Origin: Labyrinthula sp. Ha
Taxonomy: Eukaryota; Sar; Bigyra; Labyrinthulida; Labyrinthulaceae
Length of the DNA: 64,000 nt
Assembly (NCBI GenBank): GCA_015227615.1
Contig: JAALGZ010000059.1
Span: 102,050-166,049 of the forward strand
Reading direction: 5' to 3'
The notes under the pieces were generated by a model. It was given only the letters and a program-made list of their open reading frames with translations, ran no database searches and had not been told where the DNA came from. How positions within the stretch are numbered: position 1 is the stretch's first letter; the number at the start of each line of letters is the position of its first letter. The position numbers were made by a program, and so were the translations under genes. Below are positions 1 through 64,000 of this stretch, one piece after another.

Positions 1-452
1 ACCTTATGCCTTCTATCTTCTAACTTCCTTAATTTTGAGTTTAACCTAATCCCACTATTCTCTCTTGTAACAACAGTCTCTACTAAACTACTTTTAGCAT
101 ATTTTCCAAAAATGTCTCTCCTACTCTCATGAAATCCGTTCTTTCTAAACCCTTTTACACCTATTGTTATTCCTTCAATATCTTTAAAACATTCCCATAT
201 TTGTTTTTTTCGTAATTCTTTTAATAAACTTGATTCTACATCAGCAGGAAATGGTTTACGTCCAATTAAACCACACACATGAGCTGTTAATACCCTACGG
301 AATGATTCTTCAGGTTGTTTAAGAGAAGCTTTACGAGTTGATTTCCAAGCAAGATAACAAGGGGTTGATAGAATAGCTGAAGCATCATGAGATTTAGGAT
401 CTACATATGACATAAAGACTGCAAATGATGATTTCGGGTTATGATTATTCAT
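1..452 (-). CDS. Partial ORF of unknown function, runs off the left edge
   Basis: An ATG at 450-452 on the minus strand opens a frame with no stop down to base 1, so at least 150 codons are uninterrupted. The protein begins MNNHNPKSSFAVFMSYVDPK and is rich in Lys, Arg and Ser. I see no signal peptide, membrane segment or catalytic motif that I recognise. Codon use is AT-rich and looks like the AAA-ATPase genes of this window. The length of the frame in AT-rich DNA argues for a real gene or a recently active element ORF. No function is proposed; the C-terminal part lies outside the window. Confidence 0.5.
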   Translation of the reverse strand, partial: MNNHNPKSSFAVFMSYVDPKSHDASAILSTPCYLAWKSTRKASLKQPEESFRRVLTAHVCGLIGRKPFPADVESSLLKELRKKQIWECFKDIEGITIGVKGFRKNGFHESRRDIFGKYAKSSLVETVVTRENSGIRLNSKLRKLEDRRHK

Positions 453-2132
453 TATTTAAATTTCTTTTTGTTGTCCTTTTTTATTTTTAAAATTGATTAA
501 GTGATTTGATTGGTATAACTTAATATTCTATCCAATCATATTATTTTATTTATTACCATGTTTGTATTGGATTATTGAATAGCAGTTTAAATAATTTAAA
601 AGAGTCGAATTATTTTTATGCGATTAATTACACAAAAATTTCAGATGATAAATTTATTTAGTAATATAAAGAATTAATTCGTTTAAATTATTTGGTTAAA
701 ACTTTACTTTAGGAAAAAACACATAAAGAGTTTTTTTGTTTTTATCCGTGTAAAGATAACTTTGGCTGAGAATAGACTAAACCCTTCTTTTAGTGATATA
801 GTACTTTTTGAATTGAGAAAAATATAAACCTTTAAGAGCTTTGTCGGTTTCATTGTAACATCAAACGTAATATGTTAGTTCCCTTGAAATTAGCTCATCT
901 CTCAGTTCGAGAAGTGCTTGTAAACATATTTAAATTTTAACCTCATCATGCTCTGTTTTCAGCAGATTAAATTGAAATTTCCCTCACAGTATTCACTTCA
1001 AATTAGGAAATGAAACGACATGATTGGTAGGTTTAAGCCATGATCCAGTAAAAACTAGCAGGTGGCTAAGTGGTTTGGCTTTGAAAGAGTGAGCACTAGG
1101 GATAAACCCATTCCCCAGAAACTCAGCTTTTACATGTTATTTCCAAAAGATGAAATAAGTAAAGCAAAGCAAACAAACGCCTAACACCTTTATGCTATAC
1201 CTGCTCTAGCACCGTTTTATACAGCAACTAAAGGCATTTCATTAAAAAAATGAAAGAACGCAAGGTTTAGAAACTGTTTTTAAGTTAACCCTGGCATCAG
1301 TGAGTAACTGATTTGGTTAGGATATTGTAGTTTTGCTTTCAGGGCTGAGTGCAGCTACTAGAGAATAAATTAATCATAAAGTCAAAGAAGAGCTCCGGTA
1401 AGAACCTGTCGAGAAGTAAAAACTTTAAGAAAAAAGTAATTGGCACCGGTAGAGCAAAATATTCAAGCTATGCTGGAGCAAGAGAGCAAGTTTATGTATT
1501 ATAAAAATTTTATTAAAAAATTAAGTACATACTGTAACTGGCAAAGTTTAACCAGTTCAAGAATTTAATACCAGAACTAAAGTATAGCAGCAGTAAATTC
1601 ATATTTATGATTAAATTGTAAGTTAACATAATATTTGGCAATCAATTATCATGCATGAAACTCATATTTCAGAAATTACGTGTACTGCAATTTTTTTTCA
1701 TATTTTTTTGTTTGATGAGAGATACTTAGCTACGTTGGAGTCTTAGAGACGGCTATCCAACTATCCTTGAATTCGTTGATTAGGCTATTAACATGGCAAA
1801 GAGCATCCATAGGAAAATCTTGAGAAGAGAATAAGTTGTGTGGCATCAACCCGGTGATGGTTGATATTTTGTGCATTACTCAGGGAAATAGCATACAAAA
1901 CAACTGTATCAGATACGGGTCGGATTCGATAAGGGTTATCAATAATTATTTGAAGTTCATTTTGATTCTGATCACCAATAAAAGACTTTGGATGTTGATT
2001 CTTATCAAATGATTCTGATTATCAATAATAGATTAGGCTACATTGCCTAGGACCAGGCGATTCATAGGCATATATGATATTCTTCTACCTAGGTGTATTT
2101 ACCGAGAGAGTCTTAACGAGAGTTTCTCAAGA

Positions 2133-2215
2133 AGAGCTCTCTCGTTATCCCGCTATACTGATATTTGATAGAATCCCTCTGGAGAAGCTCTAGTTATCTC
2201 GCGAGATCTAACAAG
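2133..2215 (+). repeat. Degenerate dispersed repeat, copy 1 of 2
   Basis: This stretch shares ctctcgttat, a diverged middle containing aatcc, and gctctagttatct in the same order with 3296-3370. Upstream, aacgagag is complementary to ctctcgtt, so a small stem-loop is possible. It looks like a remnant of an unidentified repeat. Confidence 0.35.
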
Positions 2216-3295
2216 AGAAATATTTTGGGGAAATGGATTTTCGTCGCCTGCGCCAACACTTAGTACAAAATTTTGGTACCAAGCAAAAAAAAAACAGAAA
2301 TACAACAGAATAACAAAAGTTGTAAGAGCTAAGCGCTAAAGAATGTAATATTTCACTTAGCTTCTATAACTCTGGATTTGTATTATGGTAGTTAACGGTT
2401 GGGAAAGTAGTACAATATTGGATTACTAAGAGATAAGTTGACTAAGAATATCCAAGAAAAGTGAAGTTTTAATGACAAAAAAATATTATATCTTAATTTG
2501 ATCAATTATTGAGACATACTTGAAGAAGATATAGCTAAGTGAAATTACACTTGGCCAGTTTAAACACGCAGATTAGTACACGGCTGCAGTTATTACTGAC
2601 TTTTGAATTAGTGCTCTTGAAACTATACCTAGGTTTATTACTTTTATGTCCTGAGAAGGTTATACTTCTTCATTTTTTAGAGTTTTGTGAGGTTAAAGTT
2701 CAAAGAAAACTTTGCTTGCTCAAGTTAATTTTACAACACTTATACATTTAAGTTTTTTATGTTGTGGAAGTTAGAGCGAAGACTTTGAATGCAAAATAAA
2801 TAAAACTTTATTTGTTAAAACACGGGAAATCCCGAAAGACAAGAACCCTGAAGACAGTCCAATAAACTTTCCCACTTTCTATTATATATGTATCAGTTTA
2901 ACTCAAGTATTAGAGCTTAATTTAATGTGTTATTGCTTTGTCAAAACCCTCCAGTTTTTCAAATCACATCTCAGAATGAACGTATCATCTTGAAGTGACT
3001 TCTTACCTTTATACTAACTACTTACAAGAGAAAATACCCTTTCGTTATTGACAGAGGTAGAGTCAGTTGTATATGATGATTTTACATTAATCATGCTGAC
3101 TTCTGCAGCATTTTTTCTTTTTGTCAATTTAAGTTGGTAAAAAATCAAAACAGAATAGATAAGAAAAATTAAAAATACAACGTTTTTGAATGATGTGTTT
3201 TAGGCTTTATAACTCTTAGTCGTTGCTTAATGTTAGCTGAATTGGAATGTGAAAATTTTAGACAATATTGGGCCATAAATGATTTAATTTCGTGA

Positions 3296-3370
3296 AGGCT
3301 TCTCTCGTTATATCGCAATAGAATTTTTTGGTAAAATCCTTTTCGAAGAGCTCTAGTTATCTTGACAAAT
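3296..3370 (+). repeat. Degenerate dispersed repeat, copy 2 of 2
   Basis: Direct-orientation partner of 2133-2215; shared blocks are tctctcgttat near the start and gctctagttatct near the end, with about 70% match by eye between them. Confidence 0.35.
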
Positions 3371-3949
3371 TTGCCTAACCTGAAAATCAGGCTTTAGCTG
3401 TTCAGGAACAAAAGGATATGGGGTTTAGTAGTTGTAGGTCGAGGATGAAGATACCGGATCAAGTTAAAGACGGCGAGGGACAGTTGCGGAAAGTGAAGTG
3501 TCCTATTTGAAAACAGGGACGTGGAATGAATGAGTTTCTAATGGCAAAAACAAGTTTTAAGTAATAAGGAAGTCTTAAGAATATAAAAGATCAGGTTTTA
3601 AGAGGATTTAAAGAACAAAAATCCTAGTTAGACCACATGGTTAAAACTATGTAGTATAGACTCCTGTTTTTTTGATTTTGTACATACCTATGTTCATTTA
3701 TTTTAAAAACGTTCCATCCTTCACGAGAAAATAAATTTACCGGGCTCAATTTAATTTTTGCTAGTTTGGGCCTGTTTGAGACGTGTTTCATCGGTTACAC
3801 TTTAGAAACTTGTGTTATTGTGTGACAACTTTGTGGCTTTGATTCCTAATTAGAATATATAGGACTTTTCCGGAGAATTCCATATTCTCAAACTTACGGC
3901 ACAGATGCCACATAATTCTGAGAGATATCTTATTTGGTTAAGCTGTAAC

Positions 3950-4292
3950 CTATTTGTAGAGATGGGAAATACAGGGCGGCTTGCTGGGAGGGCTGAAGAT
4001 ACTGCTGAATAAAAACATAGCAAGGCAAGAACTAGAGAATTCAAGAACAGTAGGAAACAGTAAAGGACGGGTTGGGTGCAATAAAAACAAGATCTTTTAA
4101 AAAAATACAAATATCGAGGAGATAAAAAATTAGAGAAAAAATAAGAAGAGGTTATGCTTTTAAGTATAACTAATTCAAGAGCAGAAAATATTAATAACTG
4201 TAAAAGCTTTTATAGTAGCGGGTGTTGCAGCGGAATCGATTCATCGTTAATGAAGCCCTTGGTAGTACATATATCCTAGGGTGTCACTAGCT
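3950..4292 (+). pseudogene. Remnant of a multicopy unknown gene/repeat (paralogue of 29849-30330)
   Basis: Read on the plus strand this is homologous to the minus strand of 29849-30330. Shared landmarks in order are gggcggcttgctggg, agaagaggtt, gcttttaag, tataacta and the final acatatatcctagggtgtca. The plus strand here keeps a diverged version of a short reading frame that is longer in the other copy (frame containing LLGGLKILLNKN here, LAGELNILLEEN there). The gene is not recognised. Its presence twice, in opposite orientation, suggests a dispersed family, either a multicopy gene or an old transposon. Confidence 0.45.
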
Positions 4293-5103
4293 AAAGTAGA
4301 CCTTCTAAGCTTAATGGAGAAAAATAATCTAAACCTAGTGTTGACTAGTTGCTAATATTGAAGAGGTATATTTTAAGTTTGTCTTTATATTTTAGTGGTT
4401 TTGTTAAAAGCTTAAGAAAATACAGTTCGGTGAAACTCCTATTCCCTATTTCTAGTATTCTAAATACAAGACAATACCTAGAATACTAAAATTTTAATAC
4501 TGACAGGGAAATTCCAAAAGGTGTTTTTCGTATAATAACAACTTAACCCTCTCACGTAGGTTTCAAAGTCCATGAGCAAGATTGTCAGCTTTTCTGCAAA
4601 CCACTAAATGAAACTAAGAGGTAGCTTCACTTGGAATCAAACTTTACTGTATTGATCTTTGATACCATCTACTTCCAATATTCTATTTAGAAAAAAATAT
4701 CTCACTTTAGCTGTAAATGCTTTTTAGGTTTGATTGTTTAAATTTTTCTCATTTCAAGCATTGGTTTCTTATCAGATTAGATGAATTTTCTTAGAGCTAA
4801 GTTGAATTACACATGAGTTATTCATCAAAATCCTCAGTGCCAATAATATATTCTTTAATTTATCGAAGAAAATAAGGAGAATTAGTGGTTACATGATCTA
4901 TTTAATATTTACAACTTCTTTATTACTCAGTTAAATAAATTTAGCTATACTCAAACTAAACCATGTCAGAAGACAACTCATCCATAAACCTTCTGGTCAA
5001 TACATCCATAGTACTTTTCAACCAAGTCTTATTTATAAATTTTAAACCAAGCTTTTTTTGTTGGTAAAAACATACCAACAATCTTATCAGCATCGAAAAT
5101 TAA
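4293..5103. other. Gene-poor AT-rich region
   Basis: No frame with coding character was identified. The end nearest 5100 may hold further decayed downstream sequence of the Roco-like remnant on the minus strand (short open pieces in shifting frames), but this cannot be supported residue by residue. Confidence 0.35.
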
Positions 5104-6183
5104 TCTTGCAAAATATCGATGCAACAAAATATTTTTAGTTGATTTTCCTTTTTATATTGAAGCACTGCTGTTAAAAATGCTATCAAGTTGATTGGTTTTT
5201 TTAATTTAGTATAGTCCTCAGTATGTCTTGAAGGTCTAATTCTCATATATTTTAATATAGGAATCAATTCAGGAACAATTAAACTATTTCTTTTTCTTGG
5301 ATCTACAAATAGAATTAAATTATGTAAAGCAACTTTTAAGACATATTCCCTTTACTGCTAAATATATTCTTTGAGAAGAACATCGAATATAGTTTTCTTA
5401 TAATTCCAGTATCAATATATTTTCTATATCGAGGAAAAATTTCTGAATTCAATCCAAGAGCAAGTTGATGAAGATGTGAATCCCGAATGAAACATCCTAA
5501 AACTTGAGCAATAAAGGAAGGTGCAAAAAATATAAAATTAGTTTCTTCAGATAGATCAAGATTTTTGTGGTAGAAAATAATTCCTGCTTTTGAATAAATC
5601 TTAAGCATATTTTCAATATCTTCACCTGTAAAGTTACACAATTTTGTTTTAATTTTGAACTTTTTCACACTTATATAATTAGATTCTTCTCTACAATTAT
5701 CCAGAAATAAAACACAAACACAAGGTAAACTTAACTCAGTCTAATCTTATTTGCTAAAAATGTATCTTTTTTTGCAAAGCTTATAAGTCTTTCATGTATT
5801 TCAAAAAGAGTTTTAGAAAAAGGATTTGAATTCTCAATGGGGAAAAAACTAACCTTCTCACTTTCTGGTACTTGAAAATCAGTATAAGGCTCAGAAAGAA
5901 GCTTAGAAACTTTAAATTTGGTCCTTTCTAGTTCTTCTTTCTCCTTTTCCCTAAGAACTAGCTTTAAATTAGTTCCAATAAAAATAATAGGTGCTCTTGG
6001 TACACTCTTGACAACAGCTTTAAACCAAAATTTAATTCTATTTATATCGTTGTTACTTTGTTTTGTTAAGTTAAATGCAAAAGCATAAACTGCATTTGGA
6101 TTCATATAAACATGATGAAGAGAGGGAAAAAACTTCTTGACCTCAAAAATCGGAAACACGATAGAAAGGACTCTTTGACACAA
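5104..6183 (-). pseudogene. Roco-family (Roc-COR GTPase) gene remnant
   Basis: Three minus-strand frames read in series: 6183-5731, 5668-5336 and about 5350-5104. The first (150 aa) resembles the C-terminal half of a Roc GTPase domain: a segment ending in HHVYMNPNAVYAFAFNL, then IKFWFKAVVKSVPRAP and the guanine-specificity region IIFIGTNLKL, where Roc domains usually have VGTH.D. The second contains a COR-like stretch, IYSKAGIIFYHKNLDL, followed by IFFAPSFIAQVLGCF. The P-loop part of Roc is not found upstream. Roco proteins are normally far longer (Roc, COR and often kinase or repeat domains), so this is a truncated, frameshifted remnant. Introns could explain some frame changes, but the missing P-loop argues for decay. 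Confidence 0.55.
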
Positions 6184-7490
6184 AATTTTTAGTTACTTTC
6201 GTAAAGTAGTGTTGTAGTAAGTCTTTGGTTTTCTAGAGAAATTCTCAGTTAGTTAGTTGCTCTGTCCTAAACAGCCAATTGTACTGAATACTACAAGTTA
6301 CTCACTAGCAACCACAACAAAAACCATCCAAGCATATATCTTTCGGAGGAAGAAGAAATATATCTGATAAAAGAATTGACAAGCAATAGTATATGTAACA
6401 CCAATTATCTAAACAAAATTCACTCATTTCCCCTCTTATTTTCTTTTTTTTTGTTATTGTCTTTTTTTTACTCTTACGTGAAAGGATGTTGAGTGGTAAT
6501 TCAGAATTTGTTGCGACTTTTTGCATCAAACTTTGAGCTCAAACTTCTGAAACTTTTCTTCTTAAACTTCTGATATTTACTGTTTAACTGGACGAAAAAA
6601 AATCTAGAGTATGTCATCTTCACTCAACTGTTTTGTATTTTTATAAAGCTTGACCTCAATACACTTACATGTTCTAGAAATAATCTTTCTTCTATTTGCT
6701 GGACTTCCTATTTCTGCAACCAAATTTCTTGTGTTTTTTTGAGATGCGGCGCACCGTCCTCATGTTCAAGCAATTTTTCTAACAGTTTCTTTTCGGTAAT
6801 TCCCATCCGTACCCTTCCACAATGCTGGGTTCACCAGATATCAATCCATCCTTCCCAACTCTTTAGCCCAGTCAACAAGGGAGCTGAGTCAGAGTTCTTC
6901 AAACTTCCTCGGTGACGAAGGAGCTAAACTATTCATGACCAGGAGGCTCTGTTGATCGCGTGACAATAAAACCCGGTATTATAAGGAAAGAGGAATTCAT
7001 GGATTTATTTTGCGCACCATCTTTATACCACAGCAGGAGGCCGGATGTATTCCATTAGATCCTGAACTTTTCTTCATCGAAAGAAAGAAAGCTGTAGTTA
7101 TTTGGACAAGGATTGGAACGCACGAATATCATGGTTGAGAATGGGATTGGAAGTATATGAGTCTGGAACTTTAGGATAAGGTAGTGTAGCTCCAGCCCCG
7201 CCTTGTGTTATTGATAGTTCTTAACTTCGTTTCTCAGTGAACTGGTTGGAGGAGTTTGGGGACTTGAGTGCATGTCCGCCTAACAAAGTTTTGTGGAAGC
7301 AGGAAAAGAATACTGCCTGCTGAAAACCTGGTGTAGGAGTTATAGAAAGAGAGAAAACGTACGAGTCTGTGGGAAAAGAAGATATGAAGAAGAAAACAAG
7401 CGGCGAACAGGATAGAAACCACAGAAAGTTGGCCTGGTAGATAAACTCTTCGGAAAAGAGAAAATGAGAAGTGATAACAAGTTTGATGGA
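6184..7490. other. Region without a recognisable gene, left flank of Element 1
   Basis: Frames here are short and none carries motifs. The part at 6730-7490 is less AT-rich than its surroundings and might be an old coding or repeat remnant. The last bases before 7495 read gtttgatgga followed by tata, the proposed target duplication of Element 1. Confidence 0.4.
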
Positions 7491-7494
7491 TATA
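7491..7494. other. Candidate target-site duplication TATA, left of Element 1
   Basis: TATA directly precedes CAGGGC at the left end and directly follows CCCTG at the right end (29845-29848). Because TATA is palindromic, a 2-bp TA duplication is equally possible. Confidence 0.5.
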
Positions 7495-7624
7495 CAGGGC
7501 AGACTTAAGGGAAGCATGAAGACTAAGAGCTATATTCTTACGCCGTCTAGTTAAGTAGTTAAGTCAGAAGAATCAAGGAATTATTTACAACTTTGATCAC
7601 TTAGCAACATCCTACTACGTTAGG
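7495..7624. repeat. Outer terminal inverted repeat, left (Element 1)
   Basis: Matches the reverse complement of 29716-29844 closely. Within its first 70 bp are three TTAAG motifs plus a TTACG variant. Such clustered short motifs near a transposon end are typical binding sites for the element's own protein; that role is inferred. Confidence 0.6.
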
Positions 7625-9742
7625 TTAATAGAAGCTGTCCAAAAAATCACTACTGACATTAAACATATTTTCATTTCCCAATACATCTATTCCAAAAATA
7701 TCTTTCTCATTGAACATATATGAGGCACATAAAAGTTCTATGGATCTTTTTTCAGGTTTTACTTCTTTTCTCTCTACATTTATAGCAACAAATATTTTGT
7801 TCCTAGTATTTAATAAATTTCCATAACTTATTGCTTGTTTTATAGCGTCTTTCATGTGTCCATCGTCAGTAGTTGGTACTGATACACATTTTACTTCTAT
7901 TATTATACCTACATCACCCTTGGCAAGTTTTATATCAGCTCTACCTTTTTTACCTGAATCTAGTTTACTAGTATAAATTTCACTGCCAAATGTGGAATGT
8001 TGCGTTTGCAATGCTATATAATTTAATAATGAATGTACTACATCTTCATTAGCAAACACACCCTCATTATTGTGATCATCAACTAGTTTAACTCCTTTGA
8101 TCATTTCTTTAAATTGGTTATAGAAGTTTTTGAAGAGTACTCTAATATTATTTTGATTATACTCTTTTGTATCAATTATACTCTGCAAGATGTCAATTAA
8201 GGTCTCAAGTTTTTTAGAATCTATGCTGTAAATGTCTTGATAGTAGTCTATTATTTTTTTTCTCATTTCATACTTAATTTCCATATTAGGTAACTCATAG
8301 CAATCTTTCTTTTTGCCATCTATTGTTAAATATCCACCTATAAATAGGTAAGAAAATAATAAGTTTAAGCCAACTGAATTGATTTCTTTATTACCACCGA
8401 TTATATTCTTAAGAATTTCAAAGTCAGATACCGAAAAGTCATCTTTTCTTTCTAAGTAAATGCTCTCACCATTTACCAGCCTTTCCATTTGTTCTCTAAC
8501 CTCTGGGTTGCCAAATAAGACATCGATAAAATTTATACTTCCGCTTTTTTCCCAATAAGACTTAAACTCAGTAAACTCACCTTCTCTTAAATAACTAACG
8601 ATTGACCAGATATTATATTTACCAACTATTTCCTTTAAATGCACTTCTTTATTTTGTGGACAATATCTCTTAACTTTATATCCATTGTACCAAAGTTTAG
8701 CCTTGTCCCCAAGTTCTTTAGGTACTTCAAAATGCTCAAAGAATAAATCAACGTCAGTTTGATCAAGGCCATAATGTTGCGCATATTTAGCACTAGTAAA
8801 ATTAATTTTACCAAGATCGTTTAGTCCAGATAGCATACCGCTTTGCGAGATATACTGAACTCCTGTTAGTACTCCCTTTTCTAAGTAAGAATTACTCTTT
8901 AGAGCAGTCTCATAGATACCTGAAAACAACTTGATTGTTTTGTCAAGATTATCTTTATCAAACTCCCTATATGCGATATTAGCTACAGCATCATATTCAT
9001 CTATCAATATCCAAACTTTCTTATCGTAATGACAAAAGAGCATTTCACTTAAAACTTTTAAACCCCTTGTTATTTGCACATCTTCATTTTCCTCTATATA
9101 TTTCCTTATTAATTTACGCTGTTTTGGTTTGAGTTTAGTACTATTTTGGAGATATGAATGTTGGCTAAAGATTTCACTCAAATCTGTTCTAATCAATCCT
9201 TTGATGGAATTATAGTCTCCAGCTTTACAGTTTTTGAAATCAGCATGTATGACTGGATACGTTCCTTGTATAGTTAAGGAATCAGTTACCCCAAATAGTT
9301 TTGTTTTCGCTATATTTAAAGGAAAGATTTCTCTTTTTCCACGAATACCAGCATCAATTTGACCACCGGCAAACAGCTTATAATTATCACTCTCTTTTTC
9401 ACTTATTGGCTCACCCTTACTGTCAACTTGTATTTCTAGAAATCTCTTCAGCATATCAAGATTTATAGTTTTTCCCCAACGTCGTGGCATTGATATTAAT
9501 AATGTTTTACAGTAATCCTCTATAATATCTTTTATAAACAGACTTTTGTCAGCAAATATTGTACTTTGCACTACTAAATCCTTAAAATCACCACCCAGCA
9601 AGAAGTGAGGTTGAAATTTTGGTCCCCTTTCAGTTCCAGAAACTTTATCAGTATATTCCTTTAACAAGCGAGACGAAGCTTGCCCAGTGCCCCGAACTAT
9701 TCTCTTTTTCGGAATTTGGTAAGCTTTAAATGCTTTTTTCAT
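7625..9742 (-). CDS. AAA-ATPase-like / PD-(D/E)XK nuclease protein, copy 1 (intact)
   Basis: A 705-aa uninterrupted protein of the AAA-ATPase_like (PF09820 type) plus C-terminal PD-(D/E)XK (PF08011 type) family, known mostly from bacteria and scattered eukaryotes. Visible motifs: the ADKSLFIKDIIE segment near residue 64; Walker A variant MPRRWGKT at 85-92; Walker B WILIDEYD at 244-251; nuclease core GRAD with Asp603, then Glu616-Val-Lys618 in IIIEVK. It should couple ATP hydrolysis to DNA cleavage, but its substrate is unknown. The ATG is preceded by ggaaata and is shared by all four copies. It lies in the left TIR of Element 1, pointing outward, with the gypsyA1 3' LTR ending 38 bp upstream of the ATG, so that LTR could drive it. 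All catalytic residues are present. Confidence 0.85.
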   Translation of the reverse strand: MKKAFKAYQIPKKRIVRGTGQASSRLLKEYTDKVSGTERGPKFQPHFLLGGDFKDLVVQSTIFADKSLFIKDIIEDYCKTLLISMPRRWGKTINLDMLKRFLEIQVDSKGEPISEKESDNYKLFAGGQIDAGIRGKREIFPLNIAKTKLFGVTDSLTIQGTYPVIHADFKNCKAGDYNSIKGLIRTDLSEIFSQHSYLQNSTKLKPKQRKLIRKYIEENEDVQITRGLKVLSEMLFCHYDKKVWILIDEYDAVANIAYREFDKDNLDKTIKLFSGIYETALKSNSYLEKGVLTGVQYISQSGMLSGLNDLGKINFTSAKYAQHYGLDQTDVDLFFEHFEVPKELGDKAKLWYNGYKVKRYCPQNKEVHLKEIVGKYNIWSIVSYLREGEFTEFKSYWEKSGSINFIDVLFGNPEVREQMERLVNGESIYLERKDDFSVSDFEILKNIIGGNKEINSVGLNLLFSYLFIGGYLTIDGKKKDCYELPNMEIKYEMRKKIIDYYQDIYSIDSKKLETLIDILQSIIDTKEYNQNNIRVLFKNFYNQFKEMIKGVKLVDDHNNEGVFANEDVVHSLLNYIALQTQHSTFGSEIYTSKLDSGKKGRADIKLAKGDVGIIIEVKCVSVPTTDDGHMKDAIKQAISYGNLLNTRNKIFVAINVERKEVKPEKRSIELLCASYMFNEKDIFGIDVLGNENMFNVSSDFLDSFY

Positions 9743-9780
9743 TATTTCCTTTTTTTGCTTTGTCCCTAATCTTTCTCCAG
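9743..9780 (-). promoter_or_regulatory. AAA gene leader, truncated by gypsyA1
   Basis: On the minus strand the 38 bp between the gypsyA1 3' LTR and the AAA ATG match the leader of the other AAA copies from agaaagatta onward. Any native promoter further upstream has been separated by the 7.4-kb insertion. Confidence 0.4.
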
Positions 9781-10071
9781 TATTCGGTTATTATAAAAAA
9801 AAATCAGCAGTAAATATGATCTCGGCTCCTTCTACTGCGCATAAAACAAGGGAAACTTGCTTTCAATTCAAATTCAGAATTTATTCACAAGTTCTTTGTT
9901 CTTAATTCGTACAACGGTCGCATTTTAAGATTCCTTTTTTTTTGCGTCCCTACTTTTACAATATAGCATTACCCCAATGTATTTTTAATTATAAGGTACC
10001 CATTGAAATGAGCACTTTGCTAATCCCAGGTCACTATTTCAGTTCAGTTCAAATATAGAAATTTATCCACA
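9781..10071 (-). repeat. gypsyA1 3' LTR
   Basis: About 291 bp, starting tgtggataaatt and ending accgaata on the minus strand. It is nearly identical to the 3' LTR of gypsyA2 (53256-53548) but clearly diverged from its own 5' LTR at 16898-17184. Confidence 0.85.
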
Positions 10072-10219
10072 AGATTGCCTCTTAACAAAGTCTCATTTTC
10101 ATTCTTATCTCAGTCTTCCTTTCTCCCTATCATCTCCAATCTCACCACAAACACTTTCCCCAACGTAAAAAACCCACGATATTTCACTTGCACAGCAAAT
10201 AATCCTAACACCAACTCTC

Positions 10220-10430
10220 CAGTTCCAAGTTAAACAAATTTCATTTTTCAAATTCCAAGTTTAACATAAATCCTCAAACTCCATATTCAAACACAAATCC
10301 TTAAGTTCCAAACTTCAACACAATTTTTCAAAGTTCCAAGTTCAATACAAATTTTCAAGGAGCAAATTCAATACAAATTTTGAAGGTCCAAGTTCAATAT
10401 AAACTCTCAAGCTCCAAGTTCAAAATTCCA
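10220..10430 (-). repeat. Imperfect tandem repeat in gypsyA1 3' untranslated region
   Basis: About seven imperfect units of roughly 25-32 bp built on ttcaatacaaattttcaagg / gttccaagttcaa (plus-strand reading). The same array is present in gypsyA2 at 52903-53112. It lies between the end of the methyltransferase ORF and the 3' LTR. Confidence 0.65.
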
Positions 10431-10493
10431 AATCAAATCAAATCAACTTTCAATTCTATCTCAATTTATCACATCATGCTTATTTCAAGTACA

Positions 10494-11321
10494 TTATAAT
10501 TCATCTCCTACTGACATCCATCCTTTCCGCAAAATGTTTTTCCTGCACAACAGAACTAAATATTGTACCTTGGCATTGAAACACCCCTCAATCAGCTCAT
10601 ATATTTCTTTAGGCTTTCTAAAAGTCCATGTACTAGGAGCCATTAAAATTTCTTTACCAAAGTTACCTTTCTCCAAATTCACGGGTAACTCACCTTTTTC
10701 ACATATGAACAACTCTTTTATACCCTGCAATGCCATATTTGCTAACGTATAACGCACTTTCCCATTACGCTTAGTCTTCGTCCATAGCACATGATTTATA
10801 TATTTCAACCGCCATTTCTCCAAACATTGGAATATGATGTCTCTCTTGCCCCAAAATGTCCAAATAAAAATCAACGTGTTCCTTGCTGCCCTATAAAAAT
10901 TCAACTCTAAGAATTTTCTATCTTCCACTTGATTGACGTTATCCGCCGGACACCTTATAGAATTCCCTTTACAAAACTAATGTGGGGGATCTAGCATAAT
11001 TACATCAAAAGCTGCCCCTTTGTAATCATTCAATAATTCAAACATATCCCTCTTAATGCTCACCGAATCTGCAGATATTGTGCACCTATAAACTCTTACC
11101 CTTCTTGTTTCCAAAATGATTGCATTATTACAAACCCCACCTCCAATTTTTATTCCAGGTACTCGACATGTCATATTTTCCATTACTATCTGTCCCATCC
11201 TTATCAATTCGTATATTCTATGAAGTTTCTCCATATCCTCCGTTATCAAGCTGCTCTGTTTCATCTGATCGAGAACTCGCGTTCTCAACATCTCTAGCTC
11301 CACAATAGAATCACTAATCAA
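10494..11321 (-). pseudogene. gypsyA1 MT-A70-type adenine methyltransferase (broken by one stop)
   Basis: Two minus-strand segments in one frame, 11321-10977 and 10928-10494, separated by a TAG directly after the motif DPPH (canonical DPPW, DPPY in gypsyA2). The first carries the lead-in strand AAFDVIMLDPPH. The second shows the MT-A70 order: a strand with IFIWTFWG, the W-T-K-x-x-R-N-G-K block, RKPKEIYELIEGCF and the final RKGWMSVGDEL. MT-A70 enzymes (METTL3/14/4, ciliate MTA1) transfer methyl from SAM to N6 of adenine. The family assignment rests on several motifs in correct order; the stop makes this copy a pseudogene unless read through. Confidence 0.75.
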
Positions 11322-11487
11322 TTAAGGGTATATTCTACACTTCTCTTTCTTTTTTTAACACTTTCGCCATCATCCTTAATCTCGCTTTCATATGATCCAA
11401 ATTGTTCCAATCATGAACTACTACTGGCACATTCAAATTTATTTTGCTACTCAAACTCTCATGCATACCAAAAAATTTTCATGGCGT

Positions 11488-11817
11488 TCACCACTTTTGC
11501 AAATCCAATTCCACAGTATTGCTAATTCTCCTTTCTATTCTATATTCCTCTCCCAACCATTTATTGTTTTTCTTTCCAACAACACCCAAATTCAACCGAA
11601 TATAAGTATAGTCACCAATAGCTTGCATGTTTATCCATGATTGAAGCTTATTATATGTCTGTTGGTGATTGTGCTGAGGCATATACTTTAAAATCATTTT
11701 GTAATTAGCAAATCTAAAGTGCATCACCAAATTTTTCAGCAATAGCGCCTGATATATATTCCAACCAACTTCTACCAGCTTGCCATCCAAGTCATACTCG
11801 ACTCGTGAAAAGTTCAT
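11488..11817 (-). pseudogene. gypsyA1 Myb/SANT-like region
   Basis: A 109-aa minus-strand piece aligning with the region between chromodomain and methyltransferase in gypsyB and gypsyC. The recognisable core is LLLKNLVMHFRFANYKMILK followed by YMPQHNHQQTYNKLQSW, matching the gypsyC pattern LVLKFGIGRFEKYQ...LPHKS...Y. In Myb/SANT domains such a helix-turn-helix unit binds DNA or histone tails. The sequence is diverged and some core positions are lost. Confidence 0.5.
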
Positions 11818-11909
11818 TTTCTATACCTCAAACGCAACATATTTACTTTTTACCTTGCCCATCCATTAGGATATGCCACTTTCAAATATCTCTTAGCTTC
11901 ATTCGTCTT

Positions 11910-12221
11910 CTAAATCTTTTCTTTTGCCAAATACTTTATCACCAGCTTAGGTAGATCTTCAATCATGATGCTAAGCAGTTGCCATGTCCAATCCGTCTCA
12001 TTTCTAAAACCTCTCGAATCCACTTGCAACAAAAAACCTCTTGTTTCTTCTTTTATACCACGGATCCTTTGCACTTCCAATTTTCCGCTATCATTTGAAA
12101 ACGGTACCTTCGTTCTAGGATTTTGAAGGAGCTCACTTGGAGCAAAAAAAAAAGATAAGACAAGGAGGATGTACCTCCATAGTTTGACCCATAATTTTTG
12201 CATCTTTGTAAAGATGCTCAT
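11910..12221 (-). pseudogene. gypsyA1 chromodomain
   Basis: The piece includes FAPSELLQNP, then GKLEVQRIRGIKEETRGFLLQVDSRGFRNETDW. The last block matches the chromodomain signature VEVKWRGF..E.NTWEP of gypsyC with partial loss of aromatic-cage residues (Lys-Trp replaced by Asp-Ser). Chromodomains on Ty3 integrases direct insertion to marked chromatin. Confidence 0.65.
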
Positions 12222-13140
12222 TCAGCTGCCTTTTTACAATATATAGTCCAACCCACTGAGGCCTCAACTTTTTGTGTTTGACTGCCTTGCTTACCAATAC
12301 AAACTCTCCACTGAAACATAACGGTGTAAACTTAAATCGCTTATTATATAATGCGTTTTGATACTCTATAGCTCGCTGCAAAAACTCAATACCTTCTCTA
12401 GATACTTGAGAATATTCTTCTGAATCCTCTTCATCGGCTCCTCTAACGTTTCTTCTTAGTTTTTCTTCAAATCCAAAACTCCCGTTCTTCCCAACACATC
12501 TTTCCGAGGTATTTTCCTAAGAATATTTGAAACGATGATAAATTCTCTCTAGACCTCATGGACACAGAGTTTAAATAATATTGCACCTTATCCAGTAGCA
12601 TAAGCCAATTCTCTGTGGTCAGCGACAAATCCGATATAAACATCCGAAAATGTTTTAAGGTTTGCCTGTTCTACACTTCAGCTGCACTATTGGAAAACGT
12701 CGCGTAGGAACATGAAAACTACTGTGATCCTCCACTTTTCTTGACAAATTCAGTAACCACCCGGTTTAAAAAATGTTACCTCTTATCTGAATTCAAAACA
12801 AAATCACCAGCTGGTTCGTAGTGAGAATGAAGAATTCACAAAGGTGTAACTACCTTGCTCGTCTTGGCCTTCTTACATCTATTCAGCATCGTTAACATCG
12901 ACAATGAGTCAATAATCGTCAAAAATATATTCCTCTCTCCTACTAAGATACAAAAAATCACTCAATATATAATCTCTACAACTTCTTTCTAAGCTCGTTA
13001 TATCGAACGGTCTTGTCATTATCTTTGTAGGCCACTGGCCATGAACACATTGTCTTCTAAATCTAATCCATCCATCCATGAGAAGACCAGCCAATTTCTT
13101 GTCTAAAGGTACATGCTCCTTCTAAATTGCTCTTTTTTCA
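12133..13140 (-). pseudogene. gypsyA1 integrase remnant
   Basis: Pieces of a retroviral-type integrase: the zinc finger end RQCVHG (second Cys lost, intact CVHC in gypsyA2), then ILSDFLYLSRREEYIFD with the first catalytic Asp retained, a decayed centre and the C-terminal GPY/F-like part LRPQWVGLYIVKRQ (12133-12381). gypsyA1 keeps the first Asp but loses a zinc ligand, while gypsyA2 shows the opposite, so they decayed independently. Confidence 0.65.
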
Positions 13141-13419
13141 AGCTCAGCAGCTCCAGTGTTAAAACACAAATGCGTATGCATCAATATCGAGGGTATCAGC
13201 GACGGGGTTCCCACCAGTTTCCTTCACGCTTCTGCAACCCTATTATTATCCCACCCAAGTCCCTTATTTGTAGCCCTAACAGATAGCCTTCATCCATCTC
13301 AGGCTAAATTTCCGCGCAATTCGGACTTTGACAACTCAAATGTATCTTATCTATCTCTCTCAAAAAATTATCTATACATTTGACATCTTCCATCGACATC
13401 TCTAAAGCATACATATTAA

Positions 13420-14681
13420 GCAACTCTTATTTGTCTCTTGTACTTTCCGGATATATCAGTCTATTTAACGCGTCAGCCGCCACATTATAATCTTCATCAG
13501 TGTGATGGGCCTCCAGCTGTAAATCCTGGAAAATTACGCTCCAGTGACACAACCTCTCCGATTAAGCCTTTTTCTTATATAGGTTAGGATTCAATACATG
13601 CACCAGGACTCGGCAATCTGTAAACAAAGTTTTCTTTACCGAGTTTCTTTTTAGATAGTAATCATACTTCCGAGATGTTGCAATCACTGGGAACAACTCC
13701 TTTGAGTAAATGTGCCAATACAGCGTTGAGCCCCAAAAGTTAACACTAGATATTAATATTACTTTAAACTGCTTTTTCAGAACTTGTTTCACATCAATTT
13801 CTTCCTTCATTTGACATGTAAAGTAAGCCCAATGTTTCTTTGACGCGTCCACAAATAAAATGACATCCAACTTCGCATCAAAATATGCCAATGTTGCCGT
13901 GAACAACTCTTTCAGCTTCTCTACCGACACCCTTTACGCCGTATTGATCTCTTTTGTCCAAATGATGAGTTTTTTTCTTTCTCTCCAGTACCTTTATCTT
14001 CTCCACTATTAAATAATTTTCTGTAAGCGTAAACCTCAACCACGCAAAATGTGGCAAAATTTCTGTGATTAAGTTCCCAATAAAAATAAACTGTGTTACT
14101 TCATGCACATATTTTGGTTTTCTTCTCCCCAAAAGGTCAGCCACATACTTCTTATCCAATCTGTGACCTTTATCCGTTAGTAAATTTCCGCAAAAAGTAG
14201 TTTTCTTCTTTAGAAAATCACATTTAGATATATTTAATCTTAATCGCCTCCACATTACTTACTTCAGAAACTTCTCTGTAACCGCACAAAATTTATTAAT
14301 CATTGCTCTCCATAAAATATTATCATTCTTTTATTGTAGAGTATTTTTGCAAAGCAGTTTCTCCGGTTCTAACATTTCTCTTATTATTCTTTTCGAAAAC
14401 AAAGAAGATGTATTACATCATCCCGGAACCCCCTCTCCCCCTAAAACTATAGCACAAAATCCACGGCGTTCAGCAAGTGAAAAAAAAAGTTGAAAGTCCT
14501 CCTGCGTTGGTAAGTAGTCGAAGTCACTAAACAACTCATGCTGACCAAAATATATAGTCTCTTTAATTTTAGACAACTGGTTGTTAATATCTAGAAGCCT
14601 AGAGTCTACTTTCCTGGTGTAATGATTTAACGACCGGAAATCTACAACAAAACAGTACTTCTTTGGTTCTAACTTGGACAC
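13420..14681 (-). pseudogene. gypsyA1 reverse transcriptase and RNase H remnants
   Basis: RT pieces: YCFVVDFRSLNHYTRKVDSR with ELFSDFDYLPTQEDFQ (motif A) at 14681-14418, then SKCDFLKKKTTFCGNLL downstream of motif C at 14255-13878. The segment that should hold motifs B and C is scrambled, so no YxDD-like box is visible. RNase H follows with LDVILFVDASKKHWAYF, YSKELFPVIA, LFTDCRVLVHVL, and then NVAADALNRL in another frame. Confidence 0.7.
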
Positions 14682-15249
14682 AATTAAAGGCTGTATGGAT
14701 ATCGTCAGGTTCCGATTTGGCTTAATAATCCCGGCTTTCAGTATTTACTTCATTCTGTTTCTAAGAAATTCTTCCTTCTCCGGTCCCATCGGTCTCGCTG
14801 TACATACAACCATTTCGTTCTCATTATTCACACTGCATTTAATATGTTTCAACCTTAATATCAGAGTTGGGTTCCTGTCATCTCCAAATCCACGCGCGTT
14901 AATCATAATTATCCCTTTCAGTCAATCCAAATCCCCCACCGGAACTATATTTTTTTATATCTACTAGTTTCTCACTAATTACCTTTTTAGCCTCAAAACA
15001 TCTTCCTCAATGGAAGTCTCCAAGTTTTACCCATTGTTCAACTCATCCTCCATCACTTTATCTTCAAATGCTTTGAATATTATAGGCATTTTCCTTTCGC
15101 TGATGATTCCTACTCACTTTACATTCATTTCCCTAACCTTTATCCCCTTCTTCTTTTTTCCCCGGATTTTTTTCTCAGACCAATTTATCATAACCTTACT
15201 ACCCACTTTTATTTCCACTGATCTTGCAATCATTACCTCACTCCTTTAA

Positions 15250-15849
15250 AAGTTGAAGTAGACTTAACCCATGTCTTCCCAACAAATCATTTCCTATGAG
15301 TAAATTTGCTCATTCTTCTAGTTCATTCAGTAATAGAACTTCCACCTCTCCAAAATCATACACCCTTTTCCCTTCAAAACGTATCTTTATCCTCACTATA
15401 CCTGAATGTGTCACCCGATGCTTGACTCCATTTGCATCTTTGACTCTAATGGGTTCTCTCAGCCTCCTCAAACGACTGCAGTATTTTTCAAACCTGCTCC
15501 TCGCTGCGGCAGACATATCGGTATCAGAGTTCAAGCATCCACATACCACAAACTGCTGAACACCCTTCCGCACTACAACATCATAAGTATTCTCCTTTTT
15601 TCCACATATCTCCCCTGATGCTATATCCACATTTAACAACGTCATATCTTGTTTATATCCTCGCATGACTTTCTTCCCTGCCATTGTTAATTTTCCATTT
15701 TCATTTGTCTGAACATTTTCAAAGGCAAGCTTCATTGTTTCTGGCTCCTCTATTTCTTGCATCTCATTATCCACATCCGTTTTTTCATTCTCCACCTGCT
15801 GCATCTTCCGCCCTACACCCAGATATTTCCTCTGCGATTTTAATTTCAA
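15250..15849 (-). pseudogene. gypsyA1 aspartic protease remnant
   Basis: A 179-aa frame with an N-terminal charged linker and a retropepsin-like half. The catalytic loop reads CLNSDTDMSAAAR where active copies have L-D-S-G-A-D-x-S, so the catalytic Asp-Ser-Gly has become Asn-Ser-Asp. The C-terminal hallmark LLIGNDLLGxHGLS follows after a stop. gypsyA2 has the same lesion, so it predates their separation. Confidence 0.6.
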
Positions 15850-16089
15850 CTTCTCCTTATATCTTTTTAAACGCTTTGAAATTACATTTTCCGGCGGTCT
15901 AAAGAGTAATCTGGGATTTTGTTACCTTCCAGCAACAAAGTCTCTCTTCGCGTAGCAAGTATCTTCTTTGTGTTCATATCTATGGCAAAGTGAACACGAG
16001 TTTTGGTTTCCACTACCTCCATCTGCCCCACAATTATTAACATATTTAATACTAAAACAGCTTACATCTTCTTACATTCCTTTTATCTA

Positions 16090-16880
16090 AACTCTTTTTC
16101 AGTTCTTTCTTAATAAATCTGCTCCCACTTATCCTGTTTCTTATCTATTTTTCATGCGGATTTCTCTTCCGCATCTTCTCCCTTACATGATATGGTGGTA
16201 TGTAGCTTATTATATACTTCTCCAATTTTTTTAAAGTCTAAATTGCATAGTGAGAGTTTGATCGTCAACATATCTTGTCGTACCCAAATATAACCGGGTA
16301 ACAGCCTAAATATAGATGAGCATATTTTCTTTTTCAAACGTGCACTTTCTTCCGGTAACAACTCAATGACTTCTCTAATTTTATTAAAAACTTATTTGAA
16401 TGTGTTTTCTTTTAAAACTCCCAAGTTGAATACAACATTATCCAATATAATCTGGTCAGGAGCTTTTAGCTCCTTCATTTTCTCTTCTTCCACTATATCC
16501 TGCAGATGCTTAATAAGCACATTGTTATACCTAGTCACATTGAATCTCTTCAAGTTTGTAGACAGCGTCATTTCTATCTTCAGGTTTTGGATTCACCTTC
16601 TTTCGCTGTACCGCATTCAAAAGTTTGTACTGAGAAATAAAAAACTTGCAACTCTGCTTTGAAAAATCAGTTAATTTATCAATTTCTAAGTCCATACAAC
16701 ACTCTTCATCTCAACGGTTATTGCGACTTACATCCCTCAATACATTATCAAAATGTGTGGGCAAGGTATTAATCTGGTTTGGGTTAAGTGTAATAGTTCG
16801 TCCATTATCAGATCCAGTTCCAGTTCCTATATTATCGTTTGTAGTCGTGTTCTCATTGTTTCCCGATATTATTGTAATCC
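16090..16880 (-). pseudogene. gypsyA1 gag remnants
   Basis: Short minus-strand frames homologous to gypsyA2 46461-47240. The position of the gag ATG in gypsyA2 is ATA here. A piece at 16361-16152 (KKKICSSIFRLLPGYIWVRQ) matches the gypsyA2 frame at 46992-47177. It resembles the capsid-like region of gypsyB, whose KLPDYGWVRKED matches LLPGYIWVRQD. Confidence 0.55.
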
Positions 16881-16885
16881 TGGGG

Positions 16886-16901
16886 AATATTGATCAATAT
16901 T
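16886..16901. promoter_or_regulatory. Palindrome at 5' LTR/internal junction (primer-binding position), gypsyA1
   Basis: AATATTGATCAATATT is a perfect 16-nt palindrome spanning the LTR edge, where a primer-binding site should lie. gypsyA2, gypsyB and gypsyC have equivalent palindromes. No TGG typical of tRNA-3'-end priming is visible. Confidence 0.5.
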
Positions 16902-17184
16902 TAGTTAGTATAACAAATCCAGCAGTAAATATAATCTCGGTGCCTTCTACTGGGTATTAAATAATGGAAACTTTCTTTCAGTTCAAGTTCACACTTTATT
17001 CACAAGTTGTTAGTTCTTAATTCGTACAACGGTCGCATTTTAAGATTCTTTTTTTACATCCCTACTTTTACAATATAGCATTACCCCCAATATATTTTTA
17101 ATTATAAGATACCCATATAAATTACCACTATGCTAATCATGATTCACTATTTTAGTTCAGTTCAAATATACCAATTTATCCACA
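16898..17184 (-). repeat. gypsyA1 5' LTR
   Basis: About 287 bp, homologous to 9781-10071 with many mismatches. It begins tgtggataaatt on the minus strand and ends actaaata. It abuts acaggagtgttt, the inner TIR edge of Element 1, after three bases. Confidence 0.8.
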
Positions 17185-17187
17185 AGA

Positions 17188-17512
17188 ACAGGAGTGTTTG
17201 TAAAGTGAACATAAAGCAGAATTGAGTACGAGAGAATTAAGTAGAAAATAAACAGTTCGAATAGAATTGAGTCCAAAGTAAAAATAGAAAGATAAAGTAT
17301 AAGAATAGAAAATTAAGTTTAGTGAAATTAATTGTCGTAATATAAAAGTCTTCGTATGTAAAAATGCTCGTCCAGATATGAGTAGTACTGTAGTTTGAAA
17401 GAATCCGCCTTTTACAGCGATGTAAGTTACATCTTGTATTTGATTGGCAGAATTTTAGTGAGAGTAGTCAATTATGGTGTTGTTCAAATTAAGACATTAA
17501 TGATATTTTAAT
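17188..17512. repeat. Inner part of the long TIR, left arm of Element 1
   Basis: Starts acaggagtgtttgtaaagtg and matches the reverse complement of 20205-20499 plus 27550-27557. The first ~190 bp match about 88% by eye, the remainder less well (attaa..cattaatga..attt still shared). In Element 1 right and Element 2 left this sequence directly adjoins the AAA leader, showing that AAA gene and inner repeat form one continuous TIR. Confidence 0.75.
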
Positions 17513-17754
17513 TTTGGGCACGAAGCAAGAAATGTAGTTAAAAGTCCTTGCCTCAACGAAGCTGCTTGACTTCGACCTCCACGGAGGGCCTAGAGTGTGC
17601 GACCCAACGTGAACAGAGACTACTTGTAGTTTATGTGAATCTAAGTGGTCTTACTACAACAAAACTTAACCTCTTAGGAGAAAAAACTCAGCAACTGTCA
17701 ATTTTCATGTTACAATAGCTGCACGCAAATAGCTACAAGATACTGAAGGGAGAG

Positions 17755-18012
17755 GTGAAAGTCAACGGTAGCAAAGGTAGGAGCTTTTTTAAACCGCCTA
17801 CTAGAGCTGCAGGCGTAGCGCCCTACTTGGCCGAAGAACTTGCTTGCAACGCCTCCTCAGTTGAAATATCGAGAGACAGGATCCTGAAAGTAGTTCTTAA
17901 AGGTACCGGGAAGAAAAACATTAACTTAAAAGAGTCAAACTGGTTGATAAGGACCGTGAAAAAGAAAGGGATGTTACTTTTTAGGTGGATATTTAAACAC
18001 ACAAGTGAGTAG
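17755..18012 (+). pseudogene. Conserved short frame in Element centre, copy 1
   Basis: An 85-codon frame whose counterpart in Element 2 is 45403-45591 on the minus strand. Both share a KVN-SKG-SFF start, then TRAAGV and YLAEELACN-SSV, with scattered amino-acid changes and one small indel. Preservation of the frame between diverged copies hints at former coding. No domain is recognised. The frame opens upstream without a convincing ATG, so it may be an exon or a fragment. Confidence 0.4.
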
Positions 18013-18553
18013 AGTTTCGCTGAAGATGATAGAGAAACTAGGGCTTAAGGCACAGTATCAAGAACAACGACCAAGTGAAACTATCTAGAACAAGCAGCAA
18101 GGTACCTCAGAACCGTACCAGTCAACATCAACCTTTTAACCTATGAGCAAGAACTTCTTAGACTTTCTGGAACATCCACATAGCAGGGAACTTAAATTTT
18201 CAGAAATACTCAATGCATAAGTAACACGTCTGAAAACAACAACTGTACCTAAAAGATATTACAACCCAACCTGCAATAGAACATAGCTCCCTGTCTCTCC
18301 CCCAGAATAGACCAGAATACAGCCAAAATGAATCTCACAACCTTCCTAGCTCTTTCCCAACCCAAACACCCAAACAGTCAAAATTCACATCCTAAACCTG
18401 AAACCAGCAGGAATCTCCACGATACATCCCCATTTAACCTCTAAGAAACATAGAGAATAAAAATATACCTTTCACGGCTCTTAATCAGCTTCAGCTAGAA
18501 CCCAATGAATCAGAATAACCGAGAAACCCCACTTCACCACCTTCCACTCAAAA

Positions 18554-18676
18554 TCAGCAATAGCCACTCGGAAATTTGCTCAAAAAACCTCCATGCTCCT
18601 CAATACATCCCTCAAAAGCATCTTTCAGTTTCATCATCGCTTTCTTAGAGCTCTTCTGACTTGGCGTGCGAGAATT
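18554..18676 (-). other. 40-codon frame conserved between Element centres, copy 1
   Basis: Minus-strand frame ending LSKFPSGYC then TGA, with KLKDAFEGC before it. The Element 2 counterpart (44649-44771, plus) keeps the frame with a few substitutions and no indel. It could be a C-terminal exon of a lost gene; function unknown. Confidence 0.3.
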
Positions 18677-19117
18677 TCAATCTTCTTCAATTTGGTTTGA
18701 TTTAAGATTAAAATTTGGGAAATTAAGAATAGCCCAATCTGGAGTAATACAACCTTGGACGAATGAAATCAGGTATCCTGGGAGACTGACCAATAAAAGC
18801 CGGAGAAAGTGGATAAGGTATTGATAGCAACAAGAAGAGTATAGAAAATGACAAATGACTCTCAGTAGGTTAAGAACATAGTAAACACCTGGCTCGTAGA
18901 AGGTTTGGCCAGTAGGCCCATTTAATCCTTAAATAACTAACTAACAATCCAACAATCAACAAGTGCATATGAAAAGACGATAAAAACATCGTGATCTCCA
19001 AGAGAGGTTTAAAACAGTGCGAGATTCATGCAGTTCCTCTCACTCGTTGTGAATAAGCTTTATTATTATTTTTTTTAATTCTTAAGTTTGAATAAAAAGC
19101 AATGAAAAACAATATGA

Positions 19118-19335
19118 AGTCAAGATGAAAAGAAGTCGAAAACGAAAAAGGATGAAAGTTTAACAAAAATATGAAAAAGCAACCGAAAACGATGGAAGTT
19201 TAACAAAAAAATATGAAGTGGAAAACAAAGAAGAAAAGGGATGAAAGTTTAGCAAAAACATAAAAAAAACGAAGAAGGATGAAAGTTTAACCAAAATATG
19301 AAAAAAGGAAACGAAAAACGATGAAAGTTAAAGAA
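19118..19335 (+). repeat. Purine-rich tandem repeat, copy 1
   Basis: About five imperfect units of roughly 40-50 bp, core gatgaaagtttaacaaaaat followed by atgaaaaag and gaaaac. The inverted counterpart lies at 43990-44215. Confidence 0.65.
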
Positions 19336-20204
19336 TATTGCACCTAGATTAAAGTATCAACCCACTCAAGTTTTAAATTTCAATTTTAACAAAAATCTAA
19401 ATCTTCTGAATCTCAGTTTTCAAAATCATTTGCTTTAAACTTCTAATTATTTTAGTTCACAAATGCATTTAATAACGTTCAGATGTATTTTCGAGTTTTT
19501 GCATTCAACCTATGGAGAAAGATTTAAATCCATCCTCATCTTCATCGAGGGCCGAGTGTGGAGAGAAGGCAGAGTCACGGGGGGGGGGTATTTTTAAAGA
19601 CACGGGAAGCATTGAAGGCCCCCCGCCACGCTAGGGTAATGCAACTTCACATTTTAATATTTTATAACTTTTAATATTTATTTTCTATCTTCTAGTGCAC
19701 TTCACTTTATTCCCAGCCTTCTTTGTATTTCATCAAAGTCTAAGAAAATGGAATTATATTAGAAAAAATAAGTTAATCCTTGAATTTATATTTACGAGAA
19801 AATAGAAACAAGAGAACAATTGCTAAAATAGCACTGCAATATTTTCTGTTATGTTTAAAATACTAAAGGTTAAAATTATAATTTCTGAAGTAAAAAATAC
19901 TGAAGTCCTTTTGAACCACTTGAAGCAACCGTTTGCAACCGTTGAAAGGTGCAAAAACATCTCGCTTTCTGTAGCAACTTCAAAATGTAACTAAATTTCT
20001 AGCTCCTTTCTTTTTGGAGAGTTTTCTATACCCTTTTCGTTTTCAAGTTAGTTCTCAATGCCGTTCTGAATTTTTTACATTTTCTCTTTTTCTTTTGTTT
20101 TTCTGATATTGGATCGAATTGCCCACTGTTTCCCTCCATTACCTCCAAATTTTCGCAAAATATGGTTTTTGGCCATATGGCCCAAATTTGAAATCCTGAA
20201 ATCA

Positions 20205-20499
20205 CAAATGTCATTAATACCTTAATTTCAAAAATGAAATAATTGGCCATTCTCACAAAAATTCAACCAATCAAATGCCACGTGTAAATTACACGCGTGT
20301 AAAAAACGGATTCCCATATATGGAAAAACCTTTTTACATACGAATACTTTTATATTACAACATTTAATTTCACTCAATTAAATTATCTATTCTTATACTT
20401 TATCTTTCTATCTTTGCTTTAGACTCAATTCTATTTGAACTGTTTATTTTCTACTTAATTATCTAGTACTCAATTCTGCTTTATATTCATCTTAGAAAC
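20205..20499. repeat. Inner part of the long TIR, right arm of Element 1 (cut by gypsyB)
   Basis: Reverse-complement match of 17188-17512. The last bases, cactcctgt, are found after gypsyB at 27549-27557, and aaac (20496-20499) is repeated at 27546-27549 as the gypsyB target duplication. Confidence 0.75.
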
Positions 20500-20730
20500 T
20501 GTTACGGTTTGATACCTTTTTTATGAATATCTCTTATTTATATTTCGTTATTTACATTTACACCGCGCCACGTCATTGGTTTACATAAGTAGTTAGAGAA
20601 TACACACTTTTAAGTTATTAAGGGTAACACAAAGAAGAACAAGTTTTTATATTTTACGTTTACCTCTACACGACTGCTACTCGGCCGAGTCTAGAGAAGA
20701 GTATATTTACTGGACGGAAAACTCTCAATA
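20500..20730 (+). repeat. gypsyB 5' LTR
   Basis: Starts tgttacggtttgatacc, ends aactctcaata. Direct repeat of 27315-27545. Confidence 0.9.
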
Positions 20731-20740
20731 TTGCAATATT
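20727..20740. promoter_or_regulatory. Palindrome at 5' LTR/internal junction, gypsyB
   Basis: AATATTGCAATATT, a perfect 14-nt palindrome beginning four bases inside the LTR, at the primer-binding position. Confidence 0.5.
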
Positions 20741-20812
20741 TGTTTTTGTAGAAACGAAGTTGTGCGAGGTATTTGTCTTTTGTCAAAGAACTGATCTTGG
20801 TGTTCACTAGCT

Positions 20813-21791
20813 ATGGCTTCCTTGTTTGGATCTCCTAGTAATAAGGGAGATAATAGTGAGAGGAGGAACTTAAATAATGCCCAGATAACTCGCTTAATCA
20901 AAGAGGTGTCTGAACAGCAGGCTAATCAGATGGCGGGTGTATTGAAAACACTAGTTACGTCTTTTAAAGACTTTAGTTTAGTAAAACTGGATGAGCTAAA
21001 TAGTTTGAATGTTGGAGATATAGAAGATTTTCTATTTCAATATGAAAGGCTTACTGAAGAACAGAAGAACCTTATTTCTGTAGCTCAGAAGTTATCTAGA
21101 AAATTATCTCAATACTTGAAGTTTTTAGGAAAGACCGATACAGATCAAGACATCATTAAGTATTTAAAAGAAAAAGTTCAACAAGAGAAGACAAAAGATT
21201 TAAAATCTACTGAAGATTTAATTAAAAAAATATATTTATTTTAATGAAGATATTCTTGAAGAAGAAGCAATTGTCATTATGTTTAAAGAGGTGGATGAGT
21301 TATTGGAAATTATGCCACCAGGGGCTAAAATGAAGCCCAGACTTATTGCTAAAGATATCTTCGAGAAACTTCCTGACTATGGGTGGGTAAGAAAGGAAGA
21401 CCTGAGGCTTAAACCAGAGTTGAAGCAGAAGAATATAGATACTTTAATGGATTATGTTCTCGATAGCCTACCACCTCTCCATGTTAGATCTAGGTTCAAA
21501 TCAACGAATAAGACGAAAACTAAGAAGCTAAAACCTAAGGTTAAAGTTGAAGCCGTAGATAATATGGGTCAAGATATGCCAGCTGAGTTATTAATTGCCA
21601 GCTTATGCAGCCATCGTTACGAATATGGCCATAAGGAAGCTAAATGTTTTGCGAAAAGAAATGGGAATCCGAAGTCTGTTATCCCAACTGAGCCAGAGCT
21701 GAGGCAAAAGTGGGAAAATATAAGAAGAGAAGAAGGGAAAAAGGTCGGCGAAGAAATTTGCTGCCAAAGTTGGGGGTCAATCGGATGGTAA
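20813..21791 (+). pseudogene. gypsyB gag (frameshifted)
   Basis: First frame 20813-21244 starts with an ATG (MASLFGSPSNKGD) and is helical and charged; after a stop, 21279-21791 continues in another frame with MFKEVDELLEIMPPGAKMKP, KLPDYGWVRKEDLRLKPELK and a Lys-rich segment. Near its end a stretch with Cys and His (SLCSHRYEYGHKEAKCFAK) approximates a CCHC knuckle (C-x3-Y...GH...C). This is the capsid/nucleocapsid part of the polyprotein. At least one frameshift separates the pieces. Confidence 0.65.
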
Positions 21792-21947
21792 CATCTCCAA
21801 ACCTAAAAGCCAACAAGATATTAATGGCAAAGAAAATATCGCTGAATCTGTGCCTTCTGGGCAGCTGTTGGAACCAGCGACAGATATCGAGTTTTTACTG
21901 GTCAAAAAGCTGTTAGAAGAACTCTTTTCAACCCTAAGAAACTAAAT

Positions 21948-22270
21948 ATGATAAAAAGTACAACAGTACTCAAGCCTAACTTGATCCCTGCTGGTCATAT
22001 TTATGATTATAGTGAATTAGATGAGGATGCAGAAGTTGAAGTGTATTTTGAAGAAGGTGGAGAAAAATACACAGCACTATTATATAGTGGAGCTTTTAAA
22101 AGTGCTATGAACCTGCGTCTCGGAAAATATTGTTCAAATACAATCACTCTTAATAACGCATTTGCTATAAAAGTTGCTGGTGGAAGGATTTATTAGGTAT
22201 TTGAACTTGGTATTTTAGCCAAGGTTATTGTTCGTTTAGATGGTGGCTTCTACACTTTCACGAACGTTGA
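21948..22270 (+). pseudogene. gypsyB aspartic protease, catalytic Asp lost
   Basis: The frame contains ALLYSGAFKSAMN at the active-site loop, where D-S-G-A is expected; the Asp codon GAT has become TAT. After a TAG at 22194-22196 the frame continues with GGFYTFTNVECMLMDVPQWD and IIGNDQLRTHG, the C-terminal hallmark of retropepsins. Protease activity is not expected. Confidence 0.65.
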
Positions 22271-22274
22271 ATGC

Positions 22275-24119
22275 ATGCTCATGGATGTACCCCAATGGGA
22301 TGATTCGATCATAGGTAATGATCAATTAAGAACTCATGGGTTGGATCCCTTAACGTCTCTGAGGCAGAAACTTAATAATAAGAAGAAAAAGTTTAACGAA
22401 GTTCAGAGCGGAAATGCTATTGAATATTGGGCCAGCTGGCTTGAGGAAACTCTGAATTTAGAAGAAAAAACTATTCAAGTTGAAGATGCTTCAGTAGAAC
22501 CGAGAGGTGTATTTTATATTGATCAGGATGATGTTTTCTACGATGCTTTGTCTGATAATTTTTATTATGAAAAAGATATTTTCTATGACTCTTTAAATAA
22601 AAAAGAAACTCAATTTGCATCTATCAATGAACTTATTTTGCCGAAAGAATTGATGAAGAAAGATCCAGTGATTTTTGCTGAGCAAGATGATGAGGTTAAT
22701 TTCGAAATAATAGATGAAGGGGCAAACCTAGACATAAGTTCAGAAGAAGATATAAGACGTTTAACTAATATTTTAGAGGATAAAGTTGGGAGCTTAAATT
22801 TAAAGTATTTTGACAATGATTTAAGTAGGAAAAACGAACTTCTAGATTTATTAAAAAACAATGTGAGAGCATTTGGGGATTCAGAGTCACCTACTTCTCT
22901 CTCCAATTTAACTCCTATTGAGTGTGAACTCAAAGAAGGGAGAAGTGTTGGGGTCTTGAACCAACACCCCTTAGGATATGAGCAGGAGAGTTTTTTATTG
23001 AAGAGGATCCAACAAATGTTGGATGCTGGGATTATCGAGGTTAATCCAAATCCTACAACGGCCATGAGTACTTTAGTAGTACCTAAAAAAGGCCCTAAAA
23101 AGTTTAGAATGGTTGTAGATTTCAGGCCTCTCAACGATGCTACAAAAAAAGTTACTAATACCTTACCTAAATTAGAACTACAATTACACAGAGCCCAAGA
23201 CATGAACTATTTTTCATCTTTTGATTTACTTTCTGGTTTTGACTATTTACGTTGTGACAAAGCTGCTGGGAGTCTGTTTACTTTTGTAACTTCATGGGGA
23301 GTTGCATACAGCTTTAAGGGTGCACCACAGGGTTGGTGCAACACCCCGGCTCTTTTTAGTATGAGGCAAATTCATCAGGTACTAACTCCTGTTGGATTGT
23401 GGCCTAAAAATAGTATGAAGTGGATAGGTGACACTGTTCTTATGTCTCCAACGTTTGAAGGTTTATTAAAAATACTGGAAAAATATTTAAAGCAGATACA
23501 AGCTCGTAACTTGAGGATTAACATCCAGAAATGTAGTTTTATTGATAATAAGGCGACCTTTTGTGAAAGAGTTTTGAATGGCAAAGGATATAATTATGAT
23601 ATTACTTATGCTACGAAGCTCTTAGAAAGAGTTAAGCCTCAATATATGCACGAGCTTGCGCAATTTGTGTATAGGGCTAATTTTTTATGTGGAATTATAC
23701 CTGAGTTTTCTAGGATAAGAAAATTAGTACTTGGTGATTTCAAATTAGGTGGTAAGTTAAAGAACCTTGAAAGAAAGCGTTTATTAATAGAGTGGACTTC
23801 AAAAATAGAAGTAGCTTTCATTGAACTTAAAGAAGCTTTGAATAAAACTCTAGTTAGCTCTTTGGGTTATTATAACCATAATGAAAACATCCATATTTTC
23901 GCTGATGCAAGCGATAAATATTGGAGTTTATATTTATGTCAAACTCCTGACGACGTTGAAATCGAGAACCCTCTTAAAGCAAGATACAGAGTTATTCCCC
24001 TTAATAGTGGAAGCTTTGGAGGTAGCCAGCTTAACTGGCATGTTTCTTCTAAGGAACTTTACCCGATGGCAATGGCCTTAAAAAAAACACCCTTACTATT
24101 TATTATTCAATTCTCATGA
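22275..24119 (+). pseudogene. gypsyB reverse transcriptase/RNase H, mutated active site
   Basis: A 614-aa frame. Residues 1-25 complete the protease; RT follows with KKFRMVVDFRPLND (~276), motif A FSSFDLLSGFDYL (Asp317), motif B FKGAPQGWCNTPALF (~347-361) and motif C WIGDT at 383-387, where gypsyC has WIDDT: the first metal-binding Asp is Gly. RNase H begins near residue 535 with IHIFADASDKYW and KELYP. The frame ends near a run of A at about 24082, where a single-base indel moves the rest (FTDHRNLV, then 24148 onward) to the next frame. Confidence 0.8.
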
Positions 24120-25125
24120 AAAAATTTTATTCACTGACCACCGTAACTTGGTTGGAATCATTGAACCTAAAGAAGTTAAAACAAAAGCTTATGCTAGTCG
24201 TTTGGGGAGATGGAGCGTAGACTTCATGAGCATAGGATTAAAAGTTTTCCATTTAGATGGGGATAAAAACATTCCAGCCGACTGTTTGTCGCGCTGGATG
24301 AACCCTGATTATATTGAAGAAAGTGAAAAAGAAAAATATATTTCTAGAATAAATAAAATACTTAGTATAAACTCCTCTTGGGATGAAGCTGAATACTGGA
24401 AAAACGTTAATTCTTACCACATTAGTATGAGACATCCAGTGCATGATGCTAAGCCTCCTGCTAGTAATTGGCAAGTTATGGATGATTTATTTGTATTTAA
24501 ATATCAAAAGAGAGATATTCCTTCACTTATTGAAGTTCTAAAAGAAAATGAAAAAATAGTTTTAACTAGAAGTTTAATTCCAGTAGCTGTTTGCCATGCT
24601 CATTTAGTTTTTAACCATGGGGCAAGAAAGTTTGAATGGAATTATATGGTGAAGAATTATGTAATTAAAGCTGAAGATAAGGAGTTTTTAAATAAAACCA
24701 TTACTAGGTTTAGAAAGCAGTGTATGCACTGCCAAAAGAAATCTTTAATAGTTAGAAGACCCCTAAATATAACCGAGTTTGGGGATAAAGCTCGCAAAGT
24801 TTTGTACGCAGACTTTTTATACATTAATACCCATGGTTGGGTATTAACTTTAATTGATAGTTTGACGAGGTTGACGTTACTAACTTATGCAGAAACTGCT
24901 AACGCTGAGATAGTTGTAGATGCTCTCTGGAGATGGCATTTACATTTTATTCTGGCTGATGAGTTTTTTCTAGTAACTGATCAGGGCAGTCACTTTGTAA
25001 ATACAGTTGTAACTAAGTTTCTGAAAGAAAGTAATGGGTTACATAAAATGACTGCAGCCTACGTTAGTCAAACAGCAGGGACAGTTGAAGTCCAAAATAA
25101 GTCTGTTTTGAAGAACTTAAGATAA
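24120..25125 (+). pseudogene. gypsyB RNase H end and integrase
   Basis: The frame carries the end of RNase H (GDKNIPADCLSRWM), the zinc finger (HAHLVFNHGARKF and CMHCQKKS) and the catalytic core: YADFLYINTHG (first Asp), LVTDQGSHF (second Asp) and TVEVQNKS (Glu). All three acidic residues of the D,D-35-E core are present, unlike gypsyC. A TAA at 25123-25125 interrupts the frame, which continues unbroken afterwards. Confidence 0.8.
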
Positions 25126-25926
25126 TTAGTATCTGAGTTCGGATTAAAAGAGAATCAGTGGCCTCGTATTTTAACTTTAGTCCAAGGGTTCTTGAACTCT
25201 AACCCACTTACTTGTCGTGGATATCATAACAAGTCTCCTTTTGAACTTATTTATGTTGAAGTTGTGAAGTTTGCAACAATAGGATCTGGTAATTTGAAGC
25301 TGGGAGAGAAAGATTTGGATTTTTTGAAACAGGGAAGCGTTGAGTTACCTAAGAAAATTGCAGACTACCAGGAAACAGCATATAAAAAAGGAATTGAGTA
25401 CAGGTATATTGCGAATAAAAGAAGAGGAAAGAGACTTACCCCTATTAAATTTAACTTAGGTGAATACGTCTGGTTGTTGGAGAAAGGTTTAGGTAATATG
25501 CAAAAGGGCAAAAGTCATCCTAGATGGTCTGTACCTTATCAGTTAACGATGCAGATGTCAGAACACTTATTTGAAGTTAAGGATTTGATGGGAAATACAA
25601 AGATCAGGCACACATCTTTATTAGTGCCATTTGCTCCAAGTTCATTCTTACCATCTCCAGACACTACTGTATCTTTTATTTTAGATAAAGGCAAACTAGA
25701 AGTTGACTCTATTGTAGACTTGAAGAAAACAGCAGAAAATGAATTTCTAGTTAGTGTCAAGTGGAGAGGATTTGACAGTGATAGAAACACTTGGGAAGCA
25801 GCAGTTATAATGTATGAAGATATGCCATTAATACTTTTGAAATATCTAGAGAAAAATAATATTCTTGTTAAAGAATTGGTGCAGTTTTTGAAATTATCAT
25901 ATCCTGAAGCTAAATATAGATTTTAG
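25126..25926 (+). pseudogene. gypsyB integrase C-terminus and chromodomain
   Basis: Same frame as the integrase core after one stop. It includes SHPRWSVPYQLTMQMSEHLF (GPY/F-like module) and VKDLMGNTKIRHTSLL. A chromodomain follows near residues 170-225, with EFLVSVKWRGFDSDRNTWEA, which keeps the Trp-Arg-Gly-Phe and Asn-Thr-Trp-Glu elements of the fold. It ends in TAG, after which the frame is open again. Confidence 0.8.
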
Positions 25927-26517
25927 TTGAATTGTGTATTTAGAATGGGACAAGCCCGTGAAATTTTTGAGGATTTAGTGTATAAGCTATTGAGTCAAAG
26001 AATAGTAGTCACTGTTGAAGGTATGATGATTCAATATTCTTGATCTTTGTTTGAAGCTTATATTTTAAAGGTTTTAGTTGCTAAGTTTGGTATGGGAAAC
26101 TTTGTTGAGTTTAAAAAATGGTTACCTGGGAAATCCAAGCAACAAATTTACAATCACCTTCAAAGGTATTTAAGAAGACAAAGCCTAGAACACTTGCATG
26201 GTCTCAAAGTTAATTTAGATGTGGTGAGAAGAAATAATTTAAAGACTGGAAAATATTATTTAAAAAATAAGAAGTCTCTTGATGAGAAAACTAAGTGCAT
26301 GAAGAGATTCTTTAGTGTATGGAGATATGCTGAACAACATATAAAAAACAATAGCAAAAACTTTAAGATGAAACTTGTGGTGTACGATGCATTTTCAATT
26401 GAAGGATTGAAGCAGTTGTATTTTGAAGTTTCTCAAGTGATTGCTGATGAAGGTACTTGGGATAAATATCCTGAGTACAATGGTGATTTGACTGAGTTTA
26501 GACAACAAATTAAGTGA
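25927..26517 (+). pseudogene. gypsyB Myb/SANT-like region
   Basis: The frame resumes after TAG, is interrupted by TGA at 26041 and runs to TGA at 26515-26517. Its core, YILKVLVAKFGMGNFVEFKK then WLPGKSKQQIYNHLQRYL, aligns with gypsyC (LVLKFGIGRFEKYQ, LPHKSVSMIRGYIQQQL). The three-helix spacing with a basic third helix resembles Myb/SANT DNA-binding units. The remainder is helical and charged. Confidence 0.6.
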
Positions 26518-27296
26518 TGTATTAAAGGATATTCTAAACGTTTGCATGATGTTTCAGAAGGTTTTGAAGAACTTAAAGTTATTGTTAAGAATGAATTTGA
26601 GGGAGTTGAAGTCTTCAGTAGAGGATACCAGTTAAAATGGTCCAAAACAATCAACATGGTTCATGCAGTTAATCAAAAACTTAATGTAGAGTTTTATATT
26701 TGGAGAAGACCACTTGGTTCGAGATATATCAATAAGGATGTTCAAGAGTTTAGTTTTAATCAGGAAGAGAAGCCAGATGTTTTCATTGTGGACCTTCCTT
26801 TTAAGATGTTTTCTTCTGATCCTGTAAGAGGACCTAAAGTTGAATACGATGTTTTGGATGATGCTGCTATTCTAAACTTAGATGTTAATGGATTGCCACC
26901 AAATAATATGTGGTTTGTTTGGACTGTATTTAAGAAAAGAGAGCTAGTACTTAAGTGGATGGCAATAAATGGGATAAAATTTCTGAGTAGACTCATTTGG
27001 GTTAAAGTGAATGAAGATGGAAGAATTTTATCTACACTTGGAAATGTTACTGGAGCTTGTACTGAAGAAGTGTTAATTGGTTTAAGAAGACAGTTTCATG
27101 ATACCTTAGAAAGAATATTTATAGGTAAAGAAGTTTTCTATGGAGTAAGAAGAGGGAATTCAGAAAAACCAGTTGAACTTTACCAGATAATTGAGAATGT
27201 TTTCAATAATGATGCTGTTAAATGGGAGTTATTTGGAAGAAATAACAACCTAAGAAGAGGCTGGTTAACTGTTGGGAATCAAGTGGGTTTCTAACT
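26518..27296 (+). pseudogene. gypsyB MT-A70-type adenine methyltransferase, degenerate catalytic motif
   Basis: The 250-aa frame (26542-27294) ends at TAA just before the 3' LTR. Its motif IV is VDLPF (Asp84), where MT-A70 enzymes have DPPW/F, so the first Pro is lost. Other family landmarks are in order: LIWVKVNEDGRI (~151), a decayed E-V-L-I-G block, EKPVELYQIIENVF (~208) and WELFGRNNNLRRGWLTVGNQ at the end, matching the family's L-F-A-R...GW...GNE. Catalysis is doubtful. Similarity to the gypsyA and gypsyC domains indicates inheritance from a common ancestral element. Confidence 0.75.
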
Positions 27297-27314
27297 TCAG
27301 AGATATTGGGGCAA

Positions 27315-27545
27315 TGTTACAGTTCGATACCTTTTTTATGAATATCTCTTATTTATATTTCGTTATTTACATTTACACCGTGCCACGTCATTGGTTTACA
27401 TAAGTAGTTAGAGAATACACACTTTTAAGTTATTAAGGGTAACACAAAGAAGAACAAACTTTTATATTCTACTTTTACCTCTACACGACTGCTACTCGGC
27501 CGCGTCTAGAGAAGAATATATTTACTGGACGGAAAACTCTCAATA
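27315..27545 (+). repeat. gypsyB 3' LTR
   Basis: Starts tgttacagttcgatacc, ends aactctcaata; followed by the target duplication AAAC and the displaced inner TIR end cactcctgt. Confidence 0.9.
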
Positions 27546-27591
27546 AAACACTCCTGTAGAAAGATTAGAGACAAAGCTAAAAAAGGAAATA

Positions 27592-29715
27592 ATGAAAAAA
27601 GCATTTAAAGCTTACCAAATTCAGAAGAAGAGAATAGTTCAGGGCACTGAGCAAGCTTTGTCTCCCTTGTTAAGGAAATATAAACAAAAAGTTTCTGGAA
27701 ATGAAATGAAACCAAAATTTCAACCTCGCATCAAGCTGGGTGGTGATTTTAAGGATTTAGTAGTGCAAAGTACAATGTTTGCTGACAAAAGTCTGTTTAT
27801 AAAAGATATTATAGAAGATTACTGTAAAACATTATTAATAGCAATGCCACGACGTTGGGGAAAAACTGTAAACCTTGATATGCTGAAGAGGTTTCTAGAA
27901 ATACAAGTTGAAAGTAAGGGTGAACCAATAAGTGAAAGAGAGAGTGATAATTATAAGCTGTTTGCCGGTGGTCAAATTGATGGTGATATTCGTGGAAAAA
28001 GAGAAATCTTTCCTTTAAAAATAGCGAAAATAAAACTATTTGGGGTAACTGATTCCTTAACTATACAAGGAACGTATCCAGTCATACATGCTGATTTCAA
28101 AAACTGTAAAGCTGGAGATTATAATTCCATCAAAGGATTGATTAGAACAGATTTGAGTGAAATCTTTAGCCAACATTCATATCTCCAAAATAGTACTAAA
28201 CTCAAACCACAACAGCGTAAATTAATAAGGAAATATATAGAGGAAAGTGAAGATGTGCAAATAACAAGGGGTTTAAAAGTTTTAAGTGAAATGCTCTTTT
28301 GTCATTACGATAAGAAAGTTTGGATATTGATAGATGAATATGATGCTGTAGCTAATATCGCATATAGGGAGTTTGATAAAGATAATCTTGACAAAACAAT
28401 CAAGTTGTTTTCAGGTATCTATGAGACTGCTCTAAAGAGTAATTCTTACTTAGAAAAAGGAGTACTAACAGGAGTTCAGTATATTTCGCAAAGCGGTATG
28501 CTATCTGGACTAAATAATCTTTGTAAAATTGATTTTACTAGTGCTAAATATGCGCAACATTATGGCCTTGATGAAACTGAGGTTGATTTATTCTTTGAGC
28601 ATTTTGAAGTACCTCAAGAACTTGGGGACAAGGCTAAACTTTGGTACAATGGATATAAAGTTAAGAGATATTGTCCACAAAATAAAGAAGTGCATTTAAA
28701 GGAAATAGTTGGCAAATATAATATCTGGTCAATCGCTAGTTATTTAAGAGAAGGTGAGTTTACTGAGTTTAAGTCTTATTGGGAAAAAAGCGGAAGTATA
28801 AATTTTATCGATGTCCTATTTGCCAACCCAGAAGTTAGAGAACAAATGGAAAAGCTGATAAATGGTGAGAGCATTTACTTAGAAAGAAAAGATGACTTTT
28901 CGGTATCTGACTTTGAAATTCTTAAGAATATAACCGGTGGTAATAAAAAAATCAGTTCAGTTGGTTTAAACTTATTATTTTCTTACTTATTTATAGGTGG
29001 ATATTTAACAATAGATGGCAAAAAGAAAGATTGCTATGAGTTACCTAATATGGAAATTAAATATGAAATGAGAAACAAAATAATAGACTACTATCGAGAC
29101 ATTTACAGAATAGATTCTAAGAATTTTGAAACCTTAATTGACATCGTGCGAAGTATAATTGATACAAAAGAATATAATCAAAATAATATTAGAGCACTAT
29201 TCAAAAATTTCTATAATCAATTTAAAGAAATGATCAAAGGAGTTAAACTAGTTGATGATCACAATAATGAGGGTGTGTTTACTAATGAGGATGTAGTACA
29301 TTCACTATTAAATTATATAGTATTGCAAACGCAACATTCCACATTTGGCAGTGAAATTTATACTAATAAACTAGATTCAGGTAAAAAAGGTAGAGCTGAT
29401 ATAAAACTTACCAATGGTGATGTAGGTATAATAATAGAAGTAAAATGTGTATCAGTACCAACTACTGACGATGGACACATGAAAGACGCTATAAAACAAG
29501 CAATAAGTTATGGAAATTTATTAAATACTAGAAACAAAATATTTGTTGCTATAAATGTAGAGAAAAAAGCAGCGAAACCTGAAAAAAGATCCATAGAACT
29601 TTTATGTGCCTCATATATGTTCAATGAGAAAGATATTTTTGGAATAGATGTATTGGGAAATGAAAATATGTTTAATGTCAGTAGTGATTTTTTTGGACAG
29701 CTTCTATTAACCTAA
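27592..29715 (+). CDS. AAA-ATPase-like / PD-(D/E)XK nuclease protein, copy 2 (intact)
   Basis: 707 aa, same family and architecture as the copy at 7625-9742. Walker A MPRRWGKT, Walker B WILIDEYD, and GRAD...EVK are all present. Its last residues read DFFGQLLLT because one extra T in a run of seven changes the terminal frame (copies 1 and 3 end LDSF plus one residue); the affected tail is only a few residues. It faces outward in the right TIR of Element 1. gypsyB lies 46 bp upstream of the ATG in the same direction, so its 3' LTR could promote transcription. Confidence 0.85.
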   Translation: MKKAFKAYQIQKKRIVQGTEQALSPLLRKYKQKVSGNEMKPKFQPRIKLGGDFKDLVVQSTMFADKSLFIKDIIEDYCKTLLIAMPRRWGKTVNLDMLKRFLEIQVESKGEPISERESDNYKLFAGGQIDGDIRGKREIFPLKIAKIKLFGVTDSLTIQGTYPVIHADFKNCKAGDYNSIKGLIRTDLSEIFSQHSYLQNSTKLKPQQRKLIRKYIEESEDVQITRGLKVLSEMLFCHYDKKVWILIDEYDAVANIAYREFDKDNLDKTIKLFSGIYETALKSNSYLEKGVLTGVQYISQSGMLSGLNNLCKIDFTSAKYAQHYGLDETEVDLFFEHFEVPQELGDKAKLWYNGYKVKRYCPQNKEVHLKEIVGKYNIWSIASYLREGEFTEFKSYWEKSGSINFIDVLFANPEVREQMEKLINGESIYLERKDDFSVSDFEILKNITGGNKKISSVGLNLLFSYLFIGGYLTIDGKKKDCYELPNMEIKYEMRNKIIDYYRDIYRIDSKNFETLIDIVRSIIDTKEYNQNNIRALFKNFYNQFKEMIKGVKLVDDHNNEGVFTNEDVVHSLLNYIVLQTQHSTFGSEIYTNKLDSGKKGRADIKLTNGDVGIIIEVKCVSVPTTDDGHMKDAIKQAISYGNLLNTRNKIFVAINVEKKAAKPEKRSIELLCASYMFNEKDIFGIDVLGNENMFNVSSDFFGQLLLT

Positions 29716-29844
29716 CGTAGTAGGATGTTGCTAAGTGCTCAAAGTTGTAAATATTTCCTTGATTCTTCTGACTTAAGTACTTAACTAGACTGCTTAAGAA
29801 TATAGCTCTTAGTCTCACTTCTTGCTTCCCTTAAGTCTGCCCTG
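29716..29844. repeat. Outer terminal inverted repeat, right (Element 1)
   Basis: Contains several CTTAAG/TTAAG motifs and ends ttaagtctgccctg; inverted match of 7495-7624. Confidence 0.6.
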
Positions 29845-29848
29845 TATA

Positions 29849-30330
29849 TTGTGACACCCTAGGATATATGTACTGTTAGGGGTTTAATAACTTTGAATAG
29901 ATTCCGCGTAAGATATGCTGCTTTAAAGCCTTTTCATTAATATTATCTTTTTCTGGTTGATTTAGTTATGCCTTAAAAGCTTAAACCTCTTCTTACTATT
30001 TTTCTATCAATCCCTGATACGTATATATATATATTTTTTTATTTTCTATGAGACCATGTCCCCCATTCCGTTCATCCTGTCCCTACTATCTCCTACCATT
30101 CTCAGGATTTCTGGCTCTATCTCTTCCGAGTTCTCCTCCAATAATATATTTAGCTCCCCAGCAAGCCGCCCAGCACCTCCGGATTTTAACCTTAACAGGA
30201 TGTTCTTGATGGCTTGGTATTTCTTCTGCTTCTTACTGCTCTGCGACTTAACTGAAGTATCCCTATTAATATACTTCTTAACTTTAAACTACTTTTTTGT
30301 GGCTTCAATTAAATCTGCTTGTTTATAAAA
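29849..30330 (-). pseudogene. Unknown gene remnant (3' part), interrupted by gypsyC1
   Basis: Homologous in inverted orientation to 3950-4292. On the minus strand a frame from about 30300 to 30051 is open and protein-like (KKQKKYQAIKNILLRLKSGG, LAGELNILLEEN, then a stop). Together with 30418-30523 and 40183-40363 it appears to be one gene, with an unresolved frame change, into which gypsyC inserted. Element 1 ends directly beside it. No domain is recognised. Confidence 0.45.
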
Positions 30331-30417
30331 ATATACATTTCTAACCACCCTTTACTCAACGTTGCGACCTGACCAACTTCATATCCATTAATTTATATTC
30401 CTCCTACTCTTTTGCAA

Positions 30418-30523
30418 CTATTTTATTTCTCCACCACTTATTTGCGTTCCGTCGTTCACCCAAGCCACGTTGCTCTTTTGTGTCTTCTTATGTTTTCCGT
30501 CCCTCTTATTCTCCGTATTCTGA
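30418..30523 (-). pseudogene. Unknown gene, segment downstream of the gypsyC1 insertion
   Basis: Joining the two sides of gypsyC1 at one copy of CTAG gives a continuous open frame: upstream QWENVLEIFHSFTLFDSG and KEKESTWKEIQSLLDPYAEN, then SQNTENKRDGKHKKTQKSN downstream, ending in TAG at 30418-30420. The unbroken frame across the repaired site suggests that the insertion disrupted a coding sequence. Product unknown. Confidence 0.45.
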
Positions 30524-30527
30524 CTAG
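30524..30527. other. gypsyC1 target-site duplication CTAG
   Basis: CTAG adjoins the 3' LTR here and the 5' LTR at 40183-40186. Confidence 0.8.
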
Positions 30528-30813
30528 TAGATCTAAATCGGGATTTATTCTCTTCGACTAGATAGGCTTCACGTGAATATCAGTCTCCTATTCTTTAACC
30601 AAGCTTGTCTTCAGTTGTTAGTTCCTTCCACAAAGTCTGAATCGTAAACTTAAATCTTATGTTGTATTTTCTTTTTCCTTCTTGATTCTGTTGGATTCTG
30701 ACTATGCCTTTTTTAGTCATTCTATTCCTCCAATCAGATCACTTCTACTAACCAATCATATATCTAACTAATTTATACTAATAATCAATAATGCAGAAGC
30801 TTATAACGATACA
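30528..30813 (-). repeat. gypsyC1 3' LTR
   Basis: On the minus strand it starts TGTATCG and ends AGATCTA. The last codons and the TAA stop of the pol reading frame fall inside its first bases. Confidence 0.9.
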
Positions 30814-32534
30814 TCCCCCTCTTCCCATAAATGCGAGACTCCGCTCTGTCTAAGCACCGCCTGTACCCCAAGACTTCTCATATTTTCATTTAGGTCAGTC
30901 CGGGTTCCAACGTGCAACCATCCTTTCTGTAACCCGCAGATACTAGAAAATAGTTCTATCAAAACTGCATTATCCCCCATAATCCGCTTGATTTCCTTTT
31001 TTACAGTTAGCGGCTTTATTCCAAAATCCGCTCGATCTGCCAATATCACCTCTCGCTTCTTCACCTCTTCCACTTCTACCGATCCTTCCAAGCCGCGTCG
31101 CTTAAAGAAATATAATACTTCGTGCGATCGCTGAAATAATCTTCCTAGAGCTCCTCGTATTTTTTCACGCGGCGTCATCTTTACCCATACCCAGCTATGG
31201 ACAGGATCGTACTCCGACTTATCCATATATTGAAATGCCGAGCACAGCCTCCCCTGCGGGATCCATACCGCCACATAATGCGGCCTCACTTCTCTTATTC
31301 CAAAGTTCATCCAATTTGGATCCCCGCCTGGAATATCTTCTGCACCTCTCCAAGGCGGGTCGGCTAAAATCAGTGTGACTTCCGGCAAATCTAGAGCTCC
31401 CTGACACCAGTTCTTATTGTATGGGTCAAGTGCGTACCACACCTTCTCAGGTGGCGCTATACAGCATTTCAACACTACTTCGCTTTCATCAAAAAGAATC
31501 TCAAATACTCTCCCCGCGCATTGTATGGCGGTAAGTTGTATTTTTCCGCCATAAGATATAAGATATCGCCACTTCGAATCCTGCTCAATTTGGAAGGGGA
31601 TGTTCGTTAAAACTCGCGGCGTCCTGGTCGGCTCTTCATGGCGCTCATATCTTATCCGAAAGCCATTTGCCTCCCATTCCGCCTCCTCGTTCTGCTCGAA
31701 TGCAACTACCATTGTACTTATCATTTTTTCATATACGGCGAGTTTCCTGCATAGCTCCGCCGCAGCTCTAACATAATCGGCCGCCCGCTTTCTATGCTTC
31801 CGCAACTCCGCCGCATACTCGGGTGCAAATTCTTTCGTTATTTCTTCATTAGAAAGTACTAGCGCCTGCTCGCAGTCGGAAAACCGTCTTATACAGCGAA
31901 AATCCATACTACTAATCTTCTCTTTCGACTTCCGCACTTTCTCAATATCCCAATGTTCTCCCCCTATCTCTTCAAGGTCCAGTCGCCCTAATTGCTGCTG
32001 TATATATCCTCGAATCATAGATACGCTTTTATGCGGGAGGTATAACTGGTATTTTTCAAAGCGGCCGATGCCAAATTTAAGCACCAATTTCCTAATTTCC
32101 TGCTTTTCTGCTCTTGTCCATCCTTTGAAGGAGGCTACTTCATATTTTTCTCCTGGTGGCTCCGTTCTTATCTCGGACAAATATTTATGCCATTTCCGAA
32201 AATTTGGCGCCCTTCTTATTACTCGGTCAATCCCATGCTCTACTGTGACAAGCGTCTGTCTTGCTCTCTGCCGCAGCTTGTCTTGGCTAGGTCTGCGGGT
32301 TTTCGCCGATAAATGTTCCGTCAAAATGTTGCGCACATCCTCATACATCGTTTGAATAGGTTCCCAGGTGTTATCTTCCTCGCGGAAGCCCCTCCATTTA
32401 ACTTCTACTACATACTCAGTTAAATGAGGGTCGTACTTTACGTCTCCGAAACCCGCTACTTCTAAATGCTTAAAGTTTCCGACATAAACTTTCCTCAGCG
32501 CTTCCGACGGCACGAATCCGCTCGGCTCATAAAA
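30801..32534 (-). CDS. gypsyC1 pol C-terminus: chromodomain, Myb/SANT-like, MT-A70 methyltransferase
   Basis: 570 aa from 32513, open upstream to a TAG at 32535-32537. Chromodomain at residues ~15-68 (VVEVKWRGFREEDNTWEP). Myb/SANT-like unit at ~128-176 (GWTRAEKQEIRKLVLKFGIG, LPHKSVSMIRGYIQQQL). A linker follows, containing a charged helical stretch at ~200-280, and then the MT-A70 domain at ~375-540: lead strand VTLILADPPW with the canonical motif at 385-388, VAVWIPQG, HSWVWVKM, HEVLYFFKRRG and LIELFSSICG-LQKGWLHVGT. MT-A70 enzymes make N6-methyladenine from SAM. The intact DPPW suggests possible activity. The C-terminus (LWEEGDVSL) is encoded by the polypurine tract and the start of the LTR. 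Confidence 0.88.
   Translation of the reverse strand, partial: FYEPSGFVPSEALRKVYVGNFKHLEVAGFGDVKYDPHLTEYVVEVKWRGFREEDNTWEPIQTMYEDVRNILTEHLSAKTRRPSQDKLRQRARQTLVTVEHGIDRVIRRAPNFRKWHKYLSEIRTEPPGEKYEVASFKGWTRAEKQEIRKLVLKFGIGRFEKYQLYLPHKSVSMIRGYIQQQLGRLDLEEIGGEHWDIEKVRKSKEKISSMDFRCIRRFSDCEQALVLSNEEITKEFAPEYAAELRKHRKRAADYVRAAAELCRKLAVYEKMISTMVVAFEQNEEAEWEANGFRIRYERHEEPTRTPRVLTNIPFQIEQDSKWRYLISYGGKIQLTAIQCAGRVFEILFDESEVVLKCCIAPPEKVWYALDPYNKNWCQGALDLPEVTLILADPPWRGAEDIPGGDPNWMNFGIREVRPHYVAVWIPQGRLCSAFQYMDKSEYDPVHSWVWVKMTPREKIRGALGRLFQRSHEVLYFFKRRGLEGSVEVEEVKKREVILADRADFGIKPLTVKKEIKRIMGDNAVLIELFSSICGLQKGWLHVGTRTDLNENMRSLGVQAVLRQSGVSHLWEEGDVSL
30814..30826 (-). promoter_or_regulatory. gypsyC1 polypurine tract
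   Basis: Minus strand GGGAAGAGGGGGA directly before the 3' LTR start TGTATCG, the usual plus-strand primer position. It is also coding, giving Trp-Glu-Glu-Gly of the methyltransferase tail. Confidence 0.7.
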
Positions 32535-33660
32535 CTATAGCCGACTTCCGTGCACTTCTGTCGTTTTGCCGTCTAGCGTTTTCACTTTGTAAACATTTTT
32601 TGAAACTACTTCTGAGACTTGCGCCGGACCAGACCACTCCAGCGCTAATTTATCGCGCTCTCTTGGAATGCCTTTTGATGATACCAGGCACCAGTCTCCC
32701 TCATTATATTGAAGCAATGCTGGGTCGACGGCTGTCTTTTTCCTTCTATTGTTTAACACCTTCTGATATTCCACATATTTTGCGACTTTCTTTTCGTAGT
32801 CATCTAAGCGCTTTATAAAAGCGGAGCTTAATCTGTATAGAACGTCATCATCGATACCGACCAGCATCCTGGCGCCGCCTCGGATCCTTTCCACTATTGG
32901 CGGAAGACCTGCAGGCTCAATATACTGGCGCTCTGGGTTCACATACAAAAATAATTCATATGCCGTCTGTGCATTCTTCCGACCGGGTAATTTCCGTGAA
33001 GGCACTGGTAACTCATTCATGGCGCCTTGAATTTTATTCAATATTTTTGGCCATTCATCTTCATTTAGTCGGTATTCATTTACCAAACTCTTCAAAAAAT
33101 TCAATACCTTCTTATTCACAACCTCAACTTCTCCGTTTGTCCAGCTCGCATAAGATACCGCGAAACTCTGAGAAAAACGAAGTTCTCTTCTAAGCGCCGA
33201 CATCAATGAATTCGCAAAATGACTTCCGTGGTTCGTTACCAGCGTAAAATCTTTTTCCAGCTTATAATTTGCCGCAAATTTATCAAGCGCCTCTACAACC
33301 GCTTGCGTATCAGGTGTCTTAGTATGTGTCAATTGTGTAAATCTGCTAAAGGCATCCGTTAATACTAAAACATGCCCTATCCTATTCACATATAGAAAGT
33401 CTGCCACTAAAGTTTCGCGCGGCCGCCTGGCTTTCGTCACCAAGCTATAGGTCGTCTTAATCGCCTTTGGGAGTCTGCGACAGTGTATGCAGTTATCTCT
33501 GAATAGGCGGATTAATTCAACCATCTTCTTCCATGCAGTGTCACCTCTTAGTGTGCGCTCCATTGCGGCGGGAATTCTCCACTCAAAATTAGCCGCTTCC
33601 GCTAAGTCCGCTTCAAGAGAACCGTGCTTATTCGCTAAATGTATGTGAACAAGTTGGCGC
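32535..33660 (-). CDS. gypsyC1 integrase
   Basis: 342 aa from 33563, with the frame open upstream to include the zinc-finger histidines (RQLVHIHLANKHGSLEAD); the cysteines are in NCIHC at residues 24-28. The catalytic core has Asp55 (VADFLYV), then VTNHGSHF with Asn111 where Asp is expected, and Glu147 (NGEVEVVNK). The spacing of 35 residues between 111 and 147 is exactly that of D,D-35-E integrases, so Asn111 replaces the second catalytic Asp. The C-terminal GPY/F-like module reads LALEWSGPAQVSEVVSKNVY. The frame is -1 relative to the upstream RNase H frame. Confidence 0.85.
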
Positions 33661-35134
33661 TCCAGAAGCGACGCCGGTAAGATGATTTTACCGACAACTT
33701 CTTAATCCTAGAGGTCCTAGTAATCATCTCCTTTTTCTGCGCCTCAATAACTTCTGCTTCTGTTAGCGGCGCCCAGTCGCCTTCAAAATATGGGTTAAAT
33801 ACCGATACCCTATATTTATCAAGTGTCTTTAGCGACGCATAAATCTTCTTATCCATCTGTTGTTTCGGCCTTAAATGGTTAACTCTTACTGCTATGCTTC
33901 TTATCTTCGCATTCGTGTCGTCTTCATCTTCCGACGTTGAATAAGTATCCGTCTCAATATAGCGCTCCTTTTCTGTGTCGCTAATATCCGACGGAACTTC
34001 AGTCGGCCACGTAGCATAATCCTCTGTCAGCTGTCTCCATTCCTTCTCAGAGTATTCATTCCGAATTTGCCGCTCTACTTCTTTCATGAGGTTTGGCGTA
34101 CCTTCTTTTCGCAGCGGCCTCCGCATAATGCGTCTAGTAATTTGCCGACAACCTGTTAGCGCTGGTCGCACAAAATACTTAGGCGCGATACTCATATCCA
34201 ACCTTTCTATCCATCTCTTTTTTGTCGGTTGCAATAACTCAGGTGTCCAATCTTCAAAATCTCTTTTGATTCTAAAGAATAGGTCTTCATCACCAAGCAA
34301 CGAATTGTCTCTTTCCGTATATATGGATAAAGCATTGAGTACCGCTTCCTGCAGCCAGTCCTTCACTTTATCGTCGCTTTCCTGTCGGCATTTTCCCGAC
34401 ACTCTTCTCAAGCGCTTCATTGCGCGCGGCAAGACGGGTATTTCTCTTTCCGTCTCACACGTCTGCACCTTTATTACGCGCACCGCCGCCCCGACGTCAC
34501 CTTCCGTCGGCGCCGCCCACCTCGTAAGCATGTCTGCGAAAATATTACTATCTCCGTTAACGTGGTGAATATCCACCAACACATGCTGCAGGATTACCAT
34601 CCAGCGTTGCAGGCGGTTAAGATGTCCATGATTTATCTTCGAGCCGCCTTGCAATATAGCCTTCAGGTTAAGGTGGTCTGTATATACTTGCACTGCTGTC
34701 GGGTGGAATGGCAATAAGTACGAAAGTTTATTGAATGTTCGAATTATAGGATATAGCTCCTTATGGCATATACCCCATACAAGTTGACTAGCGTCAAATT
34801 TTCCGCTAAAAAACATCATTGGATAAACCGTCTTTTTTAACAAGTCCTTTCCGCGCTCTTCCTGCCGCGCTTGGAATAGGATGGCGCTGTGGTATTTATC
34901 CGACGCGTCGGTTACTAGGATCAAATCCATGTTCCGATTGTAATGCTGTAGGCGGGCCTTTGCAGCATCCGCCAACCTTTGTTTAAAGCGCTCAAACGCC
35001 TTCTCCAATTCATCGTTCCATAAAATTCGCTTCTTTTCCTTCAGAAGCTTTTTCTTCTTTCCTTTCATCTCTGGGTAAAACAACATAATTTTATCTCGAA
35101 GTTCCGCCATCTCGGGAACTGCCGACGTCAATCA
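33635..35134 (-). CDS. gypsyC1 RT thumb/RNase H and linker to integrase
   Basis: 498 aa following a TGA that interrupts the RT thumb at a position where Trp is expected (HLAQ-stop-LTSAVPEM). RNase H residues are visible: LILVTDASDKYH (Asp), HKELYP (Glu), VYTDHLNL (Asp) and NIFADMLTRW (Asp). A long linker of ~230 residues without a recognised domain follows RNase H before the frame closes at TAG inside the integrase zinc finger region, where the -1 frame takes over. Confidence 0.82.
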
Positions 35135-36643
35135 CTGCGCCAAGTGCAAGAGTTTCGCTAACTCATATACAAACTCAGGCTTTGGAACAAGTAAAATCTT
35201 TTCATAATACTTCTTCGAAAAATTCCATCCGCCGTTTTGTAAAATCCGCCCGCAATACTCAATACCCGTCGTAAATAGTATTGATTTCGTCGGGCTAATT
35301 CTAACCTTCCATTTCCGCAGGTTGCGCAACGCATCTTCTAATATTCTGATGTAGCGCTTAAAATCTTTTGTGTGTATTAACGTATCGTCAATCCATTGAA
35401 CGATTCCGTTGCCTTCTTTATTATAATTTTCCGCCGCAATATGATCCACCATGCGCTGGTGAAAGAATACCGGCGTCGAATGATATCCCATTGGCGCGAA
35501 CTGCAATTGAAATACGCCATATGTCGTCATAAGATTGAAGTACTTCTTCGCACGGTCAGTAATTGCTAACTGGTCAAACCCGCTCACAACATCTAAACAT
35601 CCGCAAAAGCGGGCGGGCGCTGTGTTGACCAGTTGTGTCTCAAGTATAGGAAGTATATTGACATCCCTATGCAATACCTTGTTCACTGCAACCAGGTCCA
35701 ACACCATGCGCCAAGTATTATTTTTCTTAGGTACCGCAAAGACGACCGACCCATAAATCGCTTGTCGGATCTTCTTTGCCATGCCCTTCTCAACCATTCC
35801 GTCTAACTTCTCCTTCACAAACTCCGCCTTACCAGGCCCGAGCGGCCGTGGCGCCGGCATCTTAAATTCTGCCCCTTCTATTGGCACAACATCCATAGGC
35901 GGCAAAAGGCTAATACCTATTTGCGACGCGCTTGTTGCAAAAACATCTTCATACTTGAAGCATAAATTCATGAGCTGGTTGCGCTGGTCTTCGTTAGCGT
36001 CGCCAGCAGCTTCCACCATCTTTGTTATTGCTTCGCGTATTTCCGCCTTTTCCGCTTCTGGCTGATAGAGCGCGTTTCCTTCGGGAAGCATCAACTGCTC
36101 TAAGTTGTCTTCATCGACTACATCTTTATTTTGCTTTAGATGTATGGTCTCCCCGAAAGAGATTCCTTCCGCGTTTCCATCCCGCAAGCGTCTGCTAAAA
36201 TCAATCGACGCTGCGCGGATTGACGGAACGTCGCCAAAGACTTCCATTTTACCGCCCGTTAATTTTCTAATCATTGCCGCTATGCGCAGCCTAGGCAGCC
36301 TTAACCCCGTCAAAAATTGTATATTCTTTGACTTCTGGCGGTTAAGTTTCTGCGCCTTCAAATTTTTCGTAAAGACAAAATATGATTTTACCGCCAGCTC
36401 TCCTTCTGCGCCTTCATCTATAACTTTTATTATTTCAGCTAAAGTATATTCATGTTCCGCGAAGTTAGAAATTGAACCAAGTATTAAATTTAAGTTCAAC
36501 TCAACTACAAATATCTCATGTACTCCAGAAAGTTGTCGAAGCTCCTCCGACCTCAGCGCTTTTATAACTACGGCGCTATCGGCGAAGCAGCTTCGACAAA
36601 CCTTCAGGCACACGGGACCGCTTTCCGCCCCGTTGCCGACTTC
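35132..36643 (-). CDS. gypsyC1 reverse transcriptase
   Basis: 493 aa from 36613, open upstream to the TAG at 36644-36646. A ~230-residue N-terminal part includes the linker from protease. RT then shows NTWRMVLDLVAVNKVLHRD, motif A CGCLDVVSGFDQL (Asp341), motif B FAPMGYHSTPVFF and motif C WIDDTLI with the Asp pair 409-410 intact. Trp in place of the usual Tyr or Phe in motif C is shared with gypsyB, so it is a lineage feature. It ends in TGA within the connection to RNase H. Confidence 0.87.
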   Translation of the reverse strand, partial: EVGNGAESGPVCLKVCRSCFADSAVVIKALRSEELRQLSGVHEIFVVELNLNLILGSISNFAEHEYTLAEIIKVIDEGAEGELAVKSYFVFTKNLKAQKLNRQKSKNIQFLTGLRLPRLRIAAMIRKLTGGKMEVFGDVPSIRAASIDFSRRLRDGNAEGISFGETIHLKQNKDVVDEDNLEQLMLPEGNALYQPEAEKAEIREAITKMVEAAGDANEDQRNQLMNLCFKYEDVFATSASQIGISLLPPMDVVPIEGAEFKMPAPRPLGPGKAEFVKEKLDGMVEKGMAKKIRQAIYGSVVFAVPKKNNTWRMVLDLVAVNKVLHRDVNILPILETQLVNTAPARFCGCLDVVSGFDQLAITDRAKKYFNLMTTYGVFQLQFAPMGYHSTPVFFHQRMVDHIAAENYNKEGNGIVQWIDDTLIHTKDFKRYIRILEDALRNLRKWKVRISPTKSILFTTGIEYCGRILQNGGWNFSKKYYEKILLVPKPEFVYELAKLLHLAQ

Positions 36644-38155
36644 CTATGCATTTTGGTGCGGCATCAATCCCGCTTTTTCCAGCGCGGGAGCACCGACCAG
36701 CAGTTCCTTCCATTTTCTATCTTCTACAAGGAACACCTTCATCCTGCGGAAGTCACACTTCCAAACGCCGCCGATACGTAACTCGAGATCAGTATAACCT
36801 ACTTTAGCTATACGAAGATCCGTTGTTCCGTCGGCTAACGTGATCCTCTCCTTCACATCCTCTACAACATCCATCATCCATGCATGCTTGTGAAGTGAGG
36901 CCACGCTTTCATCCGCACCACTATCTAGGATCGCGTCGGAAATGCGATCTCTAGATTTGATATGGTGGACGGTGACGTTCTTCCTTTCCGCTCTTCTTAC
37001 CGATACATTAATCCGTCTGGTCGGGTTACGTTTCTCGTATTCGTCCCCCGGCGCCGGAAGCGCTAAAAATGAATTGCGCTGCTTCGGCTTTTTATCCTCC
37101 CTTCTCTCATAACGTCTGTTTTCATAACCGCCCCTATTTTTATACGGATAGTATCCTCCTCTATTCGTACTTCTTCTATATCCGCGAGGGCTGGGGGAAC
37201 GAGACTTACGGCGGTAATATTTGTTGCCGCTTCTATCTCCTTCTCTTTCAGACAATATGGAGTGTCTTCTTTTCTTCCTTCCGCTTCTGTGTGTCCTTTG
37301 CTGAGTTCTTCGCACTTCCGACTCTCGTGGCGCCGCCACTGTCGGCTCGGGCGGTGAAATGTCCACTTCATCCGTGGTGTCCATTCTCCGCTCATAGACC
37401 GACTTAATGAGTTCCTTAAATCTGTTAAGGGAATCGCCGAACTTGGACTTTGGCGCATCCAGTTTCACCTTCAGGCGGGCCTCCCTCATCTGCAATTCCG
37501 TCAGAAGCCGCTTATTAAGCGCTTTTAATACTTCATATTTTTGCGCATTTTCCTTCAGCTGCTTCCATTTTATACATCCCGTGGCGCTGCTCATGTAAGT
37601 GTTTAAACGCTCAAGGAATGGGCCCTCACTCGGCCAAGTCACCTTTTCCGCGATCGTGCGGAGAGTGTCTTCCCCTTCATATGCTTCATGTTCCGACATA
37701 TACTTGCGGAGATATTCAACAAATCCCTCCTTCGTCACTCCTGCGTTGTAGAGGCTCTGTTTGAGTTCAGGGTCGACATGGATCCATAGATTCGGCTCCT
37801 TTTCTTTTCCGTATACGTCCAGGTAAGCCTCGCGCATATCTAACATGGCGCGGATATCTTTTACCTTTAGTGCTTTTAATGTTTTAAATTTTCCGCCGTA
37901 GGATCTCCACGCCCGATCGCGGCGCGCGTCTTCCGCCCTCTGTTTCTGAATTTCAGCCGCTTCATCCGTTAGCTTCGGCCCTTTCAGCGCCTGAGTGGTT
38001 GCTTCTGTTAACTTTGCTAGCAGCGTCTCCATTCCGTGCACCCTTGCCGACAAGGTAAAAACACTCTCCTGCGTTGCTTCCGCCAGCGACCTCGTTTCCG
38101 CGAAGTCGGAAAGGGTTCTTCCGTGAGCCGGCGTTGACTTAGGTGTTGGCGGTGT
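36644..38155 (-). CDS. gypsyC1 capsid, Arg/Gly-rich nucleocapsid-like region and protease
   Basis: 469 aa from 38053 in a frame open upstream. Residues ~1-230 are helical and capsid-like (GGKFKTLKALKVKDIRAML, ALKALNKRLL type helices). Residues ~255-345 are basic and rich in Arg, Ser, Gly and Tyr (RRKSRSPSPRGYRR, NRGGYYPYKNRGGYENRR) instead of a CCHC knuckle. The aspartic protease occupies the last ~100 residues, with ILDSGADES (Asp377-Ser-Gly intact) and ITLADGT. Confidence 0.8.
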   Translation of the reverse strand, partial: TPPTPKSTPAHGRTLSDFAETRSLAEATQESVFTLSARVHGMETLLAKLTEATTQALKGPKLTDEAAEIQKQRAEDARRDRAWRSYGGKFKTLKALKVKDIRAMLDMREAYLDVYGKEKEPNLWIHVDPELKQSLYNAGVTKEGFVEYLRKYMSEHEAYEGEDTLRTIAEKVTWPSEGPFLERLNTYMSSATGCIKWKQLKENAQKYEVLKALNKRLLTELQMREARLKVKLDAPKSKFGDSLNRFKELIKSVYERRMDTTDEVDISPPEPTVAAPRESEVRRTQQRTHRSGRKKRRHSILSEREGDRSGNKYYRRKSRSPSPRGYRRSTNRGGYYPYKNRGGYENRRYERREDKKPKQRNSFLALPAPGDEYEKRNPTRRINVSVRRAERKNVTVHHIKSRDRISDAILDSGADESVASLHKHAWMMDVVEDVKERITLADGTTDLRIAKVGYTDLELRIGGVWKCDFRRMKVFLVEDRKWKELLVGAPALEKAGLMPHQNA

Positions 38156-39103
38156 CTAAGGAATCGGTACAAAGGCTCTACTCTGCTCGTCAGCCGCTCT
38201 TTGAAACTCTTTCAGCTTTCCCGCTTGCGCGCGGTTAAGAGATTTCATTTCCTTCAGCTCTTTTGCCATCCTTTTCATTTCTGCCTTATTTCTCTCCCGC
38301 TCCTCATCTACTGCCTTCTTCATAATTACAGAGTTGCGGTCACTGAGCAGCGACTCCGCTGCTAGCGACTGCGCCTTTATTCTCTCATTCGCCGTCGTTA
38401 GCGTGTTTATGCGCTTCTGCAGTCTATTCTCCGCATCCGTCCTGGTATGTTCTGAAGGTCTTGTCTTGCGTTGCGGCGCCTTCATCACTATCCCGGCGGC
38501 TGGTTCCGCCTTGGTTACCCATTTGAAAAGGGTGACACGTCTTGGGCGGTCCGGGTCATCGTTAGCCGATAAGTTTGGCTTGGGCATTCCGCCTCTTACG
38601 ACCGCCATACCCTTATCCGCCATAAACTGTACCGCTGTTGTTATCAATCCCTCCGACGAGCGGAAAAACCACGTCGGAATATTGTGCTTAAGTACTTGCG
38701 GCGGGGTCTTTTTCCGATGCGCTACTAGTTGCGCAAAAGACATCTCTTGACTTTCTCTGAAGTTTGGCACCGCCGCCAACATATGCGCCACCCTGTCGCT
38801 TATAGGAACTCCGTCAGCCTCCCTTTCCGACAGGGCGGTCATTAACAATAGCGGATATCTTGAAGACTGGTGGATGTTCTTTTCCTCCAGCAATTCCACC
38901 GCCGTTTTTCCTCTCATCCGACCTTGCATTTCGCGAAGGTCTTCCTCGCATACCACATACTTCTTCGGGGTAAACCAACGTGGCTTCTTTAAATAGAACT
39001 CACATTGCTTTCGGGTTATCCTCTTCTTTTTAGGTGTTTGCGGCGCCGCCTTCTTCTTTGATTTTCTCGTCGATGGCGGGGAAGTTAAATTTACCGCCTC
39101 CGC
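38156..39103 (-). CDS. gypsyC1 gag middle region
   Basis: 266 aa from 38956, in the same frame as both neighbours and open upstream to the TAG at 39104-39106. The start is basic (STRKSKKKAAPQTPKKKR), with a globular middle and a C-terminal coiled-coil-like helix (residues ~170-255, heptad-like Leu/Ala with Arg/Lys/Glu). A TAG separates it from a Pro-rich stretch (TPPTPKSTPAHG) that leads into the capsid-like part. No catalytic motif. Confidence 0.65.
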   Translation of the reverse strand, partial: AEAVNLTSPPSTRKSKKKAAPQTPKKKRITRKQCEFYLKKPRWFTPKKYVVCEEDLREMQGRMRGKTAVELLEEKNIHQSSRYPLLLMTALSEREADGVPISDRVAHMLAAVPNFRESQEMSFAQLVAHRKKTPPQVLKHNIPTWFFRSSEGLITTAVQFMADKGMAVVRGGMPKPNLSANDDPDRPRRVTLFKWVTKAEPAAGIVMKAPQRKTRPSEHTRTDAENRLQKRINTLTTANERIKAQSLAAESLLSDRNSVIMKKAVDEERERNKAEMKRMAKELKEMKSLNRAQAGKLKEFQRAADEQSRAFVPIP

Positions 39104-39856
39104 CTAAACATTCTTACTCCGACCTTTCGCAATTACCCGCTCGAGGTTAGTCGACTCATCAATATTAAGCGCCCCATCACTTGAGGCGGCTTCATCTTCT
39201 AGCGCCGCGGTCGGCGATGCCGGCTCGACCTCCTGCGTCGCTGTCATAGGTTGCGTCAAATCTAGAACATCCGCCTCCTTTTCGGCGGCGGCGGATATTC
39301 TTTCCGCCTGATCTTCTATGGCGGCAACTTCACTTTCCGCTTCATTCTCCACCCTGGCGGCTGAACTTTCCGCCTCATCCTCCGCTCCGGCGGGCAAATT
39401 CTCCGCCTCGCTCTCTGATTCGGATCCAAGCATCGCTTCAGCTACCGCGTCTGGCTTGGGGTCATCCTGACCCGGCGCTCCTGTCACGACGCGGTTAGCC
39501 TTGTTCTTCGTCTTCCCAGCCGCCGCTACTTGGGCGACTTCTTGGCTGTTGTTCTCCGCCTCAGCTCCCGCTTGGGCGGCTAAATTCTCCGCCTCGCTAT
39601 CTTCCGCTGAATCTTCCGCCTCGTCGGCTGACGGTAAATTAAGTGACTTGCGCAGTGCGGCGCGCTTCTCGTCACTCAATTCGTCAGTCCGACCTTCTTC
39701 TCCTTCAGCACTTCCTTCCGACGATGAGTCAGCTCCGAAGAGCTCCTCATTTTCATCCTCATTCTCCTGCTCTCTTCTTATCCTCTCTGCTTCCTTCTCC
39801 TCTAGCTCGCTTTTCTTCTCTCTATTTGCCACCCTCTGTTCTCTAGATAACGGCAT
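39104..39856 (-). CDS. gypsyC1 gag N-terminal acidic region
   Basis: 250 aa starting MPLSREQRVANREKKSELEE, preceded by a short leader after the 5' LTR. A basic helix gives way to a very acidic Glu/Ala/Ser-rich region with imperfect internal repeats of the type AEDEAESSAARVENEAES. gypsyC2 lacks 11 codons of this repetitive part. Such an N-terminal extension is not typical of Ty3 gag; it may be disordered. Confidence 0.7.
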   Translation of the reverse strand: MPLSREQRVANREKKSELEEKEAERIRREQENEDENEELFGADSSSEGSAEGEEGRTDELSDEKRAALRKSLNLPSADEAEDSAEDSEAENLAAQAGAEAENNSQEVAQVAAAGKTKNKANRVVTGAPGQDDPKPDAVAEAMLGSESESEAENLPAGAEDEAESSAARVENEAESEVAAIEDQAERISAAAEKEADVLDLTQPMTATQEVEPASPTAALEDEAASSDGALNIDESTNLERVIAKGRSKNV

Positions 39857-39882
39857 TCTAATTTCCTTGTATACGCCTCTCG

Positions 39883-39898
39883 TATTGAAATTTCAATA
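39883..39898. promoter_or_regulatory. Palindrome at 5' LTR/internal junction, gypsyC1
   Basis: TATTGAAATTTCAATA is a perfect 16-nt palindrome at the primer-binding position, equivalent to those of gypsyA and gypsyB. Confidence 0.5.
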
Positions 39899-40182
39899 GA
39901 TCTAAATCGGGATTTATTCTCTTCGACTAGATAGGCTTCACGTGAATATCAGTCTCCTATTCTTTAACCAAGCTTGTCTTCAGTTATTAGTTCCTTCTAC
40001 AAAGTCTGACTCGTAAACTTAAATCTTATGTTGTATTTTCTTTTTCCTTCTTGATTCTGTTGGATTCTGACTGTGCCTTTTTTAGTCATTCTATTCCTCC
40101 AATCAGATCACTTCTACTAACCAATCATATATCTAACTAATTTATACTAATAATCAATAATGCAGAAGCTTATAACGATACA
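39897..40182 (-). repeat. gypsyC1 5' LTR
   Basis: 286 bp; four mismatches to the 3' LTR noticed by eye. Same sequence as the gypsyC2 5' LTR at 56025-56310 in inverted orientation. Confidence 0.9.
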
Positions 40183-40363
40183 CTAGTGACCAACGTTTTA
40201 AAATACAGCGAGTTTTCAGCATAGGGGTCCAAAAGTGACTGTATCTCCTTCCACGTGCTTTCTTTTTCCTTAAACTGGAACACTTTTCCTTTCACTGACC
40301 CAGAGTCAAAAAGAGTAAAACTATGAAAAATCTCTAAGACGTTTTCCCATTGTCTAACTATTT
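40183..40363 (-). pseudogene. Unknown gene, segment upstream of the gypsyC1 insertion
   Basis: Minus-strand open frame with QWENVLEIFHSFTLFDSG and STWKEIQSLLDPYAEN, continuing in frame across the gypsyC insertion into 30523-30418. Its upstream end is cut at the edge of Element 2. It is duplicated in mirror image at 55844-56024. Confidence 0.45.
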
Positions 40364-40502
40364 ATTTTTTAGGAAGAATAAATGGAAGCAAGAAGTGAGA
40401 CTAAGAGCTATATTCTTAAGCCGTCTAGTTAAGTAGTTAAGTCAGAAGAATCAAAGAATTATTTATAACTTTAATCACTTAGCAACATCCTACTACGTTA
40501 GG

Positions 40503-42620
40503 TTAAGAGAAGCTGTCCAAAAACTCACTACTGACATTAAATATATTTTCATTTCCTAATACATCTATTCCAAAAATATCTTTCTCATTGAACATATATG
40601 AGGCACATAAAAGTTCTATGGATCTTTTTTCAGGTTTCGCTGCTTTTTTCTCTACATTTATAGCAACAAATATTTTGTTTCTAGTATTTAATAAATTTCC
40701 ATAACTTATTGCTTGTTTTATAGCGTCTTTCATGTGTCCATCGTCAGTAGTTGGTACTGATACACATTTTACTTCTATTATTATACCTACATCACCATTG
40801 GTAAGTTTTATACGAGCTCTACCTTTTTTACCTGAATCTAGTTTACTAGTATAAACTTCACTGCCAAATGTGGAATGTTGCGTTTGCAATACTATATAAT
40901 TTAATAGTGAATGTACTACATCCTCATTAGTAAACACACCCTCATTATTGTGATCATCAACTAGTTTAACTCCTTTGATCATTTCTTTAAATTGATTATA
41001 GAAATTTTTGAATAGTGCTCTAATATTATTTTGATTATATTCTTTTGTATCAATTATACTTCGCACGATGTCAATTAAGGTTTCAAAATTCTTAGAATCT
41101 ATTCTGTAAATGTCTCGATAGTAGTCTATTATTTTGTTTCTCATTTCATATTTAATTTCCATATTAGGTAACTCATAGCAATCTTTCTTTTTGCCATCTA
41201 TTGTTAAATATCCACCTATAAATAAGTAAGAAAATAATAAGTTTAAACCAACTGAACTGATTTTTTTATTACCACCGGTTATATTCTTAAGAATTTCAAA
41301 GTCAGATACCGAAAAGTCATCTTTTCTTTCTAAGTAAATGCTCTCACCATTTATCAGCTTTTCCATTTGTTCTCTAACTTCTGGGTTGGCAAATAGGACA
41401 TCAATAAAATTTATACTTCCGCTTTTTTCCCAATAAGACTTAAACTCAGTAAACTCACCTTCTCTTAAATAACTAGCGATTGACCAGATATTATATTTGC
41501 CAACTATTTCCTTTAAATGCACTTCTTTATTTTGTGGACAATATCTCTTAACTTTATATCCATTGTACCAAAGTTTAGCCTTGTCCCCAAGTTCTTTAGG
41601 TACTTCAAAATGCTCAAAGAATAAATCAACCTCAGTTTCATCAAGGCCATAATGTTGCGCATATTTAGCACTAGTAAAATCAATTTTACAAAGATTATTT
41701 AGTCCAGATAGCATACCGCTTTGCGAAATATACTGAACTCCTGTTAGTACTCCTTTTTCTAAGTAAGAATTACTCTTTAGAGCAGTCTCATAGATACCTG
41801 AAAACAACTTGATTGTTTTGTCAAGATTATCTTTATCAAACTCCCTATATGCGATATTAGCTACAGCATCATATTCATCTATCAATATCCAAACTTTCTT
41901 ATCGTAATGACAAAAGAGCATTTCACTTAAAACTTTTAAACCCCTTGTTATTTGCACATCTTCACTTTCCTCTATATATTTCCTTATTAATTTACGCTGT
42001 TGTGGTTTGAGTTTAGTACTATTTTGGAGATATGAATGTTGGCTAAAGATTTCACTCAAATCTGTTCTAATCAATCCTTTGATGGAATTATAATCTCCAG
42101 CTTTACAGTTTTTGAAATCAGCATGTATGACTGGATACGTTCCTTGTATAGTTAAGGAATCAGTTACCCCAAATAGTTTTGTTTTCGCTATTTTTAAAGG
42201 AAAGATTTCTCTTTTTCCACGAATATCACCATCAATTTGACCACCGGCAAACAGCTTATAATTATCACTCTCTCTTTCACTTATTGGTTCACCCTTACTG
42301 TCAACTTGTATTTCTAGAAACCTCTTCAGCATATCAAGGTTTACAGTTTTTCCCCAACGTCGTGGCATTGCTATTAATAATGTTTTACAGTAATCCTCTA
42401 TAATATCTTTTATAAACAGACTTTTGTCAGCAAACATTGTACTTTGAATTACTAAATCCTTAAAATCACCACCCAGCAAGATGTGAGGTTGAAATTTTGG
42501 TTTCATTTCAGTTCCAGAAACTTTTTGTTTATATTTCCTTAACAAGGGAGACAAAGCTTGCTCAGTGCCCTGAATTATTCTCTTCTTCTGAATTTGGTAA
42601 GCTTTAACTGCTTTTTTCAT
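40503..42620 (-). CDS. AAA-ATPase-like / PD-(D/E)XK nuclease protein, copy 3 (nuclease Asp replaced)
   Basis: 705 aa, uninterrupted, and closest to copy 2 in its N-terminal two thirds. Walker A (MPRRWGKT) and Walker B (WILIDEYD) are intact. The nuclease motif GRAD reads GRAR: codon GAT is CGT (residue 603), removing the acidic metal ligand of the PD-(D/E)XK core while EVK remains. Nuclease activity is therefore doubtful, although ATP binding should persist. It lies directly beside the empty inner TIR (42655), which shows the native junction without a retrotransposon. Confidence 0.85.
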   Translation of the reverse strand: MKKAVKAYQIQKKRIIQGTEQALSPLLRKYKQKVSGTEMKPKFQPHILLGGDFKDLVIQSTMFADKSLFIKDIIEDYCKTLLIAMPRRWGKTVNLDMLKRFLEIQVDSKGEPISERESDNYKLFAGGQIDGDIRGKREIFPLKIAKTKLFGVTDSLTIQGTYPVIHADFKNCKAGDYNSIKGLIRTDLSEIFSQHSYLQNSTKLKPQQRKLIRKYIEESEDVQITRGLKVLSEMLFCHYDKKVWILIDEYDAVANIAYREFDKDNLDKTIKLFSGIYETALKSNSYLEKGVLTGVQYISQSGMLSGLNNLCKIDFTSAKYAQHYGLDETEVDLFFEHFEVPKELGDKAKLWYNGYKVKRYCPQNKEVHLKEIVGKYNIWSIASYLREGEFTEFKSYWEKSGSINFIDVLFANPEVREQMEKLINGESIYLERKDDFSVSDFEILKNITGGNKKISSVGLNLLFSYLFIGGYLTIDGKKKDCYELPNMEIKYEMRNKIIDYYRDIYRIDSKNFETLIDIVRSIIDTKEYNQNNIRALFKNFYNQFKEMIKGVKLVDDHNNEGVFTNEDVVHSLLNYIVLQTQHSTFGSEVYTSKLDSGKKGRARIKLTNGDVGIIIEVKCVSVPTTDDGHMKDAIKQAISYGNLLNTRNKIFVAINVEKKAAKPEKRSIELLCASYMFNEKDIFGIDVLGNENIFNVSSEFLDSFS

Positions 42621-42654
42621 TATTTTCTTTTTTTGCTTTGTCTCTAATCTTTCT

Positions 42655-43109
42655 ACAGCAGTGTTTCTAAAGTGAATATAAAGTAGAATTAAACACGAGA
42701 GAATAAATTAAAAAATAAACAGTTCGAATCGAATTGAGTTTGTTAAATACAAAAAGGCCATATGACCCAGTCTGGGCAAAGCATCCGATATTAAATGAGT
42801 AGTGTAAATATTAGAACGTTATGAAAAGATAAAACAATATTGTATACAGAGAATTAAAAAAAAATAATTAAATATATACTCTTATCTAAAAAAACTACTA
42901 TTCAACATAAAGATAGAAAGATAAAGTATAAGAATAGATAATTTAATTGAGTGAGATTAAATGTCTTAATATAAAAGTTTTCGTATGTAAAAATGTTTGT
43001 CCAGATATGGGAATTCGTTTTTTTTACACACGTGTAATTTATACTCGGTATGTGATTGGTTGAATTTTTGTGAGAATGGCCAATTATTTCATTTTTGAAA
43101 TTAAGGCAT
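42655..43109. repeat. Inner TIR, left arm of Element 2 (with an insertion)
   Basis: Begins acagcagtgtttctaaagtg and follows the same sequence as 17188-17512, interrupted at about 42739-42907 by ~169 bp absent from the other three arms. The inserted bases have no recognised termini. Confidence 0.7.
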
Positions 43110-43989
43110 TAATGACATTTGTGATTTCAGGATATCAAATTTGGGCCATATAGCCAAAAACCATATTTTGCGAAAATTTGGAGGTAATGGAGGGAAACAG
43201 TGGGCAATTCGATCCAATATCAGAAAAACAAAAGAAAAAGAGAAAATGTAAAAAATTCAGAACGGCATTGAGAACTAACTTGAAAACAAAAAGGGTGTAG
43301 AAAACTCTCCAAAAAGAATGGAGCTAGAAATTTAGTTACATTTTGAAGTTGCTACAGAAAGCGAGATGTTTTTGCACCTTTCAACGGTTGCAAACGGTTG
43401 CTTCAAGTGGTTCAGAAGGACTTCAGTGTTTTTTACTTCAGAAATTATAATTTTAACCTTTAGTATTTTAAACATAACAGAAAATATTGCAGTGCTATTT
43501 TAGCAATTGTTCTCTTGTTTCTATTTTCTCGTAAATATAAATTCAAGGATTAATTAATTTTTTTAAATATAATTCCATTTTCTTAAACTTTGAGGAAATA
43601 CAAAGAAGGCTGGGAACAAAGTGAAATGTACTGGAAGATAGAAAATAAATATTAAAAGTTATAAAATATTAAAATGTGAAGTCGCATTACCCTAGCGTGG
43701 CGGGGGGCCTTTAATGCTTCCCGTGTCTTTAAAAATACCCCCCCCCCGTGACTCTGCCTTCTCTCCACACTCGGCCCTCGATGAAGATGAGGATGGATTT
43801 AAATCTTTCTCCATAGGTTGAATGCAAAAACTCGAAAATATATCTGAACGTTATTAAATGCATTTGTGAACTAAAATAATTAGAAGTTTAAAGCAAATGA
43901 TTTTGAAAACTGAGATTCAGAAGATTTAGATTTTTGTTAAAATTGAAATTTAAAACTTGAGTGGGTTGATACTTTAATCTAGGTGCAAT

Positions 43990-44215
43990 TTTTTTAACTT
44001 TCATCGTTTTTCGTTTCCTTTTTCAAATTTTGGTCAAACTTTCATCCTTCTTCGTTTTTATTATGTTTTTGCTAAACTTTCATCCCTTTTCTTCTTTGTT
44101 TTCCACTTCATATTTTCTTGTTAAACTTCCATCGTTTTCGTTTGCTTTTTCATATTTTTGTTAAACTTTCATCCTTTTTCGTTTTCGACTTCTTTTCATT
44201 TTGACTTCATATTGT
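43990..44215 (-). repeat. Purine-rich tandem repeat, copy 2
   Basis: Inverted counterpart of 19118-19335; unit core attttgttaaactttcatc on the plus strand. Confidence 0.65.
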
Positions 44216-44648
44216 TTCTCATTGCTTTTTATTCAAACTTAAGAATTAAAAAATAATAATAATAAAGCTTATTCACAACGAATGAGAGGAACTGCATGCA
44301 TCTCGCACTGTTTTAAACCTCTCTTGGAGGTCACGATGTTTTGATCGTCTTTTCATATGCACTTGTTCATTGTTGGATTGTTAGTTAGTTATTTAAGGAT
44401 TAAATGGGCCTACTGGCCAAACCTTCTACGAACCAGGTGCTTACTATGTTCTTAACCTACTGAAAGTCATTTGTCATTTTCTATACTCTTCTTGTTGCTA
44501 TCAATACCTTATCCACTTTCTCCGGCTTTTATTGGTCAGTCTCCCAGGATACCTGATTTCATTCGTCCAAGGTTGTATTACTCTAGATTGGGCTATTCTT
44601 AATTTTCCAAATTTTAATCTTAAATCAAACCAAATTGAAGAAGATTGA

Positions 44649-44771
44649 AATTCTCGCACGCCAAGTCAGAAGAGCTCCAAGAAAGCGACGGTGAAACTGA
44701 AAGATGCTTTTGAGGGATGCAATGAGGAGCATGGAGGTTTGTTGAGCAAGTTTCCGAGTGGCTATTGCTGA
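44649..44771 (+). other. 40-codon frame conserved between Element centres, copy 2
   Basis: Same frame and length as 18554-18676 minus; ends LSKFPSGYC then TGA. Differences are substitutions only. Confidence 0.3.
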
Positions 44772-45402
44772 TTTTGAGTGGAAGGTGGTGAAGTAGGGTT
44801 TTCTCGGTTATTCCAACTCATCGGGTTCTAGCTGAAGCTGATTAAGAGCCGTGAAAGGTATATTTTTATTCTCTATGTTTCTTAGAGGTTAAATGGGGAT
44901 GTATCGTGGAGATTCCTGCTGGTTTCAGGTTTAGGATGTGAATTTTGACTGTTTGGGTGTTTGGGTTGGGATAGAGCTAGGAAGATTGTGAGATTCATTT
45001 TGGCTGTATTCTGGTCTATTCTGGGGGAGAGAGAGGGAGCTATGTTCTATTGCAGGTTGGGTTGTAATATATTTTAGGTGCAGTTGTTGTTTTCAGACGT
45101 GTTACTTATGCATTGAGTATTTCTAAAAATTCAAGTTTCCTGCTATGTGGATGTTCCAGAAAGTCCAAGAAGTTCTTGCTCATAGGTTTAAAGGTTGATG
45201 TTGACTGGTACGGTTCTGAGATACCTTGCTGCTAGTTCCAGATAGTTTCCCCTTGGTTGATGTTCTTGATCATGTGTTTTAAGCCCCAGTTTCTCTACTC
45301 TCTTTAGTACCACTCTACTCAGTTTTGCATTTAAATCTCCACCTAAAAAGTAACATTCCTTTCTTTTTCAGATTTCTTATTAACTGGCTTGACTCTTTTA
45401 AG

Positions 45403-45591
45403 TTAATGTTTTTTCTTGCCGGTATCTTGGAAAACTATTTTCAGGATCCTGTCGCCATTACTTTGAACTGAAGAGACGTTGCAAGCAAGTTCTTCGGCCA
45501 AGTAGGTCGCTACGCCTGCAGCTCTAGTAGACGGTTTTGAAAAAAAACTCTTACCTTTGCTACAGTTGACTTTCACCTTTTCCTTCAGCAT
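45403..45591 (-). pseudogene. Conserved short frame in Element centre, copy 2
   Basis: Counterpart of 17755-18012. It retains TRAAGVATYLAEELACN and closes earlier than the other copy because of an indel after GKKK. Unknown function. Confidence 0.4.
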
Positions 45592-45820
45592 CTTGTAGCC
45601 ATTTGCGTGTAGCTATTTCAACATCAAAATTGACAGTTGCTAAATTTTTTCTTCCAAAAGGTTAAGTTCTATTGTAGTAAGACCACCTGTGTTCATAGAG
45701 ACTGCAAGTAGTCTCTGTTCACGTTGGATCGCACACTCTAGGCCCTCCATGGAGGTCAAAGTCAAGCAGCTTCGTTGAGGCAAGAACTTTTAACTACATT
45801 TCTTGCTTCGTGCCCAAGAT

Positions 45821-46144
45821 TTAAATATCATTAATGCTTTAATTTTAACAACGCCATAATTGCCCACTCTCACTAAAATTCAACCAATCAAATACAAGGC
45901 GTAACGTACATCACTGTAAAAAAGGAGGATCCTTCAAACTACAGTACTACTCGTATCTGTACGAGCCTTTTTACATACGAAGACTTTTATATTACGACAT
46001 TTAATCTCACCCAATTTAAATATCTATACTTATGCTTTATCTTTCTATCTTTACTTTAAACTCAATTCTATTCTATCTGTTTATTTTCTACTTAATTCTC
46101 CCGTACTCAATTCTGTTTTATGTTCACTTTACAAACACTCCTGT
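45821..46144. repeat. Inner TIR, right arm of Element 2
   Basis: Inverted match to 42655-43109 without the ~169-bp insertion; ends aaacactcctgt, three bases before the gypsyA2 5' LTR. Confidence 0.75.
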
Positions 46145-46147
46145 TCT

Positions 46148-46432
46148 TATGAATAAGTTGGTATATTTTCACTGAACTGAAATAGTGAATTAGGATTATC
46201 ATAGTGCTCATTTCTATGGGTGCCTTATAATTAGAAATATATCGAGGTAATGCTATATTGCAAAAGTAAGGATGTAAAAAGGAATTTTAAAATGCGACCG
46301 TTGTACGAATTAAGAACTAAGAACTTGTGAATAAAGTGTGTATTTGAACTGAAAGAAAATTTCCCTTATTGTATACCCAGAAGAAGGCGCCGAGACCATA
46401 TTTACTGCTGGATTTGTTATACTAACCAAATA
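46148..46432 (+). repeat. gypsyA2 5' LTR
   Basis: Starts tatgaataagtt (tgtgg in the other LTRs, so the terminal G is mutated) and ends ctaaccaaata. Confidence 0.8.
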
Positions 46433-46444
46433 TTGATCAATATT
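46429..46444. promoter_or_regulatory. Palindrome at 5' LTR/internal junction, gypsyA2
   Basis: AATATTGATCAATATT, identical to the gypsyA1 palindrome although the surrounding LTR sequence differs. Confidence 0.5.
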
Positions 46445-46460
46445 CCCCAGGATTACAATA

Positions 46461-47240
46461 ATGTCGGGAAACAATGAGAACACGACTACAAACAATAATA
46501 TAGGAACTGGAACTGGATCTGATAATGGACGAACTATGACACTTAACCCAAACCAGATTAATACCTTGCTCACACATTTTGGTAATGTATTGAGGGATGT
46601 AAGTCGCAATAACCGTTGAGATGAAGAGTGTTGTATGGACTTAGAAATTGATAAATTAACTGATTTTTCAAAGCAGAGTTGCAAATTTTTTATTTCTCAG
46701 TACAAACTTTTGAATGCGGTACAGCGAAAGAAGGTGAATCTAAAACCTGAAGATAGAAATGACGCTGTCTACAAACTTGAAGAGATTCAATGTGACTAGG
46801 TATAACAATGTGCTTATTAAGCATCTGCAGGATATAGTGGACGAAGAGAAAATGAAGGAGCTAAAAGCTCCTGACCAGATTATATTGGATAATGTTGTAT
46901 TCAACTTGGGAGTTTTAAAAGAAAACACATTCAAATAAGTTTTTAATAAAATTAGAGAAGTCATTGAGTTGTTACGGAGGAAAGTGCACGTTTGAAAAAG
47001 AAAATATACTCATCTATATTTAGGCTGTTACCCAGTTATATTTGGGTACGACAAGATATGTTGACGATCAAACCCTCACTATGCAATTTAGACTTTAAAA
47101 AATTTGGAGAAGTATATAATAAGCTACATACCACCATATCATGTAAGGGAGAAGATGCGGAAGGGAAATCCATATGAAAAATAGATAAGAAACAGGATAA
47201 GTGGGAGGAGATTTATTAAAAAAGAACTGAAAAAGAGCTG
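46461..47240 (+). pseudogene. gypsyA2 gag (broken)
   Basis: ATG at 46461 opens 52 codons (MSGNNENTTTNNNIGTGTG) to TGA at 46617. The frame goes on with CMDLEIDKLTDFSKQS and KLLNAVQRKK, then shifts; KKKIYSSIFRLLPSYIWVRQ appears at 46992-47177. Counterpart of 16880-16090. Confidence 0.6.
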
Positions 47241-47540
47241 AGATAACAGAAGTTTAAGAAGATGTAAGCTGTTTTAATATTAAATAGGCTAATAATTGTG
47301 GGGCAGATGGATGTAGTGGAAACCAAAACCCGTGTTCATTTTGCCATAGATACGGACAAAAAGAAGATACTTGCTATGCGAGAAGAGGCTTTGTTGCTGG
47401 AGGGTAACAAAATCCCAGATTGGTCTTTAGATAGCCGGAAAATGTAATTTCAAAGCGTTTAAAGAGATATAAGGAGAAGTTGAAATTAAAATCGCAGAGG
47501 AAATATCTGGGTGTAGGGCGGAAGATGCAGCAGGTGGAGA

Positions 47541-48080
47541 ATGAAAAAAACGGATGTGGAGAATGAAATGCAAGAAATAGAGGAGCCAGAAGCAATGAAG
47601 CTTGTTTTTGAAAATGTTCAGAAAAATGAAAAGGGACAATTAACAATGACAGCGAAGAAAGTCATACGAGGATATAAACAAGATATGACGTTGTTAAATG
47701 TGGATATAGCATCAGGGGAGATATGTGGAAAAAAGGAGAATACTTATGATGTTGTAGTGCGGAAGGGTGTTCAGCAGTTTGTGGTATGTGGATGCTTGAA
47801 CTCTGATACCGATATGTCTGCCACAGCGAGGAGCAGGTTTGAGAAATACTGCAGTCGTTTGAGGAGGCTGAGAGAACCCATTAGAGTCAAATATGCACAT
47901 GGAGTCAAGCATAGGGTGACGCATTCAGGTATGGTGAGGATAAAGATACGTTTTGAAGGGAAAAGGGTGTATGATTTTGGAGAGGTGGAAGTTCTATTAC
48001 TGAATGAACTAGAAGAATGAGCAAATTTACTCATAGGAAATGATTTGTTGGGAATACATGGGTTAAGTCTACTTCAACTT
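47541..48080 (+). pseudogene. gypsyA2 aspartic protease remnant
   Basis: 159-aa frame with VVRKGVQQFVVCGCLNSDTD; the active-site Asp-Ser-Gly is Asn-Ser-Asp as in gypsyA1. NLLIGNDLLGIHGLS follows after a stop. Confidence 0.6.
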
Positions 48081-48599
48081 TTAAAGGAGTGAGATAATGA
48101 TTGTAAGATCAGTGGAAATAAAAGTGGGTAGTAAGGTTATGATAAATTGGTCTGAGAAAAAAATCTGGGGAAAAAGAAGAAGGGGATAAAAGTTAGGGAA
48201 ATGAATGTAAAGTGAGTAGGAATCATCAGCAAAAAGAAAATGCCTATAATATTCAAAGCATTTGAAGATGAAGTGATGGAGGATGAGTTGAACAGTGAGT
48301 AAAATTTGGAAACTTCCATTAAGGAAGATGTTTTGAGGCTAAAAAGGTAATTGGTGAGAAACTGGTAGATATAAAAAAATATAGTTCCGGTGGGGGATTT
48401 GGATTGACTGAAAGGGATACTTATGATTAACGCGCGTGGATTTGGAGATGACAGGAACCCAACTCTGATATTAAGATTGAAACATATTAAATGCAGTGTG
48501 AATAATGAGAACGAAATGGTTGTATGTACAGCGAGACCGATGGGACCGGAGAAGGAAGAATTTCTTAGAAACAGAATAAAGTAAATACTGAAAGCCGGG

Positions 48600-49895
48600 A
48601 TTATTAAGCCAAATCGGAACCTGATGATATCCATACAGCTTTTAATTGTGTCCAAGTTAGAACCAAAGAAGTACTGTTTTGTTGTAGATTTCCGGTCGTT
48701 GAATCATTACACCAGGAAAGTAGACTCTAGGCTTCTAGATATTAACAACCAGTTGTCTAAAATTAAATAGACTATATATTTCGGTCAGCATGAGTTGTTT
48801 AGTGACTTCGACTACTTACCAACGCAGGAGGACTTTCAACGTTTTTTTTTTCACTTTCTGAACGCCGTGGATTTTGTGCTATAGTTTTAGGGGGGAGAGG
48901 GGGTTCCGGGATGATATAATACATCTTCTTTGTTTTCGGAAAGAATAATAAGAGAAATGTTAGAACCGGAGAAACTGCTTTGTAAAAATACTCCACAATA
49001 AAAGAATGGTAATATTTTATGGAGAGCAATGATTAAAAAGTTCTGCGCGGTTATAGAAAAATTTCTGAATCAATACGAAAACAATTGGGATTGAATATAT
49101 CTAAATGTGATTTTCTAAAGAAGAAAACTACTTTTTGCGGAAATTTACTAACGGATAAAGGTCACAGGTTGGATAAGAAGTATGTGGCTGACCTTTTGGG
49201 GAGAAGGAAACCAAAATATGTGCATGAAGTAACACAGTTTATTTTTATTGGGAACTTAATCACAGAAATTTTGCCACATTTTGCGTGGTTGAGGTTTACG
49301 CTTACAGAAAATTATTTAATAGTGGAGAAAATAAAGTTGCTGGAGAGAAAGAAAAAAATTCATCATTTGGACAAAAGAGATCAATGCGGCGTAAAGGGTA
49401 TCGGTGGAGAAGCTGAAAGAGTCGTTCACGGCAACATTAACATATTTTGATGCGAAGTTGGATGTCATTTTATTTGTGGACGCGTCAAAGAAACATCGGG
49501 CTTACTTTATATGTCAAATGAAGGAAGAAATTGATGTGAAACAAGTTCCGAAAAAGCAGTTTAAAGTAATAGTAATATCTAGTGTTAACTTTTGGGGCTT
49601 AACTCTGTATTGGCACATTTACTCAAAGGAGTTGTTCCCAGTGATTGCAACATCTCGGAAGTATGATTACTATCTAAAAAGAAACTCGGTAAAGAAAACT
49701 TTGTTTACAGATTGCCGAGTCCTGGTGCATGTATTGAATCCTAACCTATGTAAGAAAAAGGCTTAATCGGAGAGGTTGTGTCACTGGAGCGTAATTTTCC
49801 AGGATTTACAGCTGGAGGCCCATCACACTGATGAAGATTATAATGTGGCGGCTGACGCGTTAAATAGGCTGATATATCCGGAAAGTACCAGAGAC
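48600..49895 (+). pseudogene. gypsyA2 reverse transcriptase and RNase H remnants
   Basis: RT pieces at about 48655-48840 (YCFVVDFRSLNHYTRKVDSR, ELFSDFDYLPTQED) and 49085-49450 (SKCDFLKKKTTFCGNLLTDK). The motif B/C region is scrambled, as in gypsyA1. RNase H at 49404-49895: LDVILFVDASKKHRAYF, YSKELFPV, LFTDCRVLVHVL, NVAADALNRL. Confidence 0.7.
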
Positions 49896-50233
49896 AAATA
49901 AGAGTTGCTTAATATGTATGTTTTAGAGATGTCGATGGAAGAGGTCATATGTATAGATAATTTTTTGAGAGAGATAGATAAGATAAATTTGAGTTGTCAA
50001 AGTCCGAATTGCGCGGAAATTTGGCCTGAGATGGATGAAGGCTATCTGTTAGGGCTACAAAGAAGGGACTTGGGTGGGATAATAATAGGGTTGCAGAAGC
50101 GTGAAGGAAACTGGTGGGAACCCCGTCGCTGATACCCTCAATATTGATGCACACACATTTGTGTTTTAACACTGGAGCTGCTGAGCTTGAAAAAAGAGTA
50201 ATTTAGAGGGAGCATGTACTTTTAGACAAGAAA

Positions 50234-51217
50234 TTGGCTGGTCTTCTCATGGATGGATGGATTAGATTTAGACGACAATGTGTTCATTGCCAGTGGCCGA
50301 CAAAGATAATGATAAGACCGTTCGATATAACGAGCTTAGAAAGAAGTTGCAGAGAGTTTATATTGAGTGGTTTTTTGTATCTTAGTAAGAGAGAGGAATA
50401 TATATTGACGATTATTGACTCATTGTCGATGTTCAAGATGCTGAATAGATGTAAAAAAGCTAAGACGAGCGAGGTAGTTACACCTTTGTGGATCTTTATG
50501 ATCACTAAAAACCAATTTGTGATTTTGTATTGATTTCAGATAAAGGGTCACACTTTTTAAATCAGTTGGTTACTGATTTTGTCAAAGAAAGCAGCGGATC
50601 ACAGTCTTTTTTATGCGTCCACGTGCCGTTCACAAATAGCGCGGCTGAAGTGGAGAACAGGTAAATCTCACAACATTTTCGGACGTTCATATGGGAGCTA
50701 TCGCTGACCGTATAGAATTAGCTTATGCTACTGGATAAGGTGCAATATTATTTAAACTCTGTGTCAATGAGGTCTAGAGAGAATTTATCATCGTTTTAAA
50801 TATTCTTAGGAAAATACCTCAGAAAGATGTGTTGGGAAGAACAGGAGTTTTGGATTTGAAGAAAAAGCAAGAAGAAAAGTTAGAGGAGCTGATGAATAGG
50901 ATTTAAAAGGATATTCTCAAGTATCTAGAGAAGGTATTGAGTTTTTGCAGCGAGCTATAGAGTATCAAAACGCATTATATAATAAGCGATTTAAGTTTAC
51001 ACTGTTATGTTTCAGTGAAGAAGAGTTTGTATTGGTAAGCAAGGTAGTCAAACACAAAAAGTTGAGGCCTCAGTGGGTTGGACCATATATTGTAAAAAGG
51101 CAGCCGAGTGAGCATCTTTACAAAGTTGCAAAACTTATGGGTAAAACTATGGAGGTGCATCCTCCTTGTCTTATCTTTTTTTTGCTCCAAGTGAGCTTCT
51201 TCAAAATCCTAGAATGA
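50234..51217 (+). pseudogene. gypsyA2 integrase remnant
   Basis: Zinc ligands CVHC are intact. The first catalytic Asp of the FLYL strand is Gly (ILSGFLYL). The second Asp is retained in LISDKGSHFLNQ, and Glu in NSAAEVENR, after a frameshift at about 50530. A GPY/F-like module, LRPQWVGPYIVKRQ, lies at about 51060-51105. The lesions differ from those of gypsyA1. Confidence 0.65.
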
Positions 51218-51417
51218 AGATAACGTTTTTAAATGATAGCGGAAAATTGGAAGTGCAAAGGCTCCGTGGTATAAAAGAAGAAACAGGAGGTTTTTTGTTG
51301 CAAGTGGATTCGAGAGGTTTTAGAAATGAGACGGATTGGCCATGGCAACTGCTTAGCATCATGATTGAAGATCTACCTAAGCTGGTGATAAAGTATTTGG
51401 CAAAAGAAAAGATTTAG
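51166..51417 (+). pseudogene. gypsyA2 chromodomain
   Basis: FAPSELLQNP then GKLEVQRLRGIKEETGGFLLQVDSRGF, matching 12221-11910. Decayed chromodomain with the RGF element kept. Confidence 0.65.
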
Positions 51418-51441
51418 AAGACGAATGAAGCTAAGAGATAT

Positions 51442-51850
51442 TTGAAAGTGGTATATCCTAATGGATGGGAGTGGGAAAACGTGATTACGTCGCGGTTTGA
51501 GGTAAGGAAAGTGGACTTTGCACGAGTCGAGTATGATTTGGATGGCAAGCTGGTAGAAGTTGGTTGGAATATACATCAGGCGCTATTGCTGAAAAATTTG
51601 GTGATGCACTTTGGATTTGCTAAATAAGAAATGATTTGAAAGTATATTCCTGGACCCAATGGCCAAAAGACATACAATAAGCTCCAATCATGGATAAACA
51701 TGCAAGCTATTGGTGACTATACTTATATTCGGTTGAATTTGAATGGTGTTAGAAAGAAGAACATTAAATGGTTGGGAGAGAAATATAGAATAGAAAGGAT
51801 AATTAACAATACTGCGGAATTGATTTTGCAAAAGTGGTGGACGCGATAGA
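51442..51850 (+). pseudogene. gypsyA2 Myb/SANT-like region
   Basis: Counterpart of 11817-11488, in broken frames: ALLLKNLVMHFGFAK, then a stop, then KLQSWINMQAIGDYTYIRLN. Confidence 0.45.
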
Positions 51851-52006
51851 AAATTTTTGGTATGCATGAGAGTTTGAGTATCAAAATAAATTTGAATGTG
51901 CCAGTAGAAGTTTATGAATGGAACAATTTGGATCATATGAAAGCGAGATTAAGGATGGTGGTAAAAATGTTAAAAAAAGAAAGAGAAGTGTAGAATATAC
52001 CCTTAA

Positions 52007-52834
52007 TTGAGTAGTGATTCTACTGTGGAGCTAGAGATGTTAAGAACGCGATTTTGTGATCTGATGAAACAGAGGAGCTTGATAACGGAGGATATGGAGA
52101 AACTTCATAGAATATACGAATTGATAAGGATGGGACAGATAGTAATGGAAGATAAGCCATGTCGAGTAGCTGGAATACGAATTGGAGCTGGGGTATGTAG
52201 TAATGCAATCATTTTGGAAATAGGGAGGGTAAGAGTTTCTAAATGGATAGTATCTGCAGGTTCGGTGAGCATTAAGAGGGATGTGTTTGAATTATTGAAT
52301 GATTACAAAGTGGCAGCTTTTGATGCAATTATGCTAGATCCGCCATATTAGTTTTGTAAAGGGAATTCTATAAGGTGTCCGGCGGATAACGTCAATCAAG
52401 TGGAAAATAGAAAATTCTTAGAGTTGAATTTTTATAGGGCAGCAAGGAACACGTTGATTTTTATTTGGACATTTTGGGGCAAGAGAGACATCATATTCCA
52501 ATGTTTGGAGAAATGGCGGTTGAAATATATAAATCATGTGCTATGGACGAAGACTAAGCGTAATGGGAAAGTGCATTATACGTTAGCAAATGTGGCATTG
52601 CAGGGTATAAAAGAGTTGTTAATGGGTGTAAAAGGTGAGTTATCGGTGAATTTGGAGAAAGGTAACTTTGGTAAAGAAATTTCATTGGCTCCTAGTACAT
52701 GGAATTGTAGAAAGCCGAAAGAAATATATGAGCTGATTGAGGGGTGTTTCAATGCCAAAGTACAATATTTAGCTCTATTTTGCAGGAAAAACATTTTGCG
52801 GAAAGGATGGATACCAGTAGGAGATGAATTATAA
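52007..52834 (+). pseudogene. gypsyA2 MT-A70-type adenine methyltransferase (one stop)
   Basis: Two segments, 52007-52351 and 52400-52834, in the same frame, separated only by TAG right after DPPY (52346-52351 region). The domain otherwise runs complete: AAFDAIMLDPPY, LIFIWTFWGK, VLWTKTKRNGK, a decayed E-L-L-x-G-x-K-G block (IKELLMGVKGEL), RKPKEIYELIEGCF and RKGWIPVGDEL. Apart from one codon this is a recognisable full-length MT-A70 domain, indicating that it was long maintained in the gypsyA lineage. Confidence 0.78.
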
Positions 52835-52902
52835 TGTACTTGAAATAAGCATGATGTGATAAATTGAGATAGAATTGAAAGTTGATTTGATTTGATTTGA
52901 AA

Positions 52903-53112
52903 TTTGAACTTGGAGCTTGAGAATCTATATTGAACTTGGACCTTCAAAATTTGTATTGAACTTGCTCCTTGAAAATTTGTATTGAACTTGGAACTTTGAA
53001 AAATTTTGTCGAAGTTTGGAACTTAAGGATTTGTGTTTGAATACGGAGTTCGAAGAGTTATGTTAAACTTGGGATTTGAAGAATGGAATTTGTTTAACTT
53101 GAAACTGGAGAG
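52903..53112 (+). repeat. Imperfect tandem repeat in gypsyA2 3' untranslated region
   Basis: Units around ttgaacttggaccttcaaaa with 25-32 bp spacing, matching 10220-10430 inverted. Confidence 0.65.
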
Positions 53113-53255
53113 TTGGTGTTAGGATTATTTGCTGTGCAAGTGAATTATTGTGGGGTTTTTATGTTGGGGAAACTGTTTGTGGTGAGATTGGAGATGATAG
53201 GAAGAAAGGAAGACTGAGATAAGAATGAAAATGATACTTTGTTAAGAGGCAGTGT

Positions 53256-53548
53256 TGTGGATAAATTTGTATATTTGAATTGAACTGAAATAGTGACCTG
53301 GGATTAGCAAAGTGCTCATTTCAATGGGTACCTTATAATTAAAATTACATTGGGGTAATGCTATATTGTAAAAGTAGGGACGCAAAAAAAAAAAGGAATC
53401 TTAAAATGCGACCGTTGTACGAATTAAGAACAAAGAACTTGTGAATAAATTCTGAATTTGAATTGAAAGCAAGTTTCCCTTGTTTTATGCGCAGTAGAAG
53501 GAGCCGAGATCATATTTACTGCTGATTTTTTTTTATAATAACCGAATA
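53256..53548 (+). repeat. gypsyA2 3' LTR
   Basis: Near-identical to the gypsyA1 3' LTR (about 98% by eye), including the poly-T next to ctgctg, whereas the 5' LTRs and the coding bodies of A1 and A2 are more diverged. Confidence 0.85.
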
Positions 53549-53586
53549 CTGGAGAAAGATTAGGGACAAAGCAAAAAAAGGAAATA

Positions 53587-55709
53587 ATGAAAAAAGCATT
53601 TAAAGCTTACCAAATTCAGAAGAAGAGAATAGTTCAGGGCACTGGGCAAGTTTTGTCTCACTTGTTAAGGAAATATAAAAAAAAGTTTCTGGAACTGAAA
53701 TGAGACCAAAATTTCAACCTCGCATCAAGCTGGATGGTGATTTTAAGAATTTAGTAATGCAAAGTACAATATTTTCTGACAAAAGTCTGTTTATAAAAGA
53801 TATAGTAGAGGATACCTATACTTCATTATTAATAGCAATGCCACGACGTTGGGGAAAAACTGTAAACCTTGATATGCTGAAGAGATTTCTAGAAATACAA
53901 GTTGACAGTAAGGGTGAACCAATAAGTGAAAAAGAGAGTGATAATTATAAGCTGTTTGCCGGTGGTCAAATTGATGCTGGTATTCGTGGAAAAAGAGAAA
54001 TCTTTCCTTTAAATATAGCGAAAACAAAACTATTTGGGGTAACTGATTCCTTAACTATACAAGGAACGTATCCAGTCATACATGCTGATTTCAAAAACTG
54101 TAAAGCTGGAGACTATAATTCCATCAAAGGATTGATTAGAACAGATTTGAGTGAAATCTTTAGCCAACATTCATATCTCCAAAATAGTACTAAACTCAAA
54201 CCACAACAGCGTAAATTAATAAGGAAATATATAGAGGAAAGTGAAGATGTGCAAATAGCAAGGGGTTTAAAAGTTTTAAGTGAAATGCTCTTTTGTCATT
54301 ATGATAAGAAAGTTTGGATATTGATAGATGAATATGATGCTGTAGCTAATATCGCATATAGGGAGTTTGATGCAGATAATCTTGACAAAACAATCAAGTT
54401 ATTTTCAGGTATCTATGAGACTGCTCTAAAGAGTAATTGTTACTTAGAAAAGGGAGTACTAACAGGAGTTCAATATATTACGCAAAGCGGTATGCTATCT
54501 GGACTAAACAACCTTCGTAAAATTAATTTTACTAGTGCTAAATATGGGCAACATTATGGCCTTGAGCAAACTGAGGTTGAGTTATTCTTTGAGCATTTTG
54601 AAGTACCTAAAAAACTTCGTGACAAGGCTAAACTTTGGTACAATGGATATAAAATTAAGAAATATTGTCCACAAAATAAAGAAGTGCATTTAAAGGAAAT
54701 AGTTGGTAAATATAATATCTGGTCAATCGTTAGTTATTTAACAGAAGGTGAGTTTACTGAGTTTAAGTCTTATTGGGAAGAAAGCGGAAGTATAAATTTT
54801 ATTGATGTCCTATTTGCCAACCCAGAAGTTAGAGAACAAATGGAAAAGCTGATAAATGGTGAGAGCATTTACTTAGAAAGAAAAGATGACTTTTCGGTAT
54901 CTGACTTTGAAATTCTTAAGAATATAACCGGTGGTAATAAAAAAATCAGTTTAGTTGGTTTAAACTTATTATTTTCTTACTTATTTATAGGTGGATATTT
55001 AACAATAGATGGCAAAAAGAAAGATTGCTATGAGTTACCTAATATGGAAATTAAATATGAAATGAGAAACAAAATAATAGACTACTATCGAGACATTTAC
55101 AGAATAGATTCTAAGAATTTTGAAACCTTAATTGACATCGTGCGAAGTATAATTGATACAAAAGAATATAATCAAAATAATATTAGAGCACTATTCAAAA
55201 ATTTCTATAATCAATTTAAAGAAATGATCAAAGGAGTTAAACTAGTTGATGATCACAATAATGAGGGTGTGTTTACTAATGAGGATGTAGTACATTCACT
55301 ATTAAATTATATAGTATTGCAAACGCAACATTCCACATTTGGCAGTGAAATTTATACTAATAAACTAGATTCAGGTAAAAAAGGTAGAGCTGATATAAAA
55401 CTTACCAATGGTGATGTAGGTATAATAATAGAAGTAAAATGTGTATCAGTACCAACTACTGACGATGGACACATGAAAGACGCTATAAAACAAGCAATAA
55501 GTTATGGAAATTTATTAAATACTAGAAACAAAATATTTGTTGCTATAAATGTAGAGAAAAAAGCAGCGAAACCTGAAAAAAGATCCATAGAACTTTTATG
55601 TGCCTCATATATGTTCAATGAGAAAGATATTTTTGGAATAGATGTATTGGGAAATGAAAATATGTTTAATGTCAGTAGTGATTTTTTTGGACAGCTTCTA
55701 TTAACCTAA
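53587..55709 (+). pseudogene. AAA-ATPase-like / PD-(D/E)XK nuclease, copy 4 (N-terminal frameshift, mosaic)
   Basis: The shared ATG at 53587 leads into MKKAFKAYQIQKKRIVQGTG, but one base is missing in an A-run at about 53675, closing the frame within 38 codons. From ATG 53700 a 669-aa frame covers the whole ATPase and nuclease (MPRRWGKT, WILIDEYD, GRAD, EVK all intact), so an internal start could still give a nearly complete protein. The N-terminal half matches copy 1 at diagnostic sites (SEKESDN, QIDAGIRG). From about 54790 to the end it is almost identical to copy 2, including the extra T that alters the C-terminus: a gene-conversion mosaic. Confidence 0.8.
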
Positions 55710-55823
55710 CGTAGTAGGATGTTGCTAAGTGCTCAAAGTTGTAAATATTTCCTTGATTCTTCTGACTTAAGTACTTAACTAGACTGCTTAAGAATATAGC
55801 TCTTAGTCTCACTTCTTGCTTCC
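55710..55823. repeat. Outer TIR remnant, right end of Element 2 (truncated)
   Basis: Matches 29716-29829, then stops at cttgcttcc and changes to attta, lacking the ttaagtctgccctg end. Confidence 0.6.
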
Positions 55824-55843
55824 ATTTATTCTTCCTAAAAAAT

Positions 55844-56024
55844 AAATAGTTAGACAATGGGAAAACGTCTTAGAGATTTTTCATAGTTTTACTCTTTTTG
55901 ACTCTGGGTCAGTGAAAGGAAAAGTGTTCCAGTTTAAGGAAAAAGAAAGCACGTGGAAGGAGATACAGTCACTTTTGGACCCCTATGCTGAAAACTCGCT
56001 GTATTTTAAAACGTTGGTCACTAG
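55844..56024 (+). pseudogene. Unknown gene fragment, mirror copy
   Basis: Same frame as 40363-40183 minus (QWENVLEIFHSFTLFDSG). Interrupted by gypsyC2 at CTAG (56021-56024). Confidence 0.45.
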
Positions 56025-56310
56025 TGTATCGTTATAAGCTTCTGCATTATTGATTATTAGTATAAATTAGTTAGATATATGATTGGTTAGTAGAAGTGAT
56101 CTGATTGGAGGAATAGAATGACTAAAAAAGGCACAGTCAGAATCCAACAGAATCAAGAAGGAAAAAGAAAATACAACATAAGATTTAAGTTTACGAGTCA
56201 GACTTTGTAGAAGGAACTAATAACTGAAGACAAGCTTGGTTAAAGAATAGGAGACTGATATTCACGTGAAGCCTATCTAGTCGAAGAGAATAAATCCCGA
56301 TTTAGATCTA
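56025..56310 (+). repeat. gypsyC2 5' LTR
   Basis: Starts TGTATCG after CTAG; ends AGATCTA, overlapping the palindrome tattgaaatttcaata (56309-56324). Confidence 0.9.
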
Positions 56311-56350
56311 TTGAAATTTCAATACGAGAGGCGTATACAAGGAAATTAGA

Positions 56351-57070
56351 ATGCCGTTATCTAGAGAACAGAGGGTGGCAAATAGAGAGAAGAAAAGCGA
56401 GCTAGAGGAGAAGGAAGCAGAGAGGATAAGAAGAGAGCAGGAGAATGAGGATGAAAATGAGGAGCTCTTCGGAGCTGACTCATCGTCGGAAGGAAGTGCT
56501 GAAGGAGAAGAAGGTCGGACTGACGAATTGAGTGACGAGAAGCGCGCCGCACTGCGCAAGTCACTTAATTTACCGTCAGCCGACGAGGCGGAAGATTCAG
56601 CGGAAGATAGCGAGGCGGAGAACAACAGCCAAGAAGTCGCCCAAGTAGCGGCGGCTGGGAAGACGAAGAACAAGGCTAACCGCGTCGTGACAGGAGCGCC
56701 GGGTCAGGATGACCCCAAGCCAGACGCGGTAGCTGAAGCGATGCTTGGATCCGAATCAGAGAGCGAGGCGGAGAATTTGCCCGCCGGAGCGGAGGATGAG
56801 GCGGAAAGTTCAGCCGCCAGGGTGGAGAATGAAGCGGAAAGTGAAGTTGCCGCCATAGAAGATCAGGCGGAAAGAATATCCGCCGCCGCCGAAAAGGAGG
56901 CGGATGTTCTAGATTTGACGCAACCTATGACAGCGACGCAGGAGGTCGAGCCGGCATCGCCGACCGCGGCGCTAGAAGATGAAGCCGCCTCAAGTGATGG
57001 GGCGCTTAATATTGATGAGTCGACTAACCTCGAGCGGGTAATTGCGAAAGGTCGGAGTAAGAATGTTTAG
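56351..57070 (+). CDS. gypsyC2 gag N-terminal acidic region, 11 codons shorter
   Basis: 239 aa; identical to 39856-39104 except for an in-frame 33-bp deletion (residues LAAQAGAEAEN of the other copy) between repeats of the motif EAEN. Slippage or recombination between the repeated units explains it. Confidence 0.7.
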   Translation: MPLSREQRVANREKKSELEEKEAERIRREQENEDENEELFGADSSSEGSAEGEEGRTDELSDEKRAALRKSLNLPSADEAEDSAEDSEAENNSQEVAQVAAAGKTKNKANRVVTGAPGQDDPKPDAVAEAMLGSESESEAENLPAGAEDEAESSAARVENEAESEVAAIEDQAERISAAAEKEADVLDLTQPMTATQEVEPASPTAALEDEAASSDGALNIDESTNLERVIAKGRSKNV

Positions 57071-58018
57071 GCGGAGGCGGTAAATTTAACTTCCCCGCCA
57101 TCGACGAGAAAATCAAAGAAGAAGGCGGCGCCGCAAACACCTAAAAAGAAGAGGATAACCCGAAAGCAATGTGAGTTCTATTTAAAGAAGCCACGTTGGT
57201 TTACCCCGAAGAAGTATGTGGTATGCGAGGAAGACCTTCGCGAAATGCAAGGTCGGATGAGAGGAAAAACGGCGGTGGAATTGCTGGAGGAAAAGAACAT
57301 CCACCAGTCTTCAAGATATCCGCTATTGTTAATGACCGCCCTGTCGGAAAGGGAGGCTGACGGAGTTCCTATAAGCGACAGGGTGGCGCATATGTTGGCG
57401 GCGGTGCCAAACTTCAGAGAAAGTCAAGAGATGTCTTTTGCGCAACTAGTAGCGCATCGGAAAAAGACCCCGCCGCAAGTACTTAAGCACAATATTCCGA
57501 CGTGGTTTTTCCGCTCGTCGGAGGGATTGATAACAACAGCGGTACAGTTTATGGCGGATAAGGGTATGGCGGTCGTAAGAGGCGGAATGCCCAAGCCAAA
57601 CTTATCGGCTAACGATGACCCGGACCGCCCAAGACGTGTCACCCTTTTCAAATGGGTAACCAAGGCGGAACCAGCCGCCGGGATAGTGATGAAGGCGCCG
57701 CAACGCAAGACAAGACCTTCAGAACATACCAGGACGGATGCGGAGAATAGACTGCAGAAGCGCATAAACACGCTAACGACGGCGAATGAGAGAATAAAGG
57801 CGCAGTCGCTAGCAGCGGAGTCGCTGCTCAGTGACCGCAACTCTGTAATTATGAAGAAGGCAGTAGATGAGGAGCGGGAGAGAAATAAGGCAGAAATGAA
57901 AAGGATGGCAAAAGAGCTGAAGGAAATGAAATCTCTTAACCGCGCGCAAGCGGGAAAGCTGAAAGAGTTTCAAAGAGCGGCTGACGAGCAGAGTAGAGCC
58001 TTTGTACCGATTCCTTAG
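57071..58018 (+). CDS. gypsyC2 gag middle region
   Basis: Identical in translation to 39103-38156. Basic start, coiled-coil-like end, closing at TAG 58016-58018. Confidence 0.65.
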   Translation, partial: AEAVNLTSPPSTRKSKKKAAPQTPKKKRITRKQCEFYLKKPRWFTPKKYVVCEEDLREMQGRMRGKTAVELLEEKNIHQSSRYPLLLMTALSEREADGVPISDRVAHMLAAVPNFRESQEMSFAQLVAHRKKTPPQVLKHNIPTWFFRSSEGLITTAVQFMADKGMAVVRGGMPKPNLSANDDPDRPRRVTLFKWVTKAEPAAGIVMKAPQRKTRPSEHTRTDAENRLQKRINTLTTANERIKAQSLAAESLLSDRNSVIMKKAVDEERERNKAEMKRMAKELKEMKSLNRAQAGKLKEFQRAADEQSRAFVPIP

Positions 58019-59530
58019 ACACCGCCAACACCTAAGTCAACGCCGGCTCACGGAAGAACCCTTTCCGACTTCGCGGAAACGAGGTCGCTGGCGGAAGCAA
58101 CGCAGGAGAGTGTTTTTACCTTGTCGGCAAGGGTGCACGGAATGGAGACGCTGCTAGCAAAGTTAACAGAAGCAACCACTCAGGCGCTGAAAGGGCCGAA
58201 GCTAACGGATGAAGCGGCTGAAATTCAGAAACAGAGGGCGGAAGACGCGCGCCGCGATCGGGCGTGGAGATCCTACGGCGGAAAATTTAAAACATTAAAA
58301 GCACTAAAGGTAAAAGATATCCGCGCCATGTTAGATATGCGCGAGGCTTACCTGGACGTATACGGAAAAGAAAAGGAGCCGAATCTATGGATCCATGTCG
58401 ACCCTGAACTCAAACAGAGCCTCTACAACGCAGGAGTGACGAAGGAGGGATTTGTTGAATATCTCCGCAAGTATATGTCGGAACATGAGGCATATGAAGG
58501 GGAAGACACTCTCCGCACGATCGCGGAAAAGGTGACTTGGCCGAGTGAGGGCCCATTCCTTGAGCGTTTAAACACTTACATGAGCAGCGCCACGGGATGT
58601 ATAAAATGGAAGCAGCTGAAGGAAAATGCGCAAAAATATGAAGTATTAAAAGCGCTTAATAAGCGGCTTCTGACGGAATTGCAGATGAGGGAGGCCCGCC
58701 TGAAGGTGAAACTGGATGCGCCAAAGTCCAAGTTCGGCGATTCCCTTAACAGATTTAAGGAACTCATTAAGTCGGTCTATGAGCGGAGAATGGACACCAC
58801 GGATGAAGTGGACATTTCACCGCCCGAGCCGACAGTGGCGGCGCCACGAGAGTCGGAAGTGCGAAGAACTCAGCAAAGGACACACAGAAGCGGAAGGAAG
58901 AAAAGAAGACACTCCATATTGTCTGAAAGAGAAGGAGATAGAAGCGGCAACAAATATTACCGCCGTAAGTCTCGTTCCCCCAGCCCTCGCGGATATAGAA
59001 GAAGTACGAATAGAGGAGGATACTATCCGTATAAAAATAGGGGCGGTTATGAAAACAGACGTTATGAGAGAAGGGAGGATAAAAAGCCGAAGCAGCGCAA
59101 TTCATTTTTAGCGCTTCCGGCGCCGGGGGACGAATACGAGAAACGTAACCCGACCAGACGGATTAATGTATCGGTAAGAAGAGCGGAAAGGAAGAACGTC
59201 ACCGTCCACCATATCAAATCTAGAGATCGCATTTCCGACGCGATCCTAGATAGTGGTGCGGATGAAAGCGTGGCCTCACTTCACAAGCATGCATGGATGA
59301 TGGATGTTGTAGAGGATGTAAAGGAGAGGATCACGTTAGCCGACGGAACAACGGATCTTCGTATAGCTAAAGTAGGTTATACTGATCTCGAGTTACGTAT
59401 CGGCGGCGTTTGGAAGTGTGACTTCCGCAGGATGAAGGTGTTCCTTGTAGAAGATAGAAAATGGAAGGAACTGCTGGTCGGTGCTCCCGCGCTGGAAAAA
59501 GCGGGATTGATGCCGCACCAAAATGCATAG
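58019..59530 (+). CDS. gypsyC2 capsid, Arg/Gly-rich region and protease
   Basis: Identical in translation to 38155-36644. Protease ILDSGADES is intact; the segment ends at TAG 59528-59530. Confidence 0.8.
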   Translation, partial: TPPTPKSTPAHGRTLSDFAETRSLAEATQESVFTLSARVHGMETLLAKLTEATTQALKGPKLTDEAAEIQKQRAEDARRDRAWRSYGGKFKTLKALKVKDIRAMLDMREAYLDVYGKEKEPNLWIHVDPELKQSLYNAGVTKEGFVEYLRKYMSEHEAYEGEDTLRTIAEKVTWPSEGPFLERLNTYMSSATGCIKWKQLKENAQKYEVLKALNKRLLTELQMREARLKVKLDAPKSKFGDSLNRFKELIKSVYERRMDTTDEVDISPPEPTVAAPRESEVRRTQQRTHRSGRKKRRHSILSEREGDRSGNKYYRRKSRSPSPRGYRRSTNRGGYYPYKNRGGYENRRYERREDKKPKQRNSFLALPAPGDEYEKRNPTRRINVSVRRAERKNVTVHHIKSRDRISDAILDSGADESVASLHKHAWMMDVVEDVKERITLADGTTDLRIAKVGYTDLELRIGGVWKCDFRRMKVFLVEDRKWKELLVGAPALEKAGLMPHQNA

Positions 59531-60856
59531 GAAGTCGGCAACGGGGCGGAAAGCGGTCCCGTGTGCCTGAAGGTTTGTCGAAGCTGCTTCGCCGATAGCG
59601 CCGTAGTTATAAAAGCGCTGAGGTCGGAGGAGCTTCGACAACTTTCTGGAGTACATGAGATATTTGTAGTTGAGTTGAACTTAAATTTAATACTTGGTTC
59701 AATTTCTAACTTCGCGGAACATGAATATACTTTAGCTGAAATAATAAAAGTTATAGATGAAGGCGCAGAAGGAGAGCTGGCGGTAAAATCATATTTTGTC
59801 TTTACGAAAAATTTGAAGGCGCAGAAACTTAACCGCCAGAAGTCAAAGAATATACAATTTTTGACGGGGTTAAGGCTGCCTAGGCTGCGCATAGCGGCAA
59901 TGATTAGAAAATTAACGGGCGGTAAAATGGAAGTCTTTGGCGACGTTCCGTCAATCCGCGCAGCGTCGATTGATTTTAGCAGACGCTGCGATCCATAAAG
60001 ATGGAACGATGAACCGGTTACCAGATCACAATCAGCATCTCAATAATGATGTTTTCGCGCCGCCGTCGCAAGAATTAGCCTTTTGCCGCCTATGGATGTT
60101 GTGCCAATAGAAGGGGCAGAATTTAAGATGCCGGCGCCACGGCCGCTCGGGCCTGGTAAGGCGGAGTTTGTGAAGGAGAAGTTAGACGGAATGGTTGAGA
60201 AGGGCATGGCAAAGAAGATCCGACAAGCGATTTATGGGTCGGTCGTCTTTGCGGTACCTAAGAAAAATAATACTTGGCGCATGGTGTTGGACCTGGTTGC
60301 AGTGAACAAGGTATTGCATAGGGATGTCAATATACTTCCTATACTTGAGACACAACTGGTCAACACAGCGCCCGCCCGCTTTTGCGGATGTTTAGATGTT
60401 GTGAGCGGGTTTGACCAGTTAGCAATTACTGACCGTGCGAAGAAGTACTTCAATCTTATGACGACATATGGCGTATTTCAATTGCAGTTCGCGCCAATGG
60501 GATATCATTCGACGCCGGTATTCTTTCACCAGCGCATGGTGGATCATATTGCGGCGGAAAATTATAATAAAGAAGGCAACGGAATCGTTCAATGGATTGA
60601 CGATACGTTAATACACACAAAAGATTTTAAGCGCTACATCAGAATATTAGAAGATGCGTTGCGCAACCTGCGGAAATGGAAGGTTAGAATTAGCCCGACG
60701 AAATCAATACTATTTACGACGGGTATTGAGTATTGCGGGCGGATTTTACAAAACGGCGGATGGAATTTTTCGAAGAAGTATTATGAAAAGATTTTACTTG
60801 TTCCAAAGCCTGAGTTTGTATATGAGTTAGCGAAACTCTTGCACTTGGCGCAGTGA
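59531..60856 (+). pseudogene. gypsyC2 reverse transcriptase, broken by a divergent patch
   Basis: Frames 59561-59998 and 60083-60856 correspond to gypsyC1 36613-35132. Between 59988 and about 60076, ~272 bp of the other copy are replaced by ~86 bp that create stops and remove about 62 codons N-terminal to the RT core. The RT motifs themselves (CLDVVSGFDQL, APMGYHSTPVFF, WIDDTLI) are intact downstream. Confidence 0.8.
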
Positions 60857-62353
60857 TTGACGTCGGCAGTTCCCGAGATGGCGGAACTTCGAGATAAAAT
60901 TATGTTGTTTTACCCAGAGATGAAAGGAAAGAAGAAAAAGCTTCTGAAGGAAAAGAAGCGAATTTTATGGAACGATGAATTGGAGAAGGCGTTTGAGCGC
61001 TTTAAACAAAGGTTGGCGGATGCTGCAAAGGCCCGCCTACAGCATTACAATCGGAACATGGATTTGATCCTAGTAACCGACGCGTCGGATAAATACCACA
61101 GCGCCATCCTATTCCAAGCGCGGCAGGAAGAGCGCGGAAAGGACTTGTTAAAAAAGACGGTTTATCCAATGATGTTTTTTAGCGGAAAATTTGACGCTAG
61201 TCAACTTGTATGGGGTATATGCCATAAGGAGCTATATCCTATAATTCGAACATTCAATAAACTTTCGTACTTATTGCCATTCCACCCGACAGCAGTGCAA
61301 GTATATACAGACCACCTTAACCTGAAGGCTATATTGCAAGGCGGCTCGAAGATAAATCATGGACATCTTAACCGCCTGCAACGCTGGATGGTAATCCTGC
61401 AGCATGTGTTGGTGGATATTCACCACGTTAACGGAGATAGTAATATTTTCGCAGACATGCTTACGAGGTGGGCGGCGCCGACGGAAGGTGACGTCGGGGC
61501 GGCGGTGCGCGTAATAAAGGTGCAGACGTGTGAGACGGAAAGAGAAATACCCGTCTTGCCGCGCGCAATGAAGCGCTTGAGAAGAGTGTCGGGAAAATGC
61601 CGACAGGAAAGCGACGATAAAGTGAAGGACTGGCTGCAGGAAGCGGTACTCAATGCTTTATCCATATATACGGAAAGAGACAATTCGTTGCTTGGTGATG
61701 AAGACCTATTCTTTAGAATCAAAAGAGATTTTGAAGATTGGACACCTGAGTTATTGCAACCGACAAAAAAGAGATGGATAGAAAGGTTGGATATGAGTAT
61801 CGCGCCTAAGTATTTTGTGCGACCAGCGCTAACAGGTTGTCGGCAAATTACTAGACGCATTATGCGGAGGCCGCTGCGAAAAGAAGGTACGCCAAACCTC
61901 ATGAAAGAAGTAGAGCGGCAAATTCGGAATGAATACTCTGAGAAGGAATGGAGACAGCTGACAGAGGATTATGCTACGTGGCCGACTGAAGTTCCGTCGG
62001 ATATTAGCGACACAGAAAAGGAGCGCTATATTGAGACGGATACTTATTCAACGTCGGAAGATGAAGACGACACGAATGCGAAGATAAGAAGCATAGCAGT
62101 AAGAGTTAACCATTTAAGGCCGAAACAACAGATGGATAAGAAGATTTATGCGTCGCTAAAGACACTTGATAAATATAGGGTATCGGTATTTAACCCATAT
62201 TTTGAAGGCGACTGGGCGCCGCTAACAGAAGCAGAAGTTATTGAGGCGCAGAAAAAGGAGATGATTACTAGGACCTCTAGGATTAAGAAGTTGTCGGTAA
62301 AATCATCTTACCGGCGTCGCTTCTGGAGCGCCAACTTGTTCACATACATTTAG
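60857..62353 (+). CDS. gypsyC2 RT thumb/RNase H and linker
   Basis: 498 aa identical to 35131-33635: VTDASDKYH, HKELYP, VYTDHLNL, NIFADMLTRW. Preceded by TGA (60854-60856). Confidence 0.82.
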   Translation: MTSAVPEMAELRDKIMLFYPEMKGKKKKLLKEKKRILWNDELEKAFERFKQRLADAAKARLQHYNRNMDLILVTDASDKYHSAILFQARQEERGKDLLKKTVYPMMFFSGKFDASQLVWGICHKELYPIIRTFNKLSYLLPFHPTAVQVYTDHLNLKAILQGGSKINHGHLNRLQRWMVILQHVLVDIHHVNGDSNIFADMLTRWAAPTEGDVGAAVRVIKVQTCETEREIPVLPRAMKRLRRVSGKCRQESDDKVKDWLQEAVLNALSIYTERDNSLLGDEDLFFRIKRDFEDWTPELLQPTKKRWIERLDMSIAPKYFVRPALTGCRQITRRIMRRPLRKEGTPNLMKEVERQIRNEYSEKEWRQLTEDYATWPTEVPSDISDTEKERYIETDTYSTSEDEDDTNAKIRSIAVRVNHLRPKQQMDKKIYASLKTLDKYRVSVFNPYFEGDWAPLTEAEVIEAQKKEMITRTSRIKKLSVKSSYRRRFWSANLFTYI

Positions 62354-63453
62354 CGAATAAGCACGGTTCTCTTGAAGCGGACTTAGCGGAAGCGGCTAAT
62401 TTTGAGTGGAGAATTCCCGCCGCAATGGAGCGCACACTAAGAGGTGACACTGCATGGAAGAAGATGGTTGAATTAATCCGCCTATTCAGAGATAACTGCA
62501 TACACTGTCGCAGACTCCCAAAGGCGATTAAGACGACCTATAGCTTGGTGACGAAAGCCAGGCGGCCGCGCGAAACTTTAGTGGCAGACTTTCTATATGT
62601 GAATAGGATAGGGCATGTTTTAGTATTAACGGATGCCTTTAGCAGATTTACACAATTGACACATACTAAGACACCTGATACGCAAGCGGTTGTAGAGGCG
62701 CTTGATAAATTTGCGGCAAATTATAAGCTGGAAAAAGATTTTACGCTGGTAACGAACCACGGAAGTCATTTTGCGAATTCATTGATGTCGGCGCTTAGAA
62801 GAGAACTTCGTTTTTCTCAGAGTTTCGCGGTATCTTATGCGAGCTGGACAAACGGAGAAGTTGAGGTTGTGAATAAGAAGGTATTGAATTTTTTGAAGAG
62901 TTTGGTAAATGAATACCGACTAAATGAAGATGAATGGCCAAAAATATTGAATAAAATTCAAGGCGCCATGAATGAGTTACCAGTGCCTTCACGGAAATTA
63001 CCCGGTCGGAAGAATGCACAGACGGCATATGAATTATTTTTGTATGTGAACCCAGAGCGCCAGTATATTGAGCCTGCAGGTCTTCCGCCAATAGTGGAAA
63101 GGATCCGAGGCGGCGCCAGGATGCTGGTCGGTATCGATGATGACGTTCTATACAGATTAAGCTCCGCTTTTATAAAGCGCTTAGATGACTACGAAAAGAA
63201 AGTCGCAAAATATGTGGAATATCAGAAGGTGTTAAACAATAGAAGGAAAAAGACAGCCGTCGACCCAGCATTGCTTCAATATAATGAGGGAGACTGGTGC
63301 CTGGTATCATCAAAAGGCATTCCAAGAGAGCGCGATAAATTAGCGCTGGAGTGGTCTGGTCCGGCGCAAGTCTCAGAAGTAGTTTCAAAAAATGTTTACA
63401 AAGTGAAAACGCTAGACGGCAAAACGACAGAAGTGCACGGAAGTCGGCTATAG
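62320..63453 (+). CDS. gypsyC2 integrase
   Basis: Zinc finger histidines from about 62330, cysteines in NCIHC, Asp55, Asn111 (codon AAC at 62755-62757) and Glu147 counted from 62425. Identical to the gypsyC1 integrase, including loss of the second catalytic Asp. Ends at TAG 63451-63453. Confidence 0.85.
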   Translation, partial: LLERQLVHIHLANKHGSLEADLAEAANFEWRIPAAMERTLRGDTAWKKMVELIRLFRDNCIHCRRLPKAIKTTYSLVTKARRPRETLVADFLYVNRIGHVLVLTDAFSRFTQLTHTKTPDTQAVVEALDKFAANYKLEKDFTLVTNHGSHFANSLMSALRRELRFSQSFAVSYASWTNGEVEVVNKKVLNFLKSLVNEYRLNEDEWPKILNKIQGAMNELPVPSRKLPGRKNAQTAYELFLYVNPERQYIEPAGLPPIVERIRGGARMLVGIDDDVLYRLSSAFIKRLDDYEKKVAKYVEYQKVLNNRRKKTAVDPALLQYNEGDWCLVSSKGIPRERDKLALEWSGPAQVSEVVSKNVYKVKTLDGKTTEVHGSRL

Positions 63454-64000
63454 TTTTATGAGCCGAGCGGATTCGTGCCGTCGGAAGCGCTGAGGAAAGT
63501 TTATGTCGGAAACTTTAAGCATTTAGAAGTAGCGGGTTTCGGAGACGTAAAGTACGACCCTCATTTAACTGAGTATGTAGTAGAAGTTAAATGGAGGGGC
63601 TTCCGCGAGGAAGATAACACCTGGGAACCTATTCAAACGATGTATGAGGATGTGCGCAACATTTTGACGGAACATTTATCGGCGAAAACCCGCAGACCTA
63701 GCCAAGACAAGCTGCGGCAGAGAGCAAGACAGACGCTTGTCACAGTAGAGCATGGGATTGACCGAGTAATAAGAAGGGCGCCAAATTTTCGGAAATGGCA
63801 TAAATATTTGTCCGAGATAAGAACGGAGCCACCAGGAGAAAAATATGAAGTAGCCTCCTTCAAAGGATGGACAAGAGCAGAAAAGCAGGAAATTAGGAAA
63901 TTGGTGCTTAAATTTGGCATCGGCCGCTTTGAAAAATACCAGTTATACCTCCCGCATAAAAGCGTATCTATGATTCGAGGATATATACAGCAGCAATTAG
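63454..64000 (+). CDS. gypsyC2 chromodomain and Myb/SANT-like domain (partial)
   Basis: In frame after the TAG. Chromodomain VVEVKWRGFREEDNTWEP at about 63577-63630 and Myb/SANT-like GWTRAEKQEIRKLVLKFGIG at the window end. The MT-A70 part should lie just outside the window. Confidence 0.85.

Follow-up and report, generated by a model that had tools for sequence, protein, structure and literature searches.

Retroelements carrying cytosine or Dam-like adenine methyltransferases are already known (PMC5890265, PMC6338049). KnitGypsy-Dnmt3 of Klebsormidium nitens is, like the elements reported here, a Gypsy-type element with a DNA methyltransferase under purifying selection (Ka/Ks <0.2 there), but it contains a cytosine-5 DNMT3 instead of MT-A70 and a DIRS-like repeat structure, and the accessible part of its description mentions no p1-like partner (PMC5890265). 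SymbioLINE-Dnmt and SymbioDIRS-Dnmt3 of Symbiodinium likewise reach many methyltransferase-bearing copies per genome (hundreds), but they are LINE and DIRS-like elements with cytosine enzymes (PMC5890265). DIRS elements with a Dam-like enzyme share a retroelement-encoded N6-adenine methyltransferase with the present elements, but this enzyme is of the bacterial Dam-like type rather than MT-A70, and they use a tyrosine recombinase in place of a DDE integrase (PMC5890265 and PMC6338049); the Pfam tables of the present elements showed rve integrase and MT-A70 and no tyrosine recombinase.

Chromoviruses share with element E3, described below, the LTRs and the order RT–RNase H–IN–chromodomain. Chromodomain Ty3/gypsy elements usually end at the chromodomain, while the present elements extend this plan with p1-like, often protease-like, and MT-A70 parts. 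The Tetrahymena MTA1c/AMT1 complex (MTA1, MTA9, p1, and p2; PDB 7yi8 and 7f4l) displays the same PSRG-loop MT-A70 and the same p1 Myb domain with C-terminal extension, but it is composed of separate host proteins with no Pol fusion. Double-stranded DNA is methylated by MTA1c and is accommodated by its subunits MTA9 and p1 (PMC11065753), 6mA is enriched at permissive regions in AMT1-bearing eukaryotes (PMC12695648), and MT-A70 families were relatively static in eukaryote evolution, as surveyed in 2025 (PMC12695648). Searches of one open-access library, exclusive of bioRxiv and most subscription journals, turned up no retrotransposon described as bearing an MT-A70/AMT1 or p1 domain, and the accessible parts of PMC13297926, PMC12695648, PMC11258239, PMC11441545, PMC8885841, PMC5913717, PMC6545605, and PMC11065753 describe no such element.

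Structure of element E3

E3 was a 9.65-kb element on the minus strand of the window (the whole stretch of 64,000 nucleotides analysed, from contig JAALGZ010000059.1 of Labyrinthula sp. Ha), and it was classed as Ty3-type; the RT tree was composed of elements found in this analysis only. It had 286-bp LTRs with 4 mismatches, flanked by the 4-bp target repeat CTAG, and displayed RT, RNase H, DDE integrase, and chromodomain in this order, all above the Pfam cut-offs, with an MT-A70 tail between the integrase and the 3' LTR (Table 1). The first-pass annotation had described a Ty3/gypsy element with chromodomain, Myb/SANT-like, and MT-A70 motifs in one frame, continuous with the integrase except for one stop and ending inside the 3' LTR, and this description was borne out: all three domains lay in a single 577-codon frame, one TAG separated this frame from the integrase frame in the same reading frame, and the terminal stop lay inside the 3' LTR, with the last codons overlapping a purine run. 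The two checks proposed there on the frame itself gave a PF05063 match above its cut-off and a SAM-type Rossmann fold in the predicted model.

Five single stops were located between successive same-frame blocks of E3, and the reading frame also changed on passing from RNase H to IN. TAG accounted for five of the six frame-ending stops before the last, and the frames were otherwise long and open. The GC content was 0.466 in E3 (30528–40182), 0.344 in E2, and 0.376 in the window.

Table 1. Features of E3, of other elements in the window, and of related proteins (window positions in nucleotides; protein positions in residues)
Feature	Position	Strand	Basis or remark
5' LTR of E3 (TGTATC...GATCTA)	39897..40182	-	direct repeat, CTAG outside
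First gag-region frame of E3, 262 aa, acidic	39107..39892	-	open frame
Second gag-region frame of E3, 315 aa	38159..39103	-	open frame following TAG
Gag end and retropepsin-like stretch of E3 (ILDSGAD)	36647..38155	-	open frame; DSGA motif by eye
Reverse transcriptase frame of E3	35135..36643	-	PF00078, 58.9 bits
RNase H frame of E3	33638..35131	-	PF17917, 62.7 bits
Integrase frame of E3	32538..33701	-	PF00665, 33.4 bits
Chromodomain, p1-like Myb, and MT-A70 frame of E3, 577 aa	30804..32534	-	Pfam, PDB sequence search, predicted model and fold match
Chromodomain core of E3	32340..32414	-	PF00385, residues 41-65, 25.5 bits
p1-like Myb domain of E3	31920..32126	-	residues 137-205; Pfam Myb sub-threshold
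MT-A70 domain of E3	30903..31373	-	PF05063, residues 388-544, 30.5 bits, cut-off 23.9
Purine run GGGAAGAGGGGGA, probable polypurine tract of E3	30814..30826	-	read directly; just before 3' LTR
3' LTR of E3	30528..30813	-	direct repeat
E5, second near-identical copy of E3	56025..64000	+	window end cuts Myb/MT frame
E2, Ty3-type element with the same tail	20500..27545	+	LTRs 20500-20730 and 27315-27545, 96% pair
MT-A70 frame of E2	26518..27291	+	PF05063, 68.4 bits; DLPF replaces DPPW
MT-A70 remnant of E1, C-terminal part	10494..10976	-	resembles P0019 MT domain by eye
MT-A70 remnant of E4, C-terminal part	52352..52834	+	resembles P0019 MT domain by eye
AAA-ATPase-like / PD-(D/E)XK-like frame, four copies	7625-9787, 27547-29715, 40503-42707, 53679-55709	-, +, -, +	Pfam on one copy
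Possible degenerate MT-A70-like domain without catalytic motif	P0015 141-321, P0016 137-317, P0017 119-300		see text

Related elements in the window

Along the 7,976 bases of E5 that fall inside the window, three pieces aligned to E3 at 99.9–100% identity, and since both copies shared the 5' flank, they probably represent a duplicated locus rather than two insertions. In E2, the matches to RT, RNase H, Chromo, and MT-A70 exceeded the Pfam cut-offs; the IN match reached 30.1 bits and the Myb match 18.2 bits, both under theirs. A large inverted duplication (7641–20306 versus 43020–55687, with pieces 87–97% complementary) contained E1 and E4 and is either a segmental duplication or an assembly matter. 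Three of the AAA-ATPase-like frames started within about 150 bp of the 3' LTRs of E1, E2, and E4, in the same orientation.

Genome-wide occurrence of the MT-A70 tail

A PF05063 profile search of the 50.8-Mb assembly (153 contigs) gave at least 150 MT-A70 matches, these being the 150 scored of 354 candidates, with up to 132 bits. Twenty of the best-scoring places, a sample biased to good copies, were examined up to about 8 kb upstream: in 19, the match lay inside an LTR pair (LTR identity 89.9–100%), with the 3' LTR beginning 25–65 bp past the match, and five of the 20 copies had a single uninterrupted frame of 2,278–2,363 aa between the LTRs. The proposal of an MT-A70 domain captured by a chromodomain Ty3 lineage, for which a search for other copies had been suggested, gained support from these 19 places. 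The twentieth, L037 (G000:C91:220767-221270), had no LTR pair and scored 250 bits to Tetrahymena MTA1, and it is probably the host's own AMT1 gene. Open frames of 1,900 codons or more enclosed 27 of the 150 listed matches, and two of these frames were flagged with one internal TGA.

The E3 family comprised 15 further copies covering at least residues 1–573 or 2–577 at 54–90% identity; 11 of them had stops within the match, and the remaining four had none and lay in frames of 617–1,471 codons.

The p1-like Myb domain

The Myb/SANT-like motif of the first-pass annotation could be sharpened to a p1-like domain. A nine-row Myb profile including E3 ranked p1 first (E 6e-20) among 177,635 distinct PDB sequences, with the three-repeat SNAPC4 close behind (2e-17). 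A seven-row extended profile without E3 matched p1 over 140 positions including the C-terminal extension (E 3.5e-27), as against SNAPC4 (6e-10) and c-Myb (4e-6), both over the Myb repeat alone, and p2 (1e-5). The Myb residues 137–205 of E3 by themselves matched Tetrahymena p1 weakly in the PDB sequence search (E 0.16).

The genome was also searched with a 73-residue stretch of Tetrahymena p1, and 150 matches were listed of 316 candidates. Among these, a p1 match lay 523–1,035 bp upstream on the same strand for 103 of the 150 listed MT-A70 matches, as against none on the opposite strand and 0–3 after the p1 hits were artificially shifted; the other 47, including the host-type gene, had no listed p1 match. 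The module of these elements therefore combines a p1-like with an MTA1-like part, and the Pol tail is a p1–MTA1 pair in most of the listed places. From the RT side, 29 Ty3-sized matches were picked by span among 150 listed of 660 candidates: 21 had a p1 match at the expected downstream distance, 16 of these also with an MT match, while the remaining eight may be other elements or fall below the matches listed.

The two best p1 matches (G000:C100:136087-136302 and G000:C1:1284473-1284688) had no listed MT match just downstream and are candidate host p1 genes. A retropepsin-like domain with DSGA lay between the p1-like and MT-A70 parts, and not before RT, in P0010 (about 1941–2037) and P0014 (2190–2302), with Pfam support below cut-off (gag-asp_proteas E 0.048 and RVP E 0.0018, respectively); E3, unlike these two, had its ILDSGAD stretch at the usual place.

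The MT-A70 domain

PF05063 scored 120.3 bits in family A and 109.8 bits in family B, and the Pfam Chromo match of P0010 fell under the cut-off. The family B domain scored 115.6 bits with METTL3 versus 112.9 bits with MTA1. A P(T/S)RG loop was common to MTA1, the host AMT1-like gene, and, in the form PTRG, families A–D, P0014–P0017, L024, L026–L028, and L030 and was absent from METTL3 and METTL14; P0018 (NPVRG), E2 (DPVRG), and P0019 and P0020 (DSIRG) had other variants, and E3 and P0002 lacked the P(T/S)RG loop. This loop sharpens the MT-A70 assignment of the first-pass annotation towards an MTA1/AMT1-like type in the sister families that have it, but not in E3.

DPPW together with the P(T/S)RG loop was kept in families B and C, P0014–P0017, L024, L028, and L030, while the catalytic motif read DPAW in families A and D, DLPF in E2, and DPPY in P0019 and P0020. 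Within the E3 subfamily, the motif position displayed DPPW (E3), DPSV, DSPW, DPPG, and DLAG, so that DPPW was found in one of the five covering rows, and GRLFQRSHEVLYFF was nearly identical across these five rows. The 'canonical DPPW' claimed for E3 was accordingly true as a string but poor evidence of activity, given the subfamily variation, the missing loop, and the very long branch to E3 and P0002 in the MT tree; it was rejected as proof of an active E3. Because of the motif drift of its subfamily and the lost AMT1-type loop, the E3 copy is probably catalytically weak or dead, and its MT-A70 domain probably either serves as a scaffold or non-catalytic partner or is in decay. The predicted E3 model matched the folds of METTL3 and MTA1, METTL3/METTL14/MTA1 chains filling its fold-match list.

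Two other enzyme types were rejected: (i) a Dam-type methylase as in DIRS, since the Pfam tables showed no Dam match, and (ii) a cytosine DNMT, since these tables showed no C5 methyltransferase match.

Relatives from another source

With the family B tail as query, one ENA protein (P0015, 2,015 aa) and three proteins from EukProt were returned; P0015 as query led to P0016 and P0017, with 47% and 39% identity, respectively, over the region searched, and to another three EukProt proteins. P0015–P0017 harbored RT, RNase H, and integrase, a Myb match below cut-off, and an MT-A70 domain that reads DPPW and PTRG, and these three elements may additionally carry an MTA9-like domain near the N-terminus (Table 1). 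The suggestion rests on two comparisons: (i) local hhalign against MT profiles gave 91.5–92.2%, as against 0.1 and 0.4% for the RT and Myb controls; and (ii) a profile of the domain hit back MT domains in other elements, at i-E 3.5e-5 for the best. The domain was weakly supported by global hhalign (68%), by hmmsearch (i-E 0.005, 4.7, and 0.11), and by the PDB search, in which the best match was MTA9/AMT7, the non-catalytic partner (E 0.006, in small separate stretches). No further MTA9-like domain was found in the 20 loci, the returned proteins, or, for E3 and E2, the frames of gag and RT.

Selection and history

The MT domain was under purifying selection in families A, B, and D. The median dN/dS was 0.15 over 51 pairs with dS 0.03–1.2, drawn from 27 distinct sequences of 47 pieces; the pairs were not independent, and the 27 sequences were top-scoring copies including one host gene. 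The ratio was 0.06–0.16 in the 15 pairs with dS >0.2 and reached 0.50 in low-dS pairs. Most of this evidence came from families A and D, DPPW being present only in family B among the three, where dN/dS was 0.05–0.06 in pairs with dS >0.1. For the printed pairs of the 20 loci with dS >0.1, the ranges were RT 0.02–0.14, IN 0.03–0.14, chromodomain 0–0.06, Myb 0.05–0.20, and MT 0.05–0.19, the values for RT, IN, and Myb being similar to those for MT.

The RT and MT trees agreed on three well-supported pairs, namely A with D, B with C, and P0019 with E2, with weak support for deeper forks, and this agreement fits an old capture followed by co-inheritance. In the MT tree, which was unrooted, had no bacterial outgroup, and left out L026, L027, and P0020, METTL3 plus METTL14 split off at 92/91, and AMT1 and most retroelement families fell in one unresolved fork.

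Discussion

The reading we favor, at a probability of about 0.6, is that a chromodomain Ty3/gypsy ancestor captured host p1 and MTA1/AMT1 and that the Pol-borne module methylates DNA adenine in the intact families. The captured genes would have encoded two subunits of the nuclear 6mA-writing MTA1c, namely p1, which binds DNA through a Myb-type domain, and MTA1/AMT1, the catalytic subunit with the MT-A70 domain; both would now follow the integrase and chromodomain as the C-terminal part of Pol. In families with intact domains, the module would be made with Pol, travel along with the integrase, and methylate adenines, probably those of ApT sites, either in the cDNA once it is double-stranded or where the element has just inserted. 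In this way new copies may be marked by the elements themselves, and each would carry from the outset the host signature of chromatin permissive for transcription. The partner required for catalysis might come from the host, from a degenerate sister element, or, in P0015–P0017, from the element itself. DNA is probably the target rather than RNA, because both resembled subunits belong to a DNA-writing complex. As 6mA is concentrated in permissive, transcribed chromatin, a new copy that marks itself could stay expressed, and we give about even odds that the effect falls on the expression of the new copy rather than on integration itself. Several observations count against an enzyme, namely DPAW in families A and D, DLPF in E2, DPPY in P0019 and P0020, and the degenerate E3 subfamily; moreover, MTA1 works with MTA9, yet none of the 20 loci examined in this genome had an MTA9-like domain. 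A more speculative version, which we hold only tentatively, is that some elements are self-sufficient 6mA writers (p1-like, MTA1-like, and, in three, MTA9-like) marking their cDNA or landing site and so hijacking the host mark of active chromatin, with degenerate E3-like families acting as non-catalytic trans partners.

The domain might instead act on RNA in a METTL3-like manner, placing m6A on the genomic RNA of the element during transcription or packaging. The family B domain did score as well with METTL3 as with MTA1, and the E3 model matched both folds, but the fusion with a p1-like part and the presence of the P(T/S)RG loop are indications of the complex that writes on DNA; METTL3 has a CCCH zinc finger, and none appeared among the Pfam matches to P0010, P0011, and P0014–P0017, which makes a role on RNA quite improbable. 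It is also rather unlikely that the module is a non-enzymatic appendage binding DNA or chromatin and guiding integration, its MT fold being kept for structure or dimerisation. Chromodomains are known as targeting devices, families A and D are under selection despite DPAW, and the E3 and E2 families have no conserved catalytic motif even though one stretch is nearly identical in the five E3-family rows; such an appendage is nevertheless hard to square with DPPW plus P(T/S)RG in families B and C and the seven further proteins and loci named above, and with the low MT dN/dS of the DPPW-bearing family B.

For E3 alone, we consider it possible, if doubtful, that this is a decaying copy whose MT-A70 domain has no present role, which would be compatible with the favored capture of p1 and MTA1/AMT1. 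Its five single stops, frame change, and 4 LTR mismatches, the motif variation among its relatives, and the stops in 11 of the 15 further full-length copies are as expected of decay, but the persistence of these copies at 54–90% identity, four of them stop-free, speaks against it. That a host MT-A70 gene merely adjoins the element or was picked up once, as a chance neighbour or an assembly artefact, is almost certainly wrong: the long inverted duplications in the window advise care, but the same architecture recurred in several diverged families and in three proteins of different source, and five of the 20 copies had one frame from LTR to LTR. A host gene beside the element was likewise rejected because the LTRs enclose the domain.

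Here, an MT-A70 domain and the partner that binds DNA have become mobile within a retrotransposon and reach a high copy number. Elements of the cytosine and Dam types pointed to a use of DNA methylation by retroelements to their own ends, and a captured AMT1-type module would tie this idea of self-methylation to the system of 6mA and permissive chromatin. The idea would become testable in this organism, whose genome contains both intact and decayed copies alongside an AMT1-like gene of the host.
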